Source: Vicia villosa (lineage: Eukaryota; Streptophyta; Magnoliopsida; Fabales; Fabaceae). Taken from it: 64,000 nucleotides of DNA. The notes under the pieces are model-generated. The model had not been told where the DNA came from and made no database searches. It worked only from the letters and a program-made list of their open reading frames with translations. The stretch spans positions 1 to 64,000 of the forward strand of contig NW_026706165.1 in assembly GCF_029867415.1 (NCBI RefSeq), given 5' to 3'. Numbering within the stretch: position 1 is the stretch's first letter; the number at the start of each line of letters is the position of its first letter. Below are positions 1 to 64,000 of this stretch, piece after piece. The translations under genes and the position numbers were made by a program.

Positions 1-3000
1 TTTGCAAAACCTTCAAGCCACAATGCTTCTTTCACAGCTTCAGTGAGAGCAATATATTCCGCTTCAGTGGTTGATAGAGCAACAACCTTCTGAAGAGTTG
101 CTTTCCAACTAATTGTTGTGCCAAACATAGTGAAAACATATCCAGAAATAGACTTTCTAGAATCCATACAACCTGCATAATCAGAGTCGACATATCCTTC
201 TATTACTGCTTTACTATCTTCACCCAAGGCTCCACCATAAATTAGGACTCTATTCAGAGACCCATTTATGTACCTTAAAATCCACTTCAATGCTTGCCAG
301 TGAGCCTTTCCAGGATTCGCCATGTACCTGCTTACAAGACTAACTGCGTAAGCTATGTCGGGTCTAGTACAGACCATAGCATACATCAAAGAACCAACTA
401 TATTAGCATATGGGATGCTATTCATATAGGCTATTTCGACATCAGTACTGGGACACTGATCAACACTCAGCTTGAATTGAGGGTTTGTTGGAGTCACAAC
501 TGGCTTCGAATTCGACATACCAAACTTTTCAAGAATCTTCCGTAGATATGCCTCTTGAGATAGACATAACTTCGACTTCTTTCTATCTCTTCGAATGTCA
601 ATTCCAAGAATCCTGGAAGCAGCTCCCAGATCCTTCATATCGAACTCCTTATTGAGTTCAGCCTTCACCCTCATCACATCTTCAACATTGTTGCTTGCTA
701 TGAGAATATCATCCACATAAAGTAACAAAATAACAAATGAATTACCAGGTCGAAATCTGAAGTAAACGCAATGGTCGAACTGACTTCTAATGAAACTTAT
801 GCGTGCCATGAACTTGTCGAATCTCCTATTCCACTGTCGAGGAGATTGTTTCAGCCCATACAAAGATCTCTTTAACTTGCACACATAATCTTCCTTCCCC
901 TTTTCGACATACCCTTCAGGTTGCCTCATCAGGATCGTTTCATCTAGATCACCATACAAGAACGCAGTCTTCACATCCATCTGTTCCAGTTCAAGATCGA
1001 ACTGTGCCACCATGGCAAGCAACATTCGAATGGACCTATGCTTCACAACAGGAGAAAACACATCATTGAAGTCGACACCTTCTTTCTGAGTGAAACCCCT
1101 TGCAACTAACCTTGCCTTGTATCTTTTCGACGTCACTCCTTCAATTCCTTCCTTAACTTTGAAAATCCATTTACAGCTGACTAACCTTGCCCCAACAGGT
1201 TTCTTGATCAGTTCCCAAGTATGATTATCATGAAGAGATTTCATCTCATCATCCATGGCCTTCAGCCATTCAGTCTTATTTCGACTCCTCATAACTTCCT
1301 TATAGTCTCTAGGTTCTTCGTCTAGAACCTCACTTGCAGAGATTAAGGCATAAGCTATAAGATCTGCATATCCAAGTCTTTGAGGTGGCTTGATGACTCT
1401 TCTCGACCTATCTCTCGACAATATGTAGTCATCGTCAGTTTCCTCAACTTCAGCATCTTCTGCTTCTTCTTCGACTTCATCTGGGATATGCAATTCAGCA
1501 TCAACATGCTCCACCTCAACAGGAATCTCTACCTGTTCCAGCTCTTCGTCAGATGTTTCTGTACTTCGACCAACATCATCAGTTTTCTTAAAAGCCATTT
1601 TAGCTTCATTAAAAACTACATCTCGACTGGTGATACACCTCCTGTGACCTGGCTCTAGGCACCATAGCCTATAAGCTTTGACTCCTTCAGGGTATCCCAT
1701 GAACATGCATTTCAGAGCTCTAGGTTCGACCTTGTCTTGCCTAATGTGAGCATAGGCTACGCAGCCAAATACTCTCAGTTTGTCGAGATCTGGTGGATGT
1801 CCCGACCAAACTTCTTTAGGTGTCTTCATATCTAACGCTGTCGAAGGACATCTGTTTATCAGATATGTTGCTGTCGAAACAGCCTCAGCCCAGAACACCT
1901 TTGTTAACCCCGCACTAGTCAACATGCATCTGACTCTCTCCAAAATAGTTCGATTAAACCTTTCAGCCAAACCATTTTGCTGTGGAGTACCTGCAGTAGT
2001 TCTATGCCTTGCAATACCAGAGGCAGCACAAAAACTGTCGAATGCCTCATTGCAAAATTCAAGGCCATTGTCGGTTCTCAACCTCTTGACCTTTCTGCCA
2101 GTCTGATTTTCAACCAGAGTCTTCCAACTTTTGAAATTCTCAAAAGTTTCATCCTTAGTCTTCTGGATGAATACCCATAATTTTCTGGAATAATCATCTA
2201 CTATGGATAGAAAATACCTTGCTCCTGAATGTGATGGACACCTTGCAGGCCCCCAAAGATCAGCATGGATGTAATCAAGGGATCCATGTGTTCTTTGTTT
2301 GCCTTTGTTGAACTTCACTCTGCAAGATTTTCCAAGTACACAGGGTTCACAAAACTTCAGCTTTTCGATTTTGTCTCCACCAAGCAGATTTTGTTTCCCT
2401 AATTCGACCAGACCCCTTTCACTGACATGGCCCAATCTCATGTGCCAGATTTCTGTCTTCGACAAAGGTTTCGTGGATACAACATTTGTCGAACCACTTA
2501 CAACTTCAGCCTCAAGGGTATACAAGCCTTGTTTCTTCACGCCTCTCAAGACTTCCTTCGACCCCTTCATGACTCTTAGGATGCTTTTCTCTCCTTGGAA
2601 AACATATCCTTTCTTGTCGAATTCACCAAGAGAAAGCAAATTTCTCTTCAAATCAGGAACATACCTGACTTCAGTCAACAACCTTATTGACTCATCATGG
2701 AGCTTGAATCTCACAGATCCAACACCTGCAATCTTGCAAGCCTTGTTGTTTCCCAGCAATACTGATCCACCATCTTGATCACATAATTCCTCGAACAAGT
2801 CTTTGTTTGGAGTCATGTGCCAAGTGCAACCTGAATCCATAATCCACTCCTTCTTAGAGTCACTGCTTGAAACCACAAGAACATCAGATGATTCGAAATC
2901 ATCTTGAACAATGGCAGCGTTGCCATTATCCTTACCTCCATGATATTTCAAGCGTTCAGGGCACACCTTTCTTGTGTGACCCTCCTTCTTACAATGGTAG

Positions 3001-3002
3001 CA
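1..3002 (-). CDS. pol: Copia pol, left-arm copy, cut by window edge
   Basis: Mirror image of 7853-10854. It reads from the CCHC zinc knuckle through aspartic protease (DSGC), GAG-pre-integrase, integrase and reverse transcriptase (YVDD) into the RNase H domain, and is open to position 1. The final 88 codons of the right-arm copy have no counterpart inside the window. Translations of all sub-frames match the right arm exactly, so no independent mutation is visible between the two copies. Confidence 0.85.
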
Positions 3003-3698
3003 TCAAATGCCAGATGCTTCGCCACTGTAAGTCTTCGACTGGCTTTTGCCTTTCTTCTTGTCGAACTTACCATCCTTTCGTAAGAGTTTTCCTTTAACGG
3101 CCAAACCTTCGCCAACAGTCGAAGGTTTATGCTCCTTTCGTTCATTCAAGTCCTTAGAGTACAAGGCTGATTGAACTTCTTCAAACGTCAGGGACTCCCT
3201 TCCATACAAGAGAGTTTCTTTGAAGTGAGCATGTGATCGAGGCAAAGAACACAATAGTAACAGCGCTTGATCTTTATCATCGATTTTCACATCAATATTT
3301 TCAAGATCAAGAATCAGCTTGTTGAACATATCCAACTGCTCAGCCAATACTTTGTCTTCAATCATCTTGAATGAATACAAAGCTTGCTTCAGGTAGAGTC
3401 GATTTACCAGCGATTTGGTCATGTACAAACTTTCAAGTTTCACCCATAACCCTGATGCCGTCGTCTCCTTTGATACCTGCCTGAGAACCTTATCACCAAG
3501 GCTCAACAAAATTGCGCTGTGTGCCTTCTCAATCATAGTCGTCTTCTCCGCTGCCGTTAATGCAGCATTCATGGCTGCCTCTCCCTTCAACGCTTCCAAA
3601 CAACCCTGCTGAACCAGTAGGGCTTTCATCTTCAAGCGCCACAGACCGAAATCATTCACTCCGGTGAACTTTTCAATCTCATACTTTGTTGACGGCAT
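3003..3698 (-). CDS. gag: Copia gag, left-arm copy
   Basis: Mirror image of the gag frame at 7157-7852, with the same 231-codon product and the same TGA stop just before the zinc-knuckle codons. The start is set at the ATG (3698-3696) rather than the upstream GTG, because plant copia gag proteins begin close to a conserved K-Y-E-I-E-K-F segment that follows it directly. Structural protein of the retrotransposon particle; no host role is implied. Confidence 0.85.
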   Translation of the reverse strand: MPSTKYEIEKFTGVNDFGLWRLKMKALLVQQGCLEALKGEAAMNAALTAAEKTTMIEKAHSAILLSLGDKVLRQVSKETTASGLWVKLESLYMTKSLVNRLYLKQALYSFKMIEDKVLAEQLDMFNKLILDLENIDVKIDDKDQALLLLCSLPRSHAHFKETLLYGRESLTFEEVQSALYSKDLNERKEHKPSTVGEGLAVKGKLLRKDGKFDKKKGKSQSKTYSGEASGI

Positions 3699-3723
3699 CT
3701 TCTCCACGCTCACCGCACCAATT

Positions 3724-4159
3724 TGTTGTGAAAAACGATACCAATAACAAAGTATAATAGGGAATTAGGGAAGAGAATAAGAACACAAGAATTGGTTATA
3801 ACTGCTATTCTTTCACTTTCTCTTAAAACAAGATTACAAGTTTACAAGAATAACAAATAACCTCTCTCACCCTCAATTAGGATTTGCAGCTTAGCAATGA
3901 TGAGAGACTAGTATGCTATTTATAATAAAACCTAACATACTAACTAATGGGCTTTTTCAGCAAGGCCCATAACACAAGCCAACTTAATAAATAAGCTAAC
4001 TTAACAAATTAGGGTTTAAGCACTAAAACCTAATTTAACATGCTAACAACCCTAGCATCTTCGACACAAGCATGTGAACAACCTTCGACATCATGCTTAA
4101 CCCTGTCGAACCAAGAAGCTACCCTTCGGCCATACTAGAGTTCGATCCAATATCTCACA
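3724..4159 (-). repeat. 5' LTR of left-arm copia element
   Basis: 436 bp, the reverse complement of 6696-7131, with TG...CA ends. The TATA box lies at 3917-3924 on the minus strand. Confidence 0.93.
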
Positions 4160-5414
4160 TATTCTATATCTACTTCTCTTCTAGGTTATTATTTTTTTTT
4201 ATATATTAACAACAATTGGATTTAGAGCAGGGTTGGAGCTGAAGGAAAAAAAGAGAGGAGAGAATCCACTCTCAAATTGATGTTAGTAGTTAACTTTAAG
4301 ATTATTAAATATTGTCTCTTATTTGATTAGTTATATGCAAAATCTAAAGTTTTAAGTTATAGGTAAGTCTGTATAATTTTTTAAATATCCAATATACATG
4401 ATTTTATAATTACATGTATAATAAAAATTGAAAATAAATTGAAAATATAAAAAACACAAAATTCAAAATTAATGCAAAAAGAAGTAAAATATATTTATAT
4501 TGTCTTAGATATAAGTTTGAGTGAACATAAATTCCCTTAAAAAATTCTCTACTCCGCAATTCATCCTAAAAAATTACTTATACCTCATGAAATACCTTCA
4601 TATATTATCAATGTAATTTCAAGACTATGTACTCTGGTTTAAAAATAAGTCGTGCTATTTCCATTATAGTACATCGGTTGGTATGGGTTTCATGTATATC
4701 GCTAATATTTTTAGTGGCTTGATGACACTACTACAAAATATATCTTTTTTAACACCATATTATTACGTTCTTCATGTAAACCATGGTAATAACTCATTTT
4801 TGGGTGTTTTTTTGTTGTCACGGTTCGTATTATCAAATGTGGTAAAATGTGTTAAACACTATAGAAAAGAATGCGTTAATTAACAAGATTTTATATTGGT
4901 TATTTTTTGCAGGTATCCATAGGGTATGAGCCATTGCCATCCCTAAACATAAATTTACTTGCGGCTTAGTTCGGTTTAAGACGATATATTAAAAAATTCA
5001 ATCCGAGTCAATCTAACTTAATGTGGTTTAATTTGGATCGATTTTTAAATATCCAAATTATAAATTATATTATAATTAATATTATAAAAATACTGATAAA
5101 TCATAGATTTGATATAAAAAGTTAATATTATAAAATGAGAGTGTATTGTAAAAATAAAAATAAATAGATTAAATCAAATTAATAAATATTATTAAAAAAA
5201 TAATTATCATCTAATAATAAATTTAAGTCACATATCATACTAAATTATCAATAGATTAAACCATATATAGTTCGGTTTGGTTTGGATCAATTTTAAAAAA
5301 TCAATTCGAATAAAACAGTTTTCACAAAATATCATCCAAACACATTTAATAAATTTTAGTTTTTTTTTGTGATTTTTGATTTTTGGATCAATTTACCATT
5401 TTTATTTAAGTTGG
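4160..5414. repeat. Inner flank of left arm (intron-2-type sequence), no gene
   Basis: AT-rich DNA between the copia element and the palindrome centre. About 4160-4455 is the reverse complement of sequence that also occurs in SCPL copy B intron 2 (about 52625-52910), so it is host intron. The inner part (about 4460-5414) has no counterpart in copy B; it includes CACTACTACAAAA at about 4727, resembling a CACTA terminus, and a GGGATGGCAATGG-like end near 4950. Neither could be closed into an element. Confidence 0.7.
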
Positions 5415-5463
5415 TAAATTGATCCAAGTTGGATCAAAAACCAACTTAAATAAAAATGGTAAA
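5391..5463. repeat. Nested hairpins at the palindrome centre
   Basis: The left arm ends in its own short hairpin: TTGGATCAATTTACCA (from about 5396) faces TGGTAAATTGATCCAA (ending 5427) across a short loop. The second half of that stem overlaps another stem, TTGATCCAA G TTGGATCAA, at 5419-5437. A third copy of the stem sequence sits at the start of the right arm. Such a pre-existing hairpin is the usual substrate for snap-back template switching. Confidence 0.75.
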
Positions 5464-6690
5464 TTGATCCAAAAATCAAAAATCACAAAAAAAAACTAAA
5501 ATTTATTAAATGTGTTTGGATGATATTTTGTGAAAACTGTTTTATTCGAATTGATTTTTTAAAATTGATCCAAACCAAACCGAACTATATATGGTTTAAT
5601 CTATTGATAATTTAGTATGATATGTGACTTAAATTTATTATTAGATGATAATTATTTTTTTAATAATATTTATTAATTTGATTTAATCTATTTATTTTTA
5701 TTTTTACAATACACTCTCATTTTATAATATTAACTTTTTATATCAAATCTATGATTTATCAGTATTTTTATAATATTAATTATAATATAATTTATAATTT
5801 GGATATTTAAAAATCGATCCAAATTAAACCACATTAAGTTAGATTGACTCGGATTGAATTTTTTAATATATCGTCTTAAACCGAACTAAGCCGCAAGTAA
5901 ATTTATGTTTAGGGATGGCAATGGCTCATACCCTATGGATACCTGCAAAAAATAACCAATATAAAATCTTGTTAATTAACGCATTCTTTTCTATAGTGTT
6001 TAACACATTTTACCACATTTGATAATACGAACCGTGACAACAAAAAAACACCCAAAAATGAGTTATTACCATGGTTTACATGAAGAACGTAATAATATGG
6101 TGTTAAAAAAGATATATTTTGTAGTAGTGTCATCAAGCCACTAAAAATATTAGCGATATACATGAAACCCATACCAACCGATGTACTATAATGGAAATAG
6201 CACGACTTATTTTTAAACCAGAGTACATAGTCTTGAAATTACATTGATAATATATGAAGGTATTTCATGAGGTATAAGTAATTTTTTAGGATGAATTGCG
6301 GAGTAGAGAATTTTTTAAGGGAATTTATGTTCACTCAAACTTATATCTAAGACAATATAAATATATTTTACTTCTTTTTGCATTAATTTTGAATTTTGTG
6401 TTTTTTATATTTTCAATTTATTTTCAATTTTTATTATACATGTAATTATAAAATCATGTATATTGGATATTTAAAAAATTATACAGACTTACCTATAACT
6501 TAAAACTTTAGATTTTGCATATAACTAATCAAATAAGAGACAATATTTAATAATCTTAAAGTTAACTACTAACATCAATTTGAGAGTGGATTCTCTCCTC
6601 TCTTTTTTTCCTTCAGCTCCAACCCTGCTCTAAATCCAATTGTTGTTAATATATAAAAAAAAATAATAACCTAGAAGAGAAGTAGATATA
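5441..6690. repeat. Inner flank of right arm (SCPL copy A intron 2), no gene
   Basis: Exact mirror of the left inner flank. From about 6400 to 6695 it aligns with copy B 52625-52910 and, after the copia element, the alignment resumes at 11604. This places it within intron 2 of SCPL copy A. No coding sequence was found. Confidence 0.75.
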
Positions 6691-6695
6691 GAATA

Positions 6696-7131
6696 TGTGA
6701 GATATTGGATCGAACTCTAGTATGGCCGAAGGGTAGCTTCTTGGTTCGACAGGGTTAAGCATGATGTCGAAGGTTGTTCACATGCTTGTGTCGAAGATGC
6801 TAGGGTTGTTAGCATGTTAAATTAGGTTTTAGTGCTTAAACCCTAATTTGTTAAGTTAGCTTATTTATTAAGTTGGCTTGTGTTATGGGCCTTGCTGAAA
6901 AAGCCCATTAGTTAGTATGTTAGGTTTTATTATAAATAGCATACTAGTCTCTCATCATTGCTAAGCTGCAAATCCTAATTGAGGGTGAGAGAGGTTATTT
7001 GTTATTCTTGTAAACTTGTAATCTTGTTTTAAGAGAAAGTGAAAGAATAGCAGTTATAACCAATTCTTGTGTTCTTATTCTCTTCCCTAATTCCCTATTA
7101 TACTTTGTTATTGGTATCGTTTTTCACAACA
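6696..7131 (+). repeat. 5' LTR of copia element
   Basis: 436 bp, from TGTGAGATATTGG to CACAACA. It contains a TATA box (TATAAATA, 6931-6938). It is related to the minus-strand solo LTR at 20510-20988. Confidence 0.95.
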
Positions 7132-7156
7132 AATTGGTGCGGTGAGCGTGGAGAAG

Positions 7157-7852
7157 ATGCCGTCAACAAAGTATGAGATTGAAAAGTTCACCGGAGTGAA
7201 TGATTTCGGTCTGTGGCGCTTGAAGATGAAAGCCCTACTGGTTCAGCAGGGTTGTTTGGAAGCGTTGAAGGGAGAGGCAGCCATGAATGCTGCATTAACG
7301 GCAGCGGAGAAGACGACTATGATTGAGAAGGCACACAGCGCAATTTTGTTGAGCCTTGGTGATAAGGTTCTCAGGCAGGTATCAAAGGAGACGACGGCAT
7401 CAGGGTTATGGGTGAAACTTGAAAGTTTGTACATGACCAAATCGCTGGTAAATCGACTCTACCTGAAGCAAGCTTTGTATTCATTCAAGATGATTGAAGA
7501 CAAAGTATTGGCTGAGCAGTTGGATATGTTCAACAAGCTGATTCTTGATCTTGAAAATATTGATGTGAAAATCGATGATAAAGATCAAGCGCTGTTACTA
7601 TTGTGTTCTTTGCCTCGATCACATGCTCACTTCAAAGAAACTCTCTTGTATGGAAGGGAGTCCCTGACGTTTGAAGAAGTTCAATCAGCCTTGTACTCTA
7701 AGGACTTGAATGAACGAAAGGAGCATAAACCTTCGACTGTTGGCGAAGGTTTGGCCGTTAAAGGAAAACTCTTACGAAAGGATGGTAAGTTCGACAAGAA
7801 GAAAGGCAAAAGCCAGTCGAAGACTTACAGTGGCGAAGCATCTGGCATTTGA
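7157..7852 (+). CDS. gag: Copia gag protein (231 aa), ends at an in-frame TGA
   Basis: Retrotransposon nucleocapsid/capsid precursor of the UBN2/gag-polypeptide type. The N-terminus (KYEIEKFTG, then GLWRLKMKALL) and the central helical block with LWVKLESLYMTKSL and YSFKM are characteristic of plant copia gag. The basic C-terminus (KKKGKSQSKT) ends at TGA 7850-7852. The CCHC zinc knuckle (C-Y-H-C...G-H...C) follows directly in the same frame, so the stop separates capsid from nucleocapsid and pol. ATG 7157 is preferred over GTG 7142 because the latter is only an alternative-start artefact. Confidence 0.88.
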   Translation: MPSTKYEIEKFTGVNDFGLWRLKMKALLVQQGCLEALKGEAAMNAALTAAEKTTMIEKAHSAILLSLGDKVLRQVSKETTASGLWVKLESLYMTKSLVNRLYLKQALYSFKMIEDKVLAEQLDMFNKLILDLENIDVKIDDKDQALLLLCSLPRSHAHFKETLLYGRESLTFEEVQSALYSKDLNERKEHKPSTVGEGLAVKGKLLRKDGKFDKKKGKSQSKTYSGEASGI

Positions 7853-10800
7853 TGCTACCATTGTAAGAAGGAGGGTCACACAAGAAAGGTGTGCCCTGAA
7901 CGCTTGAAATATCATGGAGGTAAGGATAATGGCAACGCTGCCATTGTTCAAGATGATTTCGAATCATCTGATGTTCTTGTGGTTTCAAGCAGTGACTCTA
8001 AGAAGGAGTGGATTATGGATTCAGGTTGCACTTGGCACATGACTCCAAACAAAGACTTGTTCGAGGAATTATGTGATCAAGATGGTGGATCAGTATTGCT
8101 GGGAAACAACAAGGCTTGCAAGATTGCAGGTGTTGGATCTGTGAGATTCAAGCTCCATGATGAGTCAATAAGGTTGTTGACTGAAGTCAGGTATGTTCCT
8201 GATTTGAAGAGAAATTTGCTTTCTCTTGGTGAATTCGACAAGAAAGGATATGTTTTCCAAGGAGAGAAAAGCATCCTAAGAGTCATGAAGGGGTCGAAGG
8301 AAGTCTTGAGAGGCGTGAAGAAACAAGGCTTGTATACCCTTGAGGCTGAAGTTGTAAGTGGTTCGACAAATGTTGTATCCACGAAACCTTTGTCGAAGAC
8401 AGAAATCTGGCACATGAGATTGGGCCATGTCAGTGAAAGGGGTCTGGTCGAATTAGGGAAACAAAATCTGCTTGGTGGAGACAAAATCGAAAAGCTGAAG
8501 TTTTGTGAACCCTGTGTACTTGGAAAATCTTGCAGAGTGAAGTTCAACAAAGGCAAACAAAGAACACATGGATCCCTTGATTACATCCATGCTGATCTTT
8601 GGGGGCCTGCAAGGTGTCCATCACATTCAGGAGCAAGGTATTTTCTATCCATAGTAGATGATTATTCCAGAAAATTATGGGTATTCATCCAGAAGACTAA
8701 GGATGAAACTTTTGAGAATTTCAAAAGTTGGAAGACTCTGGTTGAAAATCAGACTGGCAGAAAGGTCAAGAGGTTGAGAACCGACAATGGCCTTGAATTT
8801 TGCAATGAGGCATTCGACAGTTTTTGTGCTGCCTCTGGTATTGCAAGGCATAGAACTACTGCAGGTACTCCACAGCAAAATGGTTTGGCTGAAAGGTTTA
8901 ATCGAACTATTTTGGAGAGAGTCAGATGCATGTTGACTAGTGCGGGGTTAACAAAGGTGTTCTGGGCTGAGGCTGTTTCGACAGCAACATATCTGATAAA
9001 CAGATGTCCTTCGACAGCGTTAGATATGAAGACACCTAAAGAAGTTTGGTCGGGACATCCACCAGATCTCGACAAACTGAGAGTATTTGGCTGCGTAGCC
9101 TATGCTCACATTAGGCAAGACAAGGTCGAACCTAGAGCTCTGAAATGCATGTTCATGGGATACCCTGAAGGAGTCAAAGCTTATAGGCTATGGTGCCTAG
9201 AGCCAGGTCACAGGAGGTGTATCACCAGTCGAGATGTAGTTTTTAATGAAGCTAAAATGGCTTTTAAGAAAACTGATGATGTTGGTCGAAGTACAGAAAC
9301 ATCTGACGAAGAGCTGGAACAGGTAGAGATTCCTGTTGAGGTGGAGCATGTTGATGCTGAATTGCATATCCCAGATGAAGTCGAAGAAGAAGCAGAAGAT
9401 GCTGAAGTTGAGGAAACTGACGATGACTACATATTGTCGAGAGATAGGTCGAGAAGAGTCATCAAGCCACCTCAAAGACTTGGATATGCAGATCTTATAG
9501 CTTATGCCTTAATCTCTGCAAGTGAGGTTCTAGACGAAGAACCTAGAGACTATAAGGAAGTTATGAGGAGTCGAAATAAGACTGAATGGCTGAAGGCCAT
9601 GGATGATGAGATGAAATCTCTTCATGATAATCATACTTGGGAACTGATCAAGAAACCTGTTGGGGCAAGGTTAGTCAGCTGTAAATGGATTTTCAAAGTT
9701 AAGGAAGGAATTGAAGGAGTGACGTCGAAAAGATACAAGGCAAGGTTAGTTGCAAGGGGTTTCACTCAGAAAGAAGGTGTCGACTTCAATGATGTGTTTT
9801 CTCCTGTTGTGAAGCATAGGTCCATTCGAATGTTGCTTGCCATGGTGGCACAGTTCGATCTTGAACTGGAACAGATGGATGTGAAGACTGCGTTCTTGTA
9901 TGGTGATCTAGATGAAACGATCCTGATGAGGCAACCTGAAGGGTATGTCGAAAAGGGGAAGGAAGATTATGTGTGCAAGTTAAAGAGATCTTTGTATGGG
10001 CTGAAACAATCTCCTCGACAGTGGAATAGGAGATTCGACAAGTTCATGGCACGCATAAGTTTCATTAGAAGTCAGTTCGACCATTGCGTTTACTTCAGAT
10101 TTCGACCTGGTAATTCATTTGTTATTTTGTTACTTTATGTGGATGATATTCTCATAGCAAGCAACAATGTTGAAGATGTGATGAGGGTGAAGGCTGAACT
10201 CAATAAGGAGTTCGATATGAAGGATCTGGGAGCTGCTTCCAGGATTCTTGGAATTGACATTCGAAGAGATAGAAAGAAGTCGAAGTTATGTCTATCTCAA
10301 GAGGCATATCTACGGAAGATTCTTGAAAAGTTTGGTATGTCGAATTCGAAGCCAGTTGTGACTCCAACAAACCCTCAATTCAAGCTGAGTGTTGATCAGT
10401 GTCCCAGTACTGATGTCGAAATAGCCTATATGAATAGCATCCCATATGCTAATATAGTTGGTTCTTTGATGTATGCTATGGTCTGTACTAGACCCGACAT
10501 AGCTTACGCAGTTAGTCTTGTAAGCAGGTACATGGCGAATCCTGGAAAGGCTCACTGGCAAGCATTGAAGTGGATTTTAAGGTACATAAATGGGTCTCTG
10601 AATAGAGTCCTAATTTATGGTGGAGCCTTGGGTGAAGATAGTAAAGCAGTAATAGAAGGATATGTCGACTCTGATTATGCAGGTTGTATGGATTCTAGAA
10701 AGTCTATTTCTGGATATGTTTTCACTATGTTTGGCACAACAATTAGTTGGAAAGCAACTCTTCAGAAGGTTGTTGCTCTATCAACCACTGAAGCGGAATA

Positions 10801-11119
10801 TATTGCTCTCACTGAAGCTGTGAAAGAAGCATTGTGGCTTGAAGGTTTTGCAAAGGAGCTGAAACTTCAAGGTCGAAGTATCACTGTTAAATGTGATAGT
10901 CAGAGTGCAATACACCTGTCGAAGAATTCAGCCTATCATGAGCGAACTAAGCACATTGATGTGAGGCTGCATTTCGTCAGAGGAGTAATCGAGCGTGGAG
11001 AAGTCCAAGTGCTGAAGGTTTCGACTGAAGACAATGCTGCTGATATGATCACCAAGACATTGCCGAGTTGCAAGTTTTTCCACTGTATGCAGTTGATAAA
11101 GCTGCATGAAGAAAGCTAG
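7853..11119 (+). CDS. pol: Copia pol polyprotein (protease-integrase-RT-RNase H)
   Basis: A 1,088-codon frame continuous with gag apart from the TGA. Order: CCHC zinc knuckle at the start; aspartic protease with WIMDSGC; GAG-pre-integrase with HMRLGH and CEPCVLGK (H-H-C-C); integrase core with DLWGP, FLSIVDDYSR, TDNGLEF and TPQQNGLAER; reverse transcriptase with MDVKTAFLYGDL, SLYGLKQSPRQW and LLYVDDILIA; RNase H with GYVDSDYAG, TEAEYIAL and the C-terminal TKHIDVRLHF. All catalytic motifs of an active copia element are present. The first ATG after the stop is at 7889, so pol would need readthrough or internal initiation. Related in layout to plant copia lineages that encode a single gag-pol frame. 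Confidence 0.93.
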   Translation, partial: CYHCKKEGHTRKVCPERLKYHGGKDNGNAAIVQDDFESSDVLVVSSSDSKKEWIMDSGCTWHMTPNKDLFEELCDQDGGSVLLGNNKACKIAGVGSVRFKLHDESIRLLTEVRYVPDLKRNLLSLGEFDKKGYVFQGEKSILRVMKGSKEVLRGVKKQGLYTLEAEVVSGSTNVVSTKPLSKTEIWHMRLGHVSERGLVELGKQNLLGGDKIEKLKFCEPCVLGKSCRVKFNKGKQRTHGSLDYIHADLWGPARCPSHSGARYFLSIVDDYSRKLWVFIQKTKDETFENFKSWKTLVENQTGRKVKRLRTDNGLEFCNEAFDSFCAASGIARHRTTAGTPQQNGLAERFNRTILERVRCMLTSAGLTKVFWAEAVSTATYLINRCPSTALDMKTPKEVWSGHPPDLDKLRVFGCVAYAHIRQDKVEPRALKCMFMGYPEGVKAYRLWCLEPGHRRCITSRDVVFNEAKMAFKKTDDVGRSTETSDEELEQVEIPVEVEHVDAELHIPDEVEEEAEDAEVEETDDDYILSRDRSRRVIKPPQRLGYADLIAYALISASEVLDEEPRDYKEVMRSRNKTEWLKAMDDEMKSLHDNHTWELIKKPVGARLVSCKWIFKVKEGIEGVTSKRYKARLVARGFTQKEGVDFNDVFSPVVKHRSIRMLLAMVAQFDLELEQMDVKTAFLYGDLDETILMRQPEGYVEKGKEDYVCKLKRSLYGLKQSPRQWNRRFDKFMARISFIRSQFDHCVYFRFRPGNSFVILLLYVDDILIASNNVEDVMRVKAELNKEFDMKDLGAASRILGIDIRRDRKKSKLCLSQEAYLRKILEKFGMSNSKPVVTPTNPQFKLSVDQCPSTDVEIAYMNSIPYANIVGSLMYAMVCTRPDIAYAVSLVSRYMANPGKAHWQALKWILRYINGSLNRVLIYGGALGEDSKAVIEGYVDSDYAGCMDSRKSISGYVFTMFGTTISWKATLQKVVALSTTEAEYIALTEAVKEALWLEGFAKELKLQGRSITVKCDSQSAIHLSKNSAYHERTKHIDVRLHFVRGVIERGEVQVLKVSTEDNAADMITKTLPSCKFFHCMQLIKLHEES

Positions 11120-11162
11120 TGTGTTCCCTTGATGTTGTAGAGTTAGATCCAAGGTGGAGATT

Positions 11163-11598
11163 TGTGAGATATTGGATCGAACTCTAGTATGGCCGAAGGG
11201 TAGCTTCTTGGTTCGACAGGGTTAAGCATGATGTCGAAGGTTGTTCACATGCTTGTGTCGAAGATGCTAGGGTTGTTAGCATGTTAAATTAGGTTTTAGT
11301 GCTTAAACCCTAATTTGTTAAGTTAGCTTATTTATTAAGTTGGCTTGTGTTATGGGCCTTGCTGAAAAAGCCCATTAGTTAGTATGTTAGGTTTTATTAT
11401 AAATAGCATACTAGTCTCTCATCATTGCTAAGCTGCAAATCCTAATTGAGGGTGAGAGAGGTTATTTGTTATTCTTGTAAACTTGTAATCTTGTTTTAAG
11501 AGAAAGTGAAAGAATAGCAGTTATAACCAATTCTTGTGTTCTTATTCTCTTCCCTAATTCCCTATTATACTTTGTTATTGGTATCGTTTTTCACAACA
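11163..11598 (+). repeat. 3' LTR of copia element
   Basis: 436 bp and, by eye, identical to the 5' LTR. It ends 148 bp upstream of SCPL copy A exon 3 and is on the same strand. Confidence 0.95.
11398..11405 (+). promoter_or_regulatory. TATA box of copia 3' LTR
   Basis: TATAAATA inside the 3' LTR. By LTR logic transcription would begin roughly 25-35 bp downstream and run rightward into SCPL copy A exon 3 at 11747. The same motif in the 5' LTR is at 6931-6938. Promoter activity is inferred, not shown. Confidence 0.55.
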
Positions 11599-11746
11599 GA
11601 ATATAATTTAAAGGTTAGAATTATGGCAGAACAATGGGTAGTAGAGAAAAAGCTGTAAAGGATCATTCCGTCAATTTTGTACTTTAGCTATTTTGTGTGT
11701 GTTGGGTTTAGCTTGTTATTATAGTTGACCATGCTGAAACTAATAG

Positions 11747-23160
<11,414 letters not shown>

Positions 23161-24195
23161 TCCACACTTAGATGGCATAACTATGAGATGTTTAATTTTT
23201 AATAATTTTGTTTTCTAAAAATATATATTTTGTAATATTTGAACAATGTGTACTAAGGAAGCAATGCAAATATGTAATGTAAGTCATGATTTTGTATATG
23301 AGACATGCTTGATAAAAAATTAATTTGTAGCTTATAATGATTTCTATAATAAAAAACTAAAATATAGTTAAATTGCTTTTTCTTTAAAGTTGAAAATAGT
23401 TTATAAACATATCATATAATGTGTATTGGTCAAAAAATACATGTGTGTGTGATATCTCTATAGGAGTAGGGGATACTCAAAGGTCTTAGTAGATTTATAA
23501 TAGTTAGAGATGGCTCATGACGGTGAGAGGTCATGTATGGTGGTGTTTATGGGGGTATGAGAGAGCCATCTCACGTGAGGTGAATGACTATGTATGTAAG
23601 CATCGCGTTTATGGTGTAACTAAGTTCTGTATATATTATCATATGTCCTCTCTCCGGTTAGGGGAAAAGTATTTGTAGGGACTTTGGGCCCTAGGGTTTA
23701 GGAAACCCTTATAAGCAAGCAGCAACTGCTTCCCTTGACTAAGGGAGACTGTTGACTACCTACTTTCAGAAGAGTCGTGGTATGACTCTTTCTTATAAGA
23801 TTAAAGGGACGAAACATTACCATGAACCTCATATGTCCCAAGGGCGAGCCCTCGTGTTCTACGAAGATGTCGCGCCGGGTGATATCTTGCTAGGTGAGAA
23901 TCCTCATGTCACCCCTGTTAGGGACTCTCACAAATATAATATTACACTATCTCTCAAACACAAGATGGTGAAATGCTTTATGGCTTCTTTTGGGTTCCGT
24001 CCCGCATTCTAGGGCGAACCTATTGATAAGAAGCGTGTTAAATATTTTGGGATGTGGCCCCTTTACATATGAGGAAATTCCCTCAACTTGGGGGCGAATC
24101 TCTCTAATGAAGGTCGCCTTTTCAAGTGGGAGGTGAATCCCTCAGCTAAAAGCAACCTATTTAATGAGAAGCGAGTTCCTCTGCTTGGTGGGAAT
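23161..24195. other. 3' flank of copy A, then retrotransposon-type sequence
   Basis: About 23161-23840 aligns with the copy B 3' flank (61944-62660), showing that the tandem duplication runs well beyond the stop codon. From about 23840 the copies diverge: here there are imperfect repeats of the form GGGCGAA(C/T)CT...TAATGA(A/G)AAG up to 24195, just upstream of an LTR start, which resembles the 3' untranslated part of a Ty3/gypsy element. No convincing gene. Confidence 0.6.
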
Positions 24196-25337
24196 TGTTG
24201 CACCCCAAAATTTGTCCATCCTTTTTTAACCTGGAAAAGATTTTGCATCATATTCATAAACATCATATTTAGGTTATGGATCAATACATTCATTCATGTC
24301 ATGGATATTGCTTAAGAGTTGATAAGGAGAGGAGCTTTTTCTTAAGAAAATTTCTTGATTAAATGGAGAGGATCTGAGGGCTCATTATATGACATCATCT
24401 CATTAAAATTCTCTTGAAATTATGGTTCCACTACCTTCAGTTCAAGGCATGGATTAGAGGATACAAGTTACAGGTTCATCTAGTCTTCCCAAATCAAGGT
24501 TTTTTGACCAAAGTCAATGCAATTGACTTTTTGGTCAACATTTTAATCATGAGATGATTTTTATAGTGTGAAGTGACGTGGGGTCTATGTTGAGCTTTTC
24601 AATTGATTTCATTGATTGGAGATTGATTGAAATTGAATTGGCAGTTAACTGATCAAAAAATTCATCTAAGGATGAAAAAGTCAAACAGTTGACTTTTGGA
24701 GTATTTTGGTCAAAGTCAAAGTCAAATCTCATATTATTGATGTTTGGTGAATATTATTCAAGAAAATATCATGGAAAATAGTTAAAATAAAAAATAACCA
24801 AAATTGCCAAAAATAGAAGTTGGTTAGAATGCAAAACTTGCCAAAAGGGGAAACTTCTATACTTGGAACTTTTTGAAGAAAAGTTTGAAAATGGCCGGTC
24901 AACTGACTTCAGACCTATTTTACATGTGGATAAGGCAATTTTTGGAGAAAAATTTAACACGAAAGTTATTCCTCTCATGGAGGAGAACAACTTTGTAGTT
25001 GCAAATTTTTCCAATTTAAGTTTGGATCAAAAGATACAAGAGCTTGAAGTTGGAAGATTTAAACTTGTACAAGTCAAGATGCCAGGCAATATTCTTGGCA
25101 CGCGCAGGCAAATGATCGAACATGTGGCGTGTCACTTTCAAGTCCAATTTTAGAGAGTTAGAGGCACCTTTTAAATTCAATTCCAATGCAAACCTGTTAT
25201 ATTACATGTCCTCTATTTAATGATCTAAGAACCATAATATTTGGTTGAATATATAGAGAGATATGGGACTTCAAATTTGCATGTTCAGGGGATGGTGCTT
25301 GACAAAGTTCTAGGCCAGAGATTGAGTCTTGCGTGTG

Positions 25338-25356
25338 TGATAGAAGGGTATAATAG

Positions 25357-25388
<32 letters not shown>

Positions 25389-25609
25389 TATTAGTATTAA
25401 TATTAATATTATTATTATTGGGCTCTAATTGTATATGGGCTTTTAGTTTTATTATCCATTATGGATATTATATAATGTAGTGTCTTTGACACATTTGAGG
25501 TACCAATGAAATGAAAAAGTCTTTAATTTTCTTAGTTTATTTTACTTGTCTATTTTATTTCTCTTAGCTTTTCTTTAGTTTGTTAGGGTTCCTAATTAAC
25601 TTCCTAACA
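25338..25609 (+). repeat. 5' LTR of compact LTR element
   Basis: 272 bp, with an ATT/TTA microsatellite at about 25360-25420. The 3' partner is 27216-27478. Confidence 0.9.
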
Positions 25610-25642
25610 TTGGTGCTTTCATCCTTGAACTTCAATCCTTCC

Positions 25643-25993
25643 ATGACAAATCCATACTATCAATCTTTCACTCCTCCATATGTTAGTGTTCCATCACCAT
25701 TTTATTATCACCCCATTTCTCCTTATTACTCTACTGTCACAACTATACCACCTACATCATCTAACCCATACACATCATATCCACCTTCACCTAACCCATA
25801 CCAACCAGAACCCCAAAATTCCAATTTACAATCAGAAACATTTTACAAAGATCTGGAAACTCTGAAACAATATTTGATTGAAACTCATGAGTTATCAAAC
25901 AAATATAGAGAAGAGTTGAAAGAACAAATTCAAAATATTTCTGATTCCTTCAAAAAAACACAAAAAAATGGAAAGAGAGATATGTTGGGCTGA
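25643..25993 (+). CDS. Short ORF of compact LTR element (116 aa), gag-like position
   Basis: First ATG after the LTR and primer-site region. The N-terminal half is rich in Pro, Ser and Tyr (for example PYYQSFTPPYVSVPSP); the C-terminal half is a charged, probably coiled-coil helix (LETLKQYLIETHELSNKYREEL, residues about 70-105). The layout suggests the start of a gag, but I recognise no gag signature. It ends at TGA 25991-25993; the next ORF is in another frame. Function unknown. Confidence 0.5.
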   Translation: MTNPYYQSFTPPYVSVPSPFYYHPISPYYSTVTTIPPTSSNPYTSYPPSPNPYQPEPQNSNLQSETFYKDLETLKQYLIETHELSNKYREELKEQIQNISDSFKKTQKNGKRDMLG

Positions 25994-26040
25994 AAACTAC
26001 AAAAAAACCTTTAGAAAAAGAAGAGAAAGTAGCATCTCCA

Positions 26041-26637
26041 GTGACGTTGCTGGCTCCGATGACAACCCCGACGGCTTCTCCAACAAGCATCACGGCGGTA
26101 TCTCCATCTAGAACTCCGACGAAATTTCCGGCGTCTTCTCCGGCGAAATTTCCGGCATCTTCTCCGGCGGATCTACCACCATATCTGTTACCGGAACCCA
26201 CAGATCTGCATTCAGAACCACTGCAACCAACTCCGGCGAGTATTCCGGCGGCATCTGCGGAAAGAATTCCGACGACTTTTCCGAAGGTATATCTGGCATC
26301 ACTTCCGGTGATAGTTCAGACAGATTCATCGTCAAAAAACAGAACAGCGTCACCTACAAAAACAACTCTCTCACCGGAAAAGAGAATATTATCTCGGAAG
26401 AAAACCACAATGTTGCCACTACAGCCTAAACCATTGAATATGTTTCAATCTACTATTGACTGTATAAAGGTGAGAGCTTTACATTTGAAATCATTGTTTG
26501 ATAACAAAACAAAGATATGTTTTAAACTTCCGGTGTCGGCGCCGCCACCAAAGCCACCGGAACTGTCACCACCACTCTCACCACAAACACCATTTATCAG
26601 CCACCACCGACCACCGCCGGAACCACCACCATTTTAG
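26041..26637 (+). CDS. Pro/Ser/Thr-rich ORF of compact LTR element (198 aa)
   Basis: Starts 47 bp after the previous ORF in a different frame. It is built of degenerate short repeats around P-T/A-S-P (FPASSPAKFPASSPADLPP) and ends in a proline tract (PPPKPPELSPPLSPQTP). GC content and periodic CCGGCG motifs differ from the surrounding AT-rich DNA, so it may be a captured host exon for a cell-wall-like or linker protein. Whether it is translated is unknown. The codon periodicity also creates an open minus frame (26108-26353), which I treat as a shadow. Confidence 0.45.
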   Translation: MTLLAPMTTPTASPTSITAVSPSRTPTKFPASSPAKFPASSPADLPPYLLPEPTDLHSEPLQPTPASIPAASAERIPTTFPKVYLASLPVIVQTDSSSKNRTASPTKTTLSPEKRILSRKKTTMLPLQPKPLNMFQSTIDCIKVRALHLKSLFDNKTKICFKLPVSAPPPKPPELSPPLSPQTPFISHHRPPPEPPPF

Positions 26638-27215
26638 TTGCTTCTATCATTGTAATTTTTAATTAGTTTCGTTAGAAAAAAAAAGAAGAAGAGCAAGAAG
26701 GGAAACAGAAAGAAGAAAAGGGAAAGAGAAAAAGGAAACGTGAGAGAGATGAAAATGGAAAAAAAAATGAGGGGAAAAGAAAAAAAAGTGAAAAGTAATA
26801 TGAAAACATGCTAGCTGTCCACTCTCCATTGTCCTCCAATTATGTTAGTTGTCTAGTGAATTTTTTATGCATGCTAGCGCCTAGTTGTGTCCACTGTGAA
26901 GAGTCTCTCGGTATTCATCAGTCACCAAGTCAATTTATTTAAGGTGACAACTTCTTTACCCATCCTAAAAAGTTGGGTAACCTACATTCCACCAATCACA
27001 TTGCAACATTTAATTTTATCTTATTTAATTATTTATTAAATAGTATACTTTTTTGTTATTTCCAAAGTATTTTACACTAAAGGTAACTCTACCCAACTTT
27101 TTGTGATGGGTAGATAAGAATTCACCTTTATTTAATCATTCAACACTTGTCCCATTCAACAATTTTATTTTATTTACGAACCTTGAGGACAAGGTTCAAG
27201 TGAACCCCGCGGCAA

Positions 27216-27478
27216 TGATAGAAGGGTATAATAGTATTTATTATTATTATTATTTATTAGTATTAATATTAATATTATTATTATTATTGGGCTCTAATTG
27301 TATATGGGCTTTTAGTTTTATTATCCATTATGAATATTATATAATGTAGTGTCTTTGACACATTTGAGGTACCAATGAAATGAAAAAGTCTTTAATTTTC
27401 TTAGTTTATTTTACTTGTCTATTTTATTTCTCTTAGCTTTTCTTTAGTTTGTTAGGGTTCCTAATTAACTTCTTAACA
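27216..27478 (+). repeat. 3' LTR of compact LTR element
   Basis: 263 bp, the same sequence as 25338-25609 apart from microsatellite length and a few substitutions. Confidence 0.9.
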
Positions 27479-28330
27479 ATGTGCGCCCTGGACAAGGGTG
27501 TCTCACCATGTTTGCATGCATGTTTGAATAACTTCCATGACTCATTCCAATAACCTCCAAACATAGAATCTTCTCTATCCTGTGTCCTCTTTACATTAAT
27601 CCAAGGATCAAATTAATCGAGTAGGAGACGAACAAGTTAGGATGCTTTAAAATGAGTAACTTGAAATGGAATCTGGACGATATCATCGGGCAATGCATTC
27701 ACGTGGAGAAGTCCGCAACATGGCATGTGTGGTATACACTATCAGCATGTAAAGAAAAAGGGAAAGCTTACCATATGTACACAACCCTTGTATGCTAAGT
27801 TTGCTGAGAAAGATATGTTACACTACTCTCCACCATAACAAATAATGCACCTCACACTATATAAAACTCAAACCTTCACAAATCTATTTCCACGATTCAT
27901 TTTCCATTTTCTTTTCTCAGTTTTAAACATCCACTCTTTCTTCTCTCTCATCTCTCTCTCCACCATCAGCAACCCTAACAAACTCTTAACAAACTTTGCA
28001 ACTACTACCCTAACTGAAACATCTTCAATCTTCATCTACAATCACAAAACGTCTTCAACAACCAATCACAATCTTCACCACCTCCACTGAAAAGAGTCTT
28101 TACCATTGCAAGGAATCATCATCTTCATCTTAGCTTAATGATCACCATGGATCCCTGAGTTTATATCTCATAGATTCCTTCTACTTCAATCTTTCTTGCA
28201 TCGCCACCATCATCAACATCATCGAGAGTACGTAGCTGGTTGAGTTTTCTTTGAAGTTCTTCATTCAAGATTTAAACAAGTACGTGCTCTGAACTTCTTA
28301 GCATATTAGCAATATGCGAATAGGGGTCAT

Positions 28331-29930
28331 ACATGTAATAAATTAATGTGTTAGGACCATTATTTAATTAGCCAAATTAAAGTGATCTATTTAATGTAAA
28401 GTTTATGGCTAAGGATGTAATTCTCATGAAAAATATGGTGTAGATATCAAAAGTCTTATTTCTATTTTTTGTGATGGGTAAAATTGGAATAAGAAACCTT
28501 GAATAATCATGACCCTTCATGGAAGGGCATGAGATTCTAAACTTTAATAAACACGACTCTTCATGAAAGAGCATGTGATTCTTATAAATAAGGGGTTATG
28601 GTCTCCAATTGCAGACACTACTAGAAAAATATCATAGAATATTTATTCTCTTTATTCCATTGGAAGAGAAACTAAGGAATTAAAGAATCTACAATTGGAA
28701 GGTCATTATCCTATCAAGAACATTTTCTCATTAATATTTCATGGATATTAAAGGTACGCTTCCGCTTAATATTTAATCATGAATTGAGTATGGATGAATA
28801 AAGTTTTGATTAATTAAGAAAATTTCCAACAAATAGGTCATACGCATCTTGAATATACTCGGTGTTGTTTGATTCATTTGCTTGAAATCTTTGACTCTTG
28901 AACTTGACTCAGTTTGTATGAATTAATCGTTGTTTGGATGCTTAAGTTGCGTGCTTGAGTTCTATGTAGCACAGGGATAATGTTGGGGTAGATATCTTGC
29001 ATTTTCATGGAAGTGTTAGAAGTTAGGGTTTAATTGTGGTATTCGATTAGCGCATTAGAGCGAGTTTTAGTGGAAATTAATGGCAGATTCAGAATCAGGG
29101 GGAGAATCTGAGTCGAACGGTACCGGTCTTTTAAATTTATGGAAAATTCATATGGCTCCGGTAGGGCTTTCGCCAAAGAAAATGACCGGAAGTCATCTCC
29201 AGCCGCCAGTCTATTTCCTTGCGTTTTATTCCATTTAGCTGAGGTGGCGTGCATTGATTGGCTCATTCTCCCAACCTTTTGGCATTTTGCCCTTTATTCA
29301 ATCATTGGATCTTGACGTGACATGTGATAATTAGTTCAATTCTTTTGTTTGTCTTATTCGCTTAAGTGAAATCATGTCCAATTGATGTTGGTTCACGTGT
29401 ATGATACGTTGCTTCCTTATAATAAAACCATACAATATAATAATATAATACACATACTGATGGAAAATGAATGATATTGAAATAATAAAATGGAAAGAGT
29501 GACATAAATTGCAGTCTAGGCCATGGATTTGAATGGGCCTTTACGCTTTTGTTTTCTCACCTCCCTGAAGAGGCCCACGCGCCATTTACAAAAAGAATTA
29601 CTTCATTTCTATTTTACTAAGGCACCCCCTGTTGGGCAGCTTTTGCATTATATGTTTAAAATAGATTTTCTCTTACCTTTTAATTGATAATCCTTTTTGA
29701 CTCAAATAAAAAAATGTAAAAATAGGTTTTAGATACTTTTGTGTGTTTAGATATTTTAGGTATTTTTTATGAATTTCTATCATTTGGTTTGGTAATTTTA
29801 ATTGAGACTTTCTTTAAATATGTTAAAATAACCCTTTGATTTAGTACCCTTTGGAATTTGATTCGATTAAATGCCTTAAAAATATTCTTTCTCCAATTTT
29901 CGGTGTGAATTCAAAGGAGAGGTATATGGT
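28331..29930. other. Intergenic repeat-rich DNA, no gene recognised
   Basis: AT-rich sequence with a TATAAATAAGG at about 28585 and a TGTTAGGACC that could be an LTR start near 28350. No coding domain or paired LTR was found. Short minus ORFs at 28377-28574 and 29030-29266 have no recognisable motif. Confidence 0.4.
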
Positions 29931-31618
29931 ACTGTAACATCCCGATTTTTATTAATTATATTAGTAATTATATATTATTTGGTGTTTTTAATAATTATTT
30001 GCTTAATTTAGTCATTTGTGATGTTTATTGAAATTTTTGCGTTTTGGGATGATTTAGTCGGTATTAGTTCGGGATATGCCTTCGATTCTTCTTGCCCCTT
30101 GTTTACGTTCAGAATCAAAGTTTGGGATCGGATGTTCTGAGCCTGAAGGTGTCTGACTAATTGCTCGAAATCCATTTGGACTGAAGTAAACATCAAGAGA
30201 TGATGAGATACCTGTTGTGAGAAACCTGCTATGCGATGTTATGAATGCAGGTGCAATGTTTTCAAGGATCTATAGGAAATTTAGTTTGCGACGTTAGAAA
30301 ATGATTGGTTGCGTCTTTGTCTGAAGAATTCTGAATTTCGTCTTTGAACATCCTTCTTTGAGAATCGAGCTCACCATATCGAGTGGGTCATCGCCTCTGA
30401 TTTGGGATACCTATGAATTTGAAGGTATATGGCTAGAGGAAAATAAATCATCTTGCCCCTTGATAGGTACAGCGTCTCTGAATTGGAAGGTATGTGGCGA
30501 GAGGAAAGTAAATCCTCTTGCCCCTTGACAATAGTTCAGTCCTTGATAAGAGCACCTGAAATTGTGCGCCATAAATTCCTAAGATCCTTGAAAGGGTTAG
30601 TTAAATCATGTATGCGTATGATGTCATGATGTCATGATGTTATGTAATGCATCAGGCAAAGTGTAAGATAGTAAAGACAAACAATTCCTTTAACAAAACC
30701 TGCAAGGACACAAAGGTTAGTAGCAAACACAAACAAGTCACACAAGTGCCATTAGGTTTAAAGGCTTGCTTGAAGTTCGTAGGTAAGTACCCTCCCCACT
30801 GAAGTTTAGTTGGTTCAACCTGTCCTATATAAAGATCGGGTTCTAGGGAGCTCATATCATTGACCATTCTCGAAGGCGCTTATCTCGGTTCGGCGATCGA
30901 ATCACCAACCGAGAAGATCCTAAAAGTCCAGTCCACATGAGTGTAGCTTCGAGTATCAACCAACTTCAGTCGAAACCAAAGCCAGCCACCTCTCTACTTT
31001 CTAATAGGCCAAAGTCAAGTTCCACTAGGGTTCTAGGGGCAAATTAATGCTTGATGACACCACGCAGCAGCCAAGTGTTTCCTCAAGTCGGATCCCAAGG
31101 AACACCAGGACAAACAAATGTGTCACACTAACGATGGCCACCATATCAACCACATCAGTATACGCTGTGCAGTCTCCTTGGTCTCATGCCATTTACCTAA
31201 GGTTCTCAGATCCGGGTTAGGATCTTTCACACAAAGCTCCTTTTCTTTTCTTTTTTTTATTTATTTCATAATTTTTTTGTATTTTACTTAGCATTTTAAA
31301 ATGAGTGAAAGAAAAAAATCAAATAATTGTAAAGATAAATAGCAAAAATTTAAACTAATAATAATGATAATCCTCTTAAAATTAATAATCGAACAAAAAA
31401 TCATAAGCTATATGTGAAATGGACTGAAGATCTCGAAAATGGAACAGATGGGTCAGATGACTGGGCTCAAGCACCTTCTAACCTTAAACCTCATCTTAAC
31501 TCAGGGTATTTTATAAGAGGGTGGGTTTGATAATAAGAATGTCAAACCCCATGACTCTTAATTTTGGTCCTTAATAAATTAAAAGACGTAGATTTGATCG
31601 GGTAAATTTTGGGGTATG
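29931..31618. mobile_element. LTR-retrotransposon fragments, class uncertain
   Basis: TGTAACATCCCGATTTTTAT at about 29935 resembles a legume LTR start. A degenerate repeat built on GAATTTGAAGGTATATGGC...CTTGCCCCTTGA appears two or three times between 30060 and 30535. A minus-strand LTR start (complement of TGTCATACCCCAAAATTTAC) lies at 31600-31619. No ORF with a retroviral domain remains. Confidence 0.45.
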
Positions 31619-33557
31619 ACATTGGTCAGTGGTAGAGTCAAAAGGAGATTCAGGTTGGGCCCCATGCAACGTTGAACAGCCAGTGAGAATAGGAGAGAGG
31701 ATTGGCCGTTGTTGACTGACCAATCGGAGTGCTTGGAAAAGCCACGCATGCGCATAGATTGGTCTCCTTTACTATTCATCATCTTCATCATTTAATTAGC
31801 TACGAATTTGAAGCGTTTTAGCTACGGTTTCCTGCATCTAAACCCGTAGCAATTTTTGCAAAATTAAAGCTCATAGAAAACACGTTAAACCTGCGAACCA
31901 AAAGCCCAGATCCACATAAAAATAAGTGCTGAGTTTGAATCCGGGGCTCGTTTGATCCGAAGCTACCTGCAAACGTGAACACGAAGGAAGAGAGATATCT
32001 TGCCCTAACAGTGGCAAACTAGTAATCTCGCGTTAAAACTAATTCATGACGGTTCCAAACGTTCGCAGATATCAAGATGAATGCGAATATGCAAGCAAAT
32101 ATCATTCATAATACGTAAACTATTGAGAACAAAACGTAAGAAAAAAAAACGCAAACCGTGATCAGCTCTTGCAAGTTCCAGCGGTTGCTATTGATGAAGA
32201 TACTTGGGAGGTATTCCTATAGGCCCTTGAATGCTGAATGAACGCCTGGTTCCACTCGAAACTTGCTAGAGAAAACTCTTTATCGTGCCCTAGTCTTGAA
32301 GACTTCTTTTCACGTGAAACCCTTTGTTTTCTCCCTTTTTTGCTGTTCTTGAAGCTATGAGTTCGTCAATCCTTATGTTGCACTCCTAGTAGTATATATA
32401 GAGAGTGATTTAGGTCAAGGATGGGCTTGGGTATCAAGTCTTTTAAAGAAAAGGAATTTTTCTTCAAAAATATATAAAAACTCTTTCTATTTCAAGCCAA
32501 TCTCTCCCCCATATTACTTATCACATTTTGGACCCTCATGGGGAATTATTTGGGCCTTCCATATGGTTAGAATATGAACTCATACTTTATTTCATTTATT
32601 TTGTGATTTTATTGAAATTATTTTTCATTTAAATGAATAAGAATTCAAATAAATCAAATAAATGGCACAAAAATGGGAAATCAAATTTATGGGCCTTTAA
32701 TGCACTCATGATCATGTGTCAAAACTCAAACTTAGGCCCATTAGTCAAAAAACTTAAAATTCATCACTTTGGTTTTCATGCATTTTCTCAAAATAGCTCA
32801 ACTTTAGCAAACCATAACTCCTTCAATATTTGTCATATAAAAGTGTTCTAGGACTTTTTGGAAACCTTAAAGAGTCTTCTAAAGGCTCCTTTTGGTTTCA
32901 TCTCAATTGAGTCTACCATGTTCAAGTTATGAACTTTTGAAAAAGATAACTTTTTGTTGACCTTTTGGAGGACCTGTAATGTTTTGACTCATAACTCCCA
33001 AATGGTGCATTTTTAGACTTGGCATGTGAGAGACAAAATTGTAGAGAATTCAATTTCCTTCAAATTGAGCTTTGGATGGAAAATTTCTGATGTTCCATGC
33101 GGAAGTTATGGCTGGTCAAAGTTCAGTTGACTTTCTTCTAGAAAACCCTAATTTAGAAACTCAGGTTTTTGATGATTCTGGAGCTTTTCTTGATGAATCA
33201 TGATCAATCCTTGATCAAATGATGAATTATACTTCATAATGAGGATGTTGACCAAAAATCAGAAGTTTTGACTGTACTTTGACCACAGTTGACTTTTAAG
33301 TCGAACTAGTCGACTATTGACTTTCTGAGCAACTGAGTGACCAATCCTTTGAATTGAGGCCTGAATTTTGTCATGGACATAGTTTGGAACATCATAAGCC
33401 ATATGAGATGTCTTGGAGCTTTTGATCCATTGATTTTCCCTTAAAACAACAAAAGCCTAGTTCCTTGAACATTGTTTAGGAGGGATGTCTTTGAGCCATG
33501 TGTCTTGATTTGAATTTGAAGGAGAGAAATAGCATGGGCAAATTTTGGGGTATGACA
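31619..33557 (-). mobile_element. Ty3/gypsy LTR fragment, minus strand
   Basis: Reading leftward from 33557 the sequence begins TGTCATACCCCAAAATTTGC, the same terminus as the 3.7-kb solo LTR at 37254. A TATA-like stretch at about 32393-32402 sits about 1.16 kb from that end, matching the spacing in the 37254 LTR. It is abruptly followed at 31619 by a second LTR start on the same strand, which suggests nested insertion. Confidence 0.6.
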
Positions 33558-34766
33558 ACAAGCTTCTTCAAGAGTTTTTGATGAAGACAAAACATCACCA
33601 AAGCTTTTGGCAAAGGACTTGGATCAAGACTTCTCTCAATATACAAGTTTTAATCTTCAATATATCTTGATCAATTGTAAGGTAAATAAGTTAAAGAAAA
33701 ACTCACTTAGATATAATTATGTAATCAATGGAAATATCACACATATCATGCATTACATTTTAAAGGTTTTTGGTAAAACTCATTTTAGCATGAAAAGCTT
33801 TTCTCAAAGTATTTTTTGGCTTTTTAGTTGAAGTAATCGGTTACTGGAGTTATGGTAACCGGTTACTGACGTTTTGAAAAATTCTCTCTCTGGTTTTTGT
33901 ATGGGTAATCGATTACCCTAGTTTCAGTAATCGGTTACCCTGGTAAAAATTTGAAATATTTGAACGTTGGGAGAGGGTAACCGATTACTCTTCTTTTGGT
34001 AACCGATTACCACTGAAACATCACATCTTTTCATTGTTTCTTCAGCCACACGAAATTTGTTTTAAGCCATGAGTTTGCACCATTTTGAAAATGTTTTTGC
34101 AGCCTTTTGAAAGGGTTTTTAACCCTATATAAAGGCTTCTTTATTCCTTTTGAAAGAACACACATACTATCAATTTTTCATAATCATTTTGTTGTGCTCT
34201 TGCTCTCAAATTTCCATTGTGTTCAAACTTCTTTAAAGAAAATTTTCAGCATACACTTTCATATACTTAGAAAATTTTCTTCATCATTTCCATTGAATAC
34301 ACAATAACCTATTGTGAGAAAACTTTACTTATTACCAAAAATATTCAATCATTTGTAATCCTTTATGTTTGTATTGATTACATCTTATTATTCCAAGTGT
34401 GGATATAAGATTGTAAGGTTGTAACCTTGTTGTCCATGGTTTTGGAAACAAGAGGTATCCTTAGGGAGGGTGTTCTCTTAAGGACTTATTGAAATCCAAG
34501 AAGGGTGTTCTTGGTGGTTGTCTCTTTAGAAGGACTAGGAAGAGTCTTGTAAGAGTCATAACATTATAGTAAAATCTCTTTCTAGTTGGCAAGGGGACTG
34601 GAGTACTCTCGACCTGTGAGGGGAACCAGTATACATCGTGTGTTCATTTACTTTCCGCTTTTATTGCTTTTATCACACACAACAAGATCATAAAAGAATA
34701 AAAGGACAAAAATCTACCATCACCTAATTCACCCCCCTCTTAGGCGCTCATATTAACTTACATAGG
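33558..34766 (+). mobile_element. SIRE/Maximus-like copia LTR fragment
   Basis: Contains a cluster of GTAATCGATTAC/GTAACCGGTTAC motifs (33833-34012), a TATA box in CCTATATAAAGG (about 34126-34137), and an end region with TTCACCCCCCTCTTAGGCGC (about 34728), all familiar from large legume Ty1/copia LTRs. No internal coding region is attached. Confidence 0.6.
33833..34012. repeat. Cluster of six near-palindromic GTAAYCGRTTAC motifs
   Basis: Six 12-bp motifs in about 180 bp: GTAATCGGTTAC, GTAACCGGTTAC, GTAATCGATTAC, GTAATCGGTTAC and GTAACCGATTAC twice. Two of the forms are perfect palindromes. They lie upstream of the LTR TATA box. Confidence 0.9.
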
Positions 34767-35186
34767 GGACTAATTCACTTTGTTGTTTTGGGTGTTCAAT
34801 CATGAGAGAATGCTTGTTTTTGGTTTGTTAGCACTCGTGGATTTCTTTTTTGTTATGTTTTAACATTTTTTTATATTTTCTTGGCAAAAAATACTCCGTC
34901 ATAGAAGGAGTTTGAGTTCTTTGAATATCCTTTCAAAACCATTTATAAGGAACAAAAATACTCTTTTTTGCAATCTCTTTCATATTTGTTGACGAACCAA
35001 AACAATAGCTTATCATTATGAACCATCCAAATGGTCCAAACCACAACATTACCAAATCAATGCAAAATTTTACAAATTAACTTAGTTATTAGTGATATAA
35101 AACACTAAAAAATAATCATATGATCCCTTGGAAGCACCATACCTAAAAACACAATCACATAAAAATCTAATACCACATTATGGAAG

Positions 35187-36914
35187 CACTACTACAAAAA
35201 GCAGTTCTAACGTCGGACGCAAAATACATTTTACCTTGGTAAAAGAATCGGGGTAACGAAGGGCGTCATGAAGAGTAATGACTTAACTCCTTGGTTTTTA
35301 AAACACCGAGGTAAAGGTCTATTATGGCATGGGTTTGAACCTCAGTTTCTGCACTTTTATTATTTACAAAAACTAGAGCCTATTTTATCTCGGTTTATCC
35401 TAAAAACGGGGGAAAATTATATAATTTTTAAAAATAAATCTCGTTACAGTGTTTTCCATAATATTATATTTTTTTAAAAAAAAAAAAAAACTCGTTACAG
35501 TGCTTATAAATAATATTACATTAATTGTCCATGAAGATATGTTGGATTTTCAATTTCTTGATATTCTTGATAAGATCAAATACTAGGAAACTCTTGCATG
35601 TATTTGTTTCTAATGAAAAAAATGTAACATAATTAAAATCTATAATAAAAAATATTTTCGGTACAAATAAAAATCTAATAGAACAAACCTTGAACCTAGA
35701 TCATTTTCTGCTTTTGCAATCCATCGAAGAGAACTTTTCCAAGTTTCCTTAGGTCACATATGTTTCCTTAGATTTCCAATATCGTAAAAGAACTTATATA
35801 ATGGATGTCCCTTAGGTTTCACACGGATCGCTAATGGTGGATTCTTGAGCGTTGATAACTTTTAAATGGATGACAAAGATTTGTTTAAGGCCGTTGAATG
35901 AAAATATGAAGAAAAAAACACTTAACTATCATCTTGGTTTTTAAAAGAACCGAGGGGTTAGAGTAAAATATTTTAAAAAAATGGTTACATTGTTTACCCA
36001 GAATATTAAAAATACATTGTATAAAACAAATGCATAATATCATATTGTTTATCCAAAATATTAAAATTATAGCCTGAGCAAAGGTCTCTAACCCCTCGAG
36101 GGGTTAGAGTAAATTATTTATTGCATACAATATATTTTTAATATTATGGGTAAACAATGTAACTATTTTTGTAAAAGAAACAATTATTATATTACTCTAA
36201 CCCCTCGGTTTTAAAACAAAACCGAGGGGTTATAGTATTTTATTTTTTGAAAATGGTTACATTCTTTACCCAGAATATCAAAAATACATTGTATGCAACA
36301 AATCTTCGCAGAATATCAAGATTGTTTACCCAGAATATAAAAAATGCAGCATGTCCCAGTCCCATACAAGGTGGTAGAGATCTGTCTTGAATGTCACACA
36401 TGCCTTCACCAAGATTGGTTGTTGATGTTATCGTTATCACTGCTTTCACTAGTGTATACAATTTGCTTGCTTGAAATGCATCCAAATTCTAATCAAGTGT
36501 TTGTTCCAAAAATTGGGAAATGTTTTTCAGCATTTGTAATCCATCAGTAAAAACTTAACCTTCAACAACAACAACATTAACACCATTGTTTGAGATAGAT
36601 TATAAAAGTTGAAAAAATATATTGTTCAAGGTAGAAGAACATTTTTTTCTGTTTTGCAATTAATCCTAAAAAAATGATGTATTCGACATTGGGGTAGCTA
36701 CAAATAAGATAATATTAGGGTAAAATTTGTTCAACGAATATTTATATTAAAATCCGATTAAAATATCCGTCGGTTTATCAAATAAATCGAAGGGTTAAAT
36801 CATTTATTTTAAAGTTGTTAACAATAAAAACATAAAGTGCATTAGTTGAGATTTGAAGCATGTCCTGAATGGTATATCACCTCGGTTTTTTTAAAAATTG
36901 AGGATTTTTTTTTA

Positions 36915-36963
<49 letters not shown>

Positions 36964-37040
36964 GTGTGGCTTGGAATAAACCCTCGGTTTTCCTGAATAA
37001 CGTGAAAGTTTCATCATGAAAAGTGTTATTTGTTGTAGTG
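35187..37040. mobile_element. Non-autonomous CACTA DNA transposon (1,854 bp)
   Basis: Begins CACTACTACAAAAAGC and ends TTTGTTGTAGTG, inverted termini typical of CACTA elements, with a 3-bp duplication AAG at 35184-35186 and 37041-37043. The tandem sister unit has the empty site GTGGAAGCTAAG (about 41785). Subterminal copies of CCTCGGTTTT / AACCGAGGGGTTA recur at both ends, in both orientations. No transposase ORF. An (AT)n run lies at 36919-36960. Confidence 0.92.
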
Positions 37041-37253
37041 AAGCTAAGCTATACGTAATGAAGAAATGGGATGCAGACTCGAGACAATCCACACAAAACA
37101 TACAAGAAATATCATATGGGACAGTAATAACCTTACACTTGAATAAATTATTTGTAGAGAGGAATCGATTCAATAGTAGTTTCCAAAAGAAAACCACCAC
37201 CTAAGAAGGAATCCAACTATCCCTAATATGAGGGTGGGATGGGATATCCCTAT

Positions 37254-40200
37254 TGTCATACCCCAAAATTTTCCCTCCATATTTTAAAATATTTTGGTTC
37301 AAGCAGTCTCCTCAAGCTCCAACTGCCCAAGACTACATAAGAATTGGGCACATTTACACCTCTCCTAAAAATAACAAAACTCTAACTAGGGTTTTGACTT
37401 TTCCCAAGGAAATTGAGCCTCCAATGACTCAAGTGGACTTCATAGTGTCTCATATGTTTCCAAGTATCATCATACGAAGTTTCAGGCCTTGAATCATAAG
37501 TTTGATCAGTCAGTCAGTTGACCAACAGTGAACTGTATGAGGCAGAAAGTCAACTATGGTCAACATACAGTCAAAAGTCAAGATTTTTGGTTAACATCAA
37601 TCATTTGAAGTCACATTCATCATTTTATCAAGGGTTGATCATGATTCTTCAAGAAAAGCTCAGAAATCAGCAAAACTCAGGGTTGCTAAAATTAGGGTTT
37701 TGAATGAAAAGTCAATCAAACCTTGACCTGCCCTAACTTTCACATGGTTCATCACAAATTGTCCAACCAAAGCTTATTTTGAAGAAAATTTCATTCTCTA
37801 TAACTTTGTATCTCTAAAGAATTAGCTAAAATGCTTCATTTGAAAGATATGGGCCAACATATTACAGGTCCTTTTGAGAATCCACAAAAAGTCATTTTCT
37901 CTCAGAGAGTGGTACATGAACATGGTAGACTCAATTGAGATGAAACCAAAGCGAGCCTATAAAGGACATCTTGAGCTTTCCAAAAAGCCCTAGAAAACCT
38001 TTATATGATCAAAATTGAGGGAGATATGAATTGCACAAGTTGGTCAAATTTTCAAGAAATGCACAAAAACCTAATTGAGTAATTTTACATTTTTTGACTA
38101 ATGGGCCTATATTTTTGGAATTTTTATTTCTATTTATTTGAATTTTGTTCATTTAAATTGCAAATAAATCAAGTAAAATGTAAAAAATAATGAATTAAAT
38201 TGTGGGGCTTTATTTTGGATCATATAAAAGCCCAAGAAACACCTTGAGGACCAAAGAATTTCGTTGGTGTATGGTTTGGTTTATTTTATTTTATTAATTT
38301 TTTGGTTTTATTCAAATTAAATCAAGGAAAAATAAAATAAAATCAAATTGGTGCAGGATTTGTTTTTTTCAATCACAAGATCACTCTTGGGGCTCAAGTA
38401 AATCAAATATAGCAAGATTTCATATGATTTTCAATCAAATATTTCTCAATTTTTTCTCTCACCAATCTCATGATTTGATTCCAAACTTTCAACCCTAATT
38501 TTTTCCTCTATATAAACACAACACCTTAAGCATCAAAGGACACGAAACCCTAGCCTCTAAACACCTCTCAAATTTCCAAAAAAACTCACAAAAAAGCCAA
38601 TCTTCGTTTTCTTATTTGCAGCTCATATCAACTCTAACAAACCGTTCCATTCTCCCTGTAAGTTGCCAAAGGGTAGGTACAAATCAAAACACACGATCAA
38701 AAGGGCTTAAAACACATGCTTTTCCTTCTTCATGTTCATATGCATTTGATTTTTGTTTTCTATATTTTATCGTGTCCTAACCTAAACTAATGATTGCTTT
38801 GAGTTTCTGACATGCTTAAGAGAAGGTTTGGTGTGTAGCAGGGAAGCTTGGAGCCCTAAACAACCGTTTTCCATTGTTAGGGCTTCAAAGATGCGAACCT
38901 TCGTTTTCCATGTTCCAGGCCCCATCTACTCAAAACGATGTCATCTTTGAGTTTGTAGCTTACTAATTAGGAGATCAGGGTGTTTAGTTTTGTTGTATAA
39001 GTCGTTTTTTTGCAGGTTTTAAGTTTCGTAGAATTCACTACAAAATTTCGTAGCAAAACTGAAGCAAAAGTGGAAACAAAATCGTAGCAGATTTCGGTGG
39101 AGAAGATGAACAGGAACTTTGAAATTTTGACCACGCGTGGCATCCGTCTGTTGGCTTGTCAATAATTCAACTCTATCCCTCTTCTTCTCATTAGTCCAAC
39201 CGCGCTCCCTGCGCCCCACGCTGACTAAGCTTGAATGAACAATGGTCGGTGCTCTTCTCTGCATCACGTGCATGATGCGCCCTAGTTCCCTGAGCGTCAG
39301 ATTGCTCTGGTACTTGATCTAACGGGCCTGAAGATGCGTTCCACCATGGACCTTCATGGACCATCCACACCAAATCCAACGTTTATTTTTCCAATTTTTT
39401 TTATTTTTTCTTATATTTTTTTTGTTATTTCTTTTATACTAACCGTAACTATTTTTTTGCTGAATACTAACAAATTAAATTAGCCAACTAAAATTTAGGA
39501 TTAGCTTTTTTTCATAAATTAATTTTATCATTATTTTAATTAGTTAGTTAAGTCATATAAAATACCCAAAAATTAATTTTTTTCTTTAATTAGTAAAAAA
39601 TGGTTTTTAGGTTAAATAAAACTAGGTTTTTTAGGCTAATTTAATTAGACATTAAGTTTAGTTAATTATGTTAATTAGGCTAATTAAAGTGATAAACTAA
39701 TTAGGATTAGTATTAATTTAATAATTAATTAAATAATTAGGTTAAATAAAAAGTTTTTTAACCCTCATTTTATTCCTAACCCTGATTTTAATTTTCTGCA
39801 TCCTCCATTAATTTCTCAACTTTACGATTTATCCGCTATTATTTTATTCGCGTATTTTCTTTTTCAATATAATTGTAATTGCTTATGGTTTGTAATAGTA
39901 ATCAGGATTTTAATTTTCGTACTTTACTTTCTCGCATATCTTTTATTATTTAACTGCTAAGGGTTGTAATAGTTTTAACTAGGACTTTTATTTCCCACAC
40001 CTCCTTATAATGTATCTCTCCCAAAGCCTTGTAATAGCTTAGGGCTATTTTACTTTTCCGCTTATACTTTATGCACCTTATAACTGCTTAGATGTATGCT
40101 TTGGATTGTATGGAAAGATTAAAATCAACTGTTAGCTCACTAACTTCAAGATAAATATCTGAACACAACACACTCCTTTTATATTGTTTACACACTCACC

Positions 40201-40968
40201 TTTAGGGTAACCCTCTCTTGTTGCCTTTCGATTAACATGGTCATGTCCCTCGTACGTGGGGATACCTTTAGTAGTGTTGCTTAAGATTCAAAAATCATCA
40301 TGGTCCTTCCGATTTAAAGATCATGGTCCCTTCGATGTTGCCTACGATTTAAATGATCTCGTCCCTCGATTAAATGATGATAGTCCCTCCGAATGATGAG
40401 GTATCCCTACGATTTTCCTTCAATGACCATACGACGACCCTTCGATGATCTTTTACATCCAATGAAAGGACTACTAACCCAACAATTGGTATGGATAGTC
40501 TCTTAATTCCCTCAATGAAAGAAAAAAGAACAAGAAAGACCAAACAATTAGGGTAGACTGCGCTTAATTGCTTGCTCAAATAAAAATGTTTTTCACGCCA
40601 TAAGTTCAATCAAAAATTTCAAAACACTTTGTAAATATTCTTGAGGATTGACACAAGAATTATTACTAAGTTTTTCCTACTATTGGAACCTCCTTTTCAA
40701 ACGCACATGACACTCCCGATTTTCAAACAATTCAAACAAAAAGTGAGCTAAACAATTAAGAGCCCATGGATAACCATGGATACAAAGGGTGCTTACACCT
40801 TCCCTTTGTATAACTTACCCCCCGAACCCAAGTCTTTTTAAAAGGTATTTCCTGTTCTTTTTACCTTTCTAAAAATTGGATAAAATAAAAGTCGGTGGCG
40901 ACTCTAGCTATCCGCAACATGTTTTGCGAAATAACAAAACACCAAGTAAGTTCTCCCACCGTATTACA
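37254..40968 (+). repeat. Large solo LTR (3.7 kb), Ogre/Tat-like Ty3/gypsy
   Basis: Starts TGTCATACCCCAAAATTTTC and ends GTATTACA. Flanks CCTAT (37249-37253) and CCTAC (40969-40973) form a 5-bp duplication with one change, and the tandem sister unit is uninterrupted at this point (about 41990). A TATA box (CTCTATATAAACAC) lies at about 38510. The 3' part carries TTACACCTTCCCTTTGTATA and CGGTGGCGACTCTAGC, as in large legume gypsy LTRs. No internal domain. Confidence 0.82.
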
Positions 40969-41364
40969 CCTACTAAAGATAATTTTGTTTGACAATGCAA
41001 TATCTATTCTAATTTTCTTTTATGCATTGGGAGGTGTGAAAATGGGGAACCTCTCAACACTTACTTTTTTTATTGTGTTAAGATTGGAATTGAGTGGTAC
41101 AATCATGAGAATTGGTTGAACATTTCTAGTGCGCTTCCTAATATCATTTTAGAGATCTCTTTTGTGGCATCAAGGATAGTCGTTAATATTTCCCTGCAAT
41201 TTGGATGGCTTGTGCCCTTGATTTATGACAAGAACGCAACAATAATTATTTTTGGTCTTAAAGAATCATTAATAGTTTGTTTTTATCAAAGTTGTAGAAA
41301 TTTAGATTTTGTGGTCGATTAAATAAAGTTAAAAAAGTTTACAAATTTGACTTGAGTTAGTGGT

Positions 41365-42384
41365 GGGTAAATTCACTTTGTTGTCCTGGGTGTTCAATCA
41401 TGAGAAATTGTTAGTTTTGGTTTGTTAGCCCTTGTGGCTTTCTTTTTGTTATGATTTGACATTTTCTTGTTATTTTAATGGAAAAATAATTTATTAGAGA
41501 AGGAGTTTGAATTCTTTGAAGATCTTCTTAGAAACCAATTACAAGGAAAAAAATACTCTTTTCTTCCATCTCTTTTACATTTGTTGACGAACCAATACAT
41601 TATCTTATCATTAAGAATCATTCAAAATGATCCAAACTACAATATTATCGGATCAATATAAAATTTCACTTATTCTTAACCTTAGATCTTAAAGATATAA
41701 AATAATAAAAAGGAATCATGTGCTTGCTAGAAAGCACCACACCTAAAAACTCAACCACTTAAAAATCATATACCATATAGTGGAAGCTAAGTTATTGGTA
41801 ATAACTAAATAAAATACAGACTCGAGACAATCACCACAACATACAAGAAAGACCATTTGGACGAACAATAATCTTGTGCTTTTGTAGATTCTCTGTAGAG
41901 AGGAATCTATCCAATGAGAGTTGTCAATATAAGAGGACAACCTTAGAAGGAAGCCAACTAATCTAAATACGAGAATGCGACGGAATGTCCCTGCGAAAGA
42001 TAATTTAAATTGACGATGCAATATCCATTCTAATTCTCTTTTATGCGTTGGGTGTGCGAGAATAATAAAACTCAAACACTTTTCTATTGTGTTTAGATTG
42101 GAATTGAGTGGTATAATCTTAGAAATTTGTAAGACATTTCTCATTCTCTTTCGAATATCATTTTAGAGCTCTCTTTAGTAACATCAACAGTACTCATTAA
42201 TATTTGCAAGTTATTTAGATGACTTATACATGAGTTTTATGACAAAAAAGCAACAATTATCAATTTTTTTAGTAGTAAAGAATCATCAATAGTTTGTATT
42301 ATTATTGTTGTAAAATTAAATATAGGTTTTGTGGTCGATTCAATCAAATTACAAAAGTTTACATATTTGACTTGAATTAGTAGT
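41365..42384 (-). repeat. LINE-derived tandem unit, copy 2 (uninterrupted)
   Basis: About 1.02 kb beginning near TAAATTCACTTTGTTGT. A minus-strand ORF (42144-41743) carries a degraded zf-RVT domain (LQRIYKSTRLLFVQMVFLVC, GDCLESVFYLV). Serves as empty-site reference for the CACTA element and the 3.7-kb solo LTR. Confidence 0.8.
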
Positions 42385-42520
42385 AGGTTAATTCACTTTG
42401 TTTTCATGAGTGTTCAATAATGAAAAATTGCTATTTTTGGTTTGTTGATCTTGTGGTTTTCTTTTTGTTATGTTGAGACATTTTTTTGCTATTTTCTTGG
42501 AACTCTTTGTGACACAGAAT
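42385..42520 (-). repeat. LINE-derived tandem unit, copy 3 (partial)
   Basis: Repeats the unit start (TTAATTCACTTTGTTTTCATG, GTTCAATAATGA, TTTGGTTTGTTGATC) for about 135 bp and then diverges. Confidence 0.7.
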
Positions 42521-42906
42521 AGAAATTTTTTAAGTAAATTATTTAGTTATTGAAGTTAATATATAAATTATATTGGTAGTGTTTTTATCTTTTCCCACTC
42601 AATCTCATCCACTCATAATCTTCTTCAAATTCTATAAAAAAAAGAAGGACCTAGTACCATGTCATTAAAATACACAAATAGTACCTCACACAGCAACGTA
42701 GGTTCATTTTCTCTCTACCATGCAAGACAAATCACTTGACTCACTTCATTTTTTTCTTTTTCACTATTCATTTTCATTTTTATTATCAAACTTAACTTAT
42801 ACATTTTTAATTGGACTATTAAGCAAAATGTTATTATAGATTTCATCTTTGTTTGAACTCCAACTTTATAACTTTGAAAACAAAGTTTAAATGAACCCGA
42901 TCACAA

Positions 42907-43165
42907 TGATAAAAAATAAAAAATATTTATATAAATGATTTAATTATTTACGATATGCATAAATTATATTTATTATTTTCATTAGTATTGTTATGTAATT
43001 GAACTTTTATTAATAGTTGGGTTTCTAAAGAAATTATAAGTATTATATAGTATAGTCTCGTTGAGGCTTTATGTATCAATCTAATGAATAAAAAATGTCA
43101 CTTACCTTTTTCCTTACGTTTATATACCTTTCTTTAATTTACTAGCGTGTAGCTCTCTTATCTTA
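42907..43165 (+). repeat. Degenerate relic of the compact element's LTR family
   Basis: Collinear with the LTR at 27216-27478: TGATAA start after a GAACCC...CAA leader, ATTAGTATTGTTAT, AATTATAAGTATTATATAGTATAGTCTC, then a block resembling ACCAATGAAATGAAAAAGTC. Strongly diverged, so much older than 25338-27478. Confidence 0.6.
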
Positions 43166-44326
43166 TCAAAACTACTAGATCGATCAAATATCTATCTATT
43201 AAAACAAAACAACACGTATGTAAACTATTAATAATATTTTTTACTTTAAGTTTTTTTACACTCGTAAAAGATTAAAGTAATAAAAATATAATCTCTCAAT
43301 TAATTCACTTTAATCAATTAAATGCTATCAAGTATCAAATTTCAATTTGATACTTTTTCAATTTTTATTTTTTTCTCCACTTTTCGCTCTTTCACTCACC
43401 ATCTCATTTTTCTTTCTCTTTTCATTTTATTATTTTATCTTCTCCTAATTATTTTTAGTATATTAAAATGTTAAATTATAATATATGATTAGTATATTGA
43501 ATATTTATTGGTGTACGAATGTATACAATATTGACATGTGATTTTGTTTTTTACAATAAATTGAATTGAATTATTTATTTTATTAAAAATATTAATTGAT
43601 ATATTTTTAAATTTTAATAAAATTAATAATTTATTTTATAAAATTGGTTAATATTTAATAGTCATACACACAATTAACTTTTCATCTAGTACATCACTAT
43701 TAAAAAATATATTGTTCAATTTTAATTAATATTTTTCATTATTTAATACAAAATTCTTAAAAATAATGTCTAATTTTCACTTTCTTTCATAGATAAATAC
43801 CAATAAAATATTTATTTTATTTTAATTAACAATTATCTTTACTTAAGACACAATAAATTTTATTTTAATTTCATTTTTTATTTTTAAATGTCAAAATTAC
43901 TTTTTGGTGACGGGTCTCTATCAGTAAAATATTTATTTTATTTTAATTAATAATTATTTTTATTTGAGGCACAAATTTTTTTTATATATCAAAATTTCTT
44001 ATTTTTCTCACGAGTTATAATCAACAAAATATTATTTTATTTTAACTAACAATTACTTTTAAAATTTTTATTTTAAAAACAAATTTTTTCTAGTTTTCAT
44101 TTTTTTCACTCTTTCTCGTGTTTTTATCTAAACCTTTTCTTACAATCGAATACACTTTTGATAGGGGTGACAAAACGGGTCCGATCAGCTGGACATGTCT
44201 GTTTTACCCATATTTTTTTTGGGACAAAGTAAAATTTTAAGCCTACTCTCTTCGATGTGTCCGTCCCACCTCACCCCTCCTATTTTTTTTTTTTGAGGAC
44301 ATGAATTTTTTTATACAATCTTACTA
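43166..44326. other. AT-rich spacer upstream of SCPL copy B, no gene
   Basis: Several short stretches repeat (TAAAATATTTATTTTATTTTAATTAA at about 43805 and 43927, a related one near 44025). At 44160 AGGGGTGACAAAACGGGT resembles a hAT-type MITE end. No coding sequence. Confidence 0.5.
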
Positions 44327-44504
44327 TTTTGTTTAACTTAATTATAAGACGAGACGTAAGAAAAACAAAAACAGTGTGAGGAAAGTATGGCCAAAAATTA
44401 TGAAGTTCATTAACCCTGGATTCTTATTAAATTTTGTTTAACTTATTATAAGAGGACACGTAAGAAAAACAAAAACAGTACGAAGAAAGTATGGCCAAAA
44501 ATTG
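44327..44504. repeat. Direct duplication in copy B promoter region
   Basis: Units 44327-44400 and 44432-44504 (about 74 bp each, offset 105 bp) share TTTTGTTTAACTTA, GTAAGAAAAACAAAAACAGT and AAAGTATGGCCAAAAATT. They end about 200 bp before the copy B start codon. A W-box-like TTTTGACC follows at about 44536. A regulatory role is inferred from position only. Confidence 0.8.
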
Positions 44505-44707
44505 ACATGTGGATGATGCCAAATTAAATTGATTTGTCAAATTTTGACCACAAAAAAAATAAATGTTTAGCAAATCAGTACGTTGCAAGCTGTTACAATA
44601 TGAACCACTCAATCTCAATCCAACAAACAGTTGCTGCAACAAACATAAATCATAGTTACCATATTCTCACCATCTCTGCAGTTAGAAAATAATTGAAGCT
44701 TGTAAAG

Positions 44708-47700
44708 ATGAACCTGTTGATTCTTTCATGTCATAGTTTTCAGATTCTATTTGCTCTTGGTGTGCTTTTCATGGCAACTCACATTGAAGCTTCTTCTTCT
44801 AGCTCAAAGGTTGAATACCTTCCGGGTTTTGAAGGACCACTTCCTTTTGAACTTGAAACTGGGTAATCAATCTTAACCCTTCCATTCTCTATTTTAATAT
44901 ATATTATTTTCCTAAATTTTCTATTGCATTTGATAGGTACATAGGGTTAGGGGAAAGTGATGATGATGATGATATGCAAGTGTTCTACTATTTTGTTAAA
45001 TCAGAGAATAATCCTCAAAAAGATCCTCTTATGCTTTGGTTAAGTGGTGGCCCTGGTTGTTCTTCATTTTCTGGCCTTGTCAATCAAATAGGTAATTTTT
45101 AAAGCATAAATTTTTCATTTTTTTCTAGAGTTTATATTTGGATATCTAATATCAAGAACATGTGACTAACTCAGTCAGTTTTTAAAGCTATGATGACTTG
45201 AGATAGTTTGTTATTATACTTTTACTAACAAATCTGTTTTGATAGAGACTATACTCAGCACTTATTATTAAGAAAATATTCTCTTCAATTTATTTTTAAT
45301 TAAAATTAATTTTATTAAATTAGTTGACTCAAAATAAATTTTCGTCCCCACATAAACAAAAAAATTGCATTACAAGTAGAGTAGATGTGGTTGTGGTTGT
45401 AGATAACTTTTTTTTTTAAAAAGATGCAAAGTCAAATTAGGCCTCATCCTAAGGCCTCCTTCTCAATACAAGACTCTGAAGATTTCCTTTTATGCGGAAA
45501 ATATAATAAATATTACATTATAAATTTAAAATTAATGGAACAAAGAAGATAAATTAAGAAATATAGAAGAGGAACAGAGAAAATGGAAGGATTGTAAGAT
45601 CTAAATATTTAGTTTTTTAATAAATAGAAAATAGATGTCCTATAGAGTGTCAATCAACCAAAGGAAAATATTTAATGCTAATTTTTAAAATTATGATGCG
45701 TCCGCAAGCGCACAGATGTATCGAAATAATATAAAAGATTGTCGAACCCACAGAGATCAATGTCAACCTACTAAAATTTATTGTCGCTTTGTAAAGCTAA
45801 GACTAATGAATGATTGATTAAGGGGAAGCTAAGAACTAAAACTGAAATAAAATAAAGATTTAGATAAATATAAGAAAAGAGAGACCGGAGCGTATCTCAT
45901 GGACTTTGTAACTCGTTGGTTTATAATAATGTCTAAAACATATTTAGTGGAAAATATTAGCTTAAAGACTAATCCTCATACTCTCGTGGTTTTGAATAAA
46001 GTCACGCTCTTCAACCGTAGGATTTTGTTCTCGCTCGCCCACTTAAATCAAGAAACGCGATTTGAAAACTAAACAAAGTTCTAATTATTCCTAAAGCGCT
46101 CTCGCTGTGTTTAAGATTAATGCCTAATTTTTACTATCTAGTTTGACCCCCACGCTCTCGATGTGCCGGTTCGAACCTTAATAGATCTCTCACTATCGTG
46201 ACGAAATCATGGTAGATAACCTTTCACTCTCATGACAAAGTTACCTAAATTAATATTAAAAACATAAACCAAAACATAATTTTATAATAATAATTAAGCC
46301 AATATAATAATTACCTGACAAAGCACACGGAAGCTGACCTGGAAGAATGAGTAGTTTTTTTTTTTTTTTAATAAGCAATTGATTGATTGATTGAAAAGCT
46401 CGCACTAGGGGTGCAACCCTTACAAAAAACAAGGCACTATGGTATACGATATTCGGATAAAGGAAGTTTAAACCATTCGTAGTAGTTTGGTTTAAACTTC
46501 GTATATCCACAACCTAACCATCTCCAAGAAAGAAACACAATGTTAGTACACACCACCTCAAAACTAAAAATCTCCCCCCTAAAAATCATGGCATTTCTCA
46601 TAAGCCAAATACACCAAAGAGTAGCTATCCAAACAAAATTGATCGCAATTCTACACTTGCCACCTAACGCCTTTTCTTGGATGACTTCGAACCTAAGAAA
46701 ATCATCCACAGTAATCTCCTTCGCTATATCAAGCCACGTGAATACATAGTTCCAAACCGCTTTCAACTCTTGACAAAAAAAGAATAAATGGGAAGAAGAT
46801 TCAAGAGAGGAGCCGCACATCACACAATTCGGACACACAACACTAGTCACACCTCTTTTCAACAAATTATCTCTAGTAGGAAGCCGGTCAATAAAAAGCC
46901 GCCAAGTAAAGACCTTAATCTTGGGAGGAAGTTTAAGATCCCACATTACCTTCAACGAATTAATCACATGATAATCCCAAGCACAAGACTTCGCGCTATC
47001 AATCACGGAAGCAATGCTCGCAACGGTGAACTCGGCGTTATCGTGTAAGGACCACACAAAAGTGTCGGAGGCAGACTCGCTGGGGCTGTATGCGCTGATG
47101 CAGTCACGCAGCCTAGCCCAGCTGCTGCCAGCAACAGCCGCGGCTGCCACCGTCTGGCCGTGAGAAGGGTCGTTCGAGAAAAGGCGTTCCAACTTCCACC
47201 TAAAAACTCCACCATGCCAATCTATAACCTCCTCCACCGTACAATACTTTTTTGTAGATAAATCATATAAATCCGGGAAGTCGAAACAAAGAGATTGTTC
47301 TCCCAACCACCTATTATGCCAAAAAAGAATGTCCTTACCATTCTTGCACACACATTTGAAGCAACCGGAAAAACCGTTATCGATAAATTCATCCAACACA
47401 TTTATGTTGCACATGTCTCTCCACCAAATTGAATCGTCACTTCTATGCAAAATTCCTCCATTAATTTGAATCCTAACTTTAGGACAAACATACCTCATTT
47501 TGATAAATGTATTCCAAATTGCATCGGCATCATGAAGAATTCTCCACTTCCATTTCAAGAGAAGAGCGTTATTCATTTCTTTGACATCTCTAATCCCCAA
47601 ACCCCCCTTCACCTTCGGCTTGCACACCACCTCCCATTTGACCCAATGAATGCACCTTTTATCCAGACTACCACCCCATAAGAACTCGCTTTGAATTTTC

Positions 47701-50700
47701 CTAATTTCTTTTGCAATTTTTCCGGGAATCTTAAAGAAAGATAAAGTGAAAATAGGGATAGAATTCAATACCGAGTTTATAAGCGTAACTCTTCCTCCCA
47801 TTGAGATATTTCTCCCCTTCCATGAGGATAAACGCCTCCTAATGTTGTTCACCACTTCCAACCAAACTTTCTTTCTTCTAGGATTGTCCCCCACAATAAG
47901 ACCAAGGAATTTGAAAGGGATCACCCCTTTCTTGCAAGATAGAAAAGTCAAGGCGGCATTTATGTACCACTCTCCCACATTAACTCCAAAAATATTGCTT
48001 TTAGCAAAATTGATTCTCAACCCGGAAACCAATTCAAAGCCTCTCAAAATAACCTTCATATTCCAAATGTTGTCACAAGAAGCTTCGCCTAAAAGAATGG
48101 TATCATCCGCAAATTGGAGGATGTCCACACTATCATTGTCCCCGAACAAGAAAGGCTTAAAATTCCCTAACGCTACCGAACTCTTCACTAGGGCGGTCAA
48201 ACCTTCCATGGCTATCACAAAGAGAAAAGGAGACAACGGATCCCCTTGTCTTAGACCCTTGTGAACCTTGAACTCTTTAGTTGCACTACCGTTCACCAAA
48301 ACAGACATATGATTACTAAAAATGCACGTTTCCATCCATCTCATCCACCTTACTCCAAAGCCCATCCTCACCATAGTTTCTCTAAGATATTGCCAAGATA
48401 CGGAATCATAAGCCTTCTCAAAATCCACCTTAAGCAAGAGACAACTTCTCTTCTTCCTTCTCGACCAATCAATAATTTCATTGACCAAGAGAACACCATC
48501 CATCATATTTCTTCCCGGAACAAAGGCGGTTTGGTTGTTAGAAACAAGAGTACCAATGACCTCCTTAATTCTAGCCGCTAGAATTTTAGCAATGATCTTG
48601 TAAATGCTACCCACCAAACAAATAGGTCGGAATTCACCTAAAGATTGTGGGTTATTGGATTTTGGAATCAAAGCAATGAAAGATGAGGTAATAGATTTCA
48701 CAAGAGAGCCTCTAAGATAAAAGTCGTTACACATCTTCAAAACGTCTTCCCTAATCACGACCCAAAACTTCTTGAAAAACTCGAGAGAGAAACCATCCGG
48801 CCCGACACTTTTGTTACCATCACACGCCCAAATTGCCTCCTTGATCTCCATCTCCGAAAACGGCCGCTCCAACCTCAACCCCTCCGGCTCACTAAGACTC
48901 CTCAAACCCACACCACTTAGGTTCGGCCTAATCTCCTCCGTCTCCTCAAAAAAAGACTTAAAATGATTGAAAACAAAGTCTTTTACCTCCATGGCATCCT
49001 CAAGAACACCCCTACTAGACACAAGAGAACAAAGAGCATTCCTCCTTCTCCTCTCTTTAAGGGAATTATGAAAGTATCGAGTATTGCCATCGCCTTCGGC
49101 AAGCCATAATTGCCTCGATTTGAGCCGGAGAAAACCCTCCTTTTTGTGAAGGTTTTCCCAAAACGCCGTGGTCGCCTTAGATCTTTTAATCACTTCCTCC
49201 TCCGGTACATTACCTGCAAAAAGAGAAAACTTGTTATCTAAAAAGTGCATTTCTTTTCCCGCCTCCTCTATGTTTGTGTCAATCCACCCGAACACCTCCT
49301 TGTTCCACAAAGATAACTTCGATTTAAGAACCTTCATTTTCTCTACAAGACAAAAATCACCTCTACCCTTCATCTTCACGGAATTCCACTCCTTCTCCAC
49401 AAAAGAAAAAAAGTCCTTGTGACTAAACCAAAGATTGTTAAATCTAAACGGTTTTGGTCCCCAATTCCTTTTGTTGTCTCGAATCCAAATGGGAGAGTGA
49501 TCCGACACATCTCTAGCACCAATAGATTGACCCTCCACTTTCCAATCATCAATGAAAGAAGAAGATAAAAGAAATCTATCCAATCTACTCATAGCACTCC
49601 CGCTTCTATTAGACCACGTAAATTTCCCTCCAATCGTAGGTGGATCCACTAACTCCATGTCATCGATAAAGTTCAAGAAGTCGGACATTTCGTTTCTATA
49701 ATTCTTTTTCGAAATACCTACTCTCTCCTCCGTAGATGAGACAATGTTGAAGTCCCCACCAATACACCAAGATCCAACGACACTCCTCCTCTTTAAATCC
49801 ACTAACTTTCTCCAAGAATTCACTCTAGTTTTGTGATCACAAGACGCATAAATGTTGACCAAGTATAACCTTTTGTTATCCTTCTCCACACAAACACCAA
49901 GAAATCCCTCTCCACGAAAACTAAAATTGAGATTGAAGAAATCTTTCCGCCACATAATAAGCATCCCTCCCGCTGTCCCTTCGGCCTCGAAATGAGACCA
50001 TTCCACCCACTCATCACCCCAAAACTCCTTGACATGGTGAAACTGAATATCCCTCAATTTTGTTTCTTGTAAGAAAGCAACATCCGCCCTACCTCTCTGA
50101 ATATTGAAACCTATCCTCTTCCTCTTCACCCTCTTACCACCTCCTCTAATATTTAGAGAGAAAATAATCATTTGAAACCATTTTGTGTCCCCTTTGAAAT
50201 CTCCTTCCCTTTGTGGCCACGAAGCTCCATCTCCTCTAGTTTTGCGATAGGTTTGCAAAACTCCGACTTGTAATTAATTCCCAACGATTGCATGGATTTC
50301 CAAAGACCCTCCGAGGACGCACCAATGCCCCTTTTGATAATTCTAGCATTACAATTCCTCACATCCGAGTGGGTAAGAGAATTGCTCGAGTAATCCTGCT
50401 CCACGATATGGTGTTCTAAATCGGGGTTCATGGGGAGCATTAGTTCAGGAGGATACGTGAAGTTAGCAACCCTTTCTCCCAGATTGAAAGTCTCCCTCAA
50501 TTGCTTTCTCACTTTCTTAGAATTTTTCAATTTAAGGCATTGGGCATCAAAAGACAGTGCCTCCCCCACTTCTATATTCTTATTAACGTGCATGGACAAT
50601 CCACCTTTGACTACAGGTTCTCTTTCCAAAACATTGGGTCCCACCAAAGAAGAAGTAGAAATAAAGCTGGAAAAGTCTTCACTACTTTCCACAAGGGCCT

Positions 50701-53389
50701 TCGTGGCAGCTAAAGGCGGTTTACCAATTAAACCTGGGTCCAAGTTGCGTTTTTGGGCCTCCTCAGTAAAAATAATAGGCCCATGACTAGTGGGGCCCAA
50801 CGAAGCTTCAACACCTTGGCACAAACCCTTATCTCTCTCTTCTGCGGCATTTTGCTTTTTCAACTCCACCTTTTCAATTCTCTCCTTCCCAGAAAAATCA
50901 ACGCTCCCAGTACAACCCACCCTGCTGGGAGTTACACTAGAAAAGCTAGCTGTTCCTTCCTGAACATCCTTTCCAGACAGTAAAGCACCCTCCTTTAAGC
51001 CTACATCCTTAAAACCTTTTCCACAATATCCTCTTCCCTGATCTACTGATGTTGACATTTCAGGTTCTCTGACACTTTTCTGGGAATGTGAGCCAGAACA
51101 CCCTTCGCACGCGCCTTCACCAACCGAGTCCTTCATCTCGCCGGAACCTTCCTCCGCCGTGGAAACGGAGTCCACCGAATCGTCCGAGGAGAACACGGAT
51201 CCGGTAAAGGAGTCCTCCATATCTCCGACCCTCACCGTTGTATCTTCCTTCACGAGAATCCTGTACCAAACGCCATCCACGGAAGCATCGATCCGTCTAT
51301 TAATCGTGTCAAGGTGGTTAGTAAACACCATAACATTTGTTACATCCATTCTGATCTGATTTCCTTCTAATCCGTCACCGTTAGCCACCACTCCGATATC
51401 AGAAAGGAGGCTCTCACAAAATCTTCTATTCCTCACGAAGCAAGGGATACCATAGATGGAAACCCACACCGACCTCACGCATTCGACATCCGACTTCGAC
51501 CACTTCCTAACCTCCTTGAACCAATGATCTTTCCAATCCCCTGCATCTCTCAATAACAGATCTAGATCCCCTACCGTTTTCTCCTCCAACAGACACAAGT
51601 TAGGTCCCAGTGGAGTCGCCACGACTGAGAAGATTCCCTCCTCCAACAGGCTCTTGCTGACTCCGTAAGCCAAACCAGGTACTTTCATTATGCCCACCAT
51701 AGCTTTACTGAAACGTTCGGTCTCTTCTTTGTTAGTTTTGTAGAAGAAAGATTTGTTGATGACCTCTGGACAACTGGCTTCTCCTGTTTTGACTATGTTG
51801 AGGTGATTTTTCTTTGATTGTTCTCCTTCTTCACTCGAACCCCAAACAGGTGCCTTTTCTTTTAGCAAATCTGCAAAGGAGTGTTGTTTGAATCCTGGAA
51901 TAGCAGCTGGTCCACCCCCTGATCCCCACACTGCATTCTTGATACTTGATGGGCGCAACCCCGCAGAGGCTTGTGGCTTAGATTTATGAGCACCGTTTTG
52001 GCCACTTCTTCTGTACCTGGATACATTAGCCTTCAATTTTTTCCCTTCTAACCACACGTTATCAAGCTTAACCTCCAGCAATCTTTCGTCGGCAACCTTT
52101 ACAAACCGCACAAAACCATATTTAACCCCTCTCCAATCAAGCTTAGGGGGTATAACAATCTCATCCACCTCTCCCAATGTTTTGAACTCAAAGAAGAGGT
52201 CTCTAGCTCTCCATTTACTGTCAAAATCCGTGATGAAATAAGATGTAACGACTCCTCTTTCACCTGCAAAAGTATTCTTGAAAATGTCCCATTTGAATCC
52301 TGAGTTGCCCTGTCTACCCTTCCTATTCACCTTAACCCAATCGCCGGCAGCAGCAGAATAACCTAAGGCCATTGTTCTTTGCCAGCAGAATGAAATTAGA
52401 GGAGGAACATTGCAGAAATTTTCCACAAAACTGCTACTATGTTGTCTTCATTGATTTCTCCAACTCCATTTTGTTCAAGATTTTTGTTATTTGATATTAC
52501 AGCTTTTGATAATGTTTGCCTGGAAGAATGAGTAGTAGTTGTTGTTATATATCTGTTAGTTATGCCCTAACTAAATTAGTTAGTCAGTTATAACTAATAA
52601 TATATCAATTGTTGTGGAAAAATGAAGTTTATTTCCAATTTTTATTATATATGTAATTATAAAATCATGTATATTGGATATTTAAAAAATTATACAGACT
52701 TTACTATACCTTAAAATTTTTTGATTTTGCATTATAACTAATTAAATAAGAGATCGTACTTTGTAATCTTGAAGTTAAATATTATGATCAATTTGAGAAT
52801 GGATTCTCTCCTATTTTTTCCCTTCAGCTCCTATCCTACTCTAAATCCAATAGTTGTTAAGAAATAAAAGAATAATGACCTAGAAGAGAAGTAGATATAT
52901 AATATAATCTAAAAGTTAGAATTATGGCTAAACAATGGGCAGTAGAGAAAAAGCTGCAGAGGATCCATATCCCATCAATTTTTTACTTTAGCTATTTTTT
53001 AGTGTTGGGTTTAGCTTATCATTAGAACTGACCATGTTGAAAGTAATAGGTCCAATTGCATTTGAAAAAAAGGAGTACAATGGGAGCATTCCTAGTCTGA
53101 TCTTGAGGCCACAATCATGGACAAAGGTGCAGAGAGTGCTGAAATCTAAATATTCATTCTTTTTGAGTTTTTTATCATAATTTCATTATTGGAAAGTGAT
53201 TTACTAGTAGTAATGATAATGTTTTTTGGTCAGCTATCCAATATTATGTTTGCTGATTTGCCATTTGGAACTGGTTTCTCATATGCAAAAAATGTCACTT
53301 CTCTTCGAAGCGATCGGAAGTTGGTTCACCATGTTCATCAATTTATTAGAAAGGTATTTTCAATATGCTGACTAGCATGTAAACATCAA

Positions 53390-53462
<73 letters not shown>

Positions 53463-55735
53463 TTCTTATCATATTTTTATATTTCTCTTTGATTAGTGGG
53501 TACTTTAGGACAATCACCTCTTACGTATCACTCTAAATATATTTTATTATTTTGATCTTTTTTTTATCATTTATAACACTTACTTGGATTTGTGTATTTG
53601 TAGTGGTTGATTGATCATCCTGAATTTCTTTTAAATGAATTCTACATTGGAGGAGATTCATATGCTGGCATTCCGGTTCCTGCCGTTGTTCAAGAAATTT
53701 CAATTGGTTAGAAATTTTAAATGACTCAATTTTTAATATGAAGCAGTCGTCTAATTAATTGAAAAATATATATATTTACAATAACGATGATATCGAAATA
53801 GTTTCATAATTGTTTTAGTTAGCCCTCCTAACTATAAATATGATACATTATTTGCACTGATTTTTTTTATTGACAGGAAATGAAAAAGCTCTCCAACCAT
53901 TGATAAATCTCAAGGTTTTTATCCACTATATATCTTTATCTTCAATTACCAATGAAAATTATAATGAAGAGAGAAAATTTTTAAAACTCAACACCTTCAT
54001 TAGTTTTTAACTTTAACACTTGTTATCTTCGATATTAAAGTTAAACCAATGTTAAATTTTTTAGGGATATCTGCTAGGAAACCCTGTAACAACAGGTAAA
54101 GAAAAAAATGATCGAATCTCATATGCTCATGGAATGGGACTCATTTCTAATGAACTACATGAGGTATTATTACTAATCATTTTAAATAAAGTTGCATTGA
54201 ATTTTCAAATTGATTACGATTATGATATGTTTATATGGCCGAACAACATATAGTTTATTAAAAATAAACTATATGTTGTCGGCCACGACAAAACTTGATT
54301 TGAGTTCAACTTTTAAATTCAACAAAATTTAATTTATTTATTTATGAAAAAAGACTGAACTATTAAAGTTATTAAGATCTCTAAATATATTTGGCTGACA
54401 TTTTTTTAATTTCAATTTAAAGATTGGTATTATGCTTAACGGTGGTTTACGGTTAATTGTTGGCGCAGTCCTTACAACAAAATTGTAAAGGAGAGTACAT
54501 TGATGTAAATTCCAAAAATGCATTATGTTTAAGAGACCTCAAATCTTTTGATAAGGCAAGTAAACTATCTCAATTTTATGTATACCCCTTATAAAGATGA
54601 TATTAATTTATGAAGTAGCTATTTCTCTTTCGATATTATCAATCTTTAAAACTATCTAATTTTCAATTTTATAACTTGGTCTCATTTAAATTTGTTTGAA
54701 ATATTATTAAACAATTGTTTTTATCTGCAGTGTCTTTTAGGAATTAAAATGTCTCATATTTTAGACCGCTATTGTGAAGACGAGCCGCATCTATGGAGGA
54801 GATCTTTAACTCAAGAGTTTAAAGAATCTCTTAGTTATCATTTCACAGTGCCCGTGCCTGACTTAAATTGCCAAGTAATTTTTTGTTTCATAAATTATAT
54901 AAATATATTTCAGAAAATTTTTCATAATGCTTCAAGTTTTATATCTTGGTCGCTTTCGTTGTTTTTATAGATTTATAAATTTTATCTCAACGAAAAATGG
55001 GCTAATGAAGAGCGTGTTCGCAAAGCACTACACATTCGAGAGGTTTGGCATGATCAACTAATAACCTCATTATATCTAATTATCGTTAAAGTTACATAGA
55101 AATATTTCTAAATTTAAGTTATCAATAACCTACTAATGGACATAGTTTTGAGTTTTGCAGGGTACTATAAAAAAATGGAAACGTTGTTATCGAAGTGATT
55201 TTGAGTTTTATATCCCAAACAGTGTTGAATTTCATGTGAATCTAAGCAAAAAAGGATTCCGTTCTTTGATATATAGGTGAAGATTTTATAAATATTTCTT
55301 TTAAGTCAGATGTAGTAATTAATCTTCATAAGTTTATAGGAAAATCAATGGTTGATTTTGATTTAGTATGAATGTGTCAATAACATCATTCATTAATTTT
55401 TTTTTATTGTGCTAAGTAAATATTTCTCTTTGGTATGGTGAGATTTGTTTTTCTTCCTAATTTCTTATGGAATTTGATGTATTATTTTCAGTGGGGATCA
55501 TGATTTAGTTGTTCCTTTTTTATCTACACAAGCATGGATAAAAAGTTTAAACTACTCCATTGTAGATGATTGGAGGTCATGGCTAATTAAAGATCAAGTA
55601 GCAGGGTAAGCATTAAACTTCAATATGAATATGATATCATCAAATTTCTATTAATACTTGCAAACTATTAGGGATCTTTTGGAGACATAATGAAAAATTA
55701 ACTTTATAACTTGAAAACATGGAAACGAGAGAAAG

Positions 55736-55789
<54 letters not shown>

Positions 55790-58700
55790 ACTAATTCACT
55801 TGTAACAAATTCTAGATAATTAAATTAAATCATTATAAGAAACTGAGATTTATATGATCTTAACATATACAACATTTGTCTTTAAATATATGATTCTCTT
55901 GAATAAATTGTTGAAATTAAAAAAAGTTGGTTGTGATATAAATTTTTTTATGCCAATTGACATTATTTATATAAGCTTAATCATTAAAAAAATTGAGTTA
56001 GTTAGTCTTTATGATTTATATTATAATATGAGTGCTGCTATTTAACACGAAAGAAAATATCACAAACTATCACGAATTGTTTTTAACCATTAAATTTTGT
56101 ATTTGTAAACTATATGGGTGGCTTATAATAAAGAGGTGGAGGAGTGTATAAATACATGGGTGGCTTATAACAAAATGGTGGAGGAATGTATTAATTATGT
56201 ATGATCGTGATGTTTTCGTGACAAGCAGTTTTAGGATAAATAGCATTTTTCTTATCATATTTACTATAGATTGTAGAAGAATATGTAAAATAATTAGGAG
56301 TATGTTAGTAATAAATAACTAATGCAGTTGAAAATTTAAAGAGATTCTTATTAAAAATGGATTAAGAAAAAAATCAAGACCATTTTATATTTAGAAATGA
56401 AGGTAGTACAATTTATAAAAGAATGAGAGTTTATTTTTGGACACGGAATGAGAGTTATTTGAATAGAATATATGTGATATTCTTATCATCTACAAATCAA
56501 TCTTTTAGTGGAATTACAAATTGATCAATGTAATTATTAACATTCATCAAAATAACCTTTATTTTTGAAAATAACCAAATATATTTTCAAATGTGTAAAA
56601 TGTTATTCAAAATGACCATTTTATTACCTTATTTAGTTTGGGGCTATAATGTAACATGTTAAATTGCACCTTAATTCAACATCAATTTTCGTTAATTAGA
56701 GATTAATTTTATTTATGAAATTCTTGACACTTTAGAGATAAATGTGTAGGTAATGGAAAGTGTACACAGACTAATTATTAGAAAGTTAGGCCTAAAAGAC
56801 ATTAATTTTTTAGACAAAATAGTCTACAATGGAAGACTAATTATTAGAAAGTTAGGCCTTTTTTTTAGATAAAATAGTCTACAATAGGATGACATTAATG
56901 TGAGATCTGTTAATGCTAGTACATTTGGTTGAAAAGAATCAGAGGATATGCAAGTGAAAGAGATAAGAGGGTTTGTAGTATTGAAATGTATGTTTTATTT
57001 CTTACATGTTAAGTATTGAAATGTATGTATATTTACTTGTAATACTAACAACATTAAACACTTAGGCTTTGTTTGTGAGTTTGGAAGGGAGGGGAGGAGA
57101 AGACTTTTGAAAATAAATTTTAAAAAAATATAGGAAAATATTTGACATTTTAAAAAAAATGATTTTGTTTAGAATGATAAAAAAGTCATTATCATTACTA
57201 TATTTTTAATTTTCAGAATACTATAACAACCTAAAAGATATTTGGAAATTTTATGTAGGTCATCCAAAACCCTCCAAAATCTTCATTCAATACAATTTTT
57301 GAGTTCTCCATTTTAGGGGGGGTTTTTGGTATTATAAATAAAATCAAACGCTCCAAAACCCTCATACCCAAAATATTTCTATTCTTTTCACCCAATCCTT
57401 CCTATTTTCCAAAGCCCTCTCCTCCCTTCCCCTCCAAACTCGCAAACAAAGCCTTAGTAATTACTACCTCCGTTCCTTTTTATAAGAGACAAGTAACTTT
57501 TTAGGTTCATTGAATAGCCAATGTATTTGGTCTGTTTATAGACTAAATACATTGATTATTCAATGAATCTAAAAAGTGAATTGTCTCTTATAAAAAGGAA
57601 CGGAGGTAGTAGTTTATATTACAACATCCCCTTATAATCTAATTATGCTAATCATGATTTTAATAGTCAATTTGTACAAGACCTAAATTTTTTCTTAAAG
57701 CTAAAAAATTTTCAACTTTTAGTCCCTTAGTGAGAATGTCTGCAACTTCTGATTCACTTAGAGCAAAGTTTTACTTCAAGTTCACCTTGGTTTACCTTCT
57801 CCCTCAAGAAATGACACTTTGCTTTAATGTGTTTACTTCTTCCATGTAGAACTGGGTTTCTTGCAAGATTAATAGCTGAATTGTTGTCAATCTCTAGCAC
57901 CAATGGTCTCCTAACATGGACCTGCACTTCATTGAGTACATACTTGATCTAGATGGCTTGACAAGCATCCTAAGACCCTACTATGTATTCTGCTTCGCGT
58001 AAGGACAATGCCACCACACGTTTCTTCCTTAAACACCATGAAATTAAAGCACCCAACACCTGAAAGAAATATTTAATTGTGCTTCTTCTATCTTCATTGT
58101 CTCTATATTAATCAGCATCACAATAGTAGTTGACCAGGGCCTCTTTGCCTTCACATGATTGTGGAAACATGATTCCACAATTTAGTGATCCTTTTAGATA
58201 TCTTAGGATTCTCTTTGTAGCCTTCATGTGTGACACTCTAGGTTTATCATGGTACCTTCTTACTAGTCCCACTAAAAAGCCTATATTAAGTCTGATATTA
58301 CACTCATACCACAAGAATCCTATAATTTGCTTGAACAAAGTGACAAAAATGTTGTCCTTATCTTCATGCTTTTCAAGTTTCAAATTTGGTTCAATAGGTG
58401 AAGATGCGGGATATGAATCAAGCATTATGAATCTCTTGAGGATTTGTTAAATACTTCCTTTAATGTAGAACCATACCATTTTTGGTCCTTTGGAACTCTA
58501 TACCTATTTTACCTTAATAGCTTTGGCATTTGCTGGCAACTTGACTAGTTCCCATGTATTGTTTCTTTCTATGGATTACAGTTCTTCAATCATGGTTTCT
58601 TTCCATTATTTGTTCTTCAACTCATTGTAGTTGATGGGCTCTACATCAGTAAGCAAAGAAAAATGAACCAAGTCTCCATCTATTGTGACTTCATCATCAC

Positions 58701-61324
58701 CAACCACTTCACAGTCCTGAATTCTTGCTAGAGTAATTATGGTTCTTTGAGGCCTTTGTGATGTGGCTGCTACATCCTGTTGGATTAATTCATTTCCATG
58801 CTCGTGATCTTCTGCTTCCACAACTGGAATTTCAATAAAATAAGGTTCATCAACTGGAGTCTCATCTTGCTCACTACTATCATCATAAAATATATTACTC
58901 ATCAACCACAATTAAAATCCTCACTAGAATATTGCTAGTGATTGGATTGAATAACATGTAAGCTCGAGTCTTGTGATAACCTACCACAATTATAGGTTCA
59001 CTTCTGTCATCAAGTTTTCTTCTCCTAGCATTAAGAACATGTTTGTAACAGATGGAACCAAAAACTTATCGATGACTCGCATATGGTTTTTCGCCTTCAC
59101 ACTTCTCCAGGGACCTTGTTCTTTAGTCTTTTGGTAGGGTATCTATTTAACAAATAAGCAGCAATGGTGACTTCTTCACCCCATAGAGGGTTTGGCAAGT
59201 TCTTCTGTTTCAACATGCATTTGGATATACCTAATATACTTCTATTCTTCTCCCATCTATCCCATTGTGTTAAGGGGTGTAGGGAGAAACTTCTTTATGA
59301 TTAACTACATGTTCTACACAAAATTCCTCAAATATTTGGATGTATATTCGCCACCTCTATATGTTCTTAGAACCTTGATCCTTTTCTCACTCTTAGTTTC
59401 AACTAGTATTTTGAATATTTTGAAGATTGCAAATACTTCATCTTTATGTCTAATCATGGAGAAACAGAGTTTTCTACTGTGCTCATCAACAAATGAGACA
59501 AATTATTTGTTGCCACTAATATTGATATTCTCAAAAGGACCACATACATCAAAATTCTTGTATGCAAGATGACCCCATCGCCATATGAGTTATGAATAAA
59601 TTTCTAGATTTCCTCCCTACCAAGCAACCTTCACAAACTTTGTCAAGCATGGCAAGACTTGGTATACTAGTTACCCTGTCATGAGTAATGAGTTGATTGA
59701 GTGGACTAAAGTTTAAATGGCCAAATCTTAAGTACCATAGCCAACTCTTTTTGTGTTCTACAATTGCTTTCAGACATTGAACCTCTATTAAACTAATAAT
59801 GGTCTTAAATGTCCTATTTTTGGAGAGGGTGGATTTCAATACCAACCTATTGTAAGAATCAAACAACTCATAATCTTCATTATTCATGTCCACTTAGAAG
59901 CCTTTTTAACCATGTATCCAACACTCAACAGGTTGTAATTCATCCTAGGCACATAAAACACATCCTTGATTATGGCTTGTGCTCAATTGCTTCTTCAAAT
60001 AACCAAGTTGACTGGCTACTATGTGCAAGCCTAATATTGCTTTTATTGGTGTCATCAAAGTCTGATAGCCAAGTTCTATGACTAATCATTTGGTGTGAGC
60101 AACATGTATCCAAAAACCAGGTTTTGGAATCCACATGTTCATCTAAGACTCCAGCCATAAGCACCATGGTGTCAGAGTCATCTGAATCTTCCTGTGAAAT
60201 ATTTGCTCCTTCGTCATGATTTTCCTTTGTAGCTCCCTTTCCATTCTTGTACCGACAGTTCTTGGCCAAGTGTCCCCACTTTTCTTAGATATAGCATTGC
60301 ACGCTTTTCTTTTCTAGTTTGTCTTTGTGATATAAGGATCCTCTTTTGGAGGATTCATAAGCCTTATCACCAGCCTTTTACTTTTAAGAGTGAAACCAAT
60401 ACATCCTCTTCATCTAAGTCTTGTCTCCTTTTCCCTTAAACTTGTTGGAACCGCCATGTTTCTTCCTTGTGTGGGCCTGCAACGCATGTATCGAGTCTTG
60501 AACATCATTTCTCTTGACTATAGTTAATTCATGAGCCTCAACGAACCAACCAAATCTTTCAACATCAGTGTGTCAAGATTGTTGGATTCTTGAATAGCCA
60601 TGATAAAATGATCAAATTGAGAGGTCAGCATTCGCATTACCTTCTCAAATATCATCTTATTAGTCAAATTTTCACCACATCCTTTCATGAGGTGAACAAG
60701 ATTCTGCATCTTGAATACATGGCCTACTATCTTCTCATCTTCTCCCATCGTAGTAACTCGTATTGCCTTCTCAATGCTTTCAATTTGACACCTTTCACTT
60801 TCTCACCGCCTTCATAATATTTGACAAGGATATCTCATGCTTCCTTTGCAGATTCATCATGAGAAATATGATCAAAATTTTCACTATCCACTGCAGATTG
60901 ATACAGAATGTAGCCTTGCGGTCTCTCTTTTTCAAATCCTTATGAAATGTCCTTTGAGCCTCAGTTTCATTGAGAGCAGGATCAGGGACACCATTTGTAA
61001 CCACTTCAAGGGTTTCTTGAAAAAAAATAAGGACTTCATCGGCTTATGCCACCGGTTCCAATTTTTTCCATTTAGAATTGGAAGATAGATGGGAATAGCA
61101 TTGCTACCATTCATCTTTGCAGCAAATTCCACTCATAATCCCTGAAGACATGACCACCAACGTGAAAATCATGAATGAATCAAGAAAATGAAACTAAAGG
61201 CTCTAGATACCAATTTGTCAGTGATAGTACACTTTGTTGAGAATGAATTAGAGGATATTCAAGTGAAAGAGAGGAGAGATTGTAGTATTGAAATAAATGT
61301 TCAATTACATACATGTTAAGTAAC

Positions 61325-61391
<67 letters not shown>

Positions 61392-61943
61392 TTACTTACT
61401 TACAATACAAGTAACAAGTAATTTTATATATTACAACAAGATCAATATGGAGCAACATTGATAGAAATTAATAATATTTTAATTGAAAAATATATTTTAA
61501 AAGTGTATTTGTCAGTTCAAAAAAATTAGAGCCTATTTGATTTAGGCTTATAACTTCGAAGATTAATTAGTGTATTGACTCTCAAGTCTTTGATTGTATT
61601 CTTCCATTTTATTTAAATTCCTACCAAAAAGATCATAACACAATATGTATTCTAATTTAAATTAAAAATTTGTATTTCATACAGATACACGAGAACTTAT
61701 TCTAATCGAATGACATTTGCAACTATAAAGGTAAGATATTACTAACTAAATCACAAATACTTATTTGTTATTTTATGGAAAACATTCATCGAAATGTTTA
61801 AGTGTCTTTGAGTAAAGTACACAAATTTGTTAAATTGATTTTTGTTTTATTAATTACAGGGCTCGGGACATACAGGACCTGAATATACTCCTGAGCAAGG
61901 TTTTCTCATGTTTTCTAAATGGATATCTAATACACCTTTGTAA
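44708..61943 (+). CDS. Serine carboxypeptidase-like protein, copy B (14 exons, 469 aa)
   Basis: Exons: 44708-44862, 44937-45091, 53050-53126, 53234-53353, 53604-53706, 53877-53914, 54065-54163, 54469-54555, 54731-54874, 54971-55042, 55161-55276, 55492-55605, 61685-61730, 61860-61943. They sum to 1,410 nt and stay open to TAA. The N-terminus has a hydrophobic signal peptide ([15 protein letters not shown]), then the family landmark [27 protein letters not shown] (oxyanion region, about residue 88) and the triad Ser188 (GGDSYAG), Asp391 (SGDHD) and His446 (GSGHTGPEY) are intact. Known for the family: S10 alpha/beta-hydrolase fold, secretory or vacuolar, either peptidases or acyltransferases using glucose esters. 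The 14-exon structure and GGDSY fit clade I, which includes the acyltransferases, but those usually read GDSYSG. All introns are GT-AG except intron 8, which is GC-AG. Intron 2 (7.96 kb) and intron 12 (6.08 kb) hold retrotransposons. Confidence 0.92.
45092..46337. other. Copy B intron 2, 5' part, no gene
   Basis: Intronic sequence. From about 45705 a stretch with GTCCGCAAGCGCAC and GTCGAACCCACAGAGATCAA resembles a dispersed plant repeat of unknown class. It is interrupted by the LINE insertion and seems to resume after 52537. Confidence 0.5.
46437..50171 (-). CDS. LINE ORF2 protein (endonuclease-RT-zf-RVT, 1244 aa)
   Basis: The start is placed at the ATG that begins [12 protein letters not shown], where plant LINE endonucleases start. 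The frame is also open upstream, to 50258. The apurinic-type endonuclease has [24 protein letters not shown] and SDHSPIW. The reverse transcriptase has [28 protein letters not shown] and [12 protein letters not shown]. Near the C-terminus lies zf-RVT ([38 protein letters not shown]). An Ala-rich insert precedes it ([20 protein letters not shown]). No frameshift or stop was found; all motif residues are present. It would perform target-primed reverse transcription. Confidence 0.95.
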   Translation of the reverse strand: MIIFSLNIRGGGKRVKRKRIGFNIQRGRADVAFLQETKLRDIQFHHVKEFWGDEWVEWSHFEAEGTAGGMLIMWRKDFFNLNFSFRGEGFLGVCVEKDNKRLYLVNIYASCDHKTRVNSWRKLVDLKRRSVVGSWCIGGDFNIVSSTEERVGISKKNYRNEMSDFLNFIDDMELVDPPTIGGKFTWSNRSGSAMSRLDRFLLSSSFIDDWKVEGQSIGARDVSDHSPIWIRDNKRNWGPKPFRFNNLWFSHKDFFSFVEKEWNSVKMKGRGDFCLVEKMKVLKSKLSLWNKEVFGWIDTNIEEAGKEMHFLDNKFSLFAGNVPEEEVIKRSKATTAFWENLHKKEGFLRLKSRQLWLAEGDGNTRYFHNSLKERRRRNALCSLVSSRGVLEDAMEVKDFVFNHFKSFFEETEEIRPNLSGVGLRSLSEPEGLRLERPFSEMEIKEAIWACDGNKSVGPDGFSLEFFKKFWVVIREDVLKMCNDFYLRGSLVKSITSSFIALIPKSNNPQSLGEFRPICLVGSIYKIIAKILAARIKEVIGTLVSNNQTAFVPGRNMMDGVLLVNEIIDWSRRKKRSCLLLKVDFEKAYDSVSWQYLRETMVRMGFGVRWMRWMETCIFSNHMSVLVNGSATKEFKVHKGLRQGDPLSPFLFVIAMEGLTALVKSSVALGNFKPFLFGDNDSVDILQFADDTILLGEASCDNIWNMKVILRGFELVSGLRINFAKSNIFGVNVGEWYINAALTFLSCKKGVIPFKFLGLIVGDNPRRKKVWLEVVNNIRRRLSSWKGRNISMGGRVTLINSVLNSIPIFTLSFFKIPGKIAKEIRKIQSEFLWGGSLDKRCIHWVKWEVVCKPKVKGGLGIRDVKEMNNALLLKWKWRILHDADAIWNTFIKMRYVCPKVRIQINGGILHRSDDSIWWRDMCNINVLDEFIDNGFSGCFKCVCKNGKDILFWHNRWLGEQSLCFDFPDLYDLSTKKYCTVEEVIDWHGGVFRWKLERLFSNDPSHGQTVAAAAVAGSSWARLRDCISAYSPSESASDTFVWSLHDNAEFTVASIASVIDSAKSCAWDYHVINSLKVMWDLKLPPKIKVFTWRLFIDRLPTRDNLLKRGVTSVVCPNCVMCGSSLESSSHLFFFCQELKAVWNYVFTWLDIAKEITVDDFLRFEVIQEKALGGKCRIAINFVWIATLWCIWLMRNAMIFRGEIFSFEVVCTNIVFLSWRWLGCGYTKFKPNYYEWFKLPLSEYRIP
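50168..52426 (-). CDS. LINE ORF1 protein (RRM-containing, 752 aa)
   Basis: RNA-binding protein of a plant L1-type LINE. An RNA-recognition motif lies at about residues 58-135 ([21 protein letters not shown] ... [19 protein letters not shown]). A DUF4283-like region follows (about 225-345, with [13 protein letters not shown]), then a long Ser/Glu-rich tail. It shares fold and several motifs with the ORF1 remnant in copy A but is longer and unbroken. The stop TGA (50170-50168) overlaps the first in-domain ATG of ORF2 (50171-50169). ORF1 presumably binds LINE RNA in a ribonucleoprotein. Confidence 0.9.
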   Translation of the reverse strand: MENFCNVPPLISFCWQRTMALGYSAAAGDWVKVNRKGRQGNSGFKWDIFKNTFAGERGVVTSYFITDFDSKWRARDLFFEFKTLGEVDEIVIPPKLDWRGVKYGFVRFVKVADERLLEVKLDNVWLEGKKLKANVSRYRRSGQNGAHKSKPQASAGLRPSSIKNAVWGSGGGPAAIPGFKQHSFADLLKEKAPVWGSSEEGEQSKKNHLNIVKTGEASCPEVINKSFFYKTNKEETERFSKAMVGIMKVPGLAYGVSKSLLEEGIFSVVATPLGPNLCLLEEKTVGDLDLLLRDAGDWKDHWFKEVRKWSKSDVECVRSVWVSIYGIPCFVRNRRFCESLLSDIGVVANGDGLEGNQIRMDVTNVMVFTNHLDTINRRIDASVDGVWYRILVKEDTTVRVGDMEDSFTGSVFSSDDSVDSVSTAEEGSGEMKDSVGEGACEGCSGSHSQKSVREPEMSTSVDQGRGYCGKGFKDVGLKEGALLSGKDVQEGTASFSSVTPSRVGCTGSVDFSGKERIEKVELKKQNAAEERDKGLCQGVEASLGPTSHGPIIFTEEAQKRNLDPGLIGKPPLAATKALVESSEDFSSFISTSSLVGPNVLEREPVVKGGLSMHVNKNIEVGEALSFDAQCLKLKNSKKVRKQLRETFNLGERVANFTYPPELMLPMNPDLEHHIVEQDYSSNSLTHSDVRNCNARIIKRGIGASSEGLWKSMQSLGINYKSEFCKPIAKLEEMELRGHKGKEISKGTQNGFK
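53393..53461. repeat. (ATT)n microsatellite, copy B intron 4
   Basis: About 23 trinucleotide units. Copy A has its LINE in the same intron and no such expansion. Confidence 0.95.
55737..55788. repeat. (AT)n microsatellite, copy B intron 12
   Basis: About 52 bp; counterpart of the run at 19909-19969 in copy A. Confidence 0.95.
57065..57453. mobile_element. Tourist-like MITE (PIF/Harbinger), 389 bp
   Basis: TTA duplications at 57062-57064 and 57454-57456. Terminal inverted repeats GGCTTTGTTTGTGAGTTTGG and CCAAACTCGCAAACAAAGCC differ at one position and continue into GGGA/TCCC-rich stretches. No ORF. Confidence 0.9.
57464..57609. mobile_element. Stowaway-like MITE (Tc1/mariner), 146 bp
   Basis: TA duplications at 57462-57463 and 57610-57611. 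Termini CTACCTCCGTTCC and GGAACGGAGGTAG are perfect inverted repeats; the inverted repeat continues as TTTTTATAAGAGACAA against TTGTCTCTTATAAAAA. It lies 10 bp from the Tourist-like MITE. Confidence 0.92.
57650..61132 (-). pseudogene. Copia gag-pol remnant, many stops
   Basis: Reading from 61132 downward: gag start ([18 protein letters not shown]), gag middle (60748-60524, [15 protein letters not shown]), protease region with [11 protein letters not shown] (about 60160), GAG-pre-integrase ([26 protein letters not shown]; 59893-59549), a scrambled integrase, a linker (58911-58606), then RT/RNase H pieces (58425-58108, [13 protein letters not shown]). The order is Ty1/copia but the frame is broken throughout and parts of integrase and RT are lost. 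The usual DSG of the protease reads DTC. Confidence 0.82.
61216..61438 (-). repeat. 5' LTR of old copia element
   Basis: 223 bp from TGTCAGTGATAGTAC to TTACAACA. It contains an (AT)n run at about 61329-61390. Confidence 0.88.
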
Positions 61944-62670
61944 TCCACACTTAAGATGGCTATGTTCATTTGTTAATCATTTCATTTTATAAAAAAATTG
62001 CAATATTTGAACATTGTGTACTAAGGAAACAATGCAAATACATAATGCAAGTAATGATTTTGTAGTTGGGACAAGCTTGATAAACAAATTAATTTGTAGC
62101 TTATAACAATTTCAATAATAAAAAATAAAGTATAATTAAATTTTCTTTTGTTTAAGATATAAGTTGTTTTTATAAGATATCTTCAATTAAGAGTTTATTA
62201 AAACAAGTTGAAAATAGTTAATGAACATATCATATAATGTGTTCCAGTAAAAAAAATACAAGTGTGTATGGTATTTCTACAAGGGTATGTGATACTCAAT
62301 TGCCTTAGTAGGTTTATAATAGTTAGATCTGGTTCATGAAGACGAGAGGCCGAGTATGGTGGTTTTTGTGGTGGTATGAGAGGGTCATCTCACACGAGGT
62401 GAGAGGATATGTACATAAGTGTTGTGTTTATGGTGTAATTGTGTTATGTATATATGTTATAATATTCCCCTTCTCCCGTTAGGTGAGAATTATTTAAAGG
62501 GACTCTAGGTCCTAGGGTTTATTAAACCCTCAGAAGCAATAATCGCTTCCCCTTGACTAGGGGAAACTGATGGTTATCTACTTTCTAAAGAGTCTTGCTG
62601 TGACTCCTTTTATAAGATTAATGGGAGTGTAAAGGTATTATGAACATCATTTGTTTATTTAAGCTTGACC
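61944..62670. repeat. 3' flank of copy B, duplicated with copy A flank
   Basis: Aligns with 23161-23840, including TTTATAATAGTTAGA, TATGAGAG, the CCTAGGGTTTA...AAACCCT block and CTTTATAAGATTAA-like end. No gene. Confidence 0.75.
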
Positions 62671-63739
62671 TAATATTTTATAATTTGGATATTACATTTA
62701 TCCCATCGCACCTTACTAATATAGAAAATGCACCTTGAATTAGGCAAAACCTACATTATTCGATACTAGTCTTGATGAGTGCTAAAATTTAGAAAACATA
62801 AACTTAATATTCATTTTGAGAGAATTTTTAATAAGTTTGATCTCACCGGCTTATTTATCATATGAATAGTCTCTCACATGCATCATCATACATAAACAAA
62901 ATGAAACAATTATGGTCACTAGCGCAATTGTTCTCTCAAGTCAATGAGAAAATCTAAGTTAAATCTAATAACAGCCTATGCTTCTCCAAGCTAGACCCCC
63001 ATGGTTGTCCTCCTTTGATCTTGTTTTCTTATTTTCTTCATTATATCACATTGAAGAATACTTGTTTTACATACGAGAGAGTAAGATGAGAAAATAAGTT
63101 ACATAAAGAGAATATAGAGAAAGGCACAACATGATGGTCATATTTAAAGTCTCAAAATAAAATAAAAGAGGACTAAGGCCATAAAAACTATCTACAAAAA
63201 AAAATAATTAAAAAATAATAATGATTAAATTGTATTAATCAAATAGATTAGATTTTTTCGACAATTAATTACATCATTCAGAAGTACTAACTTCGTGGTG
63301 TGTATTCTGATGATATATGCTACTGACTTTTGACTTTGATGTGGTTAATACTAACTGGTCGGTACTAACTATTATGTATGTTGCTTTATGTGTACAAATA
63401 TTTTGAAGCATCTGACCTAGTATCTTTGTGTGTTGATCTCCTTGTGTGTTAGTAGTATCTTCTAACTTCTGGTTGTGACTACTAATGTGTGCATGTATAA
63501 CTGACTGATCACGAGTGATTGCATGTCTTGACTGATTTGTGAGCATCATTATGTGACTGTGTAGCAACCTATTGATTTTTGAATACCGACTTCTGCTGCT
63601 GCTAATGTGTTATTTTTCTTATGTTATTTCTCATGTTTGATCTAATTATGTGTGGTCTGCTTAATGGTCAGCATAGGATGCACACCTTGTATGTCTTTGA
63701 CAGTGTTGTTTTGCCAAAAAAATTCAAAGGGGGGATATA
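62671..63739. other. AT-rich sequence ending in a copia-type 3' internal region
   Basis: No gene recognised. From about 63270 the sequence is T/G-rich on the + strand, and just before 63740 it reads TTGCCAAAAAAATTCAAAGG followed by a purine tract GGGGGATA, as at the 3' end of SIRE/Maximus-like elements. The minus ORF 63567-63274 has no recognisable domain. Confidence 0.5.
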
Positions 63740-64000
63740 TGTTCCTTTTGGGTAGGCTGCATTATTCAAAACAATATGGTATGTTCAAGTTGTTTTTGTG
63801 AAGAAATAACACATGTGGAAACAGATGTCCCAGCATGTGTGCAACATCTGGCCCTTATCAGCAAGCCAATGTTGTAGTTATTCTACGCATTACTCTCGGG
63901 TTGTTTCAATCAGATTTGTTGCTGGTTTGTTGCTATCTTTTAGCAATGCATTTATGTAGATTTGTTTGATTAAATTGGACGTGATAAAATCAATTTAAAT
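63740..64000 (+). mobile_element. Start of a SIRE/Maximus-like copia 3' LTR (cut by window)
   Basis: Begins TGTTCCTTTTGGGTAGGC directly after the purine tract. ACAGATGTCCCAGCATGTGTG and AACATCTGGCCC are phrases familiar from SIRE/Maximus LTRs in temperate legumes. The other end lies beyond the window. Confidence 0.6.

Follow-up and report, generated by a model that had tools for sequence, protein, structure and literature searches.

A mirrored copia retrotransposon in a nearly spacerless palindrome of Vicia villosa: probable sequencing fold-back, less likely a young inverted duplication

The first 10,854 bp of the window (the whole 64,000-bp stretch of Vicia villosa contig NW_026706165.1 that was analysed) form a mirror image around a single axis, and the question raised by this locus is whether the mirror copy exists in the vetch chromosome or was created on the way from DNA molecule to contig. 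The preliminary description posed the choice as a young fold-back duplication versus a read or assembly fold-back; this framing is upheld, and our analysis favours the second option. The left arm (1–5415, minus strand), which represents the copied or folded-back side and is cut by the window edge, is the exact reverse complement of the right arm (5440–10,854, plus strand), which is colinear with a locus encoding a serine carboxypeptidase-like protein (SCPL copy A). The arms match base for base, as had been proposed, over 5415 bp with 0 mismatches, while the best of the other 1999 of the 2000 fold axes tested reached a match of 29.6% over 5000 bp. Since position 1 pairs with position 10,854, the left end of the palindrome and its left flank are situated outside the window; position 10,854 is merely where the window edge cuts the left arm, and no terminus of the palindrome is demonstrated there.

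The arms are separated by a spacer of 24 bp (AAATTGATCCAAGTTGGATCAAAA, 5416–5439), not 26 bp as first described, and this spacer is itself nearly symmetric. It contains a perfect inner palindrome of 9 + 1 + 9 bases, TTGATCCAA-G-TTGGATCAA, at 5419–5437, and the sole asymmetry about the inner centre consists of AAA on the left versus AA on the right, between this core and the arms. This patch lies at most 12 bp from the axis, where a lone random change arising afterwards would land with a chance of about 0.002, so the patch is more likely part of the joining event itself. When folded as DNA, the minus strand of 5413–5442 (GGTTTTTGATCCAACTTGGATCAATTTACC) forms an 8-bp stem with a 3-nt loop at −6.3 kcal/mol (z = −4.41; 0 of 200 shuffles were as stable), and seven comparable centres, defined by an arm of at least 8, a spacer of at most 3 and at least 3 G/C in the stem, were identified in the 52,401 bp at 11,600–64,000. 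A short inverted repeat is present at the palindrome centre and may have existed there in the parental sequence before folding; an argument from this hairpin is partly circular, because any palindrome is symmetric at its centre. In choosing between the readings we therefore lean on the position of the mismatch patch instead of on a pre-existing hairpin. The comparison of the SCPL copies yielded no homologue of 5440–6417 in copy B, and the matches of this segment to 43,228–46,308 were rejected as homology, being AT-rich, low-complexity matches of 58–84% identity. A scan of 5400–5460 for bacterial promoters and terminators gave 0 matches, as did Rfam at gathering cut-offs.

Most of each arm is occupied by a copia retrotransposon. 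The right insertion spans 6696–11,598 (4903 bp), of which 4159 bp are located inside the right arm. Its 5′ LTR (6696–7131) and 3′ LTR (11,163–11,598, beyond the visible arm), with boundaries that we set ourselves, are 436 bp each and show 0 differences, and the element is flanked on both sides by the target duplication GAATA (6691–6695 and 11,599–11,603, plus strand). The gag frame (7091–7852), in which Pfam recognized the copia gag domain Retrotran_gag_2, is closed by an in-frame stop ahead of the zinc knuckle, and this stop divides it from the pol frame (7853–11,119, plus strand; 1088 aa), which carries gag_pre-integrs, rve, SH3-like and RVT_2 domains. Integrase preceding reverse transcriptase, LTRs of the TG...CA type, the 5-bp target duplication and an empty site in SCPL copy B place the element in the Ty1/copia group. 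The protein collection includes a close relative, P0003, whose frame is open where the palindrome's element has the stop; this match, with 96% identity over 62% of the query and 76 member sequences, points to a multi-copy copia family, and no counterpart of the pol frame was found in viral contigs. Both elements have their 5′ LTRs inside the palindrome and run outward, the pol frame of the left element being located at 3–3002 on the minus strand, and the palindrome axis is situated outside the element, 1268 bp away. In the left arm, the mirrored 5′ LTR (3724–4159, minus strand) is accompanied by the inner target duplication TATTC at 4160–4164. The left element is only partial in the window, as the mirror of the 744 distal bases and of the outer target duplication would fall to the left of position 1. 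The proposal that both arms carry the element in the same target site is accordingly borne out on the inner side, the outer left duplication being beyond the window. The related claim of one insertion mirrored, rather than two, is supported: the arms match past the element up to the axis and the inner target duplication is mirrored too, for which reasons two independent insertions were rejected.

The surroundings of the right arm were clarified by comparison with the second SCPL copy of the window. The protein P0121, SCPL11 (serine carboxypeptidase-like 11) isoform X1 of Vicia villosa, matches copy B (44,708–61,940, plus strand) with 471 of 471 residues in 14 exact stretches, while P0149, SCPL11 isoform X3 of the same species, matches copy A from exon 3 onward (11,731–23,157, plus strand; Pfam Peptidase_S10 in pieces) with 342 of 342 residues in 11 exact stretches. 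The segments 6417–6696 and 11,600–12,079 on the two sides of the insertion correspond to 52,628–52,905 (86.9%) and 52,901–53,381 (88.4%) in copy B, where the copia element is lacking and the empty site lies at about 52,901–52,905. Because copy B carries this empty site, the right arm together with copy A represents the ancestral order and the left arm the duplicate. The annotated copy B protein splices exon 2 (exons 1 and 2 at 44,708–44,863 and 44,938–45,090) to exon 3 at 53,043, and exon 3 of copy A starts at about 11,736–11,747, with the annotated acceptor at about 11,736. The insertion is therefore located upstream of exon 3 in what corresponds to intron 2 of the paralogue, in agreement with the initial view that it lies in a plant gene intron; a position in the promoter or 5′ UTR, considered because an ATG follows the element, was dropped, as copy B has exons 1 and 2 upstream and exon 2 joined to exon 3.

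Exons 1 and 2 of copy A were not found in the window: residues 1–103 of P0121, encoded by these exons, match only 44,708–45,090 at E below 1, barring a trivial match of residues 102–119. It had been suggested that a fold-back error would also explain this loss, an explanation that is not secure, given that the homology between copies A and B already breaks at 6417/52,628, about 1 kb before the axis, and that the annotated copy A protein P0149 likewise begins just before exon 3, at 11,731. Copy A may thus have been truncated at its 5′ side independently, since homology stops at this boundary and exons 1 and 2 match copy B only.

Several other features were observed in the two SCPL copies (A, 6417–23,809; B, 52,628–62,626), which share common blocks at about 79–90% DNA identity and whose 5′ homology boundary is without evident cause. 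Intron 2 of copy B contains a LINE (46,355–52,518, minus strand) with a 17-bp target duplication (CCTGGAAGAATGAGTAG), encoding a frame of 1278 aa (endonuclease, RVT_1, zf-RVT) and an upstream frame of 759 aa without a Pfam match; this LINE was rejected as the cause of the homology break, its target duplication ending at 52,535, 93 bp from the break. A second, decayed LINE in copy A (12,246–17,462, minus strand) is 29–57% identical in pieces to that of copy B and is probably an independent insertion. An intron of copy A also includes a run of TA dinucleotides of 128 bases (18,000–18,127), the longest such run in copy B (52,601–62,700) being 62 bases and situated elsewhere in the gene. Additionally, a 277-bp segment at 20,597–20,873 matches a portion of the copia LTR at 82% identity, on the strand opposite to the right element, and may be a remnant of an old LTR inside copy A; broken copia pol pieces, 32–46% identical to the palindrome's element, are located at 57,757–59,502 (minus strand) in the copy B locus.

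The palindrome is probably the product of one sequenced molecule whose end folded back as a hairpin and which, read on both strands, entered the contig, rather than of a real duplication. This reading is favoured because the near-absent spacer, the flawless arms and the mismatch patch beside the axis fit it, and the zero differences between the arms favour it since two strands of the same molecule necessarily agree. The opposite-strand copy is joined after 24 bp, within the 200 bp by which foldback artefacts are defined, although here the junction is seen in an assembly. The break in a sheared duplex would have lain immediately to the left of the present axis, leaving a 3′ overhang with a short, imperfect inverted repeat. 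While the library ends were being repaired, this overhang would have folded on itself with a stem of 8–9 bp and a loop of about 3 nt, its terminal ACC paired with GGT over a small mismatched patch, so that all further sequence came from the partner strand. Once sealed, the fold would have replaced the adapter at one end of the molecule, so that the sequencer would have read one strand, passed round the hairpin and read the other, and the palindromic consensus read would have extended the contig into a mirror copy. We infer both the snap-back at the library stage and the assembler's use of such a read. The flawless arms, the very small loop and the lone mismatch patch just inside the arms would all follow from the ACC/GGT fold, which could have formed in the cell as well as in the library tube.

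We infer that the window is part of an unplaced contig of the published Vvill1.0 assembly. That assembly was built with the IPA assembler; its input was Sequel II HiFi data, processed under the default settings of SMRT Link 9.0, from a library with an average insert of 16.7 kb after selection above 12 kb and at 43× HiFi coverage, and it is reported with 1888 scaffolds, a contig N50 of 604,665 bp and pseudomolecules totalling 1.38 Gb (PMC10659084). Because fragments were selected above 12 kb, full read-through of a hairpin-ended molecule predicts a left arm of at least 12 kb, beyond the reach of the window. Further considerations count against a sequencing fold-back. At 43× coverage, a lone aberrant read should usually be outvoted, and foldbacks, recorded at 0.55–0.6% for Nanopore genomic DNA, were virtually absent from the PacBio HiFi Revio and Mas-Seq data of the three PacBio samples surveyed (PMC12870357). 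Because of the near absence of foldbacks from that HiFi Revio survey, and because the analysis covered the assembled sequence of the window, we rate this reading as no more than probable. A phrase search for papers on palindromic contigs, in which at least two of six phrases were required, matched none.

The main alternative, a genuine young inverted duplication, is unlikely. It holds that a broken chromosome end folded at the short inverted repeat and primed its own synthesis, that the new arm became connected to other DNA beyond the left edge of the window and that the copia element was mirrored in the process. At mutation rates of 7 × 10⁻⁹ and 1.3 × 10⁻⁸ per site per year, the zero differences over the arm make a genomic duplication younger than about 21,000–40,000 years (95% bound), so that a perfect 5.4-kb arm is allowed within that age, and the identical LTRs are consistent with a recent copia insertion. 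The left flank, where the new arm would have been joined, lies beyond the window. In yeast mre11 and sae2 mutants, short-loop hairpins seed foldback inversions, with a hotspot composed of a 3-nt loop and a 15-bp stem, but working Mre11–Sae2 suppresses such short-loop events, the median loop in cells proficient for both being 35.5 nt (PMC7467729). Also against a genuine duplication, interrupted or perfect palindromes raise yeast rearrangement rates more than 10,000-fold (PMC8053094), and the mismatch patch was kept in vetch, whereas all the analysed sae2-deficient yeast clones had corrected theirs (PMC10622511). The spacer sizes differ as well: the spacers of a breast-cancer line, with at least three sizes tabulated, include 467, 657 and 2286 bp (PMC4057610), and the 24 bp found here fall short of the disomic spacer, at least hundreds of bp long, that characterizes the human constitutional type.

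Long-read assemblers are expected to rely on overlaps far longer than the inverted overlap of only about 19 bp that would have pre-existed at this axis. An assembly-graph error, in which the assembler would have linked the two strands of a single region by way of the short inverted repeat or of repetitive copia copies, with no fold-back molecule involved, is consequently highly improbable, since the axis also lies away from the element; in its favour, the protein collection contains multiple members of this copia family, and heterozygosity in the sequenced plant is high (3.1%; PMC10659084).

The functional proposals attached to the palindrome were also evaluated. With the promoter situated in the LTR and both elements running away from the axis, copia transcripts initiated from their own LTRs would not cross it, and only transcription reading through from outside could produce a hairpin RNA. 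The visible arms contain no SCPL exons, the first coding stretch of copy A being found at 11,731, and the suggestion of siRNA directed against copy A is unsupported, as exon 3 lies outside these arms and the elements point away from the axis; the siRNA idea as a whole has little support. It is quite unlikely that the locus combines a real, almost spacerless palindrome of at least 10.8 kb, formed less than about 40,000 years ago by snap-back at an imperfect 9-bp repeat, with a mirrored young copia element upstream of SCPL exon 3, such that any crossing transcript would yield more than 5 kb of double-stranded RNA against the copia family, in the manner of a naturally occurring Mu killer aimed at a retrotransposon. 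If the palindrome is real, a plant chromosome would be tolerating a long palindrome with almost no spacer, which might also give rise to retrotransposon siRNA. If it is a sequencing fold-back, the locus shows that molecules ending in a hairpin can produce false palindromes of several kilobases in a public plant assembly built from HiFi reads; here, the retrotransposon would have acquired a spurious second copy next to a truncated gene model.

Compared with known systems, the vetch palindrome resembles the maize Mu killer in being an inverted duplication derived from a transposable element, for which a hairpin RNA produced by read-through from a flanking gene was proposed; Mu killer is backed by silencing evidence (PMC3440606), whereas in vetch a silencing role would be hypothetical and both elements point away from the axis. 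With the human inverted duplications containing a disomic spacer, it shares inverted arms and a short inverted sequence at the turn, but the 21 of 21 sequenced human junctions have spacers of 766–70,466 bp versus 24 bp in vetch (PMC3907307). The hairpin-mediated foldback inversions of yeast share a central short inverted repeat with a very small loop, flanked by long inverted arms; their short-loop forms appear mainly upon loss of Mre11, Sae2 or Ku (PMC7467729, PMC10622511), and the sae2-deficient clones had their repeat mismatches corrected (PMC10622511), whereas the patch remains in vetch. The favoured counterpart is found among foldback artefact reads, as detected by Breakinator (PMC12870357) or attributed to missed SMRTbell adaptors (PMC6218980). 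The vetch palindrome differs from these in being seen in an assembly and not in a read, and virtually none were reported from HiFi Revio (PMC12870357); it resembles them in that the second half follows on the opposite strand within 200 bp, and we also count as a likeness that, in more than half of these reads, no searchable sequence lies between the halves (PMC12870357, PMC6218980).
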